From: Spartobacteria bacterium
Lineage (GTDB): Bacteria; Verrucomicrobiota; Verrucomicrobiia; Chthoniobacterales; UBA10450
Length of the DNA stretch: 64,000 nucleotides
Assembly (NCBI GenBank): GCA_003134785.1
Contig: PLCN01000022.1
Span: 1-64,000 of the forward strand
Reading direction: 5' to 3'
How positions within the stretch are numbered: the stretch's first letter is position 1; the number at the start of each line of letters is the position of its first letter. Position numbers and translations under genes: made by a program. A model generated the notes under the pieces. That model searched no databases and was not told the origin of the DNA. It saw only the letters and a list, made by a program, of their open reading frames with translations. Of this stretch, positions 1-64,000 are shown in pieces.

Positions 1-123
1 CCACTTTTTGGGGGTCAGGCCATCTCCGGCTGCCGGCTTTCATTCCCTCGCCTTCTCCGGGAACATTGCGACACCCGCGTCGGAGCGCTAGCTTCGGCTT
101 GCTCCGCGAAATTAATCAAATCC

Positions 124-618
124 ATGGCTATCCGAATCCTCGTTACCGGCGGCACCTTTGATAAGGAATACAACGAACGCACCGGCCAGCTTTTCTTTAA
201 GGACACTCACATCGCCGAGATGCTCCGGTTGGGACGCTCGCGTGTCGACGTGACGATTCGTACGGTGATGATGATCGACAGCCTCGAAATGACCGATGCC
301 GACCGCGCCCTCATTGTGCAAAACTGCCTTCAGTCCGAAGAGGATCAGATTGTCATTACCCACGGCACCGACACGATGGCGGAAACCGCCGCCGCGGTGG
401 CTCGCACCGTCACCGGGAAAACCGTGGTCCTCACCGGAGCGATGATTCCCTACGCCTTTGGCAGCTCCGACGGCCTCTTCAATCTCGGCAGCGCCCTGTC
501 ATTCGTCCAGGTGCTGCCGCCCGGAGTTTACCTTGCCATGAACGGCAAGTGTTTTCCCTGGAACCGGGTCCGCAAAAACCGCGAGCGTGGCGAGTTCGAG
601 GAAATTCAGCCAAGTTAG
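124..618 (+). CDS. single-domain L-asparaginase-like protein
   Basis: The 164-residue product matches the N-terminal, catalytic half of the L-asparaginase family, which deaminates asparagine to aspartate and ammonia. Visible motifs are TGGTFDK at 8-14 (first catalytic Thr at 11), HGTDTM at 80-85 (second catalytic Thr plus Asp), TGAM at 104-107 and SDGLFNL at 115-121. Full asparaginases are about 330 residues; the C-terminal domain is absent here, and the gene ends in a normal stop followed by non-coding sequence. Such short stand-alone versions occur in several bacterial groups, so this need not be a truncation. No signal peptide is visible, so a cytoplasmic location is inferred. Substrate is not proven by the sequence. 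Confidence 0.85.
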   Translation: MAIRILVTGGTFDKEYNERTGQLFFKDTHIAEMLRLGRSRVDVTIRTVMMIDSLEMTDADRALIVQNCLQSEEDQIVITHGTDTMAETAAAVARTVTGKTVVLTGAMIPYAFGSSDGLFNLGSALSFVQVLPPGVYLAMNGKCFPWNRVRKNRERGEFEEIQPS

Positions 619-829
619 TCGATCAAGCCTGTTTCAAGGCGAAGGCGTCGCGCTGCCAGACGTGTCGGCGCCATCCTTCTGTCCCTTTTCACTGTCATCC
701 CGACGTTACGAGCATTTCGCGTCAGGCGAACAAATTTTCGCGAACTAGGGCGTGTTGTTTCCGTAGTTAAGAGTGGAAGTGATTTTGCCATCGAAATTAC
801 CGCAGTGAAATCCTAACCCGAGCCCACCT

Positions 830-1234
830 ATGCCTAAGAAAACTCCTAAAAGTAACTCGTCAAAGAAACGAAAGCGGGTCGCCACTAAGCCGAGCAAGAA
901 ACCGTCTGGAAAGAAAACACCTGTGTCGAAGCGAAAGCCTGGCAAAGCCCCCGCAGCCGGACCACAACTCCGCGCCCTGATGGCTGGTGCGCCGAGGGGA
1001 GGAGTGCGCCAGGTTCCAGCTTACACTGATGCGCAGATCCGCGCGATTGTTCAACAGTGCATCAAGAACGCCACAAACGGCGTCGGCTTGCCCGCGAATG
1101 TGCCGCTCGGTAGTGCTGATCGCGCGCAGAGTGTCCGAGCATGCGTCAACGCGGTTTTTCACGTCGTCATCATTGTCACCGCCGCGGATACAGAAAACTC
1201 GATCGTCGCCAAGGTGAAGGCCGCGCTGGCCTAG
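830..1234 (+). CDS. small protein with basic Lys/Ser/Pro-rich tail
   Basis: Unrecognised 134-residue protein. Residues 1-45 are very rich in Lys, Arg, Ser and Pro, like a disordered nucleic-acid-binding tail. Residues 60-134 look folded, with helical stretches (DAQIRAIVQQCI) and a hydrophobic VFHVVIIVTAAD strand segment near 110-120. The acid/alkaline split suggests a DNA- or RNA-associated tail on a small alpha/beta domain, but no family is recognised. It lies 12 bases upstream of the following secreted-protein gene on the same strand, so the two are probably co-transcribed. Confidence 0.6.
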   Translation: MPKKTPKSNSSKKRKRVATKPSKKPSGKKTPVSKRKPGKAPAAGPQLRALMAGAPRGGVRQVPAYTDAQIRAIVQQCIKNATNGVGLPANVPLGSADRAQSVRACVNAVFHVVIIVTAADTENSIVAKVKAALA

Positions 1235-1246
1235 CGGGAGTATCTC

Positions 1247-2764
1247 ATGAAACAGACGTCGACTCTCATGGCCGCCGCCGCAGCGGCAGCATTCTTTTTC
1301 TCTCTCTCCCCGCTGTCGGCGAACACTCCGGACAAGGTCAAGATCCTCCGGGAAAATGCCAAGGCGTTCTTCGATTATAATCGTGCCCGCGATCCCAAGG
1401 CAGGCGATGGGTTCCGGCGCCTCATTCGCATGTTCGGCGACCACAATGAATATACGGCTGCCGAAGTTCAAATTGCCCTTAGCGGGCTCGGCGTTTTCAA
1501 GAACGGCCAAATCGCCAGAGCCAAGGACCAGAACGGCGATCCCCCGCCCGGGACATTACCGTCCGAAACGGTGAAGGCCCGCTTTGCGACGATTGAGGCA
1601 CTCGATCCCGCGAAGAAGGGTCTCTTCGAGCGCTTGGCCAACCGAGTCGGAAACTGCAGGTGGTACACATTCGACCAGGTGAATAACGCCGAGAGCTTCG
1701 AGACTACCGACGAACCGACAGGCGAGAAGAAGCTCGCCGCTGAGGCGCTGCAAGAGGCGGCCATCCGCGGAGAAAAAGGCGAAATGAAGTTACACGACGG
1801 ATGGCAGGCGCCCCGGATTCGGCACGATTGGCGCGATGTGCTTTATGATGAGGACGCGAGCGTCCAGCCGAGCAAACCCAAAGCGCTCGGAGACCTTCAA
1901 GGCGCGACCTTTTCCTACACGCGCGACCAGAACGCCGGCACTGACCTGTGGGCGGCCCATGCCGCGGTGATATTTCCTTTCACGAAGCACTGGCCCGAAG
2001 GAGCCGACTTTTCCCTCGCCGAGCTGGCCCTGGCACCGAGCGTTACCTACGACCGGGTAACCACCAATGGCGATCCGAAAGTTGAGGTGGACTCGATCTT
2101 CTATCGCATGGGGGTTTTTCTCGATTTCTTCGGCCTACAACCACGACAACCTGGCCCTGATGACGTCCCAATGCCAGGCGGCGGAACCAATCCAGCCTCG
2201 TTATACGGCGGCGGTTACGGCCTGCAGGTCCGCGCGGCGGGCGTTTACGTCACCGATCATGACTACCGCGCCGGGCTGACCGGCCTTGAAGTCGATCTCG
2301 AGCCGCGCTGGATGGGCAACCATTTGAATCTCGGCTATCGCACCATTCTGTGGCCCAAGAAGTCTCCCGCGCTCGCAGACGGCAGCGATGATGCGTTTCT
2401 CGACGCCCAATTACGAGTATGGGCTCACTTGGAAGGAGGAGAGGTTCAGGACGTCGCCGCGTCGTGGCTGCCCTCCAACGAAAGTTTCTTTCGCGTGGGC
2501 CCTACCGTCCAATTCCAGCTGCGTGCACCGGCCCTGCCCGGAGAACGCACACTCTCCCTGACTGCTCTCTACAGCTATCTGGCCGCCGTCTCCGGACCCA
2601 GCGACCATGCTTCCTACCTTCAAGCCACGCTCTCCTACGACTTATTCCGCGACAAGGAACTCAATCATAAGGTGTCCCTGAATGCGAGCTACGAGCGCGG
2701 CGGGTTGAACCTCACCAAGCAAGATGTCGATACCTTTACGCTCGGTCTCGGCGTCCTGTTCTGA
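1247..2764 (+). CDS. secreted protein, probable outer-membrane beta-rich domain
   Basis: A 505-residue protein of unknown function. The N-terminus is a clear signal peptide: MKQTST, then an Ala/Phe-rich core, ending near SANT at about 25-30. Residues 30-200 are mixed and charged. The C-terminal half has alternating aromatic/polar strands (NHLNLGYRTILW, LQATLSYDLFR, VSLNASYERGGLNL) and ends in TLGLGVLF; a terminal Phe after alternating strands is typical of outer-membrane barrels. I infer an envelope protein. A GGGAG ribosome-binding site precedes the ATG. Confidence 0.7.
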   Translation: MKQTSTLMAAAAAAAFFFSLSPLSANTPDKVKILRENAKAFFDYNRARDPKAGDGFRRLIRMFGDHNEYTAAEVQIALSGLGVFKNGQIARAKDQNGDPPPGTLPSETVKARFATIEALDPAKKGLFERLANRVGNCRWYTFDQVNNAESFETTDEPTGEKKLAAEALQEAAIRGEKGEMKLHDGWQAPRIRHDWRDVLYDEDASVQPSKPKALGDLQGATFSYTRDQNAGTDLWAAHAAVIFPFTKHWPEGADFSLAELALAPSVTYDRVTTNGDPKVEVDSIFYRMGVFLDFFGLQPRQPGPDDVPMPGGGTNPASLYGGGYGLQVRAAGVYVTDHDYRAGLTGLEVDLEPRWMGNHLNLGYRTILWPKKSPALADGSDDAFLDAQLRVWAHLEGGEVQDVAASWLPSNESFFRVGPTVQFQLRAPALPGERTLSLTALYSYLAAVSGPSDHASYLQATLSYDLFRDKELNHKVSLNASYERGGLNLTKQDVDTFTLGLGVLF

Positions 2765-3023
2765 TTTAACTTGTCACCGTGGTAAACAAGGCCCGTGGGC
2801 CAGCAAGGCCGTTCCGCAAGAGATAAAATCCCGAGCCATGCCGAATCGCAAAGGCGTCATCGTTGGCTAGGGGAGAAACATTTTCCGTTGTGTGAGAGTC
2901 ATTGTTGGTCGGGCAAGGAACATTGTCCGTTAACTAAAAATTGTCCGCTGGGAGAGGTTGACGCGCCCCATCACTTACCTCAACCGATCATCGGAGCTTT
3001 AGAATTACTTCTTCACCTTGCGA

Positions 3024-6000
3024 TCAGAACCGTTTGAACAATGGCGACCAGTCCTTTCCTTCGGCCCAAAGAATGGGGAGGCTATTATTTGGACAACTAT
3101 TCTCAAACACTACGGCCGCCTGAGATCCGCTGTAACCGAGCGGATTGGACTTCAGCAACCGTTCCCCATATCGAACAGCAATATCTCTGGCCCGCTCGCG
3201 CTCTGATACCTCCGGGAAGATTCCGCTATCGGAGCTAAAACAACGGTGCGTGTCATCAAGCGGATCGCAGATATGCACAACCACACGGTTTCCGAACGCC
3301 CCGATTGCCGACTCAATTTTAGCCTGCGCTACTTGGAACCCACAAATTGCGACAAAGGAAGTCCCAACTTGTCGATCCTCCAGCGCCTTGCCATTTTTTT
3401 CCAAAAAAGCGCTTAGCTGGCCCGACACGCTCTTACCCGTCCCTAGAAAGTCATCAATGAACACAATTGCCTTCACGTCGACATGCTGCTTGATGAACAG
3501 TGAGACGTGGGCCGACTCGATCACGTTCTCGTAGTAGATCTGGTTTTCATCTGCGAAGATTCTCGCATAATATGCGCCGCTCTTACCTGTCGCGCCCAGA
3601 TAACTAACGACAATATCCGACCGCTTTTGACGACCCGGAGCCAAGTGCCACATCAAATCACGATGCACAATCCCATTGGCATCTCGCATTTTAGAGCGAA
3701 TATTTCCGCCGGTGTAAAAAGTTAGATTTTGTAACAATCTAAACATCAGTCGCTGTGAACTGTTGTCTCCGAACTGTCGAAGCCATGCACGAACGCGATC
3801 TTCTGTAATATGTCGTCCCTTATAAGTTCCCCACGCTTCCGTAACCTTGACGATCTCCTCTGGACGAATCAATGCTTCTTCCTCCTCCTTGCGTCGCGCT
3901 AATACCGAGTCGATATCCGCAAAAGTAGTTATGATTTCCTTAACACCGATTTCTTGGAGCCATCTTTGAAAGAAATGCACTTTACAGCCGTAGGAGTCCT
4001 CCTTCTTCACGAACACTTCTCGTCGCTCAAGCTCCCGTATTTCCAAAGATACAGTTGCTGGAGAAACGCCGTATTTGGCGGCGCCTTCTGCTATCGCCTC
4101 TAACGTCGGATGCATTCCTGCTCTTAATACGTCCGCAAATCCAAGCAGAATCTTCCGCCGAAGAATCGATATTTCTTCTTTCCGTTCACCGCCAGCAAAA
4201 ATGCCGTCATCCCAGTAATGCGCGAAACTCTTGCTTCCCGCGCGCTGCAAGGAGATGCGAGTGCTCTCCTCCACTTCGTAGCTGGTAACGTGTGAGTCGC
4301 GCCGATCGAGCATCAACTTTACTATTGTGCCGCAAATCAGCTTAGTGAAATAGGGATTTCCGGCCGTCAAGTCATACAGTGTTATCAGGGCTTCGTCGGA
4401 AATCTCCAGCCAGTCTTCGACTGGCCGTCGCACAAGACTCTGGAAATCGGGCCAGTGCTTTTCTTTGTCAAAATAATCAATTCGTACCGCTTGAAACTTA
4501 TTTAGCGCCTCCCCTTGACAACTTAGGATTAGTTCCATCTTTTCCCCTCCTACTATAATGAAGCCAAAGGCAGGTTTGCCGCTAATGCTCCTAAGCGTTA
4601 GAAAGAACGCATCGCCGACGGTGCCACGTTTGTAGAGATCTAGCGGCAATTCACTGAACTCATCGAGGATAATGAGCACCCGAAGATCTGGGGCTACACG
4701 TATCACTGCACTAAGGAACTCGCTAATAGGAGAAAGAGCGCCTTGAAACTCTGGAATGGTAATGTATGAAAGGCGAGCGTCCATCTGCTGAAGCTCCATA
4801 CATAGTCGCCGCCCGAGTCCTTCAACCGTTCGCGTTGGATCAGGGTGCACATAATCGCCGCCTTCCAAAAACACGACTGCGTAGTTGCGAGGGTAGATTT
4901 TGTTCAACTCTGTCTTAAGTGTTTGAACAAGCGAAGTCTTCCCTACCCGCTTCTGACCAAAAACGTACGAGGAGCCGACACTCGAAGCTTGAGCGCGAGC
5001 CAGAAGGTCGTTAAGGATATCTTGTCTACCAATTAACTCGGCTTCCGTGCTGACCGGTTCGGTACTGTACGGTTCTTGTCGAGCCAACTGTTCCCATGGT
5101 ACATCCGAGCGTTGGCCGGCGAGCTCAAAAGTAAACTCACTCTCACCGCCGGTGCCGTCGTAGTTACGCCACTGCACCACCACCGAAATGAGTGTGGACG
5201 AACATGCAACAGCGACAGTGCCGGGTATTTCCAGCCCCACGGACGCTTGCTCTAGATGACCCATATAGGTCTCATGTCGCGCAATTGTTACGTCCGTGGC
5301 TTCGGTGAGTCGAACGAACACATCGAATGCGTGGCCGGGGCCTGTGTTCCGCACCAAGACGGCCAAACGAATCGCCTGGCCAGGCAAATGAAGAGGATAC
5401 TTCTTTTCGGATTTCTCAATAGTTATGGTCGCCGGTTTGCTAATCGGATTGTCGGCGAAATGAATTTCACAGAATGCCAACAGCTTGTCTGCAACGGCGG
5501 CGAGAAAGTCGATGCTATAACGAGTCCCAAATTGTTGGGCCTCGGTCCGAAATGTTATGACCGTATCCCGTAGCTTTTCTAGCGCCTGCAGGAGGCCCGT
5601 GCCCGTTTCCCGCAGATAATCTATTGCCACTGCAAAGACTTCGTCGAGACGGGCACTAGTTAACTGCTTCGGCAAAAAAGGCCAAACAATCGCCTTGGTT
5701 AACGAGTTGTTGAATCTTGCCATAAACCGTTGCCGGAAGTTACTCACTACTGCGAGGCTGGACCAAGACTCGATGTCCAATTTCAGCTCCAACTCAGCCT
5801 GTGAAGCTAACCCCTCCAGACGGACCAATTTCTCGAAGGTTTGGTGTTTCACGGTTATGCCTAGGGATCTGTAAATGTCGTTCGCGAAGACATCGTCAAA
5901 TAGACCAATTGCTTTCTGACGCAGTTCGCCGTGATCAAAAAACGAACGGACGCCAAGTAGCCGCAGCAAGCACACCGCGATGAATCGACGATGTTTTGCA

Positions 6001-6251
6001 GTTAAGCTTCTATCGAATAGACTGTTGAGCGGGTCTGAGTGAGGCGGTAAGGGTTGGAGTCCTTCCTGTGCACGTATTGCGGCATCAAGACGTCGAAGGA
6101 GATCGGGCGGGTTAACCTGATGGTCCGCTTTCGTTAGCTGTATCAGTCGATCAACTGGGGCAACGGGGCTGACTGATGAATCGATCGGAACGGGGAGCGG
6201 AGGCATTGAAAATGGGCGGGGACCGGGCATAGAGTCTTCGTACACTCGCAT
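3024..6251 (-). CDS. STAND-like ATPase with C-terminal phosphoribosyltransferase-like domain
   Basis: About 1075 residues from the ATG at 6251; the frame is open to 6326 and other Mets at 6230 and 6206 are possible. Domain order: helical N-terminus (about 50-260); a beta-rich segment (about 275-380); a P-loop ATPase with Walker A FGQKRVGKTS (Lys near 438) and Walker B LIILDEFSE (Asp-Glu near 530-531); a winged-helix-like stretch (about 710-750); then a C-terminal phosphoribosyltransferase-like domain with the phosphate-loop signature VFIDDFLGTGKS (about 929-941). STAND ATPases act as switch modules in anti-phage and self-killing proteins, and PRTase-like domains have been predicted as conflict effectors, so a defence role is inferred. 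The gene is visibly poorer in GC than its flanks, supporting transfer. It is a monocistron with no obvious partner. Confidence 0.8.
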   Translation of the reverse strand: MRVYEDSMPGPRPFSMPPLPVPIDSSVSPVAPVDRLIQLTKADHQVNPPDLLRRLDAAIRAQEGLQPLPPHSDPLNSLFDRSLTAKHRRFIAVCLLRLLGVRSFFDHGELRQKAIGLFDDVFANDIYRSLGITVKHQTFEKLVRLEGLASQAELELKLDIESWSSLAVVSNFRQRFMARFNNSLTKAIVWPFLPKQLTSARLDEVFAVAIDYLRETGTGLLQALEKLRDTVITFRTEAQQFGTRYSIDFLAAVADKLLAFCEIHFADNPISKPATITIEKSEKKYPLHLPGQAIRLAVLVRNTGPGHAFDVFVRLTEATDVTIARHETYMGHLEQASVGLEIPGTVAVACSSTLISVVVQWRNYDGTGGESEFTFELAGQRSDVPWEQLARQEPYSTEPVSTEAELIGRQDILNDLLARAQASSVGSSYVFGQKRVGKTSLVQTLKTELNKIYPRNYAVVFLEGGDYVHPDPTRTVEGLGRRLCMELQQMDARLSYITIPEFQGALSPISEFLSAVIRVAPDLRVLIILDEFSELPLDLYKRGTVGDAFFLTLRSISGKPAFGFIIVGGEKMELILSCQGEALNKFQAVRIDYFDKEKHWPDFQSLVRRPVEDWLEISDEALITLYDLTAGNPYFTKLICGTIVKLMLDRRDSHVTSYEVEESTRISLQRAGSKSFAHYWDDGIFAGGERKEEISILRRKILLGFADVLRAGMHPTLEAIAEGAAKYGVSPATVSLEIRELERREVFVKKEDSYGCKVHFFQRWLQEIGVKEIITTFADIDSVLARRKEEEEALIRPEEIVKVTEAWGTYKGRHITEDRVRAWLRQFGDNSSQRLMFRLLQNLTFYTGGNIRSKMRDANGIVHRDLMWHLAPGRQKRSDIVVSYLGATGKSGAYYARIFADENQIYYENVIESAHVSLFIKQHVDVKAIVFIDDFLGTGKSVSGQLSAFLEKNGKALEDRQVGTSFVAICGFQVAQAKIESAIGAFGNRVVVHICDPLDDTHRCFSSDSGIFPEVSERERARDIAVRYGERLLKSNPLGYSGSQAAVVFENSCPNNSLPILWAEGKDWSPLFKRF

Positions 6252-6380
6252 TCTGTCCACGACAATCTTTCCTCGCAATGTGCCGGCGCAACGTAACCGG
6301 TAATCGACCGGGGAGCGTCTCAACAAAAGGTCGCGTCAGAAAATTCGCACACCGTCTCGTGGCTGACACAACACAACGCA

Positions 6381-6408
6381 TTCGGCGGTCACAGACCGCC
6401 GCTACAGA
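6381..6408. repeat. palindromic repeat, GGCGGTC/GACCGCC family
   Basis: A 28-base sequence with the arms GGCGGTC and GACCGCC followed by GCTACAG. The same sequence, with one base changed in the loop, occurs as an inverted pair at 60294-60363. It sits between the 5' end of the ATPase-PRTase gene and the 3' end of the next gene, as expected for a REP-like dispersed element. Confidence 0.8.
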
Positions 6409-6417
6409 AAGGGACAA

Positions 6418-7002
6418 CTAAGGCCGCACTGGGTGAAGCGAATCAATGATCTTGCGGAATTCGGCGACGGTGATGCCGGTGGCGGAGAAGCCGTGGTAGC
6501 GGCCAAGAGTCGGATGAATGAGCGGGTCTGTCGCTTTTTCGGACTTCATGTTCGCGTCCTCGGCCCAGTTCGATTTGATCTCAACTTTCCGGCCGCCTAT
6601 CCCCTTTCCTTTCGGCGTGTAGATCAGATACATCGGGCCGAAGAGAGATGGGATCTCCGCGTCCTCGCTGTCCTCGGTTCCCAGGAGGTTGCGGTCGCCG
6701 ATTCCTTCCCGCGCGGAATCGATCGTGAATGACACCGCGCCGCCAGTCCGGCTCGGACTCTTTTCGTATTCGATTGAGTAAAGCGGGAAGCGGCCAGCCG
6801 TGTTTTCGTTGGGGCCGGGTTCGTCGTAGAAAATCTCGACGCTCTTTAATCGGAAACCTTTCGGGAGATAAGACGGAACGAAGCAAATGATCTCGAGCTT
6901 CTTCAGATCATCGAGCGTCGCGTGCGGTTTGGAACATGGCGCGATCTGCGGACCAAGGAACAGGAGGGATAAGGCCAGCATGAAAAACAAGAAGCGTTTC
7001 AT
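6418..7002 (-). CDS. secreted protein of unknown function
   Basis: A 194-residue protein starting at MKRFLFFMLALSLLF, a strong signal peptide with likely cleavage around residues 22-25. A Cys follows the hydrophobic core (QIAPC), but the context is a poor lipobox, so a lipoprotein is only possible. The mature part contains CFVPSYLPKGFRLKSVE and SIEYEKSP, reminiscent of DUF4367-like proteins that read out membrane state, but the match is weak. The frame is open upstream to 7191, but that extension is Arg-rich and overlaps the divergent oxidoreductase gene, so the signal-peptide start is preferred. Confidence 0.7.
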   Translation of the reverse strand: MKRFLFFMLALSLLFLGPQIAPCSKPHATLDDLKKLEIICFVPSYLPKGFRLKSVEIFYDEPGPNENTAGRFPLYSIEYEKSPSRTGGAVSFTIDSAREGIGDRNLLGTEDSEDAEIPSLFGPMYLIYTPKGKGIGGRKVEIKSNWAEDANMKSEKATDPLIHPTLGRYHGFSATGITVAEFRKIIDSLHPVRP

Positions 7003-7085
7003 TGATTGGCGGCATCGGCCGCGCGCGTAATTCGAACGATATTGAGTTCGCGGAGCTTCTTCAATATTATCATCCGGGCGTTCCC

Positions 7086-8753
7086 ATGATTCATTTCGAT
7101 GAAGCACATCGCGCGGCCTATTATCCCGATGATCGGCGTTTTCGGGTCTGGATTCGCCCGCCGATCCTAATCCTGCTGCTGATCCTCGCACTCGGTCCGT
7201 TCGTCGTGGCCTGGATGCAGAACGCTTTCTTCGGGCTTCCTTATATCGCGCCGCCGGCCGCTTCGCTGGAAGGCTCCGCGAGCGGGCCTCACGGTTTTCC
7301 TTTTTGGATTCGCTGGAGCCATTTCTTTAACCTGTTTTTCCTCTTCATGCTCATCCGGAGCGGCCTTTCCATCCTGATGGAACATCCGCGGCTTTATTTC
7401 AACAATCATTGCACGCCGGGCACGGAATGGATCCGTTTTACTCCTTTGCGCGTGCCGACGGACCGCGTCTGGACAGCCAAGCAGGATGGGCGTTACATCT
7501 CGCCTCTGGTCGCAACTCCTGGCTATCGCCACACGGTGGGCGTCGCTCGCTCCTGGCATTTCATCACCGTCTACGGATTCGTCCTGACCGGTGTGCTCTT
7601 TGTTATTGGATTGCTTACGACCGATCAATGGCGACGGCTCGTGCCCACTTCGCCCGATATCTTCGTGCAGGCATGGAACACCTTTGTCCATTACGCGAAC
7701 CTCCACCTTCCGCCCGAACCGAACGGGTTCTACGGCTACAATGCCCTCCAACAGCTGTCTTACTTCGCCACGATCTTTATCATGGCGCCGCTCTCCATCC
7801 TTACCGGCATGGCGATGTCGCCGGCGTTGGTAAATCGTTTCCCAGTCTACGCTACATTATTCGGGGGCCGCCAAGCCGCGCGCTCGATCCATTTCCTTAT
7901 CCTGGTGGGATTCGTCGGCTTCACCATCGTGCACGTGGCGCTGGTCGCGCTCACGGGTTTTGCGCGGAACATGAACCATATCGTGTTAGGCACCGACGAT
8001 CTGCGGCCGGCCGGACTGATACTGGGACTCGCCGGGATCGCGGCCGTCGTGCTTTCCTGGATCGTCGCTCACTACGTCTCGTGGTATTTTCCGCGCCAAT
8101 TGCAGCACGCGCAGAAGGCAGTCACTCAGCCGGCAAAACTGGTGACGCTCGACCGGCTGCTTCCAAGCCAGCATTACCGCAAGGACCAAATCTCACCGCA
8201 CTTCTGGCCTAACGGCAAGATGCCTGAACGCGAGGACTGGAAGCAGCTCGCCGCCGGCAACTTCAAGGATTACAAACTAAAGGTCTCCGGTCTGGTGGAG
8301 AATCCCGTCGAACTCTCTCTCGCCGACCTCCGCGCGCTGGGTGGAGAAGAGTTCATCACCATGCATCATTGCATCCAGGGTTGGACTGGCATCGCGCAGT
8401 GGCGAGGCCTTTCGATGACGAAGTTGATCGAGCACGTTAAACCGAAGCCAGCCGCGAAAGTCATCGCATTCTACTCCTTTGGCCCGTCACTCTTCACCGC
8501 GACCTACTACGAAACGCAGAAAATGGAGAGCGCGCTCAAGCCGGAGTGCATGCTGGCGCTCGAGATGAACGGCGAGCCGCTGCCCGCCATCTATGGCGCG
8601 CCCTTGCGACTGCGCGTGGAAAACCAGCTTGGCTATAAGATGGTGAAATGGATTGAGCGGATCGAGTTCGTCGAATCGGAGAGGGACCTGGGTAAAGGTG
8701 AAGGCGGTTCGAACGAAGATGATGAATACTTCGATCTCCTGCCGAACATCTGA
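7086..8753 (+). CDS. membrane-bound molybdopterin oxidoreductase with cytochrome-like N-terminus
   Basis: A 555-residue fusion. The N-terminal 340 residues contain several membrane segments (from PPILILLLILALGPFVVAW onward) with His residues placed as in cytochrome b561/formate-dehydrogenase-gamma-like domains (for example RSWHFITVYGFVL and RSIHFLILVGFVGF). The C-terminal 170 residues are a sulfite-oxidase/MsrP-type molybdopterin domain: SGLVENPVELSLADLRAL, then MHHCIQGWTG with the Mo-ligand Cys at about residue 429. The inferred role is electron transfer between a quinone pool or haem and an oxidised or reduced small molecule in the envelope; substrate unknown. The frame is open further upstream to 7002, but MIHFDEAHRA at 7086 is the more plausible start. 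Confidence 0.85.
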   Translation: MIHFDEAHRAAYYPDDRRFRVWIRPPILILLLILALGPFVVAWMQNAFFGLPYIAPPAASLEGSASGPHGFPFWIRWSHFFNLFFLFMLIRSGLSILMEHPRLYFNNHCTPGTEWIRFTPLRVPTDRVWTAKQDGRYISPLVATPGYRHTVGVARSWHFITVYGFVLTGVLFVIGLLTTDQWRRLVPTSPDIFVQAWNTFVHYANLHLPPEPNGFYGYNALQQLSYFATIFIMAPLSILTGMAMSPALVNRFPVYATLFGGRQAARSIHFLILVGFVGFTIVHVALVALTGFARNMNHIVLGTDDLRPAGLILGLAGIAAVVLSWIVAHYVSWYFPRQLQHAQKAVTQPAKLVTLDRLLPSQHYRKDQISPHFWPNGKMPEREDWKQLAAGNFKDYKLKVSGLVENPVELSLADLRALGGEEFITMHHCIQGWTGIAQWRGLSMTKLIEHVKPKPAAKVIAFYSFGPSLFTATYYETQKMESALKPECMLALEMNGEPLPAIYGAPLRLRVENQLGYKMVKWIERIEFVESERDLGKGEGGSNEDDEYFDLLPNI

Positions 8754-8880
8754 TTCGAGAGCGCGATAAAGCGAGGGCCGGCGGTAAGAAGCGTCTCATT
8801 GACCGGTCTCATCAGGTGCTTGCACATCGAACAGGCAATACGTTACGCGAGAACTTGGCGGACTCTGCCGCCCTTCAATT

Positions 8881-9036
8881 TCATTTTTTCTTTGCTTCGG
8901 CGGTAGCGTCCACCTTGCCGGCTGACTCCCGGCGCTCGCGCGGAAATTCTTTCGCCAGGCGAACCAGTTGTCCCACCTTTCGGATCTTCTCCTCGTAAGG
9001 TTCGCGCGCGAGCGCTTTCCGTAATTCCGCTTTCAT
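8881..9036 (-). CDS. small partner of nucleotidyltransferase
   Basis: A 51-residue basic, helical protein, MKAELRKALAREPYEEKIRKVG, ending in a Lys run. Its ATG overlaps the stop of the upstream nucleotidyltransferase gene in an ATGA arrangement, so translation is coupled. The pattern R..LA..P(Y/F).EKI....L.RL also appears at the N-terminus of the 692-residue protein at 43206-45284, which likewise follows a related nucleotidyltransferase. I infer it is the dedicated partner, an antitoxin or toxin, of the upstream protein; which is which cannot be told. Confidence 0.65.
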   Translation of the reverse strand: MKAELRKALAREPYEEKIRKVGQLVRLAKEFPRERRESAGKVDATAEAKKK

Positions 9037-9536
9037 GATGGCAACGACAATTTATAACGCTTCAGAATTGCCTCTAACAAATTCTTGTCGATGTCCGCTT
9101 GCTCCATGATTTGCTCAATGCGAGCAAGGTCTTTATGACGCCCAACGCTCGCGGCGATGGCGATGATGTGTTCGGGCCGAAAGACCTTCGCGGGAACACC
9201 TTGGTAGTCGATGGTTTTTGCCTCACGCACCGCTTCCTCAGTCAAACCGTGAGCCGTCAGAAATTGCACCGGAAAATTACCCAACAAGAGATGGCCGCCT
9301 TCCACGCGCCAACCTTGGGCGCGCAACGCATCGTAGATTTGCGGAATTCCTCCCGATAGATCTTGAGCAGTGGGAATGAAAAAGATATCGGCGTCGTAGG
9401 TTGCAAACGGCTCGACATAATGAATCGCCGCGAGTGCCCCGCCCAAGGCGTAGTCTTTTATCATACCGGCTGCGACAAGTTTGTTGGCTGCACGAAGGAC
9501 ATCGGCAAGCGGGATCGCAGCGTGATCTTCAGGCAT
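9033..9536 (-). CDS. nucleotidyltransferase-like protein (AbiEii/MNT type)
   Basis: A 167-residue protein starting at MPEDHAAIPL (AGAAAGAG-like ribosome site just upstream; the frame opens earlier, at 9608). The core YALGGALAAIHYVEPFATYDADIFFI at residues 28-53 has the Gly-Gly helix followed by the D.D metal-binding pair of the polymerase-beta nucleotidyltransferase fold. Relatives serve as toxins of type II or IV systems or as nucleotide-modifying antitoxins. A close paralogue is at 45284-45919 (same GGA..A..H.EP..T.D.DIF pattern and similar C-terminus). It is coupled to the 51-residue partner downstream. Confidence 0.75.
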   Translation of the reverse strand: MPEDHAAIPLADVLRAANKLVAAGMIKDYALGGALAAIHYVEPFATYDADIFFIPTAQDLSGGIPQIYDALRAQGWRVEGGHLLLGNFPVQFLTAHGLTEEAVREAKTIDYQGVPAKVFRPEHIIAIAASVGRHKDLARIEQIMEQADIDKNLLEAILKRYKLSLPS

Positions 9537-9631
9537 TCTCTTTCTATAATCCGGCCGCGACAGAGCGCCAGCTTTCATGCTCGCTGCCCGAGACCTGTGC
9601 GAAACCATGTTTTCCTCCGCACACCAGGCAA

Positions 9632-9680
9632 CGCCCGCCTTTACATAAGCATCCTTATGTCGAAGTCGCGTTCACCCTGA
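9632..9680 (+). pseudogene. fragment of a cupin gene
   Basis: About 48 bases (CGCCCGCCTTTACATAAGCA onward, through GTCGAAGTCGCGTTCACCCT) match the middle of the intact cupin gene at 18244-18573 with a few changes. The encoded piece LHKHPYVEVAFTL is the metal-binding cupin motif. It has no start, no C-terminal part, and sits in the upstream region of the nucleotidyltransferase gene. It is read as a relic of partial duplication. Confidence 0.7.
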
Positions 9681-9707
9681 ATCGAATCGCGCGGCAAGCT
9701 CGGACCG

Positions 9708-10712
9708 TCACTTCTCCGGTGACGCTTTCCAATCGTCGGCCGGTTCCATGACCGACCGGGGACCGGTGCCATTCAACCACGCCAGCGCATCCTTGTTGCC
9801 TTGCAAATACGCATCCCAAAACGCGGTCGATAGCGCCAGAATAACGCGATGATGGTTCGGATTGCGCGGCTCGCGGTCTCCGGGCAAGGCGCGATCGGTA
9901 AAGGCCGAATGCTCCGCGTTGTTGAGCACCACCTGATATTTCGACGCTCCGTGCAACGCGATGTAAACCGCCAGCCGCGATTTCATGTCCGCCGGTCCAA
10001 TGGGAGCGGCATCCTTTGTTCCCGTCATCAGCAGCCATGGGATCTTCACCGCGCCGAAAGCTCGTTCCGCGGTAGTCGATACCGGAGTGCTCGGGCTGAA
10101 TATCACCGCCGCGCGAATTCTTGGGTCGGTTAATTTGGTGCCGCTCATCGGCAGCGTCTCGCCGCTCACGGCCTCGGTCGTCACCGCGCCGAAGGAATGA
10201 CCAGACATCCCGATCTTTGTTAAATCCATGCGGCCGGCCAGCGGTCCGCTTTTGTTCCAGGCTTCGAGTTGATCGAGCACCCCGGGGACATCTCGCACGC
10301 GCAAGAGAAAATTCTCCAATGACGCCGCCGTCCGCAGCGCCGCCATGCGCTCCTCCGGCGCCGCATCCTTCCAGACCGCGTCATCGCTCCCGGGATGCTG
10401 CACAAAAACCGCGAGATAACCGCGCGCCGCCCAGTGTTCACCCAGAAATGCACTCCCCGCGCGCGAGCCGCCCAGTCCGTGACTGAACAAAACGATCGGC
10501 GCCGGCTGTTCGTTAGCCGGCAGATAGAGGTGGACCGGAATATCCCGGTTGCGCGAAGCATCATGCACCGTCAGGTCGCGCACTTGCGGCCGGGAACTCG
10601 CATCGATCGCCAGCGGATCGTAGCCTTTCGCTTCCACGCTGCTAAAAGCGGCCAGGACGAGTAAGATGCAGGCCCGGAGATTTTGTAAAACACTTCGCCT
10701 TTGCATGATCAT
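9708..10712 (-). CDS. secreted alpha/beta hydrolase (dienelactone hydrolase / chlorophyllase-like)
   Basis: A 334-residue protein with a signal peptide (RACILLVLAAFSSVEA, cleavage near 28). The hydrolase core shows the oxyanion-region HGLGGSR (79-85), the nucleophile elbow GMSGHSFGA with Ser at about 173, a PWLLMTGTKD Asp region, and NAEHSAF with the probable catalytic His. This matches secreted hydrolases that cleave ester bonds; the substrate is unknown. Two start codons, at 10712 and 10706, are two codons apart. It is divergent from the S9 peptidase gene. Confidence 0.8.
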   Translation of the reverse strand: MIMQRRSVLQNLRACILLVLAAFSSVEAKGYDPLAIDASSRPQVRDLTVHDASRNRDIPVHLYLPANEQPAPIVLFSHGLGGSRAGSAFLGEHWAARGYLAVFVQHPGSDDAVWKDAAPEERMAALRTAASLENFLLRVRDVPGVLDQLEAWNKSGPLAGRMDLTKIGMSGHSFGAVTTEAVSGETLPMSGTKLTDPRIRAAVIFSPSTPVSTTAERAFGAVKIPWLLMTGTKDAAPIGPADMKSRLAVYIALHGASKYQVVLNNAEHSAFTDRALPGDREPRNPNHHRVILALSTAFWDAYLQGNKDALAWLNGTGPRSVMEPADDWKASPEK

Positions 10713-10780
10713 TCAACGCGCTGAAGAACTGTTAGTTCCTCGAAAACTTTTCAAACAATTTTGCTCTCGGTAAGCGAGAT

Positions 10781-10892
10781 TTATTTTCGCTCGGGCGCAA
10801 CTTTGAGCACAATCTTGCCGCGAGTGCGACCCGTCGCTATCTGTCGGTGCGCCTCGGCAACGTCCATCAGCGGGAAAGTCTCCGAGATAATC
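10781..10892 (-). pseudogene. C-terminal remnant of a quinone oxidoreductase / zinc-type alcohol dehydrogenase
   Basis: On the minus strand the frame reads FPLMDVAEAHRQIATGRTRG followed by KIVLKVAPERK and a stop. DVAEAHR...G.T.GKIVL.V is the standard C-terminus of NADPH:quinone oxidoreductases (MDR superfamily). Nothing recognisable remains upstream of about 10892, where a 7-bp periodic repeat (10901-10932) and then the S9 peptidase gene begin. Only about 36 codons survive. Confidence 0.75.
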
Positions 10893-10900
10893 CTTCGACT

Positions 10901-10932
10901 CTAACTTCTGACTTCCGATCTCCGGTCTCTGG
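10901..10932. repeat. 7-bp periodic degenerate repeat
   Basis: Four successive 7-base units (TAACTTC, TGACTTC, CGATCTC, CGGTCTC) lie directly at the truncated end of the quinone oxidoreductase remnant. Same class as repeats at 23327, 25424, 25601, 28264, 34343 and in thiC. Confidence 0.6.
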
Positions 10933-10947
10933 ACGCAGGATTCCCGG

Positions 10948-12897
10948 ATGAAGCATTTTTTTCTGGCTTGTCTTTTCCCCGCGCTGTTAACAGCTGAGAG
11001 CATGCGGCTGACTGAACAGTTGGGTAAGACCGTGCTTTACGGGGATATCGCGCTTTCGCCCGATGGCACGCACGTCGCCTGGGTGCAGTCGACCGCCGCA
11101 ACGACGGCGAAGCAGACTTACATTCGCGGCACGTCGGGAAACGCGCCGGCCACCGTGGTTAACACCGGAAGTGCTGGCGAACGGACCGATTCCGGCCCCG
11201 CCTGGTCACCCGATTCCAAGACTCTCGCAGTGCTTTCCACCGCCGGCGAAAAAGAACAAAGACAGCTGTGGACAGTAAGCGCTGACGGTTCCAATCCGAA
11301 ACAGCTTACGGAGTTGGCGGGATACGCGGCGCGTCCGCGTTGGTCTCATGACGGCAAGAAAATTGCCTTCCTCTATATCGAAGGCGCGGGTGGCGGCGGC
11401 CCGTTAATGGCCGCGCCCAGCACGACGGGCGTGGTCGACACTGCCATTCATAACCAACGGATCGCTATGCTGGAAGTTGGGACCGGCCAGCTCCGTCAGG
11501 TTTCGCCGCCGAATCTGCACATCTATGATTTCGATTGGTCGCCCGACGACCAAACATTTGTGACAACAGCCGCGCCAGGGCCGGGCGATAACAATTGGTG
11601 GATCGCGCAGATTTACACCATCGACATCGCAAAAGGAAACGCGGCCTCCATTTACAAACCTTCTCTTCAAGTCGCGGTTCCGCGCTGGTCACCGGATGGC
11701 AAGTCGATCGCGTTCATTGAAGGCCTGATGAGCGATGAGGGATTCCACGGCGGCGACCTCTGTACTGTCTCGGCCTCTGGACACGATCTTGTGAATCGGA
11801 CGAAAGGTCGTAAGAGCTCGGTCAGTTCCCTCTTTTGGCAAGCGCCAGACCGCGTTTTGTTCACGGAATATGTGAGAGGCGGAGGCGCGATCTCGGAACT
11901 GACGCTCCCTAACAATGCCGTGCGGACAATCTGGAAAGGCGCCGAAGCCTTTCACGCTTTCGGCAATTTCCCGGACTTTGCTGTTTCCAAAGATGGCAAG
12001 GCGGCCGCGGTAGTCCGCAGCACTTACGAAACGTCGCCCGAAGTTTGGACCGGCCCGATCGGCGAATGGCGACAACTGACCGCTAACAACTCGACTCAAA
12101 CAACCACGTGGGGTAAGGCCGACAACATTGAGTGGACGAATGACGACTTCAGTATTCAGGGATGGCTTATCCCGCCCGCGAAGCTGGAGTCCGGCAAGAA
12201 ATATCCCATGGTCGTCCTGATCCATGGTGGACCTTCCAGCGTCACGACTCCGGAGTGGCCCGCTGGTTTTGGAATGTCGCGAGCGATCATCGCCGCTCTT
12301 TCAGCACGCGGGTACTATGTCCTTCTGCCAAACCCGCGCGGCAGCTACGGCCAGGGCGAAGATTTCACCCGCGCTAACGTGAAAGATTTCGGCGGCGGCG
12401 ATCTTCGCGACACTCTCGCCGGAGTCGACGCCGCCATCGCAAAGTATCCGATCGACCCCGCGCGCCTCGGTGTGACCGGCTGGAGTTACGGCGGATTCAT
12501 GACCATGTGGACCGTCACGCAAACGAACCGTTTCCGTGGCGCGGTCGCCGGCGCCGGTATTGCAAATTGGCAAAGCTATTATGGCCAGAACCTGATCGAT
12601 CAATGGATGATCCCTTTTTTCGGTGCGTCGGTTTACGATGATCCCGGCGCTTACCAAAGGAGTTCGCCCATTGACCACATCAAGAAGGTGAAGACTCCAA
12701 CCCTGGTTATCGTCGGCGAGCACGACGCCGAATGTCCCGCGCCGCAGTCCTACGAATTCTGGCACGCGTTACGAACGCTCGGAGTCCCGACCCAGCTCGT
12801 GGTCTATCCCGGCGAAGGCCACATGTTCGTTAAGCCCGAGAACCAGGCCGATCGCCTCGACCAAACCGTCGCCTGGTTCGACAAATACCTGCAGTAA
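10948..12897 (+). CDS. S9 family peptidase (acylaminoacyl-/dipeptidyl-peptidase-like)
   Basis: A 649-residue secreted peptidase (signal MKHFFLACLFPALLTAE). Residues 30-380 carry TolB-type propeller blades (SPDGTHVAWVQS, SPDSKTLAVLS, WSHDGKKIAFL, WSPDGKSIAFIEG). The C-terminal alpha/beta-hydrolase domain has the catalytic triad of the prolyl oligopeptidase clan: GWSYGGFM with Ser at about 513, Asp at about 593 (VGEHDAE) and His at about 625 (GEGHMF). The propeller limits access to short peptides, so the enzyme probably degrades oligopeptides in the periplasm. Monocistronic. Confidence 0.92.
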   Translation: MKHFFLACLFPALLTAESMRLTEQLGKTVLYGDIALSPDGTHVAWVQSTAATTAKQTYIRGTSGNAPATVVNTGSAGERTDSGPAWSPDSKTLAVLSTAGEKEQRQLWTVSADGSNPKQLTELAGYAARPRWSHDGKKIAFLYIEGAGGGGPLMAAPSTTGVVDTAIHNQRIAMLEVGTGQLRQVSPPNLHIYDFDWSPDDQTFVTTAAPGPGDNNWWIAQIYTIDIAKGNAASIYKPSLQVAVPRWSPDGKSIAFIEGLMSDEGFHGGDLCTVSASGHDLVNRTKGRKSSVSSLFWQAPDRVLFTEYVRGGGAISELTLPNNAVRTIWKGAEAFHAFGNFPDFAVSKDGKAAAVVRSTYETSPEVWTGPIGEWRQLTANNSTQTTTWGKADNIEWTNDDFSIQGWLIPPAKLESGKKYPMVVLIHGGPSSVTTPEWPAGFGMSRAIIAALSARGYYVLLPNPRGSYGQGEDFTRANVKDFGGGDLRDTLAGVDAAIAKYPIDPARLGVTGWSYGGFMTMWTVTQTNRFRGAVAGAGIANWQSYYGQNLIDQWMIPFFGASVYDDPGAYQRSSPIDHIKKVKTPTLVIVGEHDAECPAPQSYEFWHALRTLGVPTQLVVYPGEGHMFVKPENQADRLDQTVAWFDKYLQ

Positions 12898-12983
12898 CTG
12901 CAGTGTCCCGGTCCTCGATTCAATTTCTACTTCCTACCTTCCTCAAAACCTTCGACCTCGGCCGTCCGCCTCTTCCGGTCTCC

Positions 12984-14180
12984 TCACGGCTCGTGCGCTG
13001 GAACGAACGTCAACTGTTCGATGAGGAGCGTGCTGAATGCCGCGAATGGTCTGCCATTTAGCCGCGGGTCGGAATCAAATCGCACCGCGGCGATCGGTGC
13101 GAACCCCGGGGCGCGCAACGCGTACGTCTGCGCCGGCACATCGTCTTCGCTCTTGCCATCGGTCGACGGGAGCCGTCGCGTCAGGCTTTCGCTTTGCGAG
13201 CTGAGTTCATTGTTACTGGCATCGAGCGCGTGAGCGCTCCAGGCCGGGTGCGTGACGCCGCTCTCGGTATAAGGATAAAGCCGCGGGCGCATAAACGTGA
13301 CGCTCTGCGCCGGCGTGCTCAATCTTAACGTAAATGACGCCGGCTCATTCTTGGTGTTCACCTGCGTGAGAAAGTTCTGGCTCACTGTCGGAAACACACC
13401 TTTTCCTTCATAGAGACCCCGGTTATTGATCAAGATCACTTCCGAACCTGTCGGTTGTACCTCTACCACCGAGATGCCGGCCTTCCGCAGATAAGGCGCG
13501 GCCGAGACGATGAAAGGAGCGGCCGACCCCGTATTAACATCCGCGAAACTAACAATTGTTTCGCCAGGGACAACCTTCGGTGCCGGCACATCGCGATTCT
13601 GAGGAGCTATCGCTTGGTTAGTGGCCGTCGGTCTAAACTTCAGTAGCAGCAAAGATCCACCGACAATAATAACTACGGCCGCCGCGCCCATCACCAACCA
13701 GCGCCGCCTAGGCTTTTGAGATTTCGTGGAGACACGCGGCGTTCGCGGCGCCAGCGCGACCGGCTGGCTCGGTGCTGCCTCTCCCGGATACAGCAGGTTT
13801 CGCACTGCTGTAGTTAGACTCGCAAGATGGTTTTCCAGCGGCGGCGTCAGCGCATCCAGCCAATGGGGAGTGCTCAAATAATATCTTAGATCGTCATTCA
13901 ACACGACCTCTTCGATGCGGAACTGGATGATGTGCAGATGCGAGGCCAATTGCACCTCACGCAGGACTTGTTCGGAATTATTCGAGTTGGCCGAGAAAAC
14001 CAGCACCATCGCCTTGCTTTGCTGAATGGCACGAGTGATTTCGCCCGCGAACGACCGCCCCGGCTGCACATCGCGCGGCGCAACCCAACAACGCAGACCT
14101 TCATTCTCTAGCGCAGCACAGATCGCATCCGACACCGTTTTGTCCTGCGTCGAATGCGAAATGAAAACGTCGTGTGCCAT
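12984..14180 (-). CDS. TIR domain protein with one membrane span and an extracytoplasmic domain
   Basis: A 398-residue protein. Residues 4-130 form a TIR domain: VFISHSTQDK at 5-14, GLRCWVAPRD at 28-37, SKAMVLVFSANSNNS at 55-69, then SEQVLREVQLA with Glu 70 and Glu 75 near the site of the catalytic Glu of TIR NADases. A basic linker (TKSQKPRRR) precedes one membrane helix at about 161-180. The C-terminal 200 residues are beta-rich and would lie outside the cytoplasm. TIR domains hydrolyse NAD+ or act as adaptors; here the outside domain could sense a ligand. No defence partner is adjacent, so a signalling role is as likely as defence. Confidence 0.85.
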   Translation of the reverse strand: MAHDVFISHSTQDKTVSDAICAALENEGLRCWVAPRDVQPGRSFAGEITRAIQQSKAMVLVFSANSNNSEQVLREVQLASHLHIIQFRIEEVVLNDDLRYYLSTPHWLDALTPPLENHLASLTTAVRNLLYPGEAAPSQPVALAPRTPRVSTKSQKPRRRWLVMGAAAVVIIVGGSLLLLKFRPTATNQAIAPQNRDVPAPKVVPGETIVSFADVNTGSAAPFIVSAAPYLRKAGISVVEVQPTGSEVILINNRGLYEGKGVFPTVSQNFLTQVNTKNEPASFTLRLSTPAQSVTFMRPRLYPYTESGVTHPAWSAHALDASNNELSSQSESLTRRLPSTDGKSEDDVPAQTYALRAPGFAPIAAVRFDSDPRLNGRPFAAFSTLLIEQLTFVPAHEP

Positions 14181-14257
14181 GCCGCTGCGTTTCTACCGTC
14201 TCCCCGGCAAATAGGCAATTGTCAGAGCCAGGCCGCGACCGACGCGCGCGCCGACCC

Positions 14258-15463
14258 CTATTGAACCTCCAAGTCTTCGCGTAACTCCCGCTTGAGTGTC
14301 TGTTGCATTTCCGGGAACAGACCTTCGTGATAGTGCAAAATCCTTCCGCTCCGGGATATCACCACCTGGCTGGGAAGACCCGGGCTCGCGAAGGCCTTGA
14401 ACAGTTTCGACTCAGAATCGAATAACGTGGTCATGGCGAAGCCTTGGGATCGCCAAAACGCCTGCACCCGACGTGATTTTTCGTTCGCATCATTTCCCTG
14501 CTCCAAAGTGTTCACGGCAAAAACTTTCACGGACAATTTTTCTCCCGCGGCCCAGTCCGCGACCGACTGCGTTTCTTTTAGTGCCTTCCAACACGGCACG
14601 CACCATGTCGCCCAAAAATCCAGGAGCACGACGGACCCGCGAAGATCATGCAGCGCGATCTTTTTGCCGTCGAGAGTTTCGAGTTCAAGGTCCGGCGCGG
14701 ACGACCCTGGCGCGAGTCGCTTCGATATCAGCTCAGTCAAGTTGTTAACGACACTGCGCGAGCCGGGCGTGAAACCAATCGGCGGTTCTGCGGATATGCG
14801 TGGTGAAAATGTGCCGTTTACCCGAACAACAAATCCTTCCGGGGCGCCTGCTGGTCTTACCTGAAAGGAAATTGTCTCGAGAAAATGAGTTTCGGGATTG
14901 ATCCGCACAGCCAGTTCTCCGTTCTGCGCCACGAAGTGGACTTCATCGTACGCCTTCCGGTCGTCACCAGTGACGCGTCGATATCTGTCGATACGCAACG
15001 GCTCGAGAAGATTGAAGCGAAACGTGTCCACGCAGGCATCCAGGTTTTTCCCTTCATGCATGGCTAACGGCGGCGGCTCGAAAAGAGAACCGGCGCCGGC
15101 TACCTGCCGCAAAATACTGCCAAAATCGCGGTCGTAACTAGCTGAGACATATTTTTCGGACACATCGCTCTGGATGAGATAGAACGTCGTATCCAGCGCG
15201 ACCGCTTCCAGGAGAGCGTTCTTCACCACCACGCTCCGGCCCGGGCCAAATCCGTATTCCTGCGTTTTTGTTTCCTGCTCGGATCCTGGCGCATTAACGG
15301 CATAGGAAAGAGTATCGCGAAACGTCTCCACGCTTTTGTAGGCCTTGATCGATTCCTCGAGGACCTCACGCGCACGATCCACCTCGGCTTGGGACCCGGC
15401 TTCAGCAGCCACGATTGCCCTCGTCGCGATCAGCACCGCGACAAGTATCACCTTCATATCCAT
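14258..15463 (-). CDS. secreted TlpA-like thioredoxin-fold protein
   Basis: A 401-residue protein with a signal peptide (VILVAVLIATRAIVAAEA). Residues 30-245 resemble the DUF2092/LolA-like beta fold that binds lipids (YKSVETFRDTLSYAV at the start). Residues 255-400 are a TlpA/ResA thioredoxin domain: APDLELETLDGKKIALHDL, then DFWATWCVPC with active-site Cys 288 and Cys 291, and later PSQVVISRSGRI with the cis-Pro region. It is expected to reduce or exchange disulfides in the periplasm; the N-terminal domain may present the client. Confidence 0.85.
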   Translation of the reverse strand: MDMKVILVAVLIATRAIVAAEAGSQAEVDRAREVLEESIKAYKSVETFRDTLSYAVNAPGSEQETKTQEYGFGPGRSVVVKNALLEAVALDTTFYLIQSDVSEKYVSASYDRDFGSILRQVAGAGSLFEPPPLAMHEGKNLDACVDTFRFNLLEPLRIDRYRRVTGDDRKAYDEVHFVAQNGELAVRINPETHFLETISFQVRPAGAPEGFVVRVNGTFSPRISAEPPIGFTPGSRSVVNNLTELISKRLAPGSSAPDLELETLDGKKIALHDLRGSVVLLDFWATWCVPCWKALKETQSVADWAAGEKLSVKVFAVNTLEQGNDANEKSRRVQAFWRSQGFAMTTLFDSESKLFKAFASPGLPSQVVISRSGRILHYHEGLFPEMQQTLKRELREDLEVQ

Positions 15464-15522
15464 TCGATGCGGTGAAGCATCGAATTGGATTCAACAATTC
15501 CAGGCTGCCACAGCGGCAGAGA

Positions 15523-16644
15523 CTACTTGTGGCTTTCTTCGAACGCTTCCTTGTTCACTACGTATGGCATCTTGGTCGGGTCGCCATTGTAGTTCCCTTC
15601 CAGCACGTCGATCACTGCCTGGGCCGTGCGGCCAGCCATGCCTTTGTCGGGATCGACCGAAAGCCGCGTGATCTGCGCGCCACTGGCGAAGTGATGGAAC
15701 AGGCGCATGCGATCGGCGATTTCGGGATCGAGGAGCGGCGAATGGGCCGGCAGCGGCTCTTTCTCAAAGACGTCGAGTGCCGCCCCGGCGATGACTTTGT
15801 CTTTCAATGCTTGGGCCAGGGCCTTCTCGTCCACAACCGGACCGCGTGAGCTATTCACCAGATACGCCGTCGGCTTCATCAGCTTGAGTGTCTTCTCGTT
15901 GATGAGGTGGTAGGTCGGCTTGTCGGTTTCGCCTTCGCGCAAAAGCGGCACGTGGATGCTTACATAGTCGGCGCCGCCAAGTGCCTCTTCGAACTCCACG
16001 TACTTGATCCAGGTCTTCTCCTTCTGAATCCCCTTCGCATGGCGCAGATCCATCAACGCCTGGATGGAAGCGATGTACTCGTCATTGTGATACGCCGGGT
16101 CGTAGCAGAGCATGTTCATGTCGAAGCCCGAGCACTTCTTGATCATCGCCAGGCCGATGCGCCCGGTGCCGATGATGGCGATGGTCTTGCCCGTGACTTC
16201 GTCGCCGAGGAACGGCAGGAATGGGTGCCACGACGGCCACTTCTGTTCCCGCACCAGGCACTCACTCTGCCACATCTTCCGCGCCAGCATTCCCATCATG
16301 AAAAAAGCAAACTCGGCCGTCGCTTCGGTGAGCACGTCGGCGGTGTTGGTGAACGGGACCTTGTATTTGTTAGCGTCGGCGCGGTTGATGTTATCGAAGC
16401 CGACTGCGATCTGCGCCACGATCTTGAGCGAGCCTTTCCCTGCACCGAAAATCTCCGCGTCGATCGGATCGCGCAGCGTGGTGATCAACGCGTCAATGCC
16501 GCTCTTCACTTTCTCGATGATCAACTTTTTCGGCGGTGCCTCCGGGCCTTGGAAAACTTCAAGCTCATAACCGCGCTCGCGCAGACGGTTCTCGGCCGGA
16601 TCGCCGATCCGGGACGTGGCAAAGATTCGTTTCTTGTCGCTCAT
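15523..16644 (-). CDS. D-isomer-specific 2-hydroxyacid dehydrogenase
   Basis: A 373-residue NAD(H)-dependent dehydrogenase of the glyoxylate/phosphoglycerate family. The Rossmann motif IIGTGRIG is at 158-164, the catalytic Arg is in NSSRGPVVDEKAL (Arg 267), the Glu is in LDVFEKEP (near 294), and a His lies at 317-318 (LFHHFASG). A roughly 25-residue insertion after the Rossmann strand (YHNDEYIASIQALMDLRHAK and following) is longer than in typical members. It lies 60 bases downstream of an aminotransferase gene on the same strand, so the two probably act on one hydroxy-, keto- and amino-acid set. Confidence 0.9.
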   Translation of the reverse strand: MSDKKRIFATSRIGDPAENRLRERGYELEVFQGPEAPPKKLIIEKVKSGIDALITTLRDPIDAEIFGAGKGSLKIVAQIAVGFDNINRADANKYKVPFTNTADVLTEATAEFAFFMMGMLARKMWQSECLVREQKWPSWHPFLPFLGDEVTGKTIAIIGTGRIGLAMIKKCSGFDMNMLCYDPAYHNDEYIASIQALMDLRHAKGIQKEKTWIKYVEFEEALGGADYVSIHVPLLREGETDKPTYHLINEKTLKLMKPTAYLVNSSRGPVVDEKALAQALKDKVIAGAALDVFEKEPLPAHSPLLDPEIADRMRLFHHFASGAQITRLSVDPDKGMAGRTAQAVIDVLEGNYNGDPTKMPYVVNKEAFEESHK

Positions 16645-16704
16645 GTGTCTGAAGAGAATGCCTCAGGAACGCAAGAAAGCAGGAAGTTTTCTACTTTCTA
16701 CTTT

Positions 16705-17889
16705 TTAGAGATTCGTCTTCGCCCAAGCCCCGACGCGATCCAGTGCCTTCTCGATGTTGTCGATCGAGTTGGCCACGCTGAAGCGCAAATAGCCTTCGCC
16801 GAAATCCCCGAAGGCGGTGCCGGACAACCCGGCGACGCCGGCGTCGTCGAGCAACGCGTCCGCCAATTTCTTCGAGGGCCATCCGGTTTGCTTGATGTTG
16901 GGGAAAACGTAGAACGCTCCCTTGGGCAAGAGGCAGGAAAAACCTTTGATCTGGTTGAGGCCGGCGACCATCACGTCGCGGCGTTTCTTGAACTCGGCGC
17001 ACATCGTCTCAACCGACTCCTGCGGACCCCGGAGCGCTTCGATGCCGGCGATTTGCGTGAAGCTCGCCGTGCACGAGTTCGAGTTCGTCATCAGGCGGGC
17101 GAGGTGCGTCGCCAAATCTGCGCGCATCACGCCGTATCCCATCCGCCAGCCGGTCATGGCGTAAGTCTTGGAGAAACCGTCGAGCAAAATGCAGCGCTCC
17201 TTCATGCCGTCTACCGACATGATGGAGTGGTGCTCACCCTCGAAGATGAGGCGGCTGTAAATCTCGTCGGTCAGCACCATGATGTTGCGGTCGCCGATCG
17301 CGCGCGCGATGCCGTCGATGTCGATCTTTGTCAGCATGCCGCCGGTCGGATTCTGCGGCGAATTCAAAATGATGAGCTTCGTGCGGTCGTTGATCAGCCC
17401 GGCGAGTTCGCCGACGTCGAGGCGGAAATCCATCTCCTCGCGCAACTGAATCGGCACGGCTTTCGCGCCGAGGTAGTTGATCATTGACTCGTAGATCGGG
17501 AATCCGGGATTGGGGTAAATCACCTCATCCCCTTCCTCAACCAGCGCGAGGATGGTGAAGAAGATGATGGGCTTACCGCCCGGAACAACGACCACTTCTT
17601 CGGGCGTCGCGTTTACCCGGCGCGTCTCGCTCACGTACTGAGCGATGGTTTCGCGCAGCTGCGGCAAGCCGGCTGAAGGCCCGTAGTGAGTGAAGCCCTT
17701 GTGCAGCGCGTCGGTCGCCGCCGAGATAATGTTTTCCGGCGTATCAAAATCGGGCTCTCCGATCTCGAGATGGACGATGTCGCGCCCCTTCGCCTCCAGT
17801 GCGCGCGCTTTCACCAGCACTTCGAACGCGGTCTCGGTGCCGAGACGCGCCATGCGCCTGGCGAGGCGAAGTTCAAAGGCCTTATTCAT
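16705..17889 (-). CDS. class I/II pyridoxal-phosphate aminotransferase
   Basis: A 394-residue fold-type I aminotransferase of the aspartate aminotransferase group. It shows the N-terminal IGEPDFDTPENI, the FTHYGPSAGLPQLRE segment (67-80), NSPQNPTGGML (177-186) and the PLP-binding Lys at about 241 in LLDGFSKTYAMTGWRMGY. The amino acid acted on cannot be assigned from sequence alone. It is the first gene of a two-gene unit with the downstream 2-hydroxyacid dehydrogenase; the pair could reduce the keto acid product. Confidence 0.9.
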   Translation of the reverse strand: MNKAFELRLARRMARLGTETAFEVLVKARALEAKGRDIVHLEIGEPDFDTPENIISAATDALHKGFTHYGPSAGLPQLRETIAQYVSETRRVNATPEEVVVVPGGKPIIFFTILALVEEGDEVIYPNPGFPIYESMINYLGAKAVPIQLREEMDFRLDVGELAGLINDRTKLIILNSPQNPTGGMLTKIDIDGIARAIGDRNIMVLTDEIYSRLIFEGEHHSIMSVDGMKERCILLDGFSKTYAMTGWRMGYGVMRADLATHLARLMTNSNSCTASFTQIAGIEALRGPQESVETMCAEFKKRRDVMVAGLNQIKGFSCLLPKGAFYVFPNIKQTGWPSKKLADALLDDAGVAGLSGTAFGDFGEGYLRFSVANSIDNIEKALDRVGAWAKTNL

Positions 17890-18243
17890 GACGGTGAAAG
17901 GAGAAAGCGGTCATCGACGCATAGCTTTGCCGTTTTCGTAAGTTTCGGCAAATGCGATATGACGTGAACTGAACAGTGCTGTCCAGTTATTGTATTTCAG
18001 GCGTCGATGCGATCGCGATCAAAATTCAGTTGCCGGTTGTCGGGATCTTCACCATTTCAGTGTTTCAGATTCTGGAAGCGTCTCAACAGCTCCGTTTTGT
18101 TCATTTTCCATTTTTTGAGTTCCGGCGGGCAGGAGCCGCCCAACTGCATCATAAGCCGCTTACGATAGGTAGAATGAGGTCGCTCAAGTAGTTCGCTCGA
18201 AGTTCGCGCCGGAACTTCGCAAAGTTTCCCGTAGATTTCCGCC
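17890..18243. other. intergenic stretch with no supported gene
   Basis: 354 bases between the aminotransferase (minus strand) and the cupin (plus strand). It is richer in A and T than the flanks and must hold both promoters. A minus-strand frame at 18057-18254 is open but overlaps the cupin start and resembles no family, so it is not called. Confidence 0.6.
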
Positions 18244-18573
18244 ATGAGCTTCATTGATCTCGATCAATTGCCGTTTGTTGGAATGTCGCATGAGTTCGTC
18301 GGCGAAACTCAAGGTGCGCCCTTCTCGGCCTACATCGTCAAGGCCAGGCCGGGGCAAGGCCCGCCTTTACATAAGCATCCCTACGTCGAAGTCGCATTCA
18401 CCCTCGAAGGCTGCGCCACCATCACGGTCGGAGATGAACAGCGCGAGGTGAAAGCGGGCGGCATCGTCGTCATTCCGGCGGAAACACCGCATCGATTCGT
18501 TAACTCCGGCGACACGATCTTGCGCCAAATCGACATCCACGCGAATCCAAAATTCGTTCAGACTAAATTGTGA
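18244..18573 (+). CDS. cupin domain protein
   Basis: A 109-residue single-domain cupin. Motif 1 PPLHKHPYVEVAFTLEG (39-55) and motif 2 GGIVVIPAETPHRFVNSGD (76-94) give the His/Glu metal site. It is very small, which fits the conserved cupin_2 type; the substrate is unknown. Partial copies of it exist at 9632-9680 and immediately downstream at 18615-18700, so this locus has been duplicated and eroded. It is transcribed alone. Confidence 0.85.
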   Translation: MSFIDLDQLPFVGMSHEFVGETQGAPFSAYIVKARPGQGPPLHKHPYVEVAFTLEGCATITVGDEQREVKAGGIVVIPAETPHRFVNSGDTILRQIDIHANPKFVQTKL

Positions 18574-18614
18574 CTCTTGATCGCTCGCCAAGCCGTAGCC
18601 TCTGGCGAAGGCTG

Positions 18615-18700
18615 GACATCCACGCCAGCCCGCAATTTATTCAAACGAATCTCACCTGAAGATTTTTCAAACGTCCCTACGTCGAGATTGAATTCACCTA
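18615..18700 (+). pseudogene. remnants of a second cupin copy
   Basis: Right after the intact cupin, the plus strand reads DIHASPQFIQTNLT and a stop (18615-18659), matching the intact end DIHANPKFVQTKL, and then RPYVEIEFT (18671-18700), matching HPYVEVAFT. The two pieces are in reversed order relative to the gene. They are read as debris of a tandem copy that was rearranged. Confidence 0.65.
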
Positions 18701-18759
18701 AGTTACTCGTTAGGTCAGCCGGGATCATTCTTCTCTAGGCGGCGGGGCGGTCGCCGCCG

Positions 18760-19716
18760 CTACTTCATGAAGCCCCGGACGAGCTGCGCAATCTGATCCG
18801 CGGCGGTATCGAGCGCGAAATGGCCCGCATCGAGGACGTGCAGTTCGGCCTTCGGCACGTCCTTGCGGTAACGTTCCGGCTCCCCAAGGTCGAACGAGAG
18901 ATCGTACTGACCCCAAATCACCAAAAGGCGCGGTTGCTTCTCGCGCATCCAAGCCTGCCACTTCGGATAGGCCTCTACGTTCGTGCGGTAATCGTAGAAG
19001 AGATCGCTTTGAATGTCGGCCTGGCCAGGCTGGTTGAGAAAATAAAATTCATCGGTCCAGAGATCCGGATCGTAGCGTTCCACGTTGGGATCGTTCCCGA
19101 CATGGCGCGTTCGCGTCGTCGGCAGCGAAAGAAGATTTGTGCGAAGCGCGCTTTCGTTGGCAGCGCGATCGGCCCAGAAGATCCGACGTGTTTTCCAATT
19201 CGCTCCGAGGCCTTCGTTGTGCGCGACAGCATCCTGGACCATGAGAGCCTCGATCCGGTCTGGATGGGCCAGGGCCATGCGAAAACCTACGGGGCCGCCG
19301 TAATCCTGCATGTAAAGCGTGTAGCGCGAGAGCCCAAGCGCTTCCGTGAAGTGATTCATGATCTCGGCGTAGTGATTGAATGTATACGCGAATTTTTTCG
19401 GGTCCGGCCAGTCGCTGTGTCCGAAGCCCGGGTAATCGGGCGCGACAAGGTGATAACGATCGGCAAGCCGGGCGAAAAGAGGCTCGAACATCCGCGATGA
19501 AGAAGGAAGTCCGTGCAGCAGGAGAAGCGTCGGCGCGTCTTTCGGACCGGCCTCTCTATAAAAGATTGAGAGCCCATCTATTTGTTTGGTGCGATAACAA
19601 GTTGGGTATTCCACGGGACGTTCCTTTCCTTGGGCTTGGGCGAGCATTTGAAATGACGCAAGCATCGCAGAAACCACCAATGCCATCGCCGCGACCTTGC
19701 CTGCAATATTAGACAT
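18760..19716 (-). CDS. alpha/beta hydrolase, epoxide hydrolase / haloalkane dehalogenase type
   Basis: A 318-residue protein with an N-terminal hydrophobic signal segment (KVAAMALVVSAMLASFQ) ending near AQAQG, so export is likely. The core has HGLPSSSRMF (69-78), DYPGFGHSD (94-102) and the nucleophile elbow YMQDYGGPVGF with Asp at about 138; Asp in place of Ser is the mark of epoxide hydrolases and haloalkane dehalogenases. The His is in LDAGHFALD (about 299). It lies 30 bases downstream of the RidA gene in one transcription unit with it and the SDR gene. Confidence 0.85.
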   Translation of the reverse strand: MSNIAGKVAAMALVVSAMLASFQMLAQAQGKERPVEYPTCYRTKQIDGLSIFYREAGPKDAPTLLLLHGLPSSSRMFEPLFARLADRYHLVAPDYPGFGHSDWPDPKKFAYTFNHYAEIMNHFTEALGLSRYTLYMQDYGGPVGFRMALAHPDRIEALMVQDAVAHNEGLGANWKTRRIFWADRAANESALRTNLLSLPTTRTRHVGNDPNVERYDPDLWTDEFYFLNQPGQADIQSDLFYDYRTNVEAYPKWQAWMREKQPRLLVIWGQYDLSFDLGEPERYRKDVPKAELHVLDAGHFALDTAADQIAQLVRGFMK

Positions 19717-19746
19717 TCTTTATCTCTCGTTAGGCCTTCGCATGTT

Positions 19747-20235
19747 CTAGGTAGATACCTCAAAGATCACTTCCAGCTCAACTGGAGTTCCCAGCGGAAG
19801 GCTGGCGACACCATATACCAAACGGCAAGGGCTCTTGTCTTTTCCGAAGACATCTTGCAGCAACTCCGAAGCGGCGTCAGCGACTTTCGGCTGATCGCGG
19901 ACATCGCCCAAAGTGGCCACCGACACGCCGAGCCGGACGATCCGCGTCACTTTGTCGAGCGATCCCAAATGTTTTCTCGCGACAGCGAGGACGTTGAGCG
20001 CCGCGAGGTGAGCTGCCTTGCGCCCCGCTTCCACATCGAGCTCCGCGCCGACGCGCCCGACGAATTTCGCCCCGTGGCCTTCCGTGGGAAGCATCCCGCT
20101 TAGAAAAAGCAGATTGCCTGTCTGCACCGCTTCGACATAGGCGCCGAATGGCTCCGGCGGCGCGGGCAGAGTGATACCGAGTTCCTTCAAACGCTGCTCG
20201 GCGCTAACCGGTTGAGAGTCTTCTCGGATTACCAT
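19747..20235 (-). CDS. RidA/YjgF family protein
   Basis: A 162-residue protein of the RidA family of small trimeric deaminases that clear reactive enamine/imine intermediates. Recognisable parts are FGAYVEAVQTGNLLFLSGMLP (27-47), VGRVGAELDVEAGRKAAHLAALN (59-81) and the C-terminal PCRLVYGVASLPLGTPVELEVIFEV, where Arg binds the carboxylate. The N-terminal 20 residues are an extension relative to the 125-residue family standard. It overlaps the upstream SDR gene by 7 bases and is followed by the hydrolase gene. Confidence 0.88.
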   Translation of the reverse strand: MVIREDSQPVSAEQRLKELGITLPAPPEPFGAYVEAVQTGNLLFLSGMLPTEGHGAKFVGRVGAELDVEAGRKAAHLAALNVLAVARKHLGSLDKVTRIVRLGVSVATLGDVRDQPKVADAASELLQDVFGKDKSPCRLVYGVASLPLGTPVELEVIFEVST

Positions 20236-20957
20236 TTGCCAACGTGTGCACCGCCGTCGACGTGCAACACCTCCCCGGTTATCTGGCGAGCTTCTGTTAG
20301 ATACACAACGGCACTGGCAATCTCTTCGACGGTGGAGATTGAACCCATCGGCGAATGCGCTTTCAGGAAATCCTTCGGATCGTTGGCGTGCAGCGGTGAG
20401 TCGACGATCCCGGGAGCTACGGCATTGAATCGAATGTGCTCTTTCGCGTATTCAGAAGCCAGGCTTCTCAATCCTGCGTTCAGCCCGCCTTTAGTTATCA
20501 TAGCAAGCGACGCGGGGACGCCTGCAATTGGATTATCGACCAGCGCTGCAGTGATGCTCACGATGCTGCCGCCGGTCTTCTGGGCCTGCATCTGTTTGAC
20601 CGCTAGCTGCGTGATGTAGATGAAGCCTGCGAGGTTGGTCGAGACGAGAGCGCGAAAGTCGTCTGCGGTGTACTCCGTGAACGGCTTCACCAGGAAGATG
20701 CCGGCGTTCGCGACGACGGCATCGATCGAGCCGAACTTCTTGAGGGCGAGTTCTGCAACTTTCTGCGCCGTTTCAAATTGACCTATGTCCCCGTCGATCA
20801 GGGCCAGGTGGTCGGACGCTGCAAGCTCCTTCGATTTCGTCGCGTTCCGGGCGGTCCCTACCACGTTGTATCCGCGCGCGAGAAACGCCCGGACGACGCC
20901 TGCGCCGATACCTTGCGACGCTCCCGTAACGATCACCGTCTTTTTTGTATTTGCCAT
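20229..20957 (-). CDS. SDR-fold oxidoreductase lacking the canonical Tyr
   Basis: A 242-residue classical short-chain dehydrogenase: TGASQGIGAGVVRAF (11-25) is the nucleotide-binding turn and NAGIFLVKPF (83-92) the NAG motif. At the catalytic YxxxK, however, the sequence reads ASLAMITKGGL: Lys is present but the position four residues before it is Ala, not Tyr. The preceding Ser region GSIVSITAALVDNP is normal. Either another residue serves as acid or the protein is not a standard reductase. It is the first gene of a three-gene unit with RidA and the hydrolase. Confidence 0.85.
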   Translation of the reverse strand: MANTKKTVIVTGASQGIGAGVVRAFLARGYNVVGTARNATKSKELAASDHLALIDGDIGQFETAQKVAELALKKFGSIDAVVANAGIFLVKPFTEYTADDFRALVSTNLAGFIYITQLAVKQMQAQKTGGSIVSITAALVDNPIAGVPASLAMITKGGLNAGLRSLASEYAKEHIRFNAVAPGIVDSPLHANDPKDFLKAHSPMGSISTVEEIASAVVYLTEARQITGEVLHVDGGAHVGKW

Positions 20958-21024
20958 TTCTAAGCTGCTCTTATTAACCGGTCACATTGTTATTTATCGG
21001 TTACGCCCCCTGTAGATGCTCTCA

Positions 21025-21723
21025 CTACAGATCGCCGCGAGGGATCTCGTCTATGTAGAGATCGGCGGCTGCTGCTGCCTCCTCCGGACTGCTGCCGTTC
21101 TGTCGCGCACTCAGATAGGGTGCGTACCAGTCCCACCAATGATGCTTGCCGTGGGTCTTCTCGTAGTGGCCATGATGCTCCTCCGTCTCGTGGAGGCGCT
21201 CCGCAAGGGCTGCAACGTCCATGGCTCGTGCTCCTGTTAACTTCCACTCGCGGCCGGGAAGGCGCGTCTTAATCTCCTGGAGCAGCCAACCGTTCCCGTC
21301 GGGATCCTGGAACGAGGCAAAAGAGTAATAGGAACGACCTTGGGGGTCCCGCCCGCCGACGCGCGGGTTCTTTACGGCGTTGTTGAAGGGGCCGCCGGCA
21401 TAGTGAAAGACCTCGCTCACGGTGACGTCGCGGGCGATCAAGTCGCTGCGGGCGGCGTCGATGTCGTCCACGGCGACGACCAGTTGATCGATCGAGCCCG
21501 GCTTAGCGGAAGTAATCCCCTTGCCGAAGATGATCGACGCCTCCGAATTGGGAGGAGTGAACTGTAGAACTCGAAAGTTTTCATCCGCGGCGTAATCGAT
21601 ATCTAACCGGAACCCCAGTTTCTCGTAGAATGCTTTAGCCCGATCGATGTCAGAAACAGGTATGACTAAGACTTCTAGTTTCATGTCGATCGGTTTGAGT
21701 TTTGCACCTGTTGTCGTTGCCAT
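21025..21723 (-). CDS. VOC family (glyoxalase/bleomycin-resistance-like) protein with C-terminal extension
   Basis: A 232-residue protein. Residues 15-150 form a VOC unit: LEVLVIPVSDIDRAKAFYEK (17-36), IDQLVVAVDDIDAARSDL (78-95), SFQDPDGNGWLLQEI (130-144). The C-terminal 80 residues add a His- and Trp-rich tail (HETEEHHGHYEKTHGKHHWW) typical of a subset of these proteins in soil bacteria, possibly metal-binding. Substrate unknown. It is followed by a second, shorter VOC gene upstream at 21795 in the same direction. Confidence 0.85.
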   Translation of the reverse strand: MATTTGAKLKPIDMKLEVLVIPVSDIDRAKAFYEKLGFRLDIDYAADENFRVLQFTPPNSEASIIFGKGITSAKPGSIDQLVVAVDDIDAARSDLIARDVTVSEVFHYAGGPFNNAVKNPRVGGRDPQGRSYYSFASFQDPDGNGWLLQEIKTRLPGREWKLTGARAMDVAALAERLHETEEHHGHYEKTHGKHHWWDWYAPYLSARQNGSSPEEAAAAADLYIDEIPRGDL

Positions 21724-21794
21724 AAGTCCTCCTACGAATTGTCTACTGGCGATTCCCGGTGTTACTGCCTTCCGGCAACATTTCCATCAACTCA

Positions 21795-22169
21795 TTACCT
21801 CGCGTTCGTGTCTGGTTCCATGAGGCCAAAGACATTGCCAGCTGGATCTTCCGCGTAGACCAGCCAGCCCATTTTGGGAATCGCCATCTTCGGCACGCAG
21901 ATTTTGCCGCCGCCCTGCTCAATTTCCTTTGTCGTCCCGTCCAGGGACGCAACCGCGATCGTGTTTATCGTGCCCGGACTCTGGCCTTCGCGCGGATGCA
22001 AGAGCCCGCCATTGATCCCCGCCTCCTTGTCGTCGCCCGTCGTGACCAGCCAGTACTCAACCGGACCACCCTCGAACTTTTTGAACTTCCAGCCAAAAAC
22101 GTCCCGGTAAAACGGCTGCACTGCTTCCGGATCATCCGTGTAGATTTCAAAGTGAACGACGCGTTTCAT
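21795..22169 (-). CDS. VOC family protein
   Basis: A 124-residue single VOC domain starting at MKRVVHFEIYTDDP (the frame is open 4 codons further). Motifs are KRVVHFEIYTDDPEAVQPFYRD, PGTINTIAVASLDGT and VYAEDPAGNVFGLMEPD. It resembles glyoxalase/lyase-like proteins; a metal site is suggested by the His and Glu residues but the substrate is unknown. It precedes the larger VOC gene by 71 bases. Confidence 0.85.
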   Translation of the reverse strand: MKRVVHFEIYTDDPEAVQPFYRDVFGWKFKKFEGGPVEYWLVTTGDDKEAGINGGLLHPREGQSPGTINTIAVASLDGTTKEIEQGGGKICVPKMAIPKMGWLVYAEDPAGNVFGLMEPDTNAR

Positions 22170-22318
22170 AATTCGTCCCAAGAATTTCGTTGCTCCTCGA
22201 TCTATTGCGCGCCTCTCTTCCTATTTTCTTTCATCCTTCTTCCCATCCGCGCGATCCGCGTAATCCGCGGTCTAATTTTGACTTCTTAATTCATACTTCC
22301 TCCTTTTTACTTTCCGCC

Positions 22319-23116
22319 GTGAGCATCGTCGGAAAAGTTGAGAGCCTTTGGCGGTATCCGGTCAAAAGCATGCGCGGCGAAGAGATGGATGAAATGTTCG
22401 CTGGCTATGGGGGAGTTTACGGTGACCGGCTTTTTGCTTTCGAGAGTTCGGCCAGTCCGAAAGGTTTTCCGTTTTTTACCGGACGCGATCAACGTCAGAT
22501 GATTCGTTACCACGCGCGCTTCCGAAATCCGGCGAAGGCGGCGCGGCCGGTTAACTTGAGTGAAGCCGAGAAGTTGTCGCCGAACCTGAATCCCATCTCG
22601 GCTGACGTGTCCGAGTTAATGATCGATGTCGAAACGCCGGATGGGAAAACTTTCCCGATTGATGACCCGGCTTTGATCGACCATCTACGATCAAACATCG
22701 ACGGAAACCACGAACTCACATTACTGCGCTCGGACAAAGCGATCACCGATTGTCGTCCATTGTCGATCTTCGGCGTGGAAACCGGCGTGGCCGTCGATAA
22801 GCGTCGCTTCCGCGCCAATGTTTATGTCGATCTAACCTCGTCCGACGGTTTCGCCGAAGATGAATTCGTCGGTCGCTCGTTGCGCATCGGGTCAAAAGCA
22901 ACTGTCGCCGTTCTCCAGCGCGATGGGCGTTGCATGATGATCACGCTCGATCCCGACACCGCGGAAAAAACGCCGGCCATATTGAAAGCCGTCGCGCAAG
23001 CTCATGAAGGCATGGCCGGTGTCTATGGCGCCGTGCTCACGGAAGGAATGATTCGCAAAGGCGACCCGGTCGAGTTGCTGGACCAACCGCACTCCGATCT
23101 CCCTGGCACGCCGTAG
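22319..23116 (+). CDS. MOSC domain protein (molybdenum cofactor sulfurase-like)
   Basis: A 265-residue protein, called from a GTG at 22319 because homology (VGKVESLWRYPVKSMRGEEM) begins there; upstream in-frame codons to 22190 look non-coding. It has the MOSC N-terminal barrel (RYPVKSMRGEE...YGGVYGDRLFAF) and the MOSC domain with RRFRANVYVDL and FVGRSLRIG, ending GMIRKGDPVELL. MOSC proteins carry molybdenum-cofactor-related sulfur transfer. The frameshifted copy at 26231-26938 retains eight residues (QTAKKLGM) that this gene lacks. No ribosome site of usual strength is visible. Confidence 0.8.
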   Translation: MSIVGKVESLWRYPVKSMRGEEMDEMFAGYGGVYGDRLFAFESSASPKGFPFFTGRDQRQMIRYHARFRNPAKAARPVNLSEAEKLSPNLNPISADVSELMIDVETPDGKTFPIDDPALIDHLRSNIDGNHELTLLRSDKAITDCRPLSIFGVETGVAVDKRRFRANVYVDLTSSDGFAEDEFVGRSLRIGSKATVAVLQRDGRCMMITLDPDTAEKTPAILKAVAQAHEGMAGVYGAVLTEGMIRKGDPVELLDQPHSDLPGTP

Positions 23117-23326
23117 CCTTTCGTCGCGCCGTAATTCATTAAAGGAGGATGGCGAAGGCGGCTCACTTCTTGATCGAAAACTCACTCGAAGGCCCGCACT
23201 GGCTCACTGCTACCCTCGCAACCTTACCTTCTATTTCGCCCTCACCGGGGAGCGGCGGGATCATCTCCGCATCGGGCACCGGCAGTAATTTAGGTGTCTT
23301 CGTTGTCGATCTCAAGGCGAGTCCGA

Positions 23327-23356
23327 CTCTCAACTCTCAACCATCAACTCTCAACC
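23327..23356. repeat. 7-bp periodic repeat (CTCTCAA)
   Basis: Units CTCTCAA, CTCTCAA, CCATCAA, CTCTCAA in tandem just outside the acyltransferase gene end. The same motif reappears at 28264-28296. Confidence 0.75.
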
Positions 23357-23360
23357 TTCC

Positions 23361-24608
23361 CTATGACCGCTTCAGCTCCGCACTGAAGATGAGGCGCGGC
23401 GCACGAGGAGTCACGCCTTCCGGCTCCCAACTTCCATGCGGTATCGGGCCGAGAGCTTTTTTCGTCTCTTCGCCGCGGAGCCGGTTTATCGGTTGTTCCA
23501 ACAATCGCCACGACAACGCCGCGGTGAACAGCGTAACGATCCCGAACACGACCAAACGCAGAGACGGTATCGTGATCAGGAATCGCATTTGAGACGGCAG
23601 CCAACGATTGAAAACCATCGCCACGAGGATGTGATAAATGTAGAGTCCGTAGCTAATTCGTCCGGCGAACACGAGACCGGCATTACTCAGGAAACGCCCG
23701 ATGTTTCCATCGAAGCCGGTCGCCGTTCGCGCAACCAGAATCACAAACGCGCCGGCCTCGAGCGGTTCTACCAAAACCGATTTCAGTTGCGTCGGGTCGC
23801 TGTTTCGCAAGACCGCAGCAACAGTTAGCATCGACAAACAGAGCAACGCTAACACCCAACCGCCGCGCGATTCTCTGAGTCGTCCGCCACACCAGCCCAG
23901 CGCTGCGCCGGCCGCAAGCGAGTCAAGGCTGCCGAATGGCAACACCCATCGGGCAATGATCGGCGCTGAAAAGATCACGCAACCGATTCGAAACGCGATG
24001 CCGGCAAACGCGACCGCAATAATTGAGGACAGCATCCATCTGCGCGGCAGCAGCAAAATGAGCAGAGGCCAGAGCAAGTAGAATTGCTCTTGCACGCAAA
24101 TCGACCACAGATGAGAGATCGCCAATGGCCATTCATCTTTCCAGGCAATCAGCCAATTCACCGTCCCGGTGAAAATCCACGGCCAATTTTGACGGATCGC
24201 GCCGAGATTGAGCAGTAACGCAATCGCCGCGAACACAAGATAGGCCGGGCCGATGCGAAGCGAGCGGCGCCAATAAAATACTCCGATTGCTTTGCCGGCC
24301 GATAACGCCCCCGCGTCCATTCGATCTCGCGCGCGCCGCAGTGAGGCCGTGATAAAGTAGCCGCTTAAGACCAAAAAGAGCCGCACACCAGTAGCGCCGA
24401 GATGGATCCAGTCCGGCAATGGAAAATTCGGAACGTCCGCGCTGAAATGATCCACCATGACAGTGAGCACCGCGAGCGCTCGCAGCCCGTCAAACTGCGG
24501 CTGATAACACTCCAGCGCGCGATCGCGCGCTAAAGTCTTCCCCGACGTGAAAACCCCTGCCCGACTCGATCCGACACCAGTCCCAGCCCAGTAAGTAGCC
24601 CAGCCCAC
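23361..24608 (-). CDS. membrane acyltransferase (acyltransferase 3 family)
   Basis: A 415-residue polytopic protein, about ten membrane helices, with the acyltransferase-3/OafA signature: FDGLRALAVLTVMVDHF (catalytic His in VDHF) and LGATGVRLFLVLSGYFI. The C-terminal part continues with helices such as ISYGLYIYHILVAMVF and ends with a positively charged tail. These enzymes transfer acyl groups to cell-surface sugars or to exported molecules. The extreme N-terminus (before FDGLRAL) is probably longer than the family norm, and a later start is possible. Confidence 0.88.
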   Translation of the reverse strand: MGWATYWAGTGVGSSRAGVFTSGKTLARDRALECYQPQFDGLRALAVLTVMVDHFSADVPNFPLPDWIHLGATGVRLFLVLSGYFITASLRRARDRMDAGALSAGKAIGVFYWRRSLRIGPAYLVFAAIALLLNLGAIRQNWPWIFTGTVNWLIAWKDEWPLAISHLWSICVQEQFYLLWPLLILLLPRRWMLSSIIAVAFAGIAFRIGCVIFSAPIIARWVLPFGSLDSLAAGAALGWCGGRLRESRGGWVLALLCLSMLTVAAVLRNSDPTQLKSVLVEPLEAGAFVILVARTATGFDGNIGRFLSNAGLVFAGRISYGLYIYHILVAMVFNRWLPSQMRFLITIPSLRLVVFGIVTLFTAALSWRLLEQPINRLRGEETKKALGPIPHGSWEPEGVTPRAPRLIFSAELKRS

Positions 24609-24910
24609 GAAGTATGTAACAGCGTCGCGGCGATTTCGTTACAAACTTCTTGAGTGGCTTTCTTTGCGACCTCTGCGATCTCGGTCGTGAAAACGCTATC
24701 CAGGAATAACTATAACAGAAAATCAGTGCCTCTGGCCTATGATCCCTGATCTCCGGATTTCGGCGTGGTGATTCCAGCTATTTCTTCCCGGAGCGTGCGA
24801 GAAAGGCTTTACCACAATCCTCCAGATCAAGACACTTACAGCGATCGGCATCGACAACCAACGATGCATTGTAAGCCGCTCCTGACTCGCCGTAGCTTCA
24901 GCGAAGGAGG
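24609..24910. other. intergenic stretch, nothing supported
   Basis: About 300 bases between the acyltransferase and a possible 30-residue ORF. It contains short scattered repeats but no frame with family resemblance. Confidence 0.5.
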
Positions 24911-25003
24911 TTACGGGTACATAAGGAATTCCGGATCGCCTTTGAGTTGCCGGGCCACGCCGGAGTAATGATCGCGCTGCGTAATACCTTCTTTGATCGT
25001 CAC
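24911..25003 (-). CDS. possible 30-residue ORF downstream of cupin
   Basis: A GTG one base after the TGA of the cupin gene opens a frame VTIKEGITQRDHYSGVARQL then KGDPEFLMYP and a stop. It has sensible codon use and would be coupled to the cupin, but is too short to judge. It may equally be the eroded tail of another gene. Confidence 0.25.
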   Translation of the reverse strand: MTIKEGITQRDHYSGVARQLKGDPEFLMYP

Positions 25004-25004
25004 T

Positions 25005-25403
25005 TCATTTGGCCTTGTACTGTTCGGCGCTGACTTTTTCCATCCAATCGACCGGCTTGCCGTTCAGCGCTTCTTGAATGGCGATATGAGTCATCGCAGT
25101 CGTCGGCGTAGCGCCGTGCCAATGCTTCTCGCCCGGCGCAAACCAGATCACATCGCCTGGCCGGATTTCCTCGATCGGACCGCCCCAGCGCTGAGCCCAG
25201 CCAAGGCCCCAGGTGACGATCAACGTCTGACCGAGTGGATGTGTATGCCAGGCAGTGCGAGCACCCGGTTCGAACGTGACGCTTGCGCCACGAACACGCG
25301 CCGGTTCGGGCGCCTCGAACAGCGCGTCAACACGAACCCTGCCGGTAAACCAATCCGCCGGCCCTTGGCCGGACGGTTGTGAGCCGCTTCGCTTGATTTC
25401 CAT
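25005..25403 (-). CDS. cupin protein, hydroxynitrile-lyase-like/quercetinase-like group
   Basis: A 132-residue cupin. It has [19 protein letters not shown] (46-64) as metal motif 1, with two His, and [20 protein letters not shown] as motif 2. The closest group known to me is the small cupins that include metal-dependent hydroxynitrile lyases and quercetinase-like proteins; activity is not certain. The opening residues [18 protein letters not shown] are matched by a stray 5' fragment at 25501-25539, evidence of partial duplication. Confidence 0.82.
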
Positions 25404-25423
25404 TTACCAATCTGATCGCTTCC

Positions 25424-25456
25424 TCGTCACTAGTCACGCGTCACTCATCACTTCTT
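25424..25456. repeat. 7-bp periodic repeat (GTCACNN)
   Basis: Units GTCACTA, GTCACGC, GTCACTC, ATCACTT lie just upstream of the cupin gene. A related series is at 32508-32537. Confidence 0.6.
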
Positions 25457-25500
25457 CATGGCCGGTCCTTCTTGTCCCGCCGTAGCCGCAGCGAAGGAGG

Positions 25501-25539
25501 ATGCCGGAAGGCTGTGAGTCACTTCGTTTGATTTCCATC
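25501..25539 (-). pseudogene. 5' end fragment of the cupin gene
   Basis: On the minus strand, MEIKRSDSQPSGI is a near-copy of the cupin start [13 protein letters not shown] at 25368-25403. It lacks everything downstream and is preceded by unrelated repeat-like sequence. Confidence 0.75.
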
Positions 25540-25600
25540 TTCTCAACGTCGTTCTTTCGGGTTCAACGGCAAACGCGGCGTCGCTCTCCGCTAATCTCTG

Positions 25601-25641
25601 CGCTTTCCGGTTTCCGGTTTCCGGTATCCGCTTTCCGCAAT
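25601..25641. repeat. 7-bp periodic repeat (TTTCCGG)
   Basis: Series CTTTCCGG, TTTCCGG, TATCCGC, TTTCCGC. A related series is at 34343-34377. Confidence 0.7.
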
Positions 25642-25834
25642 CGCGAAGGATCACTTCGCAGGTTCTCCCGAACTGTATCGAAAGTAAGCGCTGACCCTTC
25701 CTGGCCCGCTCTAAGACAGCCTAACGAGGAAATGGTTACAAAATTTCTCCGCGATGAAAGCAACGCGCGATTCGGCGCCAACGTTCATCACCTGCACCTT
25801 TGAACGCGGGAGGCAAGACTACGTCCAATAAAGT

Positions 25835-26131
25835 ATGAAACACCTCAGCTGCATTCTTCCGCTCCTTCTCAGCGTCGCGCTAATGGTGGGATGCGCCGGC
25901 GAATTTCAATCGACCGGAGCAGGATCGGGCGCGACCAGTGATTCGGTAACATCGAACGACTCGCCCTCGGTCTCCGCGCCTGACACGACTGCTCAGGACG
26001 CGATTGAACGGGCGAACGCGCAAGCCGCCAGTGACGCATCCAATGCGGCCGCCCAGGCATCTTTCATTGCCGGCATGGCAGCCGCTCAAGAAACGATGAA
26101 TAACGCCAACAATCAGGCACCTTCGAACTGA
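25835..26131 (+). CDS. small predicted lipoprotein
   Basis: A 98-residue protein with a signal peptide MKHLSCILPLLLSVALMVGC, where the ALMVGC ending fits a lipobox and Cys 20 would be lipidated. The rest is rich in Ala, Ser, Asn and Gln (residues 25-98), likely low-complexity and extracytoplasmic. No family is recognised. Confidence 0.65.
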   Translation: MKHLSCILPLLLSVALMVGCAGEFQSTGAGSGATSDSVTSNDSPSVSAPDTTAQDAIERANAQAASDASNAAAQASFIAGMAAAQETMNNANNQAPSN

Positions 26132-26230
26132 CAACGCAGCTTTCCTTTCGAGTTTCTCTTATTGCATCAAACTCCAAGCAGGTCTGCTTCTGCGCGGACC
26201 CAGGTTGCTCGGCCATCTGGTTATCTTTCG

Positions 26231-26938
26231 CGGTTGTTTACAGACTTATATCGGCTTTTTGCTTTTGAAAGCTCGGCCCAGTCCGAAAGTGTTTCCCTTT
26301 TTCACCGGACGCAATCAACGTCAGATGATTCGCTACCCCGCGCGCGCTTCCGAAATCCGGAGAAAGCAGCGCGGCCCCGGTCAACTTAAGTGCAGCCGAT
26401 AAACTGGCGTCGGGCGCGAATCCGATCTCAGCCGACTTATCCGAGTTAATGATCGATGTCGAAACGACGGATGGGAAAACTTTCCCGATTGATGACCCGG
26501 CTTTGATCGACCATCTGCGAGTAAGCATCGACGGAAAGCACGAGCTTACCTTGCTTCGCTCGCACAAGGCGATCACCGATTGTCGTCCGTTGTCGATCTT
26601 CGCCGTGCAAACGGCGAAAAAACTGGGCATGGAAACCGGCGTGGCCGTCGATAAGCGTCGCTTCCGCGCCAATGTTTATGTCGATCTAATATCATCCGAA
26701 GGCTTCGCCGAAAATGAATTCGTGGGTCGCTCGTTGCGCATCGGCTCAAGAGTAACTGTCGCCGTTCTCCAGCGCGATGGGCGTTGCATGATGATCACGC
26801 TCGATCCCGACACCGCGGAAAAGACGCCGGCGATATTGAGAGCCGTTGCGCAAGCGCACGAAGGAATGGCCGGTGTCTATGGCGCCGTGCCTCGCAGAAG
26901 GAATGATTCGCAAAGGCGACTCGGTCGAGTTGCTGTAG
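26231..26938 (+). pseudogene. frameshifted MOSC gene copy
   Basis: This stretch matches the MOSC gene at 22319-23116 from about its codon 35 to its end, with frameshifting insertions near 26278 (extra C in the CGGCCC run), 26335 and 26890 (GCCGTGCCTCGC), and a TAG stop in the original frame at 26936. The first 30 codons are absent. In the middle, an open frame of about 150 codons remains. It retains an 8-residue QTAKKLGM stretch that the intact gene lacks, so it is not simply a recent copy. Confidence 0.85.
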
Positions 26939-27032
26939 CGATCAGTTATTATTCGAGACCAGGCGTCGCATCCGGTCCGCTCACGTAGCCAAATCTTGCA
27001 GCCGGCATTCCAATTGGGCATTCTTCCGTCAT

Positions 27033-27773
27033 ATGAAACTCGTTCTCCTCGCCTGCCTCGCCTTACCGCTGCCCCTGTTAGCCGATGGTGGATTGCCCGA
27101 TAAGCCTTACATCTACGTCGAAGGGAAAGCTGAAATCGAAAAACCGGCCGATGTGGTAACGCTGCGTTTCGACTTGGCCGCTCGGAACCCCGATCAGGCG
27201 AAGGCGAACCAGGAGGTGCAGGCGAAAGCGAACAAGATTTTCGCTTTGCTGACCGAACGGAAAATCGCGGAGAACGATGTGATCGCGGCCGATCTCAAAT
27301 CGGAACCGCTATATGAGAAGCAAGAGGAAACCGGTCGCAAGGAGGGCAAGATCGTCGGCTATGCCGTAACTCGGTCTTTTACCGTCAAAGTCCGAGCTAT
27401 CGCGGCTTTCGCCAAGATAGTGGACGAATTGCTCGCCATCGGCGGGACGGAGTTTACCGGCATCGAAACCGGGCTAATTAAAGAAAAGGAAATCCGGGAC
27501 GAGATTTTTGAGAAGACCCTGGCGAATGCGCGCGAGCGGGCAGAGAAGACCCTCAAGACAATGGGTATGAAAATCGACGGAGTATTCGGGGTCTCTCCGG
27601 TCGCGTTTCCCGAGATTCGCTCGCGGATCTTCGGTCAAGATTCGACCGAGCGAGTCATCGTGACCGGTTCTTACATTTCGACCGGAGACATGGCCTCTTC
27701 GCAATACCGGCTCGCGCCAGTCTCGGTCAGCCAGAGCGTTCACGTAATCTATCTGATCTCGCCGGCGAAATAG
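27033..27773 (+). CDS. SIMPL domain (DUF541) protein
   Basis: A 246-residue secreted protein (signal MKLVLLACLALPLPLLAD). The mature part begins with YIYVEGKAEIEKPADVVTLRFDLAARN, the usual opening of the SIMPL/DUF541 family, and has the following YEKQEETGRKEGKIVGYAVTRSFTVKVR and IREIFEKTLANARERAEKTLKTMG-like helix. Its members are envelope proteins of loosely known function linked to stress or organisation of periplasmic proteins. Upstream of YjbQ by about 50 bases, so a shared transcript is possible. Confidence 0.88.
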   Translation: MKLVLLACLALPLPLLADGGLPDKPYIYVEGKAEIEKPADVVTLRFDLAARNPDQAKANQEVQAKANKIFALLTERKIAENDVIAADLKSEPLYEKQEETGRKEGKIVGYAVTRSFTVKVRAIAAFAKIVDELLAIGGTEFTGIETGLIKEKEIRDEIFEKTLANARERAEKTLKTMGMKIDGVFGVSPVAFPEIRSRIFGQDSTERVIVTGSYISTGDMASSQYRLAPVSVSQSVHVIYLISPAK

Positions 27774-27821
27774 GTACGGCCTACGTCCAGTCGAAAGCGT
27801 AATTCTAGGAGACGACGACGA

Positions 27822-28241
<420 letters not shown>

Positions 28242-28263
28242 CCGGTTTGACCTCCGCGTCCTT

Positions 28264-28296
28264 CTCTCAACCTTCAACTCTCAACTCTCAACTTCC
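28264..28296. repeat. 7-bp periodic repeat (CTCTCAA)
   Basis: Series CTCTCAA, CCTTCAA, CTCTCAA, CTCTCAA, then CTTCC, between the YjbQ and SNF2 genes. Matches the repeat at 23327-23356. Confidence 0.75.
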
Positions 28297-28317
28297 CCGA
28301 GATTGACTCCTGAATGC

Positions 28318-31300
28318 CTATGCGAGCAGCTCTTCGAGTTCTTCGGTCGTTAGGCCGGTCATGAGCGGTTCCTCGCTGTCGATGGCGGCGTCGATCGCCG
28401 CGCGTTTTTTCTCCTGCAGCCGCAGTATTTTTTCTTCGACGGTGTCGCGGGTGATCAGCTTGTAGGCGGTGACGACACGGGTTTGCCCGATGCGATGGGC
28501 GCGGTCGGTGGCTTGCGCCTCGACCGCGGGATTCCACCAAGGATCGAAATGAATGACGGTGTCGGCGGCGGAGAGATTCAGGCCGACGCCGCCGGCTTTC
28601 AGGCTGATCAGGAAGACTGGAATCGCGGAATCGCTCTGGAAGCGATCCACGACTTCCTGACGCTTTTTGGTAGAGCCGTCGAGATAGCAGAATGGAATCT
28701 CGAGCTTCTCCAGGCGTTCGCGAACGAGGTGCAGCATCGAGACGAACTGGCTGAAGACGAGGACGCGGTGTTCGCCGTCGATCGCTTCCTCGAGGAGCTC
28801 GTCGAGGAGGTCCAGCTTTGCGGAGGTCTCTTCCTTGTCGATGCCGACGAGGCGCAGATCGCAGCAGACCTGGCGCAAACGGAGCAGACCAGTGAGCATC
28901 TTCATCCGTTGGGCACCGGCGTTCACATTCTTGCCGGAGCCGCCGAGACCTTGCTGGATTTCGCGCAGCAGCGCGTCGTAGGCGGCGCGTTGATGGCTCG
29001 TTAGGCTGCAGGGCACGACCTGCTCGATTTTCTCGGGCAGATCCTTCGCGACGTCGCGTTTCCGCCGGCGGAGCAGGAACGGCTGGAGCCGGCGCGAGAG
29101 CCGGCGTTGCACATCGGGCGCGGAGCCGCGCGCGATCGGTAGTTCGTAGTTTTCTCGGAAGTCGCTGCGATTCCCGAGATAGCCGGGCAGCGCGAAGTTC
29201 ATGATCGACCAGAGGTCGCGCACCGAATTTTCCATCGGGGTGCCGGTCAACACGAAGCGATGGGTCGCGCGGAGAGCGTAGGCGGCCTGCGCGTTTTGCG
29301 TCTCCGGGTTTTTAATGTGCTGCGCTTCGTCGAGCACGGCGGTGGAGAAGTTGAATTCGCGCAGCGTGTCGATGTCGCGTCGCAGCAGGGCGTAGCTCGT
29401 GACGACAATGTCGAAGCCTGCGATCGACTTGAAACGATCGGCGCGATCGGCGCCTTCGAGCGCGAGCGTCTTGAGTTCGGGAGTAAACTTCCGCGCTTCA
29501 TTCTCCCAGTTCGTCACCAGCGATGTCGGGCAGACGACGAGCGCGGGGCCTTCGCCCTGGTGGGCGCGGAGAAACGCGAGGGTCTGCACCGTTTTACCGA
29601 GACCCATCTCGTCGGCCAGGATGCCGCCGAGATTGTTCACCGCGAGGCGCGTGAGCCAGTCGAAACCGGCGAGTTGGTACTCCCGCAATGTCGCCGCGAG
29701 CGGGCCGAGCTTTGCCTTCGCATCCGGAGACGCGTCGCGGCCGGTGATGAACTTCTTCAGCGCCTCGCGACGATCGGCGACGGCGGAGCCAAGCTCGCGC
29801 GCGGTCTGTTCGACATACGCGGCGTGGGCGCGGTTGATGCGGTAAAGCCCGGGCTGGGTTTGCGCCGGATCGCAGTCGCGGATGACCTGCTCGAAATCCT
29901 CGAGGCCCGCGGTGTCGATCACAGCGAGGTGGCCATTCTTTAATCGCGTCTGTGACTGGCCGGAGCGAAGCAGCCGCTGGATGTCGGCGTTCGAAAACAC
30001 CTCCCCGCCGGGCGTGGTGAGCGAGTAACGCACCTCGAACCAATCCTGACCCGAGCCAACAATCTCGAGCTTCGGCGTGACCCGCTCGATCTCGCCAGTC
30101 CATTTCTCAACCTGCGCGGTGAGGATAACCTTCCAGTCGCGCTGCAGTCTCGGATAATCGGTCGCGAAGAACCGGACAACATTGGGCTGGCCGTGCAGCA
30201 CGAAGCCCCCGGCGTCCGTTCGGGCGAAGCCAATCTGCTCGAGCCGCGCGACAGCCGCGTTCTCTGCGTCGAGATTCCGCATCAGCACCCGATCAGCATT
30301 TTGTGGATCGCGGAAGACGAATTGATCCTGTGCGTTGGCCAATGCCTTGATCGGTGCGCGGTCGCCGTAGGTGCACATCAGCTCACCGGTGACGCTGTTG
30401 AGCGTGCCCGCCAGCCGCAGCTCAAAGGGAGGCTGCGCAGTTGCGATTTCCGGCAGGCGAACGCCTTCGCCGGCGCGCACGTCGAATGCATCGCGCAGCC
30501 GCGGCAGATCGAACGCCAGGAAGTGCAACGCGCGGTCGCCATCGAGCAGCAAAGGCCGCTCGATCAGGTGCGTCGAGCCCGCCGGCAACGCTTCCCCGCA
30601 ACGGACGAACTCGTTGTTCCGCAGCAGCCACGCGTCGGTCGCGTTCCAGAGGATCAGGGCCTTCTCCTCGTGCTCGTGCTCGTGCTCGTGCTCGTGATCG
30701 ATCTTCCTACTCCAGTTCGACGGAAAGTTCGGTTTCACCGAGATGCCTCCGTCGCGGCGCGACTCGACCAGAAGTTCGGGATGCAACGCCGCCGATGAGA
30801 TCGTCGCCCGAGTCGCTTTGCCGAATGTGACGCGTGGATGATTCTGCAACGCGGGGAGCAGCCGCAAGAATCCGTCGCGTGACAAGGTCGCCATGCCGCT
30901 CTCGAAAATGGCCGGGACCCCGCGCAAGCCTTCGATCAGCACGAGATCGACGTCCGCGCCTGCAAACGTAGTGTTCTTCGGGAGAGCGGAGACGAGCGTG
31001 CGGTTTCGAGAAGCTTCGGCTTCGACGACGATCATGATCTGCCTCTTCTGCCATGCGCCCGCAAAGTTGGGCGGCAGGATCACGTGCAATGTCGTGGGGA
31101 CTGCGTCAGCGGTCTCGCTGGCGACGAACCGCGGACCTTCCGGAGCTTCGGGAATCGTCGGCTCCGCTGGCGCCGCCGCCCCGGCAGCCGGCGGATTCAG
31201 ATAGCCCAAGCCCACCGCGACCGAGTGCGCACAAATTTTCCCCGCCGAGCGAGACTCCCAACAGCTGCAGAGATTCTCGACGTCGAGCGCGCTTTTGATC

Positions 31301-31473
31301 CGCAGGCCGGAGCGATAATTCTTCGCGCCTTCGCGCACGTAGCCGCTCAGCAACGGCGGCTCGTATTTCGCCTCGGAGACGCGGCCGCCCTTGAGCAGCT
31401 CGCGCGCAGGCTTCATCGCCTGCCATCCCCCTGCATTGAGGAGGAGCTTCTCGGTAATAGAGATAGCGCTCAC
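28318..31473 (-). CDS. SNF2 helicase with N-terminal SWIM zinc finger
   Basis: A 1051-residue Swi2/Snf2-type DNA translocase. The N-terminal SWIM finger has Cys 69, Cys 71, Cys 81 and His 83. The helicase core has Walker A DEMGLGKT with Lys at about 627, box II DEAQ starting at about 715, and the C-terminal motif VGLNLSAADTVIHFDPWWNPA, QATDRAHRIGQ. Such bacterial proteins remodel DNA-protein complexes in repair or transcription. A peculiar His-Glu run, HEHEHEHEHEE at about residues 260-270, stems from a GTGCTC repeat (30666-30697). Confidence 0.93.
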   Translation of the reverse strand: MSAISITEKLLLNAGGWQAMKPARELLKGGRVSEAKYEPPLLSGYVREGAKNYRSGLRIKSALDVENLCSCWESRSAGKICAHSVAVGLGYLNPPAAGAAAPAEPTIPEAPEGPRFVASETADAVPTTLHVILPPNFAGAWQKRQIMIVVEAEASRNRTLVSALPKNTTFAGADVDLVLIEGLRGVPAIFESGMATLSRDGFLRLLPALQNHPRVTFGKATRATISSAALHPELLVESRRDGGISVKPNFPSNWSRKIDHEHEHEHEHEEKALILWNATDAWLLRNNEFVRCGEALPAGSTHLIERPLLLDGDRALHFLAFDLPRLRDAFDVRAGEGVRLPEIATAQPPFELRLAGTLNSVTGELMCTYGDRAPIKALANAQDQFVFRDPQNADRVLMRNLDAENAAVARLEQIGFARTDAGGFVLHGQPNVVRFFATDYPRLQRDWKVILTAQVEKWTGEIERVTPKLEIVGSGQDWFEVRYSLTTPGGEVFSNADIQRLLRSGQSQTRLKNGHLAVIDTAGLEDFEQVIRDCDPAQTQPGLYRINRAHAAYVEQTARELGSAVADRREALKKFITGRDASPDAKAKLGPLAATLREYQLAGFDWLTRLAVNNLGGILADEMGLGKTVQTLAFLRAHQGEGPALVVCPTSLVTNWENEARKFTPELKTLALEGADRADRFKSIAGFDIVVTSYALLRRDIDTLREFNFSTAVLDEAQHIKNPETQNAQAAYALRATHRFVLTGTPMENSVRDLWSIMNFALPGYLGNRSDFRENYELPIARGSAPDVQRRLSRRLQPFLLRRRKRDVAKDLPEKIEQVVPCSLTSHQRAAYDALLREIQQGLGGSGKNVNAGAQRMKMLTGLLRLRQVCCDLRLVGIDKEETSAKLDLLDELLEEAIDGEHRVLVFSQFVSMLHLVRERLEKLEIPFCYLDGSTKKRQEVVDRFQSDSAIPVFLISLKAGGVGLNLSAADTVIHFDPWWNPAVEAQATDRAHRIGQTRVVTAYKLITRDTVEEKILRLQEKKRAAIDAAIDSEEPLMTGLTTEELEELLA
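30666..30697. repeat. hexanucleotide microsatellite in SNF2 gene
   Basis: Five or so tandem GTGCTC units on the plus strand give alternating His-Glu codons in the helicase. Length variation would not shift the frame because the unit is 6 bases. Confidence 0.85.
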
Positions 31474-31592
31474 GGGCGAGCAACGTCGCCCATTCGGTGC
31501 GTTTGCAAAATTGCGCGCGGGTATTACGCGAGCGCAGACTGCTTACGCGATTCACGTATAGCATCAGTTTGGGCGGAGACTTAAGGACTGTT

Positions 31593-31760
31593 TTACCCGC
31601 GAATTGCCTTTTCAATCGCAGCCGAAGCGAGGCCGCGTGGCTCGGCGCGTTCTTGTTTCCACTCCTGCAGAGTACGCTTCGAGATCTGCAGGCGCAGCGC
31701 AGCCTCGCTCTGCGAAAAATCATTCTTCCTACGCCACGCCCGGAGCCGTGCCGACAGCAC
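31593..31760 (-). CDS. small XRE-like HTH regulator
   Basis: A 55-residue protein from a GTG at 31760 with AGGGGG six bases upstream. It reads VLSARLRAWRRKNDFSQSEA then ALRLQISKRTLQEWKQER, a compact helix-turn-helix in which SQSEAALRLQISKRTLQEW is the two-helix part. It could be a transcriptional regulator; the target is unknown. It lies in the same direction and 53 bases downstream of the two-repeat secreted protein. Confidence 0.55.
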   Translation of the reverse strand: MLSARLRAWRRKNDFSQSEAALRLQISKRTLQEWKQERAEPRGLASAAIEKAIRG

Positions 31761-31812
31761 TTCGCCCCCTGACTTCCGATGCCGCGCCGCCGGACGCGGG
31801 TGTAACTTCAGT

Positions 31813-32400
31813 TTATTGCTTCTTCCAAACGACACCGTCTGTCCAAGTGATCTTTGTGCCGTCAGCCGACAGCTTTCCGTTTTGGGTGGCAAAGTCTTGC
31901 GCAAAAACTTTATCGCCTTCCACGCGTCCTTTCGACTTGGCGGTCTTACCCCCGACGTTTTCGATCGAAAGAGCCGATCCCGTTTGGCGGATTGCCCAAA
32001 CATATTCCGACTTACTGCCGTCTTCGTAATAGCCAATCCACTTCCCGTTGAGATCTGCACCGGATGACTTTTTCCAAACAACACCGTCGGTCCAGGTGAT
32101 CTTCGTGCCGTCGGCAGACAGCTTTCCGTTTTGGGTGGCAAAATCTTGCGCAATAACCTTATTGCCTTCCACGTGTCCTTTGGACTTCGCCGTCTTACCC
32201 CCGACGTTTTCGATCGCGAGAGTCGAGCCCGTTTGCCGGATCGCCCAAACATATTCCGATTTAGTGCCGTCTTCGTAATAGCCAACCCACTTTCCGTTGA
32301 GATTTGGAACATCGGCTGACCGGGCCGTTGAAATTGCCGGAAAATAAAACAGACCGGTTGTAAACAACGCCACCAACACACGACACATAATTTTTCTCAT
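31813..32400 (-). CDS. secreted protein of two near-identical 83-residue repeats
   Basis: A 195-residue protein with a signal peptide (VLVALFTTGLFYFPAIS). The mature part is two repeats of period 83: NLNGKWVGYYEDGTKSEYVW starting at 33 and DLNGKWIGYYEDGSKSEYVW starting at 116. They differ in only a few positions and the DNA is nearly identical, implying recent internal duplication. The NGKW..YY.DG.K...W pattern resembles small beta-rich extracellular domains, but no family is assigned. Confidence 0.75.
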   Translation of the reverse strand: MRKIMCRVLVALFTTGLFYFPAISTARSADVPNLNGKWVGYYEDGTKSEYVWAIRQTGSTLAIENVGGKTAKSKGHVEGNKVIAQDFATQNGKLSADGTKITWTDGVVWKKSSGADLNGKWIGYYEDGSKSEYVWAIRQTGSALSIENVGGKTAKSKGRVEGDKVFAQDFATQNGKLSADGTKITWTDGVVWKKQ

Positions 32401-32507
32401 TTTCGTTTCTCCGATTTGTTAGCGCATCACGCCGACCGTTGCGGTTTCCTACAGCGAGAACAAGCCTTTTCTGCCTGCGCGCCTCCTAAACAGACATTAC
32501 GGATCTT

Positions 32508-32537
32508 CACTCGTCACGCGTCCCTCGTCACTGCTTC
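32508..32537. repeat. 7-bp periodic repeat (CTCGTCA)
   Basis: Series CTCGTCA, CGCGTCC, CTCGTCA, CTGCTTC, upstream of the esterase gene. Confidence 0.6.
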
Positions 32538-32606
32538 AGATCTCGATCAATCGCGATCATGACACCGGGCTTGAGCCTGACCGTGGGCCAAGTATCCTCT
32601 CCAGTC

Positions 32607-33338
32607 ATGCACCGCGACCATCACAGTTGGTATTCACACCGTCTCAGCCGCGACATGGGCGTCAACGTTTACGGACATTACGGCATGCCCATTCTCGCCT
32701 TCCCCACCAGCATGGGCGACGAGCATGAGCAGGAAGGCCAGGGGATGGTCCGCACACTCGGCCCTTACCTCGAGCAAGGGCGGATCCGATTCTTCTCCAT
32801 CAACGGAGTCCAGAGCGATTCGTTCAGCAACAAAGGAGCGCACCCCTTCCATCGGAGCTGGCTCCAGGCGCAATACGACGACTACGTGGCGAGCGAAGTC
32901 TTCCCCTTCATCGACTCCCAGTGCCAGACGCCCGGCATTCCGATCACCACTTACGGCGCCTCGCTCGGTGCCTACCACGCCGCCAACACGCTCTTCAAGC
33001 ATCCCGACCGCGTGAAGCGGTGCTACGCGCTCTCCGGCATTTACGACATGCGGGACTCAATGGACGGGATGTACGACGACAACTTCTACTTCAATAACCC
33101 GGTGGACTACATGGCCAACCAGAACGACCCCTGGTTTCTCCATCAGTTAGCGAGCTGCGACATCCACCTCGCGACCGGCTGTGGCCCGTGGGAAAACAGC
33201 GGGCCGACCTACCAAATGTCCGCCGTGCTCGCGAGCCGGGGGATTGCTCATCACCTGGACGACTGGGGCCCGAAGGGCGGACACGAATGGCCCTACTGGC
33301 ACCACCAGATGTGGGAGTACGTTGGCGCGCATTTCTAA
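32607..33338 (+). CDS. esterase-like alpha/beta hydrolase
   Basis: A 243-residue protein from MHRDHHSWYSHRLSRDMGV (the frame is open to 32559). It has the nucleophile elbow TTYGASLGAYHA and a C-terminal WGPKGGHEWPYW with a likely catalytic His, matching the esterase D / PF00756 group that cleaves esters such as S-formylglutathione or siderophore esters. No signal peptide. A damaged copy of the segment encoding FLHQLASCDIHLATGCGP lies at 34048-34110, and another at 38432-38475. Confidence 0.8.
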   Translation: MHRDHHSWYSHRLSRDMGVNVYGHYGMPILAFPTSMGDEHEQEGQGMVRTLGPYLEQGRIRFFSINGVQSDSFSNKGAHPFHRSWLQAQYDDYVASEVFPFIDSQCQTPGIPITTYGASLGAYHAANTLFKHPDRVKRCYALSGIYDMRDSMDGMYDDNFYFNNPVDYMANQNDPWFLHQLASCDIHLATGCGPWENSGPTYQMSAVLASRGIAHHLDDWGPKGGHEWPYWHHQMWEYVGAHF

Positions 33339-33385
33339 CGAGCGGCCGAGTCGTCGGCGCGCATCACCTTTGGAACTCTTGCGGC

Positions 33386-33403
33386 CATACTTTGCAAAGT
33401 ATG
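33386..33403. promoter_or_regulatory. palindrome CATACTTTGCAAAGTATG
   Basis: A perfect 18-bp palindrome in the gap between the convergent esterase and ArsR genes, followed by GACCAAT. The core ACTTTGCAAAGT recurs at 33989, 38379 and 41189; see the ArsR entry. Possible operator, or the end of a repeat unit. Confidence 0.55.
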
Positions 33404-33412
33404 ACCAATAAT

Positions 33413-33997
33413 TTAACGGCGTGCTGAATGCGCTAAGACACGACCGAATGGATGCCAGTGGATCGTGGCCACGTATAACGCCCCCTCATCCTTCACAAAG
33501 CCTCTTGCCTCCAGTTTCGCGAGATGCCGGGAGAGCGCTCGCGCCGGCGTATTGGTTGCCGCTTGGAGTTTAGCAAACGAATCCCCTCCATTTTTCAGGG
33601 CGCGAAACACCTCGATTCGTCGCGGATGCGTGAAGCCCGTGGCCAGTTTGAAAATCGCTTCGATCGGCCGCGCTCTCCGCCGGAAGGCCAGGCGAAGCGC
33701 TTTGACAATTTCCTCGGCAGTACCTTCACCCGTCCCCGGGGACGGCCGGTATTCCACGCGGCGGCCAACGCGTCGGCAAGTCAGCAATCCGCGCGCTTCC
33801 AAAGCGCGCAAGTATTGACTGGCAGCCGGCATCGACAAGCTCATGCGCTCGGCGACAGCGGATACGGTCTGGTTTGGCTGCCGGATCAAGAGAGCAAGAG
33901 TTCGCAGGCGTTTGCGGTTAGCCAGGACACGGCAGGTGCGCCAAAGCGTCGGCTGACTAGAAGGCGACGTGGCTGAAGTCATGTCTACACTTTGCAA
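33413..33997 (-). CDS. double-HTH ArsR-like transcriptional regulator
   Basis: A 194-residue protein with two winged-helix-like halves. Residues 15-85 are RTCRVLANRKRLRTLALLI...SAVAERMSLSMPAASQYLRALEARGLLTCRRVGRRVEY; residues 115-190 are TGFTHPRRIEVFRALKNGG...RALSRHLAKLEARGFVKDE. ArsR-type regulators sense metals or small molecules; no clear metal Cys pair is visible. ACTTTGCAAAGT is present on both sides of the gene, at its promoter (33989-34000) and after its 3' end, which makes it a likely operator of this regulator. Confidence 0.78.
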   Translation of the reverse strand: MQSVDMTSATSPSSQPTLWRTCRVLANRKRLRTLALLIRQPNQTVSAVAERMSLSMPAASQYLRALEARGLLTCRRVGRRVEYRPSPGTGEGTAEEIVKALRLAFRRRARPIEAIFKLATGFTHPRRIEVFRALKNGGDSFAKLQAATNTPARALSRHLAKLEARGFVKDEGALYVATIHWHPFGRVLAHSARR

Positions 33998-34014
33998 AGT
34001 ATGACCAATTGGTC
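33988..34014. promoter_or_regulatory. ACTTTGCAAAGT operator-like palindrome with GACCAATTGGTC
   Basis: Directly upstream of the ArsR start: CACTTTGCAAAGT, then a second palindrome GACCAATTGGTC. The first palindrome is flanked by the gene start, as an autoregulatory operator would be. Confidence 0.6.
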
Positions 34015-34233
34015 AACGCTGCGGTTTGAGGATTCAAGGCGCTGAATCATGGTTTCTCCACGAGTTGGCGAGCTGCGACATCCACGGCGCGACCGGCTGT
34101 GGCCCCTGACAAATTAGATTGGCGTCCATTTGGCGTCCGCTCGCGGTTTGGGCGTTTCTCAGCTCGGATCAGCGCCGAGCAGCAATGACGCGATTCACAG
34201 ACTGACCCCTCTCTCCGCCTCTGCGCTTTCCGG

Positions 34234-34270
34234 TTTGAAAGCCCGGCCTCGCCTTTCGGCTGCGTTACGG
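34234..34270. repeat. 37-bp dispersed repeat
   Basis: It matches 56404-56440 with one mismatch, beginning TTTGAAAGCCCGGCCTCGCC. No coding sense in either place. Confidence 0.8.
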
Positions 34271-34342
34271 CCGGTATCCGGTATCCGGTTTGAAAGCCTG
34301 GCCGTCGCTTCGCGTCCGTTGCAGCCGCAATTCTTCGACTCT

Positions 34343-34377
34343 GCGCTTTCCGGTCTCCGGTATCCGGTTTCCGCAAT
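34343..34377. repeat. 7-bp periodic repeat (TTTCCGG type)
   Basis: Series CTTTCCG, GTCTCCG, GTATCCG, GTTTCCG, then CAATTC; close relative of 25601-25641. Confidence 0.7.
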
Positions 34378-34380
34378 TCT

Positions 34381-34893
34381 TCAACGGGCCTTCTTGGCGG
34401 GTGCGCGCGTCTTGGCGGCGGGTTTGGCTTTGCCTTTTCCCTTGCCCATGGCGTCACGCATGGCCTGATAGCCTGCGGTGTAGTCCTCGACCGGGAGCCG
34501 GGCCACGGTGCTCTCAACCACATCCAGCGCGAGCTCCGGCAACGTCTTGAAACGGAGACAGCCCTGGCCCATGTCCAGCTTCTTGCCGCTCTTTCCGTAT
34601 TGCGCGGTGAACCACTCCCGCAACGCTTGCTGCCCGTAGAAACATATCATGTGCAACGCCATGTACGATTTCTGTGACGCCACGCTGATCAGTGTCAGGG
34701 GTTCCTTTGGGTTGCCGCCATAGCCGGCGGGGTACGTGGACAGCGGAACGAACCAGCTGATCATGCCGAACTGGATGCCTTCCTTGTATCCCGGTGGCAG
34801 GGCCCGGTTGATTCCCCGGCGAACTTCGTTCAACGCGTCACGGCGATCCGCGGGGAGCGCGGCAAGATACTCAGTCACGGTGGATGCTGGCAT
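34381..34893 (-). CDS. DUF1801 family protein
   Basis: A 170-residue protein of the DUF1801/YdhG type (iron-chaperone-like, function not settled). It starts MPASTVTEYLAALPADRR; the family motif region is GYKEGIQFGMISWFVPLSTYP and SQKSYMALHMICFYG. The tail from about 150 is Lys/Ala-rich (GKGKAKPAAKTRAPAKKAR), as in a nucleic-acid-associated protein. Its 5' end and upstream flank are repeated in truncated form at 37611, 38483, 40434 and 41227. Confidence 0.82.
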   Translation of the reverse strand: MPASTVTEYLAALPADRRDALNEVRRGINRALPPGYKEGIQFGMISWFVPLSTYPAGYGGNPKEPLTLISVASQKSYMALHMICFYGQQALREWFTAQYGKSGKKLDMGQGCLRFKTLPELALDVVESTVARLPVEDYTAGYQAMRDAMGKGKGKAKPAAKTRAPAKKAR

Positions 34894-34995
34894 GGCGCAA
34901 GTCTACCATGAGGGCTTTTGCCGGGGCAACCGCAACGTCCGGATACACGCGGACGCGCGAAAGCGCGCATATCAAGGACACGGCGCGGCCGTTCG
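34808..34995. repeat. DUF1801 5' repeat unit, parent copy
   Basis: The sequence from codon 1 region of the DUF1801 gene through its upstream flank (to GGCCGTTCG at 34995) is the fullest copy of a unit found in shortened form at 37611-37725, 38483-38638, 40434-40485 and 41227-41360. Confidence 0.75.
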
Positions 34996-35045
34996 CCAGC
35001 CAAATGTCAAAATGTTTAGACGCGCCCCCATGCGACCACTTCGAA

Positions 35046-37520
35046 TCAGCCCGCCGGTTGTAGAGCAATTGACGGAGGAGCGAGCGAGGCCAAAATCTTC
35101 TGAAAACGCGGGTCGTCCCGAAGCGAATCCCACTGCGGGTAGAGCTTTAACTCGCCGTAAGTGATGCCGGCGGGAATCTGAGCGGCGATGGCAAGCTGTT
35201 CGATAGCCAGGTCCTTCTCACCGACCCATGCGTAGATCATCGCGAGATTGGTGATGTAACAGGCGCCATCTACCGAATCTTTCGTTACAGGCACCAACTC
35301 GCAGGCGCGGCGGCCTTCGCGAATGGCCTCCTCCTTGCGTCCCAGACCAGCATCGATAAGCCCAAGCCGGCTCCAGGCGGGAGCATAGTCGGGTTGATCG
35401 CGAAGGTTTTTTTCTTCGATCAGGCGGGCAACAGCGAATGCTTCTCGCGCTCTGCTTTCCTCGCCGAAAATGTGCGCAGCAAGGCCCACAAACCAGTCGC
35501 GCGCCCATAGCGAGTTGTTGTAAGTATCGCGTAGACCTTCCGGACGAATCGCCTCCAACGCCCGTGTTACACCCCTCAGGCTACGCGCCGCGAGAGAGCA
35601 ATTGAACAGGCCGTTTGCGACATCGGTCGCAGCCTTCGGATCTTCGCTCAGGATCGACGATAGCTCAGCGTGCCATCGGTCCAGATTAGCGCTCTCTAAA
35701 AATGAGATCTGAGCAAGCTGGGTCCGCGCGAATTGGTCATGCGGTTTGACCGATAAAGCGCGTTGGAACATTGCGGCCGCTTCGGAAAAATGACGCATTA
35801 CCTGCTGGGTAAACGCTGCTTCGACCAGGTTGCGGAAATCGCGCGGGTCCAGCTCGATTGCTTGCTCCGCGTTTCGAAGCGACTCCATCCAGCGGCCCTG
35901 CCGGCGATCGATTGCCGCCGTGTAAATGTAGACGAGCTCGTTGTTAGGCAATGTCACGCGGGCCAGGTCCAGCTCAGCGCGGGCGCGATCGTAATCGCGC
36001 GAAGCCTTGTAGGCATAGTCGGCCTTCATGAGATGCACTTCGCCTGCATCGGGATGAAGTTTGGCGGCACGCTCAACGGTTGCCCGGGCCAGCTCCAGTC
36101 GCGCGGCAGTATGATCGAAGCCCTGCCAATAAAGATCGATATGCACGGAGAACAGAAGCGAATAGGCACGAAGAAAGCGCGGATCGCGCGCGAGCGCTTC
36201 TTCGATTAACGAAACCGCCTGCAGCAGACTCTCCTTGGCATCGGGATTCGACCCCAGTTCCGTTAGCTGAAACGCTTGCCTGAAAAGTTTGTCGGCAACG
36301 AGATCAGTAGTATCCGCCTGAGCGATGGCAGCTTTTTCGCGATCTGACATTTGAAGCCGTAGTTGATCAGCGATTGCCTTTGCGATTTCGGTTTGAATCG
36401 CGAATACATCGGCGAGCTCACGGTCGTAACTCTGCGCCCAGAGATGACCGTCACTGCGCGCGTCGATAAGCTGGGCGTTAACGCGAATGCGATCGCCGCT
36501 TCGTTGCACACTTCCCTCCAGCACATTTGCGACGCGGAGTTGCTGCGCGATGTCGCGCAGGTTGCGGCGCGGCATTGCTTTGTATTGCATCACACTGGTC
36601 CGACTGATGACTCTTAAGTCGGCGACTTTTGCGAGATTCGTGAGGATCTCATCCTGGATCCCTTCCGCAAAGAACGCCGTTTCCTGGTTTGCGCTAAGGC
36701 TCTCAAACGGCAACACGGCGATGCTCTTGGCGGGCACGTGGGCCGGCAGCGGCGCGCCGCTCGCCATCATGGGGGCGGCCGGTTCAGGCAGCTTTTGATC
36801 CGAGGAATTTCTGAACGCCAGCGCGATGACGACTGCCACCAGGCCTGCCGCGGCAAAGAAGATTCCGCGTCTGTAAACACCGCGCGTCCGATCAGCGCCG
36901 CCCCTTTTCATTTTGTCCGGCACCTGCCGGTTTCCGACTTCGGGCGTGTAGAAATTGACGATGGAAAGCACGTTTCCGTGCTTTATCTCACATTCTCCGA
37001 GGTCGTGTAGAGCCGGTTGCCAATGCCGGTAAAGCGCCAGGTCTTCGGCCACGCGTTTCGAAAGCAGGATGTGACCGCCATCGCCGCAGTCCATCACCCG
37101 CTGCGCGATGTTGATCCCGGCGCCAGCGACATTCGAGCGGTCGTTCACGTCCGTCGTCGCGCTAATTGGTCCGCTGTGAATGCCGATGCGAACGGCGAGC
37201 GTCGGCTCATCCCGCAGCGCTTTACTGACTTCGACCGCGCAACGCACCGGCGCCTCGGGGCTACTGGTAAAGACCAGCGCCATGCCGTCGCCAGTCGGTA
37301 ATCGAGTGAGTTTGTCCGCCTTCTCCGCGATCCGAAACGCTTCCGTGTTTCGGATGATTCGATTCAGCTTCTGCAGGCTCTCGTGCTGCTCATTTATGAG
37401 CAAGCGTGAGTAACCGACGATGTCGACAAAAAGGACATGCCCAATCTCCAGCTTAAGATCGGCTTCGGCGCTTGCGACGAGCGGATCGTCCAGCACCACG
37501 AGTCCAATTGATGATGACAC
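35046..37520 (-). CDS. class III cyclase domain - TolB-like - TPR protein
   Basis: An 824-residue protein. Residues 25-180 are a class III adenylate/guanylate cyclase domain: HVLFVDIVGYSRL (metal Asp near 33), LPTGDGMALVF (metal Asp near 78), GAGINIAQRVM. A membrane helix is near 230 (IFFAAAGLVAVVIALAF). Residues 265-400 form the TolB-like domain common in this group (SIAVLPFESLSANQETAFFA, DEILTNLAKV, LWAQSYDRELADVFAIQTEIAKAI). The rest is TPR-like helices. The cyclase would make cAMP/cGMP on the cytoplasmic side, with the TPR part as a regulator or partner site. Known in many soil bacteria; the signal is unknown. Confidence 0.92.
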   Translation of the reverse strand: MSSSIGLVVLDDPLVASAEADLKLEIGHVLFVDIVGYSRLLINEQHESLQKLNRIIRNTEAFRIAEKADKLTRLPTGDGMALVFTSSPEAPVRCAVEVSKALRDEPTLAVRIGIHSGPISATTDVNDRSNVAGAGINIAQRVMDCGDGGHILLSKRVAEDLALYRHWQPALHDLGECEIKHGNVLSIVNFYTPEVGNRQVPDKMKRGGADRTRGVYRRGIFFAAAGLVAVVIALAFRNSSDQKLPEPAAPMMASGAPLPAHVPAKSIAVLPFESLSANQETAFFAEGIQDEILTNLAKVADLRVISRTSVMQYKAMPRRNLRDIAQQLRVANVLEGSVQRSGDRIRVNAQLIDARSDGHLWAQSYDRELADVFAIQTEIAKAIADQLRLQMSDREKAAIAQADTTDLVADKLFRQAFQLTELGSNPDAKESLLQAVSLIEEALARDPRFLRAYSLLFSVHIDLYWQGFDHTAARLELARATVERAAKLHPDAGEVHLMKADYAYKASRDYDRARAELDLARVTLPNNELVYIYTAAIDRRQGRWMESLRNAEQAIELDPRDFRNLVEAAFTQQVMRHFSEAAAMFQRALSVKPHDQFARTQLAQISFLESANLDRWHAELSSILSEDPKAATDVANGLFNCSLAARSLRGVTRALEAIRPEGLRDTYNNSLWARDWFVGLAAHIFGEESRAREAFAVARLIEEKNLRDQPDYAPAWSRLGLIDAGLGRKEEAIREGRRACELVPVTKDSVDGACYITNLAMIYAWVGEKDLAIEQLAIAAQIPAGITYGELKLYPQWDSLRDDPRFQKILASLAPPSIALQPAG

Positions 37521-37610
37521 CCATTCGGAGACAGCGGGTCCCGCGCCAAAAACCTCGATTTTCCGCGAAAAATGGCGTCTTCGATCGCGTTCTCTTTCAC
37601 ATAACGTCTA

Positions 37611-37725
37611 ACGCGTCACGGCGATCCGCGGAGAGCGCGGCAAGATACTCAGTCACGGTGGATGCTGGCATGGAGCAAGCCTACCACGAGGGCTTTTGCT
37701 GGGGCAACCGCGACGTCGGATACGC
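37611..37725. repeat. DUF1801 5' repeat unit, copy D
   Basis: About 115 bases resembling the DUF1801 gene start and flank, with several changes, between the cyclase and the ParE antitoxin genes. Confidence 0.75.
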
Positions 37726-37799
37726 CTGGGCCTCTTCCGTCGTTTTCCTTTCGACCGATATCTTGCGTAGAGATCGTTTCCTTCGTACTGTCGAACGTC

Positions 37800-38042
37800 A
37801 TGAGCACGGTCCACGAAATCCTCGACGCGATGGACAAACTGACGCGTGAGGAATTGCGAATCCTGAAACTGGGCGTCGATTCGCGACTCGCTGACGATGA
37901 CAACGACCTAGCATTGCTGGCTTCTTTGAAGGAAGCCATCGCTTATGCCGACAGTCACCCCGCCGAAGCCAAATCCATCGACGAAGTTCGCGCTCTCATC
38001 CCCCAATGGATTTCCGAGTCGAAATCACAGGCCCGGCCATAG
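37800..38042 (+). CDS. probable ParE-type antitoxin
   Basis: An 80-residue acidic protein from MSTVHEILDAMDKLTREELR at 37800 (an upstream frame to 37662 is disregarded because it is repeat-derived). It is mostly helical, with DEVRALIPQWISE at the end, like antitoxins that pair with ParE. It overlaps the toxin gene by 37 bases, so the pair is co-translated. Confidence 0.75.
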   Translation: MSTVHEILDAMDKLTREELRILKLGVDSRLADDDNDLALLASLKEAIAYADSHPAEAKSIDEVRALIPQWISESKSQARP

Positions 38043-38308
38043 CGGATCTCGCCGAGATAGTTTCTTACATCGCGCGAGACAATCCCGTGGGAGCGAAGGC
38101 GCTTGGCGAGAACCTACTTGATGCGGCTCTGAGTCTTGCGAAGACACCGTTTAAAGGTAGCCCCTATCCAAGGCTGGCCCGCGTTCGAAAGCTGACGCTG
38201 CCACCATTCAAGATTTTCTATCGAGTAAACGACCGGACGCGAGACGTAGAAATCCTTCGTTTCTGGCATTCGGCCCGACGTGAGCCGAAACTCGGACCTG
38301 AGGTCTGA
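38006..38308 (+). CDS. ParE/RelE family toxin
   Basis: A 100-residue protein of the ParE/RelE superfamily: MDFRVEITGPAIADLAEIVSYIARDNP and the C-terminal FKIFYRVNDRTRDVEILRFWHSARR. ParE members inhibit DNA gyrase, RelE members cut mRNA on ribosomes; the type cannot be told here, but the IFYRVN..T..VEILRFWH.AR motif is more ParE/RelE-like generic. The antitoxin gene precedes and overlaps it. Confidence 0.88.
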   Translation: MDFRVEITGPAIADLAEIVSYIARDNPVGAKALGENLLDAALSLAKTPFKGSPYPRLARVRKLTLPPFKIFYRVNDRTRDVEILRFWHSARREPKLGPEV

Positions 38309-38343
38309 TTTCGCAGTCACCTTGTTCGGCACGCCAAAGCCTC

Positions 38344-38480
38344 AGTTGACTGGAAGGCGTGGCGAGGAGTTATGTCCACACTTTGCAAAGTGTGACCATT
38401 GGTCAATGCAGTGATTTGAGGGGTTTGAGGTGCTGACTCGTGATTTCTCGATCTGTATCGGAGTTGGGACATCCATCTCG
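38344..38480. repeat. copy of the ArsR promoter/esterase fragment unit
   Basis: Part of a composite: ArsR 5' end and operator, then a degenerate esterase fragment (38432-38475), leading into DUF1801 repeat copy B at 38483. The order is the same as at 33955-34110. Confidence 0.65.
38377..38394. promoter_or_regulatory. palindrome CACACTTTGCAAAGTGTG
   Basis: Perfect palindrome in the stretch after the ParE gene. Flanking sequence, including GACCATTGGTCA and the preceding part, matches the ArsR promoter region at 33955-34014, so this is a copied regulatory region without the gene. Confidence 0.65.
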
Positions 38481-38482
38481 CG

Positions 38483-38638
38483 ACGGCGATCCGCGGGGAG
38501 CGCGGCAAGATACTCAGTCACGGTGGATGCTGGCATGAGGCAAGTCTACCATGAGGCCTCTTGCCGGGGCAACCGCCACGTCCCGATACACACGGGAGCG
38601 CGAATGCGCGCATATCAAGGACACGGCGCGGCCGTTCG
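38483..38638. repeat. DUF1801 5' repeat unit, copy B
   Basis: About 155 bases closely matching 34841-34995, including the minus-strand codons for MPASTVTEYLAALPADRR. Confidence 0.8.
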
Positions 38639-38720
38639 GTCGACGAGCACGAGGGGAATGAGGCAGAGCTTACTTTCGTCACCAATCGTCAATAGTAAGC
38701 CTCGACGAGTAGAAAACTTC

Positions 38721-40136
38721 CTACTCACCTGGTCGATAATAAGCTCTGACCTCTCCTGGTCTCCATAAGCTCTGCCCCATTTTGGGCTCCTCTTCGTTGT
38801 CCGATTCGTTACGATGCGACTGGCGGAGATCGCCACACAATTCATGGCGAGTCTCGTCCGCACACGGCAGCATCTGAATCCCCAGGATACACACATCATC
38901 TTCAAATGTTTCGCGAGCGGAGAACGACTTGGCATCCTCGAGCAAGAAATCGAAAAGCTCAGGTGTCGGGCGGTTGCCTTGTTCACGCACGTTGCTGAAT
39001 AGCCGATCGATTCCAAAGATCATTCCATCAGGACTCGTCGCTTCGCAGAGGCCATCAGTATAAAGGATAAAGAGATCGCTCGGCTGTAAGGTACGGGATG
39101 TCGTTGCGTAAGAGACGTTGTCGAACAAGCCCAGCGCCGGACGCTGCTCGCCCGGCCGCCAGGCGAGCGATCCCACTTCGCCGGTCAATTGGTCGCGGAA
39201 CAAAGGACACGGGTGCCCGGCATTCGCGTAACGAAGTTCTTCCTTCGCCAGGTCGGCAATGAGATAAAACGCGGTCGCAAAGATTGGCCACCGCGTGTGA
39301 CAAAGGACGGCACGCATTCCGCAATTCAACTCACTCAGGAACATACCGGGATCACCGGCCCATGGACGCGCCTCCTCGATCAGGCCGCGCAGGATTCCGG
39401 CGACAAGGCCCGCTCCTGCGCCGTGTCCCATCACGTCGCAGATAAAAATTCCTACGTTCGTATCGGAGACCTCGAGAACGTCAAAGAAGTCACCCCCGAG
39501 CTGCGTCGCGGGTTGCAGCCGGGAATGCACATGAAGAAGAGAGCTATTGGCAGCCGCGTGGCGCGGAAAGTCTACGTCACCAAGCGGCAGATAGGCCAGT
39601 TGAATGTCTCGCGCCAGCTCGAGCTCCGCCTTCATCGCTTCATTCTGAGTGCGCAATTGCCAGGCATAATCGGCCACTTGTCGCTGAAGCTGTTTGCGTT
39701 CGAGCGCATAGCGCACCGCCCGCATCAGAACCGTCACGCTCATCGAACCCTTTACGAAGTAATCTTGTGCTCCCGCGCGCACACTCTCCACGGCCAGTGC
39801 TTCATCAGCCAAGCCGCTGAGAATGATTATCGGCAGATTCGGCGCAACTCTTTGGATCTTCCAAAATGTCTCCAGACCGCGGCTATCTGGCAAATTCAGA
39901 TCGAGCAGGATCACGTCGATCTCGCGCGAACCCAGCAGGGGGATCGCCGCCTCGATTGTCGTCTCGCGCTCAATGACAAAGTCGGCCGTGTCCGCATCGT
40001 GGAAAGCCATTTCCAGCATGCCGGCTAGGATTGGGTCGTCTTCGACCAAAAGAATGTGGCTGGTGCAGAGGGGGACGCCGCCTGTCTTGCTGGGAAATGT
40101 GAGATCGTGAAGTGCAGTGGCAATAATGGGTTTCAT
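38721..40136 (-). CDS. response regulator with PP2C/SpoIIE-type phosphatase domain (RsbU-like)
   Basis: About 471 residues from MKPIIATALHDL (the frame is open to 40214). It starts with a receiver domain: HILLVEDDPILAG, phospho-acceptor Asp in VILLDLNLPDSRG, and the conserved Lys in YFVKGSM. The C-terminal half is a PP2C-family phosphatase: QPATQLGGDFFDVLEV, FICDVMGHGAGAG, TDGLCEATSPDG. These proteins relieve sigma factor inhibition by dephosphorylating an anti-anti-sigma factor. The last 20 or so residues (MGQSLWRPGEVRAYYRPGE) look like repeat-derived read-through, and the natural end may be earlier. Confidence 0.9.
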   Translation of the reverse strand: MKPIIATALHDLTFPSKTGGVPLCTSHILLVEDDPILAGMLEMAFHDADTADFVIERETTIEAAIPLLGSREIDVILLDLNLPDSRGLETFWKIQRVAPNLPIIILSGLADEALAVESVRAGAQDYFVKGSMSVTVLMRAVRYALERKQLQRQVADYAWQLRTQNEAMKAELELARDIQLAYLPLGDVDFPRHAAANSSLLHVHSRLQPATQLGGDFFDVLEVSDTNVGIFICDVMGHGAGAGLVAGILRGLIEEARPWAGDPGMFLSELNCGMRAVLCHTRWPIFATAFYLIADLAKEELRYANAGHPCPLFRDQLTGEVGSLAWRPGEQRPALGLFDNVSYATTSRTLQPSDLFILYTDGLCEATSPDGMIFGIDRLFSNVREQGNRPTPELFDFLLEDAKSFSARETFEDDVCILGIQMLPCADETRHELCGDLRQSHRNESDNEEEPKMGQSLWRPGEVRAYYRPGE

Positions 40137-40566
40137 TTTTGTGGTTTTAATACCGCGCTGAGAGGCGCGGTTGATGCCGTTTAACGGAACAAACGGACCC
40201 CCGTTTTGCAGCATCGCTTGTGCCGCCGGGGAAGTAGGCGGGATCTCCTGCGAAGGACTTACCTATTCTCTCGGCTGATTCCTAGCCCAGCACTTTAGCG
40301 CTGGGGCGATGCGCCCTCCTGAGGGAGTCCTTCACGGACGAAAGAATCCCTCCTTCCCGCCAAGGCTTATGGCTGCCTCACCCGCGACACACAGCAGCCG
40401 AAATCGCTGTCCTGACCGCCCTCCGCTGTTCGCACGGTGATGCTGGCATGGGGCAAGTCTACCATGAGGGCTTTTGCCGGGGCAGAGGGCTACATTCTAG
40501 GCTGAACCCTTTTTTGAGCCCCCTGCATCTTTACAGCATAGATCAATCGTCGGAGAATCGCTCACC
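40137..40566. other. intergenic stretch with a DUF1801 repeat fragment
   Basis: 430 bases before the small secreted protein. Only the repeat at 40434-40485 is recognised. Confidence 0.6.
40434..40485. repeat. DUF1801 5' repeat unit, copy E (short)
   Basis: About 50 bases from TGATGCTGGCATGGGGCAAG, matching 34882-34931 of the parent copy; the shortest of the copies. Confidence 0.8.
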
Positions 40567-40908
40567 ATGAAAATTCGAAACTGGTTCATCACTCTGTGTG
40601 TCGTCCTCACTCTTGGCGGGCTGAATTTCTCGGCCATGGCCGCCGATTTTGGCGATAGCAAAGACGTAAAACAGGTCCGCAAAGTCGTCGCAGCGAAGTT
40701 TGGCAAGGTTCTGCACGTCTCGGTCTCCCACGACTGGACTCTTTGCACCGCATACCAGGACGAGAGCGACATCTCCGTCGTGTTGCATCGCACCGCGGCC
40801 GGCTGGACGATCGCCGATCATGACGGCGGCGCGTTTGACGCCGAAACCCTGAAGAAACTCGGCGTCCCACCAGCAGACACCGCCCCGCTCCTCAAGGCTT
40901 ACCAGTAA
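40567..40908 (+). CDS. small secreted protein
   Basis: A 113-residue protein with a signal peptide (NWFITLCVVLTLGGLNFSAMA). The mature part has KQVRKVVAAKFGKVLHVSVSHDWTLCTAY and a C-terminal DAETLKKLGVPPADTAPLLKAYQ helix. No family is recognised. Single gene. Confidence 0.7.
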   Translation: MKIRNWFITLCVVLTLGGLNFSAMAADFGDSKDVKQVRKVVAAKFGKVLHVSVSHDWTLCTAYQDESDISVVLHRTAAGWTIADHDGGAFDAETLKKLGVPPADTAPLLKAYQ

Positions 40909-41186
40909 CGCGGGCCGGTCCCCCGTGTGCCCGCGAATTACTGCGAGTAGGGAACGTCATCGGTCACTGGTAGAGCGACATTGTTCTCGATGTGAGCGCC
41001 CGGAAGCGATCGATGCAGCTCCGAGCTCTACGAGTGTCCCACGAGCGGCCTGAAAACCGTTTTCTAACAAGCCAAAGCCGCCATCGTCAGCCAATTCGGC
41101 CGGAGCAGCGGCGAATACGCGATGGTGGCGGGGATTCGTTACTGAGGAATGACGCGATTCACAGACTGACCCCTCTCTCCGCTTCC

Positions 41187-41204
41187 CCACACTTTGCAAA
41201 GTAT
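41187..41204. promoter_or_regulatory. operator-like palindrome CACACTTTGCAAAGTATG
   Basis: Third copy of the ACTTTGCAAAGT core outside the ArsR gene, followed by GACCCATTGGGC. Confidence 0.55.
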
Positions 41205-41226
41205 GACCCATTGGGCAGCGCTGCGG

Positions 41227-41360
41227 TTGATTCCTCGGCGAACTTCGTTCAACGCGCCACGCCGATCCGCGGGGAGCGCGGCAAGATACTCAGTCACGGT
41301 GGATGCTGGCATGGGGCAAGTCTACCATGAGGGGTTTTGCCGGGGCAACTGCAACGTCCG
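41227..41360. repeat. DUF1801 5' repeat unit, copy C
   Basis: About 134 bases matching 34808-34943, including the minus-strand MPASTVTEYLAALPADRR start. Confidence 0.8.
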
Positions 41361-41376
41361 GGGGATTAGATTCTGT

Positions 41377-43209
41377 TCAACCCTTCTCGGGGCTGTCCCC
41401 TACCGGACCAAAAATTGAAAGTCGCCAAATTTCTGGCGGCAATGGAGAGCGAAACTTTAAACAGGCCAATATTATCACCGCGACGGGCAATCCGGTTGGA
41501 AAATTTGCCTTCTGAGATCTGCGACTTTGCTGAATGAACTCTTGAAGATGAGCAGCGATTGCTTCACCGTCGACTTGCGGCTTCTTATCGAATGTTTCGA
41601 TCGTTTGCGCTTCCCCTTCGTCCCTAAGGCTCTTAGTCAACACCTTATCACCCCAATCGCTTGGTGGAACCCAACCAATAAGGTCTAGGGGCTGGCAGTT
41701 ATTTAATTGCTCACCCTCGCCTGTCCTACCAAGGACTAGTTGTTGATAATATTTACCGATTACTTCGTTTCGTTTTATTGGCTCCAAAGCGAAAGAGAGT
41801 TCCAGAAGACACAACAACAGCAATGAACTCTGATCGCAAAACTCCGGAGGCCTCTCTCCCGTCGCAACATGTTCAAAAACGAGTTCGATTGAGTTTCCTC
41901 CTTCGATGAACGGCAAAGGAATCGCTCCGGCTCGACGCACAAATAGTTTGCTTTGTAAGCCATGGAGCCATTTTTCGATGTCATCCCGCCGGCCAATCTG
42001 CCATAGGGTTCGCCAAACGAGAAACAACTCCAAGTGGTGCAAGTCAATCAGAGGCCGTTGTGCTCCAGGATTAGCGTTGATTAACCCTACGAGCCAATTT
42101 GAGACCCTATGCTTGGCTTCCGCGCGCACTTTCTTTTCGGCTTCCGTATCGCGCGGCAAGATTTCAGCGAATGTTACCGCCAAGATTCCAAGCCGTCCCA
42201 TGTGCCAAAACGCGGTAAGTGCAGCGGCAATCGCGTCGAGATAATTGCCCGTGCGGGGAATTTCAAGACTGTGCTCGGTTGCCAGTTCGGCATTATGCGC
42301 CGTGTAGTACCTCTCCAATTCGGTGAGATAGAATCCCACCCACATTTGCAAAATTGCCTCTTTGACAGAGTTCTTGTCTGTAGTCTGATGAACCCGCCAC
42401 GCGGCCAGCATTGCCCATTCAGCGAGGTCTATCCATCCAGTCTCTGCGGTCGGATTAGAGCGACCGTACTCGCGCAGGATAAGCAAAGCCACGGGAATAA
42501 GACGAATTGTTCGTTCGTCCGTCTGCTTTTTCAGTAGATCCTCGAGAAAACGTCGCCAATTTGGCACCAATTGTTTGGACCATTCATCCGATCCATGTCG
42601 AAAATCCTCGAACTGGGAACAGATATAACTGAATAAGCTAAAGAATCTTTGCGGTAACAAAGAAGGTGTCAGCAACTGCTGCTTCACCTTGTCACTCAGC
42701 ACCGTCAGGTTCCACCGCTCGAATAAGAGTCCGACCTCGTTTCCGATTTTCGTCCCTAGACTCTTCGTCAGATTTTCGAAGAGTTGGATTCCGTTGCGGT
42801 CTTCGTCCTTGTTATAGACCAAGACAATCCTCACCTCGCGAACTTCTTTAAACTCGGAGGGGGTAAGATCCGGTGCCGCGGCTCGCCTCAAGTCAGAATC
42901 GAAGTCATTCTTCGTCCATGTTGCGTTTGAGAGCTCTTCGTCCTTTAAGACGAAAATGGTCAGTATCTTACCGTCTCGCGACAAAAAAGACGAATCGATT
43001 CCGAACTCGGCTTCCGTCTTTGTTTTTGAGATCTCGGTGGGGCCCGCTCGAAAGAATGGAAGGCGATATGGAATAAGATCGTCGGCTAGTGCCAGATTAT
43101 AAACAATCCAATCAAAACCGAATTTAGTCGTCGTCTTTTCGACGCGAGTTCGTTCCGCTAGGCTGCGGATGTAGTACGTTACAAACGATGTTGTAAGGTC
43201 TTCACTCAT
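41377..43209 (-). CDS. large protein of unknown function, third gene of a nucleotidyltransferase operon
   Basis: A 610-residue protein from MSEDLTTSFVTYYIRSL at 43209, which overlaps the upstream gene's stop in an ATGA arrangement. The N-terminal 130 residues contain a pattern EFGIDSSFLSRDGKILTIFV then LKDEEL, which resembles the D-(x)n-E/D-x-K layout of PD-(D/E)XK nucleases (an inference, not a certain match). The remainder (150-610) is mainly helical, with Trp- and Leu-rich segments (ETGWIDLAEWAMLAAWRVHQ). Lower GC than flanks. No known family. It could be the effector of the operon. Confidence 0.7.
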   Translation of the reverse strand: MSEDLTTSFVTYYIRSLAERTRVEKTTTKFGFDWIVYNLALADDLIPYRLPFFRAGPTEISKTKTEAEFGIDSSFLSRDGKILTIFVLKDEELSNATWTKNDFDSDLRRAAAPDLTPSEFKEVREVRIVLVYNKDEDRNGIQLFENLTKSLGTKIGNEVGLLFERWNLTVLSDKVKQQLLTPSLLPQRFFSLFSYICSQFEDFRHGSDEWSKQLVPNWRRFLEDLLKKQTDERTIRLIPVALLILREYGRSNPTAETGWIDLAEWAMLAAWRVHQTTDKNSVKEAILQMWVGFYLTELERYYTAHNAELATEHSLEIPRTGNYLDAIAAALTAFWHMGRLGILAVTFAEILPRDTEAEKKVRAEAKHRVSNWLVGLINANPGAQRPLIDLHHLELFLVWRTLWQIGRRDDIEKWLHGLQSKLFVRRAGAIPLPFIEGGNSIELVFEHVATGERPPEFCDQSSLLLLCLLELSFALEPIKRNEVIGKYYQQLVLGRTGEGEQLNNCQPLDLIGWVPPSDWGDKVLTKSLRDEGEAQTIETFDKKPQVDGEAIAAHLQEFIQQSRRSQKANFPTGLPVAVIILACLKFRSPLPPEIWRLSIFGPVGDSPEKG

Positions 43210-45284
43210 CTCGCGGTGCCTACTCCGGAAGCCGCCGACAGCTCCCGAATGCGGAGTGATGCGTGAAATCGTCTCAACTGCATTCCTTCTGGGTCGACGA
43301 ACTCCATTCTGGGGAACTCCATCGAAGTGGAGATTTCTTTGAGGTCCGAGCTCGCTCCCAAAACCCCGTCGTGAAATGTTCGCCACTGATGACCGTAAAG
43401 GAGGCGCACCTTCTTGAACAGTTGAGTAAAAATCGAGAGTTCTTCGGAGCCTTTCGACACCTGAGCGGCGAAACGTCGCGCATGGAGTTGCGCGGCCCGC
43501 GCGAAGCCCGCAACTTCGATTTGATTGATGCTTGATTTTCGGATTGTTCCTAGGGCTTCAAAATATTGTTCCGCTTCGGCAATTGCCTTCTGCAAGATTG
43601 GAAAGTCGGTGGCCCTGGCGGTAAATTCATCCTTACACGCGCCCGGGAAGTTCTTCAGCTGTAGCAGTAGTTCGTCGTAAAAATCCTCTTGAAGGTCTTG
43701 GTCCGCTCGCTCGACGAATGGAACCAAGAATATAAGAAATCGAGCGACCGCTTTTCCCTGCGTCGTGAATCGTTGCACTTCATAAAAGGCAAGCGCAGTT
43801 TGGCTTTGACTCGCGTTTTCAAACGGCTCGGATGGCAGCGTCGTGCCGACCTCGTCAAAAAGAAGCAAACCGATTCTGCGACATTCAGAATCGTCTGCTA
43901 ACATCAACTCGGCGATCGCGCCGCCCACGCCTTTGGTTTGCATCTCGGACAGCAACCATTCGAATTCGCGAGGTCCGCTCAGAACCTTCAGCAGATTGTC
44001 GGCATTTCGTCGGCTGAGCTCCGTTAGGAATCTACCAAAGAAAGCTAAATCCCATCCAAGCGCACTTACGAGAAAATGTTCAATGCGCTTCCAGATGCCT
44101 TTATGCTCTGCAAGAATGGGCTGAACCGACAGAATTAGCCTTCCGGCATCTTCACGCTTATCACCCGGCAGCTGCGCCGCGAAGTCCACGACGTTATATT
44201 TTGCTCCCGGCGCAATATCGCCAGAAACGTGTGACCGAAGCCAATTCCAGCCGAACTCAAGAGACGCCGACGGGATCGATGGACTCAGCAACGACCTGCA
44301 CACAATCCAAAACACTTGCTCTCGCTCTTCCGCAGTCCCCGTCCACATCCTTTCCGTCAAGTCTTGTATGTCGCTGGGGTCAATCTTGCCGCACCAGGCG
44401 CTCGTCAACCAAGAACGATGGTAAATTGCTCGTGCGCTGATCGCTGGCGCGCTGGAAATCTCAGCTTCGAGTGATCTGAATTTCTCCGCTGTCTCTGCAT
44501 CTAGATCAAAGCAGCGAATGGATCCAAGAATATACGCGGCTACTGAAATCTGCTCTTCGCCTGCAGCCGCGCGCAAAACCCTCAAGACCTCTAATGCGGT
44601 CTGAGGATGGGCTCTACAAAATGTCCCGAGGGCTTTCCAAAACCCACCGGAAGCCAAGTCATTTCCAAGTCTTTTTACTAATGACGGAAACCATTCGGCG
44701 CCAAACTCTGGCCTCAAATCTCTCTCACTCAATAAGACAGCTAGGCTATCGAGCATTTGAAAGAAGAAGGGATTCCCGATTCTCGGCAGTTCTCGAAGCA
44801 AACTTTCGGCCTCGGTCTTCGACAACGTTTCCATTGCGGTTGATACGAGCAGCCCCATCGCTCGATGTGAGGCATCGCTCCATCCCAAGCGGATATGCAA
44901 ATCCCCCAATCGCTCGTAAAACTGAAGAGTTGGCGTAACCCCTTCTGGAAATAAGGCTGAGAGCGCTACAGCGGCCCTTTTGCGATCAGCAAATATCTCT
45001 TCAATCTCAGCATTAAGCTTTTTCTCCTGGTCACTACCCGTCCCCACCTCTCGAACGCGTGGGGTCTTGTTCGCCGAATGCTCAACCGCCGTCATAAAGA
45101 CTGAATCAAGCGAAGTCACTGTTGCGACTTTGTTATTGCCATCATTCGCAGTTCGTTTTTTCTCAAGCCCGATGATCAAATCATCTCGCAGGCGTTCTAA
45201 AATCTTCAGCTTCTCGACGAACGGAAGCTGAGCGAGTTGCCGGCGAGTTGCGGTCTTGCTCATTCCTGTCTTTCCGATGTTCAT
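43206..45284 (-). CDS. large helical protein, second gene of a nucleotidyltransferase operon
   Basis: About 692 residues from MNIGKTGMSKTATRRQLAQ; the ATG shares a base with the stop of the upstream gene (TGATG). The first 40 residues, RRQLAQLPFVEKLKILERLR, have the same pattern as the small partner at 8881-9036 and similar antitoxin-like proteins. The rest is all helical, with HEAT/TPR-like features but no recognisable family, and no nuclease or ATPase motif. So the protein looks like a small-partner module fused to a large helical scaffold. It overlaps the downstream gene by 4 bases. Confidence 0.7.
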   Translation of the reverse strand: MNIGKTGMSKTATRRQLAQLPFVEKLKILERLRDDLIIGLEKKRTANDGNNKVATVTSLDSVFMTAVEHSANKTPRVREVGTGSDQEKKLNAEIEEIFADRKRAAVALSALFPEGVTPTLQFYERLGDLHIRLGWSDASHRAMGLLVSTAMETLSKTEAESLLRELPRIGNPFFFQMLDSLAVLLSERDLRPEFGAEWFPSLVKRLGNDLASGGFWKALGTFCRAHPQTALEVLRVLRAAAGEEQISVAAYILGSIRCFDLDAETAEKFRSLEAEISSAPAISARAIYHRSWLTSAWCGKIDPSDIQDLTERMWTGTAEEREQVFWIVCRSLLSPSIPSASLEFGWNWLRSHVSGDIAPGAKYNVVDFAAQLPGDKREDAGRLILSVQPILAEHKGIWKRIEHFLVSALGWDLAFFGRFLTELSRRNADNLLKVLSGPREFEWLLSEMQTKGVGGAIAELMLADDSECRRIGLLLFDEVGTTLPSEPFENASQSQTALAFYEVQRFTTQGKAVARFLIFLVPFVERADQDLQEDFYDELLLQLKNFPGACKDEFTARATDFPILQKAIAEAEQYFEALGTIRKSSINQIEVAGFARAAQLHARRFAAQVSKGSEELSIFTQLFKKVRLLYGHQWRTFHDGVLGASSDLKEISTSMEFPRMEFVDPEGMQLRRFHASLRIRELSAASGVGTAR

Positions 45285-45919
45285 CAGTCGTTTAGAAACT
45301 GGTTTTCGAAATCGCGCCATTTATCAATGAGCCCGTGGCGTTCAAGAATCCCTACTAGGCGTTCGCGATCCAATTTGCCCGAATCTGTAAAGTGAATGAT
45401 CCGTGCCTTGTCTTTGGGCCGACCTGTTTGCAGAGCGATCGCAACAAGATGCTCAGCAGTGAGTACGAAAGTCCTGACGTCATCGGCGACTTCGACCTCA
45501 TCCGCTTGAACGATGCCCTCTTCTACGAGGGGACTCGTAGGTGGCAAAAACTGCACAAGCCAATCCTCAACTTTTAGGGATTCACCTACAGCGCTATACC
45601 CGCGGCCAATCAGATAATCGTAAATAGGTTTTGGGGTGATAATCAAACCTTCCCCCTCAGCATGGATTGCCACGAAGATGTCTACATCCATCGTCGGCAT
45701 GGGTTCCAAATGAAATGTGGCGCCTACTGCCCCGCCGATCGCGTACCGCCCAATCACTCCGGCAGCCATCATTTCGTTAACAACCTTCAAAGTCTTAACA
45801 AACTTCGGTTGGGCTGTAGGTAACCTGTCAGCCTCCGCCTTTGGAGCTGCCTCTTTCAGATCCTCGGCGCGGATCTTCGTCGATCTCGACTTGCGTATCT
45901 CGCTGCGCTTTTTTGCCAT
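45284..45919 (-). CDS. nucleotidyltransferase-like protein, first gene of the three-gene operon
   Basis: A 211-residue protein with a basic 40-residue N-terminus (MAKKRSEIRKSRSTKI). The nucleotidyltransferase core is RYAIGGAVGATFHLEPMPTMDVDIFVAI with Gly-Gly and the D.D metal pair (about 58-86). Residues 150-200 have the helical tail shared with the 9033 protein (LVAIALQTGRPKDKARI). This is the same family as AbiEii-like toxins and MNT antitoxins. It leads a coupled operon with two large unknown proteins, which no described MNT system I know of has. Confidence 0.8.
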   Translation of the reverse strand: MAKKRSEIRKSRSTKIRAEDLKEAAPKAEADRLPTAQPKFVKTLKVVNEMMAAGVIGRYAIGGAVGATFHLEPMPTMDVDIFVAIHAEGEGLIITPKPIYDYLIGRGYSAVGESLKVEDWLVQFLPPTSPLVEEGIVQADEVEVADDVRTFVLTAEHLVAIALQTGRPKDKARIIHFTDSGKLDRERLVGILERHGLIDKWRDFENQFLND

Positions 45920-46235
45920 GTCGATGGCTGTTACAATACTCGATCTTTAACCGCGAACCCAATTAAGCGTTCGTGTAAACAGTTCGCAGCCGTGAATCTC
46001 GGAAGACCGAGGTCAGCGTAATTTCCATGTTCGATGATGTAGCACGAAAGACGTGCGCCGGACAGGCTACGTTTTCGTCGGCGATGGAGTCGGGCCGCAA
46101 AACAGCCTTTGAGGGCGCAGCGCCGAAATCTAATGTGGAACCAAAATGCTTGTTCATCTCGTCGACGGCAATTACGAGCTCTTCCGGCACTTCTACGGGT
46201 TGCGCTCGGGTCGGCACCGCAGTCTCTTGGCGAAG
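45920..46235. other. intergenic stretch with a 5' exonuclease gene fragment
   Basis: 316 bases with a hairpin-like GTAGCACGAAAGACGTGC near 46040-46060 and the exonuclease start copy at 46146-46206. A minus-strand frame at 45963-46217 is only the antisense of this copy. Confidence 0.65.
46146..46206 (+). pseudogene. copy of the 5' exonuclease gene start
   Basis: It encodes HLVDGNYELFRHFYGLRS, a near copy of HLVDGTYELFRHFYGLRR at the start of the exonuclease gene (47462). It is in frame with the transglycosylase gene, so an open frame runs from this fragment into it. Partial duplication is inferred. Confidence 0.8.
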
Positions 46236-47006
46236 ATGCCAAAGCCGAATGCGAACCTCGTAAAAGGCTCGGCCTCACGCGGTCCCAAGCGAAAAGGCGC
46301 TGCCTCACGCGGTCGGGGGCGCCGCTGGAAATGGATTTGGGTAACGCTCGTGGTGCTGCTCCTCGTCCCGGCGATGCAGGTGGCGGTGGTGCGATTCGTC
46401 AATCCGCCACGGACGCTGCCGATGTTGATCAATCAGATGTCCTCGAGCGCGCCAAAGTCTCCGCTCCGCTACCAGTGGATCGATCTGCCGCAGATTCCTG
46501 AGATGTTCCTCAAGCACGTTTGGATCTCGGAAGATCAGCGGTTCTTTCAGCACGATGGCTTTGACTGGACGGAGATGCACCTCGCGGTGAAAGAAGCGGA
46601 GCGGAAAAAGAAACCGGTTCGTGGTGCTTCCACGATCACAAACCAATGTGCCCGGTCGATTTTCCTTTGGCAGGGCCGCTCCTGGATCAGGAAAGGACTG
46701 GAATCGTACTACACGATCTGGATGGAGATGCTGTTGCCGAAGCGCCGCATTTTTGAGCTGTATGCGAACGTGATCGAGATGGGGCCCGGGATCTACGGGG
46801 TCGAAGCCGCCTCGCAGCATTATTTCGGCGTCAGCGCGCGCGGTCTTACGCGGGAACAGTCGGCCATGCTGGCGGCGGTCCTGCCGAATCCGAAAGGCTG
46901 GGATCCGACGAAGCCAGGTCCGATGTTACGATGGCGTCAGCAGCGCATTCTGCGACGCGAACAGAACGCGAACTTCCCCGAGAAGTTGCTTCGGGTTTCA
47001 AAATGA
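46236..47006 (+). CDS. mtgA: monofunctional peptidoglycan transglycosylase
   Basis: A 256-residue protein from MPKPNANL (46236), after a fragment fused upstream in frame. One membrane helix is near 31-50 (WIWVTLVVLLLVPAMQVAVV). The glycosyltransferase family 51 core has SEDQRFFQHDGFD (catalytic Glu), RGASTITNQ, and LYANVIEMGPGIYGVEAASQHYFG. It polymerises glycan strands at the inner membrane. The first 27 residues include two copies of the VKGSASRG-type repeat peptide (9-17 and 18-27), derived from the palindromic element at 46259-46312. These residues are in the cytoplasm and should not affect the active site. Confidence 0.88.
   Translation: MPKPNANLVKGSASRGPKRKGAASRGRGRRWKWIWVTLVVLLLVPAMQVAVVRFVNPPRTLPMLINQMSSSAPKSPLRYQWIDLPQIPEMFLKHVWISEDQRFFQHDGFDWTEMHLAVKEAERKKKPVRGASTITNQCARSIFLWQGRSWIRKGLESYYTIWMEMLLPKRRIFELYANVIEMGPGIYGVEAASQHYFGVSARGLTREQSAMLAAVLPNPKGWDPTKPGPMLRWRQQRILRREQNANFPEKLLRVSK
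46259..46282 (+). repeat. palindromic element copy 1, within mtgA
   Basis: Arms CGTAAAAGGC and GCCTCACGCGG. It codes VKGSASRG in frame at residues 9-17 of MtgA. Confidence 0.85.
46289..46312 (+). repeat. palindromic element copy 2, within mtgA
   Basis: A weaker copy, GCGAAAAGGC then GCCTCACGCGG, coding KGAASRG in the same reading phase. Confidence 0.7.
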
Positions 47007-47018
47007 CCCGTGTAAAAG

Positions 47019-47045
47019 CCGCGTAAAAGGCTTCGCCTCACGCGG
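47019..47045 (+). repeat. palindromic element copy 3, intergenic
   Basis: A 27-bp copy just after the MtgA stop with arms CCGCGTAAAAGGC and GCCTCACGCGG; preceded by a partial duplicate (CGTGTAAAAGCC). Confidence 0.85.
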
Positions 47046-47068
47046 CTGCCGCAGTAGAAAGAGAGCGG

Positions 47069-47386
47069 ATGTACTATGTGTACGTGTTGCGGTCGGAGAG
47101 CGACTCTGGTTTCTACATTGGCTTCTCCACCAACCTGCGCGCCCGACTGAGGCAGCATCAAAACGGCGAGAGCTTTGCTACGTCTCACCGCGGTCCATGG
47201 AAGCTTATTTATTATGAGGCGTACACGGAGCGCGAAGACGCCGAGGGCCGAGAGAAATTCCTGACGAGTGGGGCCGGGCGACGTTTCCTGCGCGCCCAAT
47301 TACGTTACTATCTCGAGAAATTCCCTGCCCGTGTAAAAGGCTTCGCCTCACGCGACTCCAGTCATGATGAAGCGAAGCCCCACTAA
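47069..47386 (+). CDS. GIY-YIG family endonuclease
   Basis: A 105-residue protein. YYVYVLRS (2-9) and FYIGFSTNLRARLRQH (15-30) are the GIY-YIG core, and Arg 24 is in place of the catalytic Arg. These small proteins are nuclease-like and often found in excision or mobile contexts; the function of stand-alone ones is uncertain. Residues 88-95 (RVKGFASR) come from the palindromic element at 47330-47354, so the C-terminal tail is repeat-derived. The stop is followed by another copy of the element. Confidence 0.85.
   Translation: MYYVYVLRSESDSGFYIGFSTNLRARLRQHQNGESFATSHRGPWKLIYYEAYTEREDAEGREKFLTSGAGRRFLRAQLRYYLEKFPARVKGFASRDSSHDEAKPH
47330..47354 (+). repeat. palindromic element copy 4, within GIY-YIG gene
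   Basis: CGTGTAAAAGGC then GCCTCACGCGA, coding RVKGFASR at the C-terminus, in the same phase as in MtgA and the exonuclease. Confidence 0.85.
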
Positions 47387-47423
47387 TCAACCGCGTCAGG
47401 CGAATCCTGTTGCGCCACTAAAA

Positions 47424-47450
47424 CCGCGTGAGGCAAAGCCTTTTACGCGG
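47424..47450 (-). repeat. palindromic element copy 5, inverted, intergenic
   Basis: Inverted orientation, arms CCGCGTGAGGC and GCCTTTTACGCGG, just before the exonuclease start. Another degenerate copy follows at 47458-47483 and includes the GTG start codon of the exonuclease. Confidence 0.8.
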
Positions 47451-47461
47451 ACTCCAACCAC

Positions 47462-48328
47462 GTGAGCAAAAGCTTTTACGTGGTCCATCTTGTAGACGGC
47501 ACCTACGAGCTCTTCCGTCACTTCTACGGGTTGCGCCGGTTTACCAAAGGCAAGGACCGCCCTTACGGCGCCGTCGTCGGTGTGCTGCAGACCGTGCTCC
47601 AGATAATCGAGACCGGCGACCGCGTAAAAGGCTCCGCCTCACGCGGTCTCATGCTCGGGGTCGCCACCGATCACGTGATCGAGTCGTTTCGCAATCGGCT
47701 TTGGGCGGACTACAAGACCGGCGCCGGCATCGAGCGCGCGCTGCTCACGCAGTTCCATCCGCTCGAGGAGGCGCTGGCGGCGATGGGTGTTGTCGTGTGG
47801 CCGATGATCGAGCTCGAAGCTGATGACGCGCTCGCTTCGGCCGCGCATATCGCGTCCAAGGACAAGCGGGTTCAGAAAGTCGCGATCTGGACGCCTGACA
47901 AAGATCTGGCGCAATGCGTGCGCGGTACGCGCGTGGTGCAGATCGACGGCCGGCGCACAATCATTCGTGATGCTGCCGGGATACGCGAAAAGTTCGGCGT
48001 CAGCCCGCAGCTCATTCCAGACCTGCTCGCGCTCGTGGGCGACGCGGCCGACGGCTACCCCGGCATTCCTGGCATCGGCGCCAAGACCGCCGCCCAGCTT
48101 TTGAACTGCCACGGTCCGATCGAAAATTTCCCGCCGGACGTTCTCGGCAAACAGCGCGATCTCGCTCTGCTCTTCAAGAACCTCGCGACGCTGCGCACCG
48201 ATGCGCCACTCTTTAAGAAGGTCGAGACGCTACGCTGGCGTGGAGCGACGTCGGCGTTCGCAGCGTGGGCGGAGCGGATGGACGCGCCGCGGCTACTCGA
48301 GCGTTGCGAAAAGGCTGCGGGCCGATGA
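47462..48328 (+). CDS. 5'-3' exonuclease (flap endonuclease-like)
   Basis: A 288-residue protein of the DNA polymerase I N-terminal exonuclease / FEN family. It has HLVDGTYELFRHFY at the N-terminus, the metal-binding acids in VGATDHVIES-like VATDHVIESF and LEADDALASAA, WTPDKDLAQC and the helix-hairpin-helix GDAADGYPGIPGIGAKTAAQLL. It cuts 5' flaps in repair and replication. A ten-residue insertion RVKGSASRGL (54-63) is the palindromic element copy 47620-47646; it lies in a loop between the first metal-binding strands. The GTG at 47462 is itself within a degenerate copy of the element. Confidence 0.88.
   Translation: MSKSFYVVHLVDGTYELFRHFYGLRRFTKGKDRPYGAVVGVLQTVLQIIETGDRVKGSASRGLMLGVATDHVIESFRNRLWADYKTGAGIERALLTQFHPLEEALAAMGVVVWPMIELEADDALASAAHIASKDKRVQKVAIWTPDKDLAQCVRGTRVVQIDGRRTIIRDAAGIREKFGVSPQLIPDLLALVGDAADGYPGIPGIGAKTAAQLLNCHGPIENFPPDVLGKQRDLALLFKNLATLRTDAPLFKKVETLRWRGATSAFAAWAERMDAPRLLERCEKAAGR
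47620..47646 (+). repeat. palindromic element copy 6, within exonuclease gene
   Basis: A 27-bp copy, CCGCGTAAAAGGC then GCCTCACGCGG, in frame and coding RVKGSASRGL. Confidence 0.9.
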
Positions 48329-48632
48329 CGGCGCGCTAGCCAATGGCCGGAATCAACCGCGCTCTTCTCTTATGCGGCGGCCGCAACGTTCGGCTCGACA
48401 GACGTCCGCTGCGCGGGGATAAGCAGCACCCGTGGCCGAGCGAAATGCGTCGGCGAGAATCAATCCCAGCTGTTCGACGCGTTCATCGATCGTCATAGTC
48501 TGATTAGGGAAGTTGTCTGACACAGAAGCTACACGCACACCAAGAAATGAGTAAGGTTCGCCTCTTCGAGCAGCCTAACGAGTCAAACCTGACTTTGCGC
48601 GTGAATGCCCTTCTCGCGCGAAAGCGTTTGCT
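48329..48632. other. intergenic stretch, no supported gene
   Basis: 304 bases. A minus-strand frame (48353-48496, MTIDERVEQLGLILADAFRS) and a plus 32-residue frame from 48547 are open but too short to trust. Confidence 0.5.
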
Positions 48633-49055
48633 CTACGACGACTGAGGAACTTCGTGAACTTTAAAGTCTCCTACGGTCGGGGAGGGTTGCAGATCTGCTT
48701 CGGCGGCGGCTCTTTTCGCAGCCCATCGGGCCTTCATGGCAGCTGCGAGTTGCGCCCGGCGTTCCGGCGAGAGATTGAGCTTTCTCTTCGCTTTCCCCGC
48801 CGGTTTGTTCTTCGGAGCGTCCACCGCTTTCACCGGACGCGGCGCTGTTGAACCGCCCGTTTTCTTCTGGGCGGGGGGCGACGCTTTCGCAGCCTGACGA
48901 GCCTCTGCAGCCTGGGCCGATTTCCGTTGCGCGTTCCGAGCCTCGACCTTCTCCATGGCCGCGAGCTTCCGTTTCCATCTGACCAGCTTTTCCGGTCCCT
49001 CCTGCAAACGAGTCTCGAGCTTTCGGATCTTTTTCCTGAGAGTCTTAAGCTTCAT
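48633..49055 (-). CDS. basic coiled-coil protein with histone H1-like tail
   Basis: A 140-residue protein from MKLKTLRKKIRKLETRLQEG at 49055. Residues 1-50 form an amphipathic coiled coil, residues 50-100 are a Pro/Ala/Lys-rich linker (KPAGKAKRKLNLSPERR) and 100-135 a basic helix, LAAAMKARWAAKRAA. It is probably DNA-associated. The frame is open to 49121 but that part is not typical. Confidence 0.65.
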   Translation of the reverse strand: MKLKTLRKKIRKLETRLQEGPEKLVRWKRKLAAMEKVEARNAQRKSAQAAEARQAAKASPPAQKKTGGSTAPRPVKAVDAPKNKPAGKAKRKLNLSPERRAQLAAAMKARWAAKRAAAEADLQPSPTVGDFKVHEVPQSS

Positions 49056-49159
49056 AGGGAGACTAATAATGCTCCCGTAGACTCTCTTTGTCGATCTAAT
49101 GCGTGTCCGATCCGCCAACACGACGGTTAAGTTAGCCTTCCTAATCGCGGCGAGATTCC

Positions 49160-49798
49160 TTACCGATGCCGCTCCGCCTGGATGCGTTTGAGTAACTCGC
49201 TGTGGGTTCGATCCAGGTCATGCGCGAATTGCACCGTGGCTTGCAGAGCTTCGGGATACATCTCGAAGGGTTTTCGCAATTTCCTCGTGGCGGGATCGTA
49301 GAAAAAAGAAATGTCCTGCGCCAGATTCGGCACGATCAACTCATCGCTTAACTTCTGGTAACGTTGCAGCCGGCTGAGCCCCCAGCGGATAACCGATTCG
49401 TCGTTGCGCAAGGCGGTGAGGGTTTCCACATCGAGCAGTTGCACACCGCCGGATTGCAGGAGCGCGGCGAAATCGCCAGGGCTGTAGTCCGTCGTGAAAA
49501 CATACGGACTCAGCGGTGGCATCTCCCCGGCATCGAGCGCGCGCTGAAATTCCGCACGCTGTCGCTCCTCTTCCGCGGCGTTGACTTTTCCGCTCGCAAT
49601 CCCCGCCCGTAAAGTCCGCTCGAGCGAGGCTAAAATCCGATCGCGATGCTTCGCCTCCTGATCGTGCTGTTGATAATTGTTAAGCCAGAACGCCGCCGAT
49701 ACGCCGACAAAGACGAGAACCACCTCCGCGGTCCAGTGTCCCAGACGTGCCCGCAGAGTTCTTCTCTTCTTGTCCAGATAACTTGGATCGTCCGACAT
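49160..49798 (-). CDS. membrane-anchored DUF6090-like protein
   Basis: A 212-residue protein from MSDDPSYLDKKRRTLR at 49798, the ribosome site being inside the tail of the upstream DUF885 gene (8 bases apart). Near 20-35 is one membrane helix (EVVLVFVGVSAAFWLNNY), followed by a periplasmic helical domain (ILASLERTLRAGI...). The LNNYQQ... arrangement is the signature of the DUF6090-like group; function unknown. It is co-transcribed with the DUF885 gene. Confidence 0.75.
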   Translation of the reverse strand: MSDDPSYLDKKRRTLRARLGHWTAEVVLVFVGVSAAFWLNNYQQHDQEAKHRDRILASLERTLRAGIASGKVNAAEEERQRAEFQRALDAGEMPPLSPYVFTTDYSPGDFAALLQSGGVQLLDVETLTALRNDESVIRWGLSRLQRYQKLSDELIVPNLAQDISFFYDPATRKLRKPFEMYPEALQATVQFAHDLDRTHSELLKRIQAERHR

Positions 49799-49806
49799 TA
49801 CCTCTT

Positions 49807-51564
49807 CTACTTGCCTGACTTCGGCGTCGCCGCTCCCTGCTCCTTGATCCATCGCTCCACGCGCTCCTGCAGCAGGTCCAGCGGCATCGCTCCGCCGTTC
49901 AGCACTTCGTCGTGGAACGCCTTGATGTTGAACTTCGACCCGAGCTGCGCCTTGGCTTCGTCGCGCAACTTACGAATCATGAGCTGCCCCATCTTGTAAG
50001 CCAGCGCCTGCGCCGGCCAGGCGATATACCGGTCCGTCTCGGTCTGCGCCACCGTGTCGTTCACGTCGTTGGCGTGCATGTAATCGATCACCTTCTCGCG
50101 GCTCCAGTTTTTGTCGTGAATGCCCGTGTCGACCACGAGCCGAACGGCGCGAAATAGCTCGGAATTCAGCCGGCCATAGTCCGACACAGGGTCCTTATAG
50201 AAGCCGATCTCCTTCCCCAGTTCCTCGGCATAAAGCGCCCAACCCTCGGTGTAGGCGGAGTAAAAGCCGTGCAGGCGGAACTTCGGGATGTCCTGCAACG
50301 TTTGGGCGATGCTGATCTGCATGTGATGACCCGGAACGCCTTCGTGATAGGCCACGGCTTCGTCCAACACCAGCGTGCGCGTTGTCGGATCAGCCACGGC
50401 GACCACGACACGCCCGGGTCTCTTCCCATCCGGCGTGCCGTTGACATAATGCGTCGACGCCGCCTTCGCGAAGCCCGGAATCGGTTCCACCGTCACCGGC
50501 GATTTGGGTAACAGCCCGAATAGCTCGGGCAGCTTCGGCTCCATCTGGTGGATGTATTTCGCGAAATCATCCACGATCTGCTGCTCGCTTTGCGGCTTCC
50601 ACTTGGGGTCGTTGTTGATGGCCTCCCGGAAGCTGGCGAGATCCTTCTTCCCCTGCGCCTGGGCCAGCTTAGTCATCTCCGCCGTGATGCGCTGCACTTC
50701 CTTCAGCCCGATCTCATGCACCTCGGCGGGCGTGACGTTCATGGTGGTCATCGTCTTCACGGCTTCCGCATAACGCCGCTTGCCCTCCGCCAGGCTTTCG
50801 ATCGAGAGCTCGTTCCGTCCCTTCGGGTCGTAATCGGTGCGCAGGAATTCCGCGAATTTCTTGTAAGCGGGAACGACATCGTCATTGACCGCCTTCGTGA
50901 TCTCGTCGGTCAGACGTTTCTTGTCGCCGTCCGAAAAGTCCGCTGGGAACTTCTTTGTCGGGAGGAGGAATGGGTTCGCGGCGATCACCCCGTCGCATTG
51001 GCCGGGCAGTTTCTCGAGCACGATCTTGGGCGGCATCAAGCCGTCCTTGAGGCCCTGTCGCATCACCTGGGTCGTCTGATCGAGCACGCGCGGGATTTGG
51101 TGTAGCCGGGAAATATAATCCTGGTAGTGCTCGACGGAGTCGAAAGGCACGGAGAGCGGCAAGTCGGCCAGCCGGGTGTGGACGCCATTCTGCTGGTTCA
51201 CCGGCATCTCGTAGTTCTTGAGGTCGTAGTTGACGTCCTCCCGCTCGAATTGCCGCTCGAGCAGTCCGTGGCTCAGCCGGTCGTTGTCGCCCATCCCGTC
51301 GGTCGGGATCGCTTTGAGCCGCTTTAGAAAATCATCGGCTTCCGCATGTTGGCGGACGATCTCCTCGAGCGAATACTGTCCAAGCAGCGCGTTGTAGCGG
51401 TAGTCGCCAAACGAAGTCGCGCGCTCCGGCGAATTCTTCAGCCCCGTCTGATAAAACTCCTCGAATAACGCGTTCTGCTTGGAGACGCGATCCGCTACAG
51501 GCGTCGGCTGCCCAAACGCCGACGACGCCACCGCCAGAATGAATACCAAAACCATGTGTCTCAT
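49807..51564 (-). CDS. DUF885 family secreted peptidase-like protein
   Basis: A 585-residue secreted protein (signal HMVLVFILAVASSAFGQ). The family metal motif EAVAYHEGVPGHHMQISIAQ, with HExxPGHH, is at about 375-395, and Glu/His residues follow. DUF885 proteins are metal-dependent peptidase-like proteins in many bacteria, activity rarely proven. The long helical body is typical. It leads a unit with the membrane protein downstream. Confidence 0.88.
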   Translation of the reverse strand: MRHMVLVFILAVASSAFGQPTPVADRVSKQNALFEEFYQTGLKNSPERATSFGDYRYNALLGQYSLEEIVRQHAEADDFLKRLKAIPTDGMGDNDRLSHGLLERQFEREDVNYDLKNYEMPVNQQNGVHTRLADLPLSVPFDSVEHYQDYISRLHQIPRVLDQTTQVMRQGLKDGLMPPKIVLEKLPGQCDGVIAANPFLLPTKKFPADFSDGDKKRLTDEITKAVNDDVVPAYKKFAEFLRTDYDPKGRNELSIESLAEGKRRYAEAVKTMTTMNVTPAEVHEIGLKEVQRITAEMTKLAQAQGKKDLASFREAINNDPKWKPQSEQQIVDDFAKYIHQMEPKLPELFGLLPKSPVTVEPIPGFAKAASTHYVNGTPDGKRPGRVVVAVADPTTRTLVLDEAVAYHEGVPGHHMQISIAQTLQDIPKFRLHGFYSAYTEGWALYAEELGKEIGFYKDPVSDYGRLNSELFRAVRLVVDTGIHDKNWSREKVIDYMHANDVNDTVAQTETDRYIAWPAQALAYKMGQLMIRKLRDEAKAQLGSKFNIKAFHDEVLNGGAMPLDLLQERVERWIKEQGAATPKSGK

Positions 51565-51769
51565 AATGCTTGACGCTAGCAGAGTTGCGATCTTACCAAA
51601 GTTCGTTTCGGCGAGACGCTGAAACCAGCACCCGAGACCGGCGCGCTATCCATTCACGTAACCCTCGGCGCCGTTGGTCAGAAACCGGAAGATAACTCTC
51701 CACGAAGTTCCGCAGGCTCCGGAGCGAACCGACGTTTAGCATCTCCATTGGGGACATGATGTCCTCTGA

Positions 51770-52226
51770 TCACGGAGCTTTCGGAATCGGCAAGCTAATG
51801 ATGACTTTGGACATTGCGCTGTCCTTTCGGTTGTGCTCAGGACGCGCTTTGGAGAAGTGCTTGTTCGTATCTTTCAGTCCCTCCATCTTCGCAAGCTCAT
51901 AAAGTCGGAGCGTGGTAGCCTGACCTGATTTACTGCCTCCTGCGACTTGATAGCCACGCAAAACTGGATGCCCTGCCGTACTGATGCCATAGGTCTGCGG
52001 TTCGACGATCCGAGGGGCATCATCATATAAAAACGAAAAGAATATGTTTGTTCTTCATCGCTGCGATAAGCATCTCCTCCATTTCGTCGAGAAACGATTT
52101 CGATTTTCCTTTTGGAGGAAGTTCCGGAATGAACGACCACGAAACTTTCGCCGTTTGGCCGTTGTCATAATGAACGAAGAATCCATTGCGGGTCCAATCC
52201 TCAATTCGATCCGTTCCAACCTGCTC
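51770..52226 (-). pseudogene. frameshifted small conserved protein (EPQxYG-type)
   Basis: On the minus strand the frame runs through ...VGTDRIEDWTRNGFFVHYDNGQ...KSFLDEMEEMLIAAMKNKHILF, where a one-base deletion in a T/C-rich run (about 52035-52040) breaks it, and the next frame continues FSFLYDDAPRIVEPQTYGIS, RGYQVAGGSKSGQ and ...LPIPKAP with the stop at 51770. EPQTYG and YQ.GG.S.SG are the marks of a small conserved domain. No ATG lies upstream of MEEML (52082) within frame, so the true start is unclear. Could be a sequencing error, so disruption is only likely. Confidence 0.55.
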
Positions 52227-52260
52227 CGGAGAAATCTTGTTGGCCGCGCGCTTGGCGCAT

Positions 52261-53148
52261 TCAATCCCGGCGCACGCGCAAATAGGAAGGGAACCTCGGC
52301 AACCCTTTGGCAGTTACTCCTTGGAACCGATAGGTGATGACGGTCCCCACCGGTGGCGGCGATTCTCGCTCGGCGTCGGTCAAGCCGCTCCCGATCGAGA
52401 ATTCCCTGCCGTCGTCCGCCCGGACGCGGAGCGCTCCGAGCTTGCCCGCGAATTTTCCTTTCCCCGGTTCGTGCGCGATGACTGTCGCTTCCGCATCGTC
52501 GTAAGGCTTGACCTTGAGTAAGGTGGGCGAGCGTCCTGCTTCGTAGGCCGACTCCGGCTGGCGCAACATCAATCCTTCTCCACCCTGCCGGACGACGCGA
52601 TCGCGCTCGGCGATGAGTTGGGCCACGCCCTGGCAGCGTTGTTGCGCTACGACTCTGACGAAGCGGTTTCCTTCCGATACGGTCGCGCGCAAGAATTGCA
52701 TTCGCTGTTCAAAAGTGCCTTTCGCCTGCGGGGCATCGAACACCATATAGCGGACGCGGTTCCAGCGGTCGTCCGGCGTCTCTGAACGTACGATGCTGAT
52801 GGTCTCTTCAAACCTCCCATGGTCAATCCATAACTCTCCGTCCAAGGCGATGTCGCGGGGCAACTCCGCGAGAAAATAATCTGGCGCGTGAATAAGATTA
52901 CCTTTACGGCTCCATAACTTTTGGCCATCCCAATAGCCCCGTAAGCCGTCATATTTCTCACTCATCCACCAGCCGGTCGGATCGATGGACGGGTTCCAAA
53001 CATTCGCGAGGAGCAGATGTGGCGTTTGGTTTTCCGTCGTCGGAGTGACGGCAGCGGGATCCTTCTCTTTCGCCGCGAGGCTGCCGGCCAGGAAGAAACC
53101 AGCCGCCAATCCGATAAGTGTCGCTTTGCATCCAGGGGGAGTTTTCAT
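52261..53148 (-). CDS. ATP-dependent DNA ligase with signal peptide (LigE-like)
   Basis: About 295 residues from MKTPPGCKATLIGLAAGF at 53148. The N-terminal 25 residues form a signal peptide (ATLIGLAAGFFLAGSLAA). The ligase has the nucleophile motif SEKYDGLRGYW (Lys near 65), motif III DGELWIDHGRFE, motif IV EGLMLR and motif V SPTLLKVKP, then an OB domain with TYRFQGVTAKGLPRFPSYL. The small size and export signal resemble the LigE group, known from Neisseria and others to be periplasmic and to work on incoming DNA. The pseudogene upstream overlaps its end. Confidence 0.88.
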   Translation of the reverse strand: MKTPPGCKATLIGLAAGFFLAGSLAAKEKDPAAVTPTTENQTPHLLLANVWNPSIDPTGWWMSEKYDGLRGYWDGQKLWSRKGNLIHAPDYFLAELPRDIALDGELWIDHGRFEETISIVRSETPDDRWNRVRYMVFDAPQAKGTFEQRMQFLRATVSEGNRFVRVVAQQRCQGVAQLIAERDRVVRQGGEGLMLRQPESAYEAGRSPTLLKVKPYDDAEATVIAHEPGKGKFAGKLGALRVRADDGREFSIGSGLTDAERESPPPVGTVITYRFQGVTAKGLPRFPSYLRVRRD

Positions 53149-53331
53149 GCCCAAGAGGCTCGGCAATTCCAATTCGCGCTGTCAAGCCTTCCCTCGCGGT
53201 GTCTCGAGTTAAAGGATCGCGGGGATTGTCCGGCTTAGGGAGCAGCGGATTGCCGAAACCGGATTGCAGATACTTCTCAGCAGGTTCGCAGACACTCTGA
53301 GCTCTTACGCTTCGCGCAGGGGAAGCGGGGC

Positions 53332-53577
53332 TCAGTCAACACATCTTGACAAGAGAGCGGATGCCCCGATCGGGAGCGGTTCACCGTAGAAGCGTTCATA
53401 GAGGGCCCGTTTGCGTTCCAGGTCGGAAATATTGCCAGGCAAAGAGGCGAGAACGATGGCGCGGGCGCTCTCGAACATCCGGGCGCCAATGACGAAACGT
53501 TCGGCGCCGGAGAGGTTCATAATTCGGTCTCGAACCATCGCGGCAACTTCAGGAGACGTGTCGGTCACGGGCGACAT
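53332..53577 (-). CDS. small partner of nucleotidyltransferase
   Basis: An 81-residue protein, MSPVTDTSPEVAAMVRDRIM and a helical segment with ERKRALYERFYGEPL. It overlaps the upstream nucleotidyltransferase by 13 bases on the same strand. It is different in sequence from the 51-residue partner at 8881. Antitoxin or toxin role inferred. Confidence 0.65.
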   Translation of the reverse strand: MSPVTDTSPEVAAMVRDRIMNLSGAERFVIGARMFESARAIVLASLPGNISDLERKRALYERFYGEPLPIGASALLSRCVD

Positions 53578-54104
53578 TGCTCCCAGAGGTTAGTCAGATC
53601 GAGCTCTTGCGTCCAGTTCTCGACGTAGGCCGAGTCGAAGCCAGTCGCGGCCAGGTTTCGAACGTCGCGCATCTGGAGTTCCGATCCACTGTCCTTCGCC
53701 CAGAAAAGTTTCGAAATGATCAAATCCTCCTTGCTTGCGATCCAGGTCGAAAAATTGTCGATCCTGATCTGTTCGCGCCGGCCGAACTCAACTTGCCGAT
53801 AGGGCGTATTCTTTCGCACGATGCAGTCCAATTTGATGACGCTCTCGTTGTGAATCAGGTTAAAGATCGACTCTCCCGCGATCGAATCGCGCACCGCTTC
53901 TTCGGAAACGTAATAATCAGGAGTAAACAGATCGACGATCCTCCGGGCGTCAGCCGGTGCGAGCGCCACCACCACATCGATGTCACGCGTCATACGCGGC
54001 TGGGCATAGTAGTTCATGGCCATGGAGCCGGTGAGCATATAAGCGATGCCGGCACCATCCAGACGCGTCGAAACATCGCGGACGATGTCGAGCTCGGTTT
54101 GCAT
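53565..54104 (-). CDS. nucleotidyltransferase-like protein (third locus)
   Basis: A 179-residue protein with a nucleotidyltransferase core YMLTGSMAMNYYAQPRMTRDIDVVVAL (Gly-Ser and D.D at about 20-45). The helical C-terminus with ASKEDLIISKLFWAKDSGSELQMRD and LTNLWEQ is typical of the group including type IV/AbiEii and MNT proteins. A second variant of the family in this window; partner is the 81-residue protein. Confidence 0.8.
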   Translation of the reverse strand: MQTELDIVRDVSTRLDGAGIAYMLTGSMAMNYYAQPRMTRDIDVVVALAPADARRIVDLFTPDYYVSEEAVRDSIAGESIFNLIHNESVIKLDCIVRKNTPYRQVEFGRREQIRIDNFSTWIASKEDLIISKLFWAKDSGSELQMRDVRNLAATGFDSAYVENWTQELDLTNLWEQCRP

Positions 54105-54113
54105 CCGCAGTCG

Positions 54114-56214
<2,101 letters not shown>

Positions 56215-56308
56215 TCCTTGCTCCCTGCGACGGTATTATCCGCATCAGGTTCAAGGGGTCAGCTCGAAATCAATCAAGCACTCTCAGCCTTTGGGCTCCC
56301 CCGCAACG
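56215..56308 (-). promoter_or_regulatory. TPP riboswitch (THI element)
   Basis: On the minus strand the RNA would read ...GGGGGAGCCC...AGGCTGAGAG...CCCCTTGAACCTGATGCGGA...then GGATAATACCGTCGCAGGGA. CUGAGA and CUUGAACCUGAUC followed by GGAUAAU and a closing CAGGGA are the standard TPP-binding conserved segments. It lies 134 bases upstream of the thiC start, as expected for a thiC leader. Confidence 0.92.
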
Positions 56309-56491
56309 TCGGAAGGATAAAGGAAGAAGTAAGAATTAGGAAATGGAAAGTGAGGGCGGAGCACTGCGGCTCAACTAGGCAAAGCGGAGCCAGCTCGACG
56401 GAGTTTGAAAGCCCGGCCTCGCCTTTCGGCTGTGTTACGGCGCCCTACCATTCCGGACTTTTAATTTTGCCTTCTGACTTCTAACTTTTCC
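56309..56491. other. gap with 37-bp and 7-bp repeats
   Basis: Contains the 37-bp dispersed repeat at 56404-56440 and a 7-bp repeat series (CTTCTGA, CTTCTAA, CTTTTCC) at 56470-56491. No gene. Confidence 0.6.
56404..56440. repeat. 37-bp dispersed repeat, second copy
   Basis: Matches 34234-34270 with one mismatch. Confidence 0.8.
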
Positions 56492-57724
56492 CTACGGCTC
56501 CTGATTGGGATCCTGCTTGGTGTTGGAAACCGGAACGACGGCGGGCGCGGGTGATGGTTCGAGGCTGCTCGGCGGTTGCGCGAGATCGACGACGGTGATT
56601 TCACCGGCAGCTTGGGCCCGGTAATCGGCCACCAGCATCGGGCGCTGCTTCTTCTCGGCGAGGTTCCGATAGTTTTCGATGCCGGTGCAAATAGCTTCGG
56701 CGTACTTCGTGCGCCAGGCGGGATCGGCGACGTGTTTGCTATCGCCGGTTTCGGTGAGGAAACCGCCTTCGACCAGGATCGCCGGAATTTTTGTTTGCCG
56801 CAGCACCGCAAAACGCGCGCGCTTGATTCCGCGATCAAATTCCGGGAGGTGGCCGACAATGGAATGGTAAACCGCCGTCGAGAGTTCGAAGCTCTCGGCA
56901 TCGACCGCGCTGCCGGCCTGCATGTTCAAGAAATGCAAGGCGAGTGCGTCGTCCGCGGTCGAGGGCGCGCCGCGCGGCGTGAGCGAAAAAATCTCGAAAC
57001 CGGTCGCCTCGCGATTGGAGGTGGCGTTGAAATGGAGGCTGACGAAAATGGAATCGCGGGTGGCGTTGGCGATGCGCGCGCGCAGGTCGAGCGGAAGGAA
57101 GACATCGTTCTCGCGCGTCATGACGACCTTGAAACCTTTGGCGACCAGAAGCGAGCGAAGCCGGCGCGCGACATCGAGCGCGTACTCTTTCTCGCTGCCG
57201 AAGGCGCTTAACGCCCCCTTATCGAATCCGCCGTGGCCGGGATCGAGCACGATGGTTTGCACTCTGCCCGGCTGCTGGAGCATTTGCGGGCGCAACTGCG
57301 GTTCGATGGTCTTGGCCAGATCGATTCGGGAGACGAGAAATTTTCCATCCTGGGCTATGACCGGAAAGCAGAGCCAGTTGCGCACGCCGTTCACGACCGC
57401 CTCGCGGCTGTTGAGCGTGATTTGAAGCTGGTTCCGGCCGTCGTTGAGCACGACGCTTTTGCCGGTGGAATCAACGTTGCCCAGAAGTCCGTAAAACTTC
57501 GCGATGTTGTCGGCGCTCAAGTAATCGCGCGGTCCGACTTTGATGACCTGCCAATCAGATGGAGCCGGAGTGGGTTTCGGCGCCGGCGTCGCGGCCGCCG
57601 CTGGCCTTGCCGAGGCCGGTTTTGCGGAAGTCTTTCCCTTGGAAGATTTCGCGAAAGAGGCAGAGGCGAGCGCCGCTGAGATCGCACCGGCGATGAAAAA
57701 AGCTCGGAGTCGCATGGCGATCAT
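56492..57724 (-). CDS. N-acetylmuramoyl-L-alanine amidase
   Basis: About 410 residues from MIAMRLRAFFIAGAISAALA at 57724, a signal peptide (a long upstream frame to 58249 is antisense to the M13 gene and ignored). The region after the signal is a Pro/Ala/Lys linker (SAKPASARPAAAATPAPK). The C-terminal Amidase_3 domain has LDPGHGGFDKGA (Zn His), REND, VSLHFNATSN (Zn His) and ILVEGGFLTE (catalytic Glu). It splits the amide between muramic acid and peptide stems during cell separation or lysis. Confidence 0.92.
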   Translation of the reverse strand: MIAMRLRAFFIAGAISAALASASFAKSSKGKTSAKPASARPAAAATPAPKPTPAPSDWQVIKVGPRDYLSADNIAKFYGLLGNVDSTGKSVVLNDGRNQLQITLNSREAVVNGVRNWLCFPVIAQDGKFLVSRIDLAKTIEPQLRPQMLQQPGRVQTIVLDPGHGGFDKGALSAFGSEKEYALDVARRLRSLLVAKGFKVVMTRENDVFLPLDLRARIANATRDSIFVSLHFNATSNREATGFEIFSLTPRGAPSTADDALALHFLNMQAGSAVDAESFELSTAVYHSIVGHLPEFDRGIKRARFAVLRQTKIPAILVEGGFLTETGDSKHVADPAWRTKYAEAICTGIENYRNLAEKKQRPMLVADYRAQAAGEITVVDLAQPPSSLEPSPAPAVVPVSNTKQDPNQEP

Positions 57725-57977
57725 ACAGTAGCATACGCAGGAAAAATGCCATAGGACCGCCTGGTTTAACCGCACTTCTTGCGACTCCTGACAAAGAGCG
57801 GTTGTTTCCAGCCCGCCCAAGGGGCGGCGGTCTCCAGCCCGCCGTTTTCGAAGAGGGCGGTTTGGAAAGCGCCCCTCCTTGGACTGCCAGCGACGCGCAT
57901 CGCCTGGCATGTGGGCGTGCCGGCTCCAATGGTATTTACCCGTTGGACAAGAGAGACGTTCCACCGTTTCTTCAACG

Positions 57978-60194
57978 ATGCTAAAGCCTATCTGTCTCCT
58001 ATTCACCGGCTTGTTGGCCGCCGGCAATTTGTTTGCGCAAACCGAACCGAACAAATCGCCCGCGTCCAAGGATGCCGCCAAGCCGCCGACCGTCCGCGAT
58101 CCCGCGAAGCCGAGCGCCGAGCAGAGCCTTCCGCCTGCAGTCGCGCAAAGTCCGGCAGCCACGAACACTTCGGCGGATTCGGCCGCGAAACCTCCGATCG
58201 ACAAGAATCCGCCACCGCTCGACTTGAAGAACATGGACACGTCGGTCAAGCCGGCGGACGATTTTTATCTCTACGCCAACGGGACGTGGATCAAGAACAA
58301 CCCCGTGCCGCCGGAGTATTCGCGCTGGGCCTCCTTCACCCAACTGGCGGAGAGGAATAACGACGCGTTGCACGAGATCACCGAAAAGGCAGCCGCTGTT
58401 GCGCCATTGACGGCCACGAAATCGAAAATAGAAAAGGCTGCGGCGGTGGACCTGCAAAAGGTGGGAGATTTCTACGCGAGCGGGATGAACGAAAAAGAGG
58501 TGGACGAAGCCCGCGTGAAACCGCTCCAGGATGAGTTCAAGCGGATCGACGCGATGAAAAGCAGCAAGGATGTGCTGAAGGAAATCGCGCACCTGCATTC
58601 CATGGGGGTCTACGCGTTTTTCATCTTCATCTCGGGCCAGGACGACAAGAACAGCACGATGGTGATCGCTCAGGCGTATCAGGGTGGACTCGGCCTGCCG
58701 GATCGCGACTACTACACGAAAGACGACGAGGCTTCGAAGAAACTTCGGGACCAATACGTCGAGCATGTGATGAAGATGTTGACGCTGGCGGGCGAACCGG
58801 CCGCACAAGCATCCGATCACGCGAAAAAAATCATGGCGCTCGAGACCTCACTGGCGAAACCGGCGAGGACACGGGTCGAGCTGCGCGATCCGCAAAAAAA
58901 TTACAACAAGATGAAGCAGGCTGACCTGCAAAAGCTCATGCCCGATTTCAATTGGGCGGATTACCTCAAAGAGCTCAAGCTCGCGGCGCCGGGCGACATC
59001 AACGTCGGGCAGCCGGATTTCTTCAAAGCGGCCAACGATCTCTTCAAGACGGTCTCGGTCGACGATTGGAAGACCTATCTCCGCTGGCATCTGCTGCATG
59101 GAATGGCCTCCTCGCTTTCGAATGATTTCGTGAACGAGAACTTCCACTTCTTCGAAGGAACGCTGCGCGGGACCAAACAGATCAAGCCGCGCTGGAAGCG
59201 GGTCGTGGCCAAGACGGACGAGGAATTGGGCGAGAGCCTCGGCAAGCTGTATGTGGCGGAGCATTTCCCGCCGGAAGCGAAGGCGCGCGCGCTCGAAATG
59301 GTGAACAACATCAAGGAAGCGCTCGCCGACCGGATCAAAACGCTCGAATGGATGGACGAGGCGACCAAGCAGGAAGCGCTGAAGAAACTGGCAGCGTTCA
59401 CGGTTAAGATTGGCTACCCCGACAAGTGGCGCGATTACTCGCTGCTCAAGATCGATCGCAGCTCGTATGCGCAAAACGTGATGCGCGGCGACATGTTCGA
59501 GATCGATCGGCAGCTGAAAAAAATCGGCAAGCCGGTTGACCGGAGCGAGTGGGGCATGACGCCGCCAACGGTCAACGCTTATTACAATCCGAACATGAAC
59601 GAGATCGTGTTCCCGGCCGGCATCATGCAACCGCCGTTCTTCGATCCGAAAGCGGATGATGCGGTGAATTACGGCGGAATGGGCGCGGTGATCGGACACG
59701 AAATGACCCACGGGTTCGACGATCAGGGCCGGCAGTACGATGGAGTCGGGAACCTGCGCGATTGGTGGTCGCCGGAATCGGCCAAGGCTTACACCGAACG
59801 CTCGAAGGCGGTTGTCGCGCAGTACGCGGCTTACGAGCCGTTGCCCGGTCTTCATATCAACGGCGAGCTGACGCAAGGCGAAAACATTGCTGACATTGGC
59901 GGCGTGAAGATCGCCTACATGGCGCTCCAAAAGGCGATAGCGAAGAAGGGACCGCAACCGAAGATCGACGGCTTCACGCCGGAGCAGCGCTTCTTTCTCG
60001 GGTTCGCCCAAATCTGGCGCAACACTCAGCGCGACGAAGATCTGAAGTTGCAGGTGAATACGAACCCGCATTCGCCGGGACGTTTCCGGACGATCGGGCC
60101 GCTCTCGAATCTGGTGGAATTCCAGAAAGCCTTCGATATTCCGGATGGCTCTCCGATGATTCGCCCGGCTGATCAGCGGGTAAATATCTGGTGA
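57978..60194 (+). CDS. M13 family metallopeptidase (first copy)
   Basis: A 738-residue secreted zinc peptidase from MLKPICLLFTGLLAAGNLFAQ, a signal peptide. Neprilysin-type features are KNMDTSVKPADDFYLYANGTW near the N-terminus, the zinc site HEMTH at about 574-578 (GAVIGHEMTHGFDDQGRQYD) and the third ligand Glu near 635 in ENIADIGG, and the C-terminal RCRP-like GQRV segment (DQRVNIW). It degrades peptides in the periplasm or outside. A second copy follows in tandem (60451), about 80 percent identical by inspection. Confidence 0.93.
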   Translation: MLKPICLLFTGLLAAGNLFAQTEPNKSPASKDAAKPPTVRDPAKPSAEQSLPPAVAQSPAATNTSADSAAKPPIDKNPPPLDLKNMDTSVKPADDFYLYANGTWIKNNPVPPEYSRWASFTQLAERNNDALHEITEKAAAVAPLTATKSKIEKAAAVDLQKVGDFYASGMNEKEVDEARVKPLQDEFKRIDAMKSSKDVLKEIAHLHSMGVYAFFIFISGQDDKNSTMVIAQAYQGGLGLPDRDYYTKDDEASKKLRDQYVEHVMKMLTLAGEPAAQASDHAKKIMALETSLAKPARTRVELRDPQKNYNKMKQADLQKLMPDFNWADYLKELKLAAPGDINVGQPDFFKAANDLFKTVSVDDWKTYLRWHLLHGMASSLSNDFVNENFHFFEGTLRGTKQIKPRWKRVVAKTDEELGESLGKLYVAEHFPPEAKARALEMVNNIKEALADRIKTLEWMDEATKQEALKKLAAFTVKIGYPDKWRDYSLLKIDRSSYAQNVMRGDMFEIDRQLKKIGKPVDRSEWGMTPPTVNAYYNPNMNEIVFPAGIMQPPFFDPKADDAVNYGGMGAVIGHEMTHGFDDQGRQYDGVGNLRDWWSPESAKAYTERSKAVVAQYAAYEPLPGLHINGELTQGENIADIGGVKIAYMALQKAIAKKGPQPKIDGFTPEQRFFLGFAQIWRNTQRDEDLKLQVNTNPHSPGRFRTIGPLSNLVEFQKAFDIPDGSPMIRPADQRVNIW

Positions 60195-60200
60195 GGCCCG

Positions 60201-60232
60201 TGGTAGGACAGCGCGCTGCGCTGTCCCTACCA
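60201..60232. repeat. palindrome after the first M13 gene
   Basis: Arms TGGTAGGACAGCGC and GCGCTGTCCCTACCA, immediately after the stop. Could be part of the terminator or a REP-like element. Confidence 0.7.
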
Positions 60233-60246
60233 TTTGCGTATTCGAT

Positions 60247-60291
60247 CGCCGCTCGTTAGGCCGAAAGCCTGGCGAGCGGCGTTTTCGTTTC
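60247..60291 (+). terminator. rho-independent terminator of the first M13 gene
   Basis: Stem CGCCGCTCG / CGAGCGGCG, loop with TTAGGCC..., followed by TTTTCGTTT. The stem plus U-run is typical. Confidence 0.75.
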
Positions 60292-60293
60292 TG

Positions 60294-60363
60294 CTGTAGC
60301 GGCGGTCTATGACCGCCGAACGCGTGGAGAAAACTCGTCGGCGGTCATAGACCGCCGCTACAG
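60294..60363. repeat. inverted pair of the GGCGGTC/GACCGCC element
   Basis: Two copies, at 60294-60320 and 60338-60363, in opposite orientation, each with GGCGGTC(T)AT(A)GACCGCC-type palindrome and GCTACAG. Same element as at 6381-6408. Confidence 0.85.
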
Positions 60364-60450
60364 GAAGAATCGCTCCAGATGGCGGTGAGCGAAGTGCGTG
60401 GTATTAGTAAATGCGACGCACAAGCGTGCGTTCGCTCTTCACAACCACAC

Positions 60451-62631
60451 ATGAAAACGATGATCAAATTCCTGCTGTTAACCGGATCGATTCTATTTTG
60501 CGCACTGAACGTGCAGGCCCAGAGTTCTTCGCCCGTTAAATCGTCTGAAGAAAAACTCCCGAGCGAAAAGGGTCCACCGCCCGCGATCGGGACGACTCCG
60601 GCAGCAGCCGCTGATAAGTCCGTCACGGCGCAGACTGAAAAGAATCCGCCACCGCTCGATCCGAAGAACATGGATACGTCCGTCAAACCGCAGGACGATT
60701 TTTACCTCTACGCCAATGGCGGCTGGATAAAGCGGAATCCGATTCCGCCGGAGTTTTCGCGCTGGGGAAGTTTCAACGAATTGGCCGAGCATAATAACGA
60801 CGCGTTGCACGAGATTCTCGAGAAGACGGCGGGGGTCGCGCCGAAGGTCGCCGCAAAACCGACCCTCGAGAAAGCGGCGGAGGCGGATCTGCAAAAGGTC
60901 GGCGATTTTTATGCCAGCGGGATGAACGAAAAGGCGGTCGACGCAGCGCGCGTGACACCCCTCGCAGATGAATTCAAACGGATCGACGCGCTGAAGGACC
61001 GTAAAGACATCTTGAAGGAAGTCGCACACCTGCACGAGTTGGGCATTGGCGCGTTCTTCCGCTTCGCTTCCAATCAAGACGCGAAGAACAGCACGATGGT
61101 GATCGCGCAAGCGTTGCAAGGCGGGCTGGCTTTGCCTGATCGCGATTACTACACCAAGGAAGACGCGGCTTCGCAAAAACTGCGCGACCAATACGTCGAG
61201 CATATGACGAAAATGTTTACGCTCGCAGGCGAACCGGCCGCGAAAGCCGCCGAGAACGCGAAGAAGGTCATCGCCGTGGAGACTTCGCTGGCCAAGCCTG
61301 CGCGCACGCGCGTGGCGCTGCGGGACCCGCAAAAGAATTACAACAAGATGAAGCAGGCGGACCTGCAAGCGCTCACGCCGGATTGGAATTGGGCGGATTA
61401 TTTCAAAGAGATCAAACTAACCGAGCCGGGCGACATCAATGTGGGTCAGCCGGATTTCTTCAAGGCGGCCGGTCAGGTTTTTGCGAGCACGGCGATCGAT
61501 GATTGGAAAGTTTACCTTCGCTGGCATCTGCTGCACGGGACGGCGGGAAGTCTTTCCCAGGATTTCGTGAACGAAGATTTCAATTTCTTCACCAAGATCC
61601 TGACGGGCGCGCAGGAATTGAAGCCGCGCTGGAAACGCGTCGTGGCGAAGACGGATGAGGAGCTGGGAGAAAGCCTGGGCAAACTCTATGTGGCCGATCA
61701 TTTCCCGCCGGAAGCGAAGGCGCGCGCGCTCGAGATGGTCAACAATCTCAAGGAAGCGCTGGCCGACAGTATCAAGTCACGCGATTGGATGGACGACGCG
61801 ACGAAGCAGGAGGCTTTGAAAAAGCTCGCGGCGTTTACGGTGAAGATCGGTTACCCGGACAAATGGCGCGATTACTCGCTGCTCAAAATCGATCGCGGTC
61901 CCTACGCGCTCAACGTGCTCCGCGGCGAAATGTTTGAGAAGGACCGGCAACTCAAAAAAATCGGCAAGCCGGTCGATCGTACTGAGTGGGGAATGACGCC
62001 GCCGACCGTGAATGCGTACTACAATCCGAACAGAAATGAGATCGTGTTTCCGGCGGGGATTCTTCAGCCACCGTTCTTCGATCCGAAGGCGGATGACGCG
62101 GTGAATTACGGCGGCATGGGCGCGGTCATCGGGCATGAGATGACGCATGGCTTCGACGATCGCGGGCGGCAATACGATGCGGTCGGAAATCTGCGCGATT
62201 GGTGGTCGCCCGAGTCGGCGAAGGCCTACACCGAGCGGTCGAAAGCGATTGTGGCGCAGTACGCGGGCTACGAGCCATTGCCAGGGTTGCACATCAACGG
62301 CGAGCTGACGCAAGGCGAGAACATCGCCGACATCGGCGGAGTGAAACTGGCTTACACGGCGCTGCAAAAAGCGATCGCGAAGAAAGGGCCGCAGCCGAAG
62401 ATCGACGGCTTCACGCCGGAACAGCGTTTCTTCCTCGGGTTCGCCCAAATCTGGCGAAACAACCAGCGGGATGAAGATTTGAAGTTGCGGCTGAATACCG
62501 ATCCACATTCTCCCGGACGTTTCCGCACCATCGGGCCACTCTCGAATTTGGTGGAATTCCAGAAGGCGTTCGACATTCCGGACAACTGTCCGATGATTCG
62601 ACCGCCGGATCAGCGGGTGAATATTTGGTAA
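60451..62631 (+). CDS. M13 family metallopeptidase (second copy)
   Basis: A 726-residue secreted zinc peptidase from MKTMIKFLLLTGSILFCALN, with the same layout as the first copy: NPPPLDPKNMDTSVKPQDDF, HEMTH at about 562-566 (IGHEMTHGFDDRGRQYD) and Glu near 623 (ENIADIGG), ending in DQRVNIW. It differs in the signal peptide and the linker before PPPLD. The pair is a tandem gene duplication, with the inverted repeat between them. Confidence 0.93.
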   Translation: MKTMIKFLLLTGSILFCALNVQAQSSSPVKSSEEKLPSEKGPPPAIGTTPAAAADKSVTAQTEKNPPPLDPKNMDTSVKPQDDFYLYANGGWIKRNPIPPEFSRWGSFNELAEHNNDALHEILEKTAGVAPKVAAKPTLEKAAEADLQKVGDFYASGMNEKAVDAARVTPLADEFKRIDALKDRKDILKEVAHLHELGIGAFFRFASNQDAKNSTMVIAQALQGGLALPDRDYYTKEDAASQKLRDQYVEHMTKMFTLAGEPAAKAAENAKKVIAVETSLAKPARTRVALRDPQKNYNKMKQADLQALTPDWNWADYFKEIKLTEPGDINVGQPDFFKAAGQVFASTAIDDWKVYLRWHLLHGTAGSLSQDFVNEDFNFFTKILTGAQELKPRWKRVVAKTDEELGESLGKLYVADHFPPEAKARALEMVNNLKEALADSIKSRDWMDDATKQEALKKLAAFTVKIGYPDKWRDYSLLKIDRGPYALNVLRGEMFEKDRQLKKIGKPVDRTEWGMTPPTVNAYYNPNRNEIVFPAGILQPPFFDPKADDAVNYGGMGAVIGHEMTHGFDDRGRQYDAVGNLRDWWSPESAKAYTERSKAIVAQYAGYEPLPGLHINGELTQGENIADIGGVKLAYTALQKAIAKKGPQPKIDGFTPEQRFFLGFAQIWRNNQRDEDLKLRLNTDPHSPGRFRTIGPLSNLVEFQKAFDIPDNCPMIRPPDQRVNIW

Positions 62632-62660
62632 AGCGATGCGGGCCGAGCCCCCGTTCTGAT

Positions 62661-62719
62661 TTGTAGGGCGTTTCTGTGAAACGCCGTGGAGGGTGGCGTC
62701 TGACAGAGACGCCCTACAA
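62661..62719. repeat. inverted repeat TGTAGGGCG/GACGCCCTACA
   Basis: Arms TGTAGGGCGTTTCTGT and ACAGAGACGCCCTACA, with a partly matching centre. A long hairpin after the second M13 gene; no U-run. Confidence 0.8.
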
Positions 62720-62747
62720 TTTCCGGACAGCGATTGTGTGACATTCG

Positions 62748-63842
62748 ATGCTAAATCTCCAGAAACTGTTCATCGACGTTTTCGATCCGCAGCCGGGTGA
62801 AACGGCGGCGATCCTCGTCGATCTGCCGCATGGCGAGCTTCGCGACACCCGCGCATGGAGCGACCGCCGCGCCATGGCGGAACGCTGGCATGCGGCGCTC
62901 TCGGAGTTTGGCGCCGAACGTCACTTCTACGTCTTGCCGCTCGTTAGCTTCGAAGCAACGGGGATGAACAATGGACAATTGCCGGCGACCGCCACTCAGG
63001 ATGGTGGTGAGATCGTGTTCGAGCAAATTGGAGCACGAGCCACTCTGCTCCTGGCGCTGACCGAATTCTCAGCGTCCGCACCGTTAATCGGATGGTCGAA
63101 GAAGTTTCCGCAGCTTCGAGCTGCTTCGATGCCGAGAGTGGCGCCGGAAATGGAATCGACGGCGCTCGCGGCCGATTACGCGCAGGTGGCACGTTCCTGT
63201 GAGCGGCTGCGCGCGCGCCTGGCCGGGGCGCATTCCGCAGAAATCGAATTTTCCTCCGGCGACGAATTTGTTTTCGATTTCCGGTTTCGTGAAGCCGAAG
63301 TGGATGATGGAAGGCTTCATCGCGATGCGCCGCCTCCGCGATTGATCAATCTGCCGAGTGGCGAAGCCTACACCGCCGCCTACGAAGGTGAGCGGAAAGT
63401 TCCCAGCCTAACGAGTGGTATTCTGCCGGTTTGGTCCGGGAACGAAATGGTCCGGCTTCGAGTGACCAAGAATCGGGTCGAGGAAATCGTTGGCGACACA
63501 GTCGCCTCGCGCAACTTGCGGGATTTTCTCTTTCTTGATCCGGCACGCTGCAATGTGGCCGAGCTTGGCTTGGGCTGTAATCCGCGGGCGCGTGTTTGGG
63601 GCAATGTTCTGGAAGATGAAAAGGCTGGTCCGCACATTGCGCTCGGGCGGAGCGAGCATTTGGGAGGCGTTACCGGACCGGATTCGTTTCAAGATGCGCT
63701 CAATGTCTGGCATGAGGATTTTGTTTACGCGCGCGGCTCTCCGATTCAGATCAAGCACCTAGCGCTGGTTGATTCCACCGGTAAGCGAGAGCCCCTTTTT
63801 GTGGACGGCTCTTACATGTCGGATCTCGAGGTCGGAATCTGA
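62748..63842 (+). CDS. M29-like aminopeptidase/leucyl aminopeptidase-type protein
   Basis: A 364-residue protein. C-terminal motifs resemble the M29 thermophilic aminopeptidase family: NLPSGEAYTAAYEGE, ELGLGCNPRARVWGNVLEDEKAGPHIALGRSEHLGG and a HEDFVYARGSP stretch, giving Glu, His and Asp in places expected for two metal ions. The N-terminal domain is less conserved. No signal peptide. Assignment to a peptidase is likely but unproven. Confidence 0.7.
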   Translation: MLNLQKLFIDVFDPQPGETAAILVDLPHGELRDTRAWSDRRAMAERWHAALSEFGAERHFYVLPLVSFEATGMNNGQLPATATQDGGEIVFEQIGARATLLLALTEFSASAPLIGWSKKFPQLRAASMPRVAPEMESTALAADYAQVARSCERLRARLAGAHSAEIEFSSGDEFVFDFRFREAEVDDGRLHRDAPPPRLINLPSGEAYTAAYEGERKVPSLTSGILPVWSGNEMVRLRVTKNRVEEIVGDTVASRNLRDFLFLDPARCNVAELGLGCNPRARVWGNVLEDEKAGPHIALGRSEHLGGVTGPDSFQDALNVWHEDFVYARGSPIQIKHLALVDSTGKREPLFVDGSYMSDLEVGI

Positions 63843-64000
63843 TTCGTTAGGCGAAGACCAGCGTAGGGCTGAAGACCTCGCATAACGGACACAACGTTTC
63901 ATAAAGGAGGCTGACTAATTCAATGAAACTTGTTTGCCCGTTGTGTCCTTCGTGACCCTTGTGCGAAATCTTGTCTACTTCGTCACCGTCAGCTGCGCAG
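63843..64000. other. gene-free end of the window
   Basis: A partly inverted repeat of GGACACAACG / CGTTGTGTCC (63885-63947) lies in it. Confidence 0.5.

Follow-up and report, generated by a model that had tools for sequence, protein, structure and literature searches.

Introduction

How did five pieces of one regulator-esterase-DUF1801 segment come to lie among unrelated genes in the genome of a Spartobacteria bacterium from a soil lineage? The first-pass annotation of the window (the whole 64,000-nucleotide stretch analyzed here) proposed recurrent copying of one segment with internal deletions, either by a non-autonomous element or by repeated recombination. We compared the copies with each other, with the rest of the 4.39-Mb genome (whole-genome search, and a self-comparison covering 1.26 of the 4.39 Mb) and with related genomes, the genome-contig scan taking in two named relatives, Chthoniobacterales/Spartobacteria metagenome-assembled genomes (MAGs).

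The unit and its reduced copies

All five repeat places are real, with edges agreeing with the first-pass ones to within about 45 bases; the full copy, U1, previously placed at 33955-34995, spans 33930-35029 (Table 1). The esterase gene is the conserved left neighbor, found at the equivalent locus of relatives, and is the source of the 59-bp esterase piece of U1. The ArsR gene, which probably starts at the ATG at 33983, has homologues in G031 and G007 and is broken in G004. The double palindrome before it is likely its operator; ACTTTGCAAAGT also adjoins the ArsR paralog of G005, and the ACTTTGCAAAGTATGACCAAT copy beyond the 3' end of the gene recurs in G004 with one change and partly in G007.

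Table 1. Features of the locus (window coordinates; pieces of the reduced copies are given as the matching U1 positions)
Feature	Position	Strand	Evidence or composition
Putative esterase gene	32559..33338	+	Pfam Esterase 1.7e-13
ACTTTGCAAAGTATGACCAAT, second copy, past 3' end of ArsR gene	33389..33409		Exact 21-bp match to 33989-34009
ArsR/MarR-type regulator, two winged-helix domains	33413..33997	-	Pfam HTH_20, HTH_5
U1, full unit	33930..35029		ArsR 5' end, putative operator, esterase piece, filler, DUF1801 gene, upstream flank, RAYT-end remnant
Two adjoining perfect 12-bp palindromes, ACTTTGCAAAGT and GACCAATTGGTC, before ArsR start	33989..34014		Read from the sequence
Esterase piece in U1	34050..34108	+	Copy of 33132-33190, 90%
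DUF1801 gene	34381..34893	-	Pfam DUF1801 7.5e-9
Recurrent right border of scars, by GCGCGAAAGCGCGC hairpin	34941..34946		CGTCCGG^ATAC, ~50 bp upstream of DUF1801 start
RAYT (Y1 transposase) element, 3'-end remnant	35002..35029	+	Complete elements with same ends in G007, G004
Cargo: adenylate cyclase-like/TPR protein	35046..37520	-	
Reduced copy (scar) D	37610..37723	+	34832-34946, 94%
Cargo: parDE-like pair	37777..38322	+	ParE 38006-38308, 3.6e-16
Reduced copy (scar) B	38332..38638	+	33939-34093, 75%; 34840-34995, 94%
Cargo: response regulator-SpoIIE phosphatase	38721..40214	-	
Reduced copy (scar) E	40433..40484	+	34876-34928, 96%
Cargo: 113-aa protein, signal-like N-terminus	40567..40908	+	
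Reduced copy (scar) C	41145..41361	+	34181-34221, then 33987-34026 (93%), then 34796-34942 (94%)
Cargo: Olokun-like defense pair	41377..45320	-	PADLOC OloB (41377-43386) 2.2e-25, OloA (43206-45320) 1.9e-30

Four reduced copies (B, C, D and E) sit between cargo genes, all in the same (direct) orientation, and match U1 at 75-96% identity; chance matches are excluded by whole-genome E-values of 2e-62 to 4e-9. B and C each retain ACTTTGCAAAGT as an intact palindrome, D and E carry no operator part, and C has an additional out-of-order 41-bp piece left of its operator (41145-41185, equal to 34181-34221, 95%). The esterase piece is present in U1 and, diverged, in B; because it is missing from C, D and E, the order operator, esterase piece, DUF1801 start and flank, as first described for the repeat, holds in U1 and B and breaks down in the other three.

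A non-autonomous mobile element would be one way to multiply such short, intergenic copies. It could be MITE- or REPIN-like and carry the operator and the DUF1801 start, and one candidate for mobilizing it is the RAYT that left its end as the unit's terminal remnant (the G007 RAYT copy has Y1_Tnp and Bac_DnaA_C domains); three tRNA-Arg relics on contig C22 likewise bear RAYT ends. However, the RAYT end, present in U1 here and in B of G007, is missing from B, C, D and E of the window, the copies are not of fixed size, and the whole-genome search placed them at one 8-kb locus only (contig C20, 33-41 kb). Judged by the refutation test given with the first-pass annotation, the outcome is mixed, since the copies have common borders but the rest of the genome holds none. 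The aligned copies displayed no shared termini, terminal inverted repeats or target-site duplications, and the left ends of their DUF1801 part vary. Since the copies are also all direct, the non-autonomous element is not supported; whole-genome and family searches led us to reject it as very unlikely.

Among the local repeat clusters found in the self-comparison, one on C22 alone was comparable. Two others on contig C4, judged by eye, consist of REP-like repeats (61-68 kb) and of Rhs-like gene pieces (0-6 kb). An RNA element was also considered and rejected, the Rfam scan of the window returning only a TPP riboswitch (56205-56312).

The locus in related genomes

Genomes of the same genus hold equivalent copies, mostly at the equivalent locus (the relatives' loci are metagenome assemblies, those of G002 and G003 being split over contigs). 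The exception to this confinement, which further argues against the element first proposed, is two short G003 pieces on a separate, not placeable contig.

Two relatives, G004 and G005, preserve a head-to-tail junction in which unit position 34989 is joined to 33930-33934 over a 4-bp CGGC, the flank ending in GCGGC and running directly into AGGTGCGC. B of the window and a G002 scar have the same left edge as the unit that begins at this junction. Because the junction is kept in two relatives and B shares that edge, the copies most likely come from a tandem array. Internal deletions at equivalent positions differ: D retains 34832-34946 here and 34670-34755 plus 34927-34941 in its G002 counterpart, B has a counterpart with an identical internal junction in G007, and B and the second unit of G004 have the right-flank string TCGACGAGCACG in common but not the internal junction. 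Together with the common junction, these deletions support the first-pass suggestion of recurrent copying with internal deletions. The richest arrays found comprised one intact and one reduced unit (G004, G007); none of the genomes compared yielded an intermediate holding at least three intact tandem units.

Cargo and the recurrent right border

The array sits at the left margin of a hypervariable region of 13-23 kb whose cargo differs per genome. Comparison of the window with G007, G004 and G005 shows this region delimited by the conserved esterase on one side and, on the other, by a block that begins at 54.1 kb. The cyclase-TPR gene recurs in G002, followed there by the orthologous scar, and the gene for the 113-aa protein is directly followed by an operator scar in the same genome. 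The parDE block is found at 88% in G007, there upstream of the esterase. In addition to the Olokun-like pair of the window, the equivalent region of relatives encodes an LmuA-like protein (G005) and a caspase (G006). PADLOC also matched proteins of the relatives to DpdE and ZorD; these are SNF2-type helicases and were left out of the defense count.

Of the 12 right ends scored, six cluster within 6 bp at the recurrent border and the others do not; the clustering is post hoc (p = 0.0007; p = 0.0045 without the orthologous D scar). An aminotransferase cargo in G005 is cleanly inserted in a unit, with positions 34941 and 34952 on either side of it. Both observations would fit a site-specific integration hotspot with 34941-34946 as attachment site, where small islands enter repeatedly, as in tRNA genes or the dusA 5' end, each island leaves a piece of the target and the integrase acts in trans or has since been lost; the one similar cluster among the 1.26 Mb self-compared, a build-up of tRNA-Arg 5' halves that all stop within the anticodon loop or beside it, likewise favors it. 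Yet contig C20 has no tyrosine recombinase (no PF00589 match), the cargo ends have no common sequence, and no repeated core (attL/attR) flanks the cargo. B and the second units of G004 and G007 overrun the site, E falls short of it, and such a border, lying directly upstream of a promoter, may simply mark where insertions are tolerated. Integration of this kind is unlikely.

Two further candidates were also rejected. A tRNA-targeted island does not agree with the absence of tRNA genes from the window and the relatives' loci. An integron-like array, considered for the likeness of GTCTAAC, near D, to an attC core, was dropped because the contig has no tyrosine recombinase, the cargo is encoded on both strands and is larger than such an array would allow, and the resemblance amounts to a single short word.

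The copies could instead be kept by selection as regulatory DNA, with DUF1801 promoters or ArsR operators driving or controlling cargo genes. The DUF1801 promoter region of D and E faces the cyclase and SpoIIE genes on their left, and the intact palindrome of B and C would suit this role, but no gene lies in the right direction for B and C, no operator exists in D and E, and the G002 counterpart of D lacks the promoter part, which together make such selection highly improbable.

Probable exchange between copies

U1 and B differ at 34 of 134 positions in the operator half and at 10 of 156 in the DUF1801 half (p = 7e-6); in orthologous comparisons the divergence is even. A 10-bp deletion common to U1 of G007 and G004 is not found in the U1 flank of the window, which resembles the second copies of those two genomes. 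The uneven divergence and the swapped indel point to later recombination between copies and support the repeated recombination envisaged at first. Across the self-compared part of the genome, local repeats of 40-500 bp were biased toward direct orientation within 10 kb (64:6, a count that takes in several pairs of one cluster and ordinary gene duplications) versus 514:507 at distance.

Discussion

Taken together, the copies are probably scars left when a tandem array decayed at the margin of a gene-turnover hotspot. The stretch from the ArsR 5' end through the operator and DUF1801 gene to the flank would have been duplicated head to tail, 34989 to 33930-33934 via CGGC, and the middles of array members would then have been deleted, differently per lineage; both steps can be read from the sequence of several genomes. 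Unrelated cargo, some of it anti-phage, came to lie between and inside array members, often ~50 bp upstream of the DUF1801 start. It may have entered where the repeated units recombined by homology, or by an illegitimate insertion into the promoter flank with its hairpin. Surviving copies would have continued to recombine with each other, a step supported by the uneven divergence. D and E would descend from the same array as well, as judged from their DUF1801 part alone because the operator part is missing.

Decay after tandem duplication at short repeats is a known process. The head-to-tail junction with its 4-bp microhomology and the copies without middles resemble it; unlike in plain duplication and decay, cargo now separates the copies. 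About half of gene-turnover hotspots have no recognizable mobile elements, and the route of gene entry into them is not settled (PMC5635113). The locus is similar to these hotspots (Oliveira et al. 2017, PMC5635113) in its conserved flanks, quick cargo replacement and lack of a nearby integrase (here of the tyrosine type), and differs from them in the duplicated flanking-unit scars between cargo genes, inside the hotspot. With islands at the 5' end of dusA, for which an integrase is a universal feature (Farrugia et al. 2015, PMC4482086), it has in common varied cargo at a single position close to where a protein-coding gene starts, but no tyrosine recombinase was found on the contig and no attachment core was seen. 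The Olokun, LmuA-like and caspase genes recall anti-phage defense islands and hotspots (for example PMC10121019), whereas much of the cargo here is not defense-related.

A bolder version of the decayed-array history, which we consider conceivable but doubtful, is an integrase-free cassette array. The duplicated regulatory end of an ordinary gene would serve as a shared homologous landing pad. Recombination between unit copies, both inside one cell and from cell to cell, would bring in, swap and remove cargo, defense genes included, and every cargo boundary would keep a unit scar.

Locus-specific direct-repeat scars between cargo genes constitute a record of successive events in a growing hotspot, and a scar-bearing hotspot predicts junctions and circles between unit copies. 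If the scars are neutral debris, the locus would still be a clear example of how fragment mosaics resembling a mobile element arise without one.

Results and discussion

Compared with itself, the window contains one full unit (U1) and four reduced copies (scars B–E), identical in orientation and between 75% (operator half of B) and 96% (E) identical to U1. In a search of the whole 4.39-Mb genome these copies gave E-values of 2e-62 to 4e-9, and both comparisons establish the composite repeat of the first-pass annotation as real, with coordinates correct to ~45 bases. The order described there, with an esterase fragment, holds for U1 and B; the other window copies lack the esterase piece. Beyond 33–41 kb of the window's contig (C20), no unit match was found in the 4.39-Mb genome, short dispersed repeats of the unit filler excepted, which speaks against a mobile element; the non-autonomous element suggested earlier is therefore disfavored as quite improbable. 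We consider the copies to be, probably, scars of a decayed tandem array within a gene-turnover hotspot.

Features of the unit, its copies and their surroundings (window positions unless a contig or locus is named)
Feature	Position	Strand or orientation	Details
Full unit (U1)	33930–35029		window self-comparison
ArsR/MarR-type regulator gene		minus	two winged-helix domains; unit holds first ~20 codons
Perfect 12-bp palindrome ACTTTGCAAAGT	33989–34000		just upstream of regulator start; read from sequence
Recurrence of ACTTTGCAAAGT	33389–33409		past 3' end of the two-winged-helix regulator gene
Perfect 12-bp palindrome GACCAATTGGTC	34003–34014		adjacent to ACTTTGCAAAGT; read from sequence
Esterase piece			59 bp, from neighboring esterase gene
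Unit filler			contains repeat family dispersed in own genome
Dispersed repeat family CTTTCCGGTTTGAAAGCC...	34233–34377		roughly 15–20 pieces across own genome, more in relatives
DUF1801 gene		minus	~100 bp upstream flank in unit
RAYT-type element remnant	35002–35029		28 bp, 3' end of element
Scar D	37610–37723	as full unit	window self-comparison
Scar B	38332–38638	as full unit	window self-comparison
Scar E	40433–40484	as full unit	window self-comparison
Scar C	41145–41361	as full unit	window self-comparison
Olokun-like pair OloB/OloA	41377–45320		cargo
TPP riboswitch (Rfam RF00059)	56205–56312	minus	
Neighboring 2-kb stretches	58200–60192, 60637–62629		79% identity; gene duplication, kept in relatives
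RAYT ends, C22	39935–39962, 44634–44661, 47983–48010		
RAYT element, L147	12–1051		listed with RAYT ends

Among named genomes, the closest relatives are metagenome assemblies of Chthoniobacterales/Spartobacteria. Across 83 genomes of the family, unit pieces were largely confined to the same genus and usually adjoined the esterase gene, the remaining matches being more distant DUF1801 genes (70–75%). At least some relatives are metagenome assemblies, and the locus is split over contigs in G002 and G003; junctions common to independent assemblies argue against assembly error, which could still underlie features of single genomes. The 28-bp remnant was recognized as a RAYT 3' end because complete elements with such ends are present in G007 and G004; that of G007 codes for a Y1 transposase of 325 aa whose C-terminal domain is DnaA-type.

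The probable tandem origin is recorded in relatives. In G004, a second, reduced unit directly follows the full one: the upstream flank, which extends to 34989 (...GCGGC), meets the ArsR reading frame at 33934 (AGGTGCGC...), and CGGC is present on either side. The junction in G005 is identical, and window B and one G002 scar start at the same place; the odd left border within the ArsR gene is thereby accounted for. Internal deletions differ among copies at equivalent places: the scar after the cyclase gene comprises 34832–34946 in the window vs 34670–34755 plus 34927–34941 in G002, and window B shares the right-flank string TCGACGAGCACG with the second unit of G004 while their internal junctions differ. 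The internal junction of window B is identical in G007 B. The copying with internal deletions proposed initially agrees with the shared tandem junction and these differing deletions. In scar C, a mid-unit piece stands before the operator piece, as expected if C spans two consecutive units; this is a weak argument, as the piece matches weakly elsewhere in the genus. That the copies are instead selected regulatory DNA is also quite improbable.

Copies also appear to have recombined. Window U1 and B differ at 34/134 sites in the operator half and 10/156 in the DUF1801 half (Fisher p 7e-6), and the U1–B difference is likewise uneven in G007 (p 0.008), whereas divergence is even across halves in orthologous U1–U1 and B–B comparisons. 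A 10-bp flank deletion common to U1 of G007 and G004 is absent from window U1 and from second copies, and in its flank window U1 most resembles the second copies found in G004 and G007. The simplest reading is that copies exchanged sequence after their operator halves had diverged, and the uneven halves and deletion pattern fit the repeated recombination suggested earlier; a mosaic of differently aged pieces could possibly produce uneven halves as well.

Right ends, some of them placed only to within a few bases, cluster at 34941–34946 (6/12 scored), adjoining a GCGCGAAAGCGCGC hairpin and ~50 bp upstream from where DUF1801 starts; under uniform placement, a test framed post hoc gave p 0.0007, or 0.0045 minus one orthologous scar. 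The aminotransferase cargo of G005 lies at this point, with at most ~10 bases gained or lost. This position could be fragile, could serve as a weak attachment site, or could simply be one where insertions spare the promoter. An integrase-driven site is possible but unlikely: no tyrosine recombinase was found on the window's contig, and no shared sequence at cargo ends.

Comparing 1.26 Mb of the genome with itself revealed only one other cluster of at least four locus-specific scars with intervening cargo, at 32,900–48,210 of C22 (L128, L129). Here the 5' half of tRNA-Arg(CCT) recurs as five direct-repeat relics, most of them retaining upstream DNA, which end within or beside the anticodon loop. 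Cargo separates the relics, and the intact tRNA lies rightmost in the cluster; no tyrosine integrase was found on this contig. tRNA genes are classical integration sites, and this cluster is an accretion-type integration hotspot. It shows that accretion of such form happens in this genome, without proving a like route at the window locus. RAYT ends mark both scar clusters. Two further candidates, judged by eye, were rejected as REP-like repeats or Rhs-like gene pieces.

The stretch between the unit and a conserved block beginning at 54.1 kb in the window is variable (~19 kb in the window, ~13 kb in G007, ~23 kb in G004, ~19 kb in G005). With start codons and boundaries based on open reading frames, cargo between the window's scars comprises, besides the Olokun-like pair, an adenylate cyclase-like/TPR protein, a parDE-like pair, a response regulator–SpoIIE phosphatase and a protein of 113 aa whose N-terminus is signal-like. 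Cargo elsewhere includes an aminotransferase and an LmuA-like 1362-aa protein (G005), a caspase (G006) and a DUF5069 protein (G002); the LmuA-like protein and the caspase occupy the region of the window's Olokun-like pair. In G007, the window's parDE block lies on the opposite side of the esterase. In the decayed tandem array, cargo would come to lie among array members, with recombination between copies as one candidate route of entry; an integrase-free cassette array operating in this way, one form of the cargo-entry step, is conceivable, if rather doubtful.
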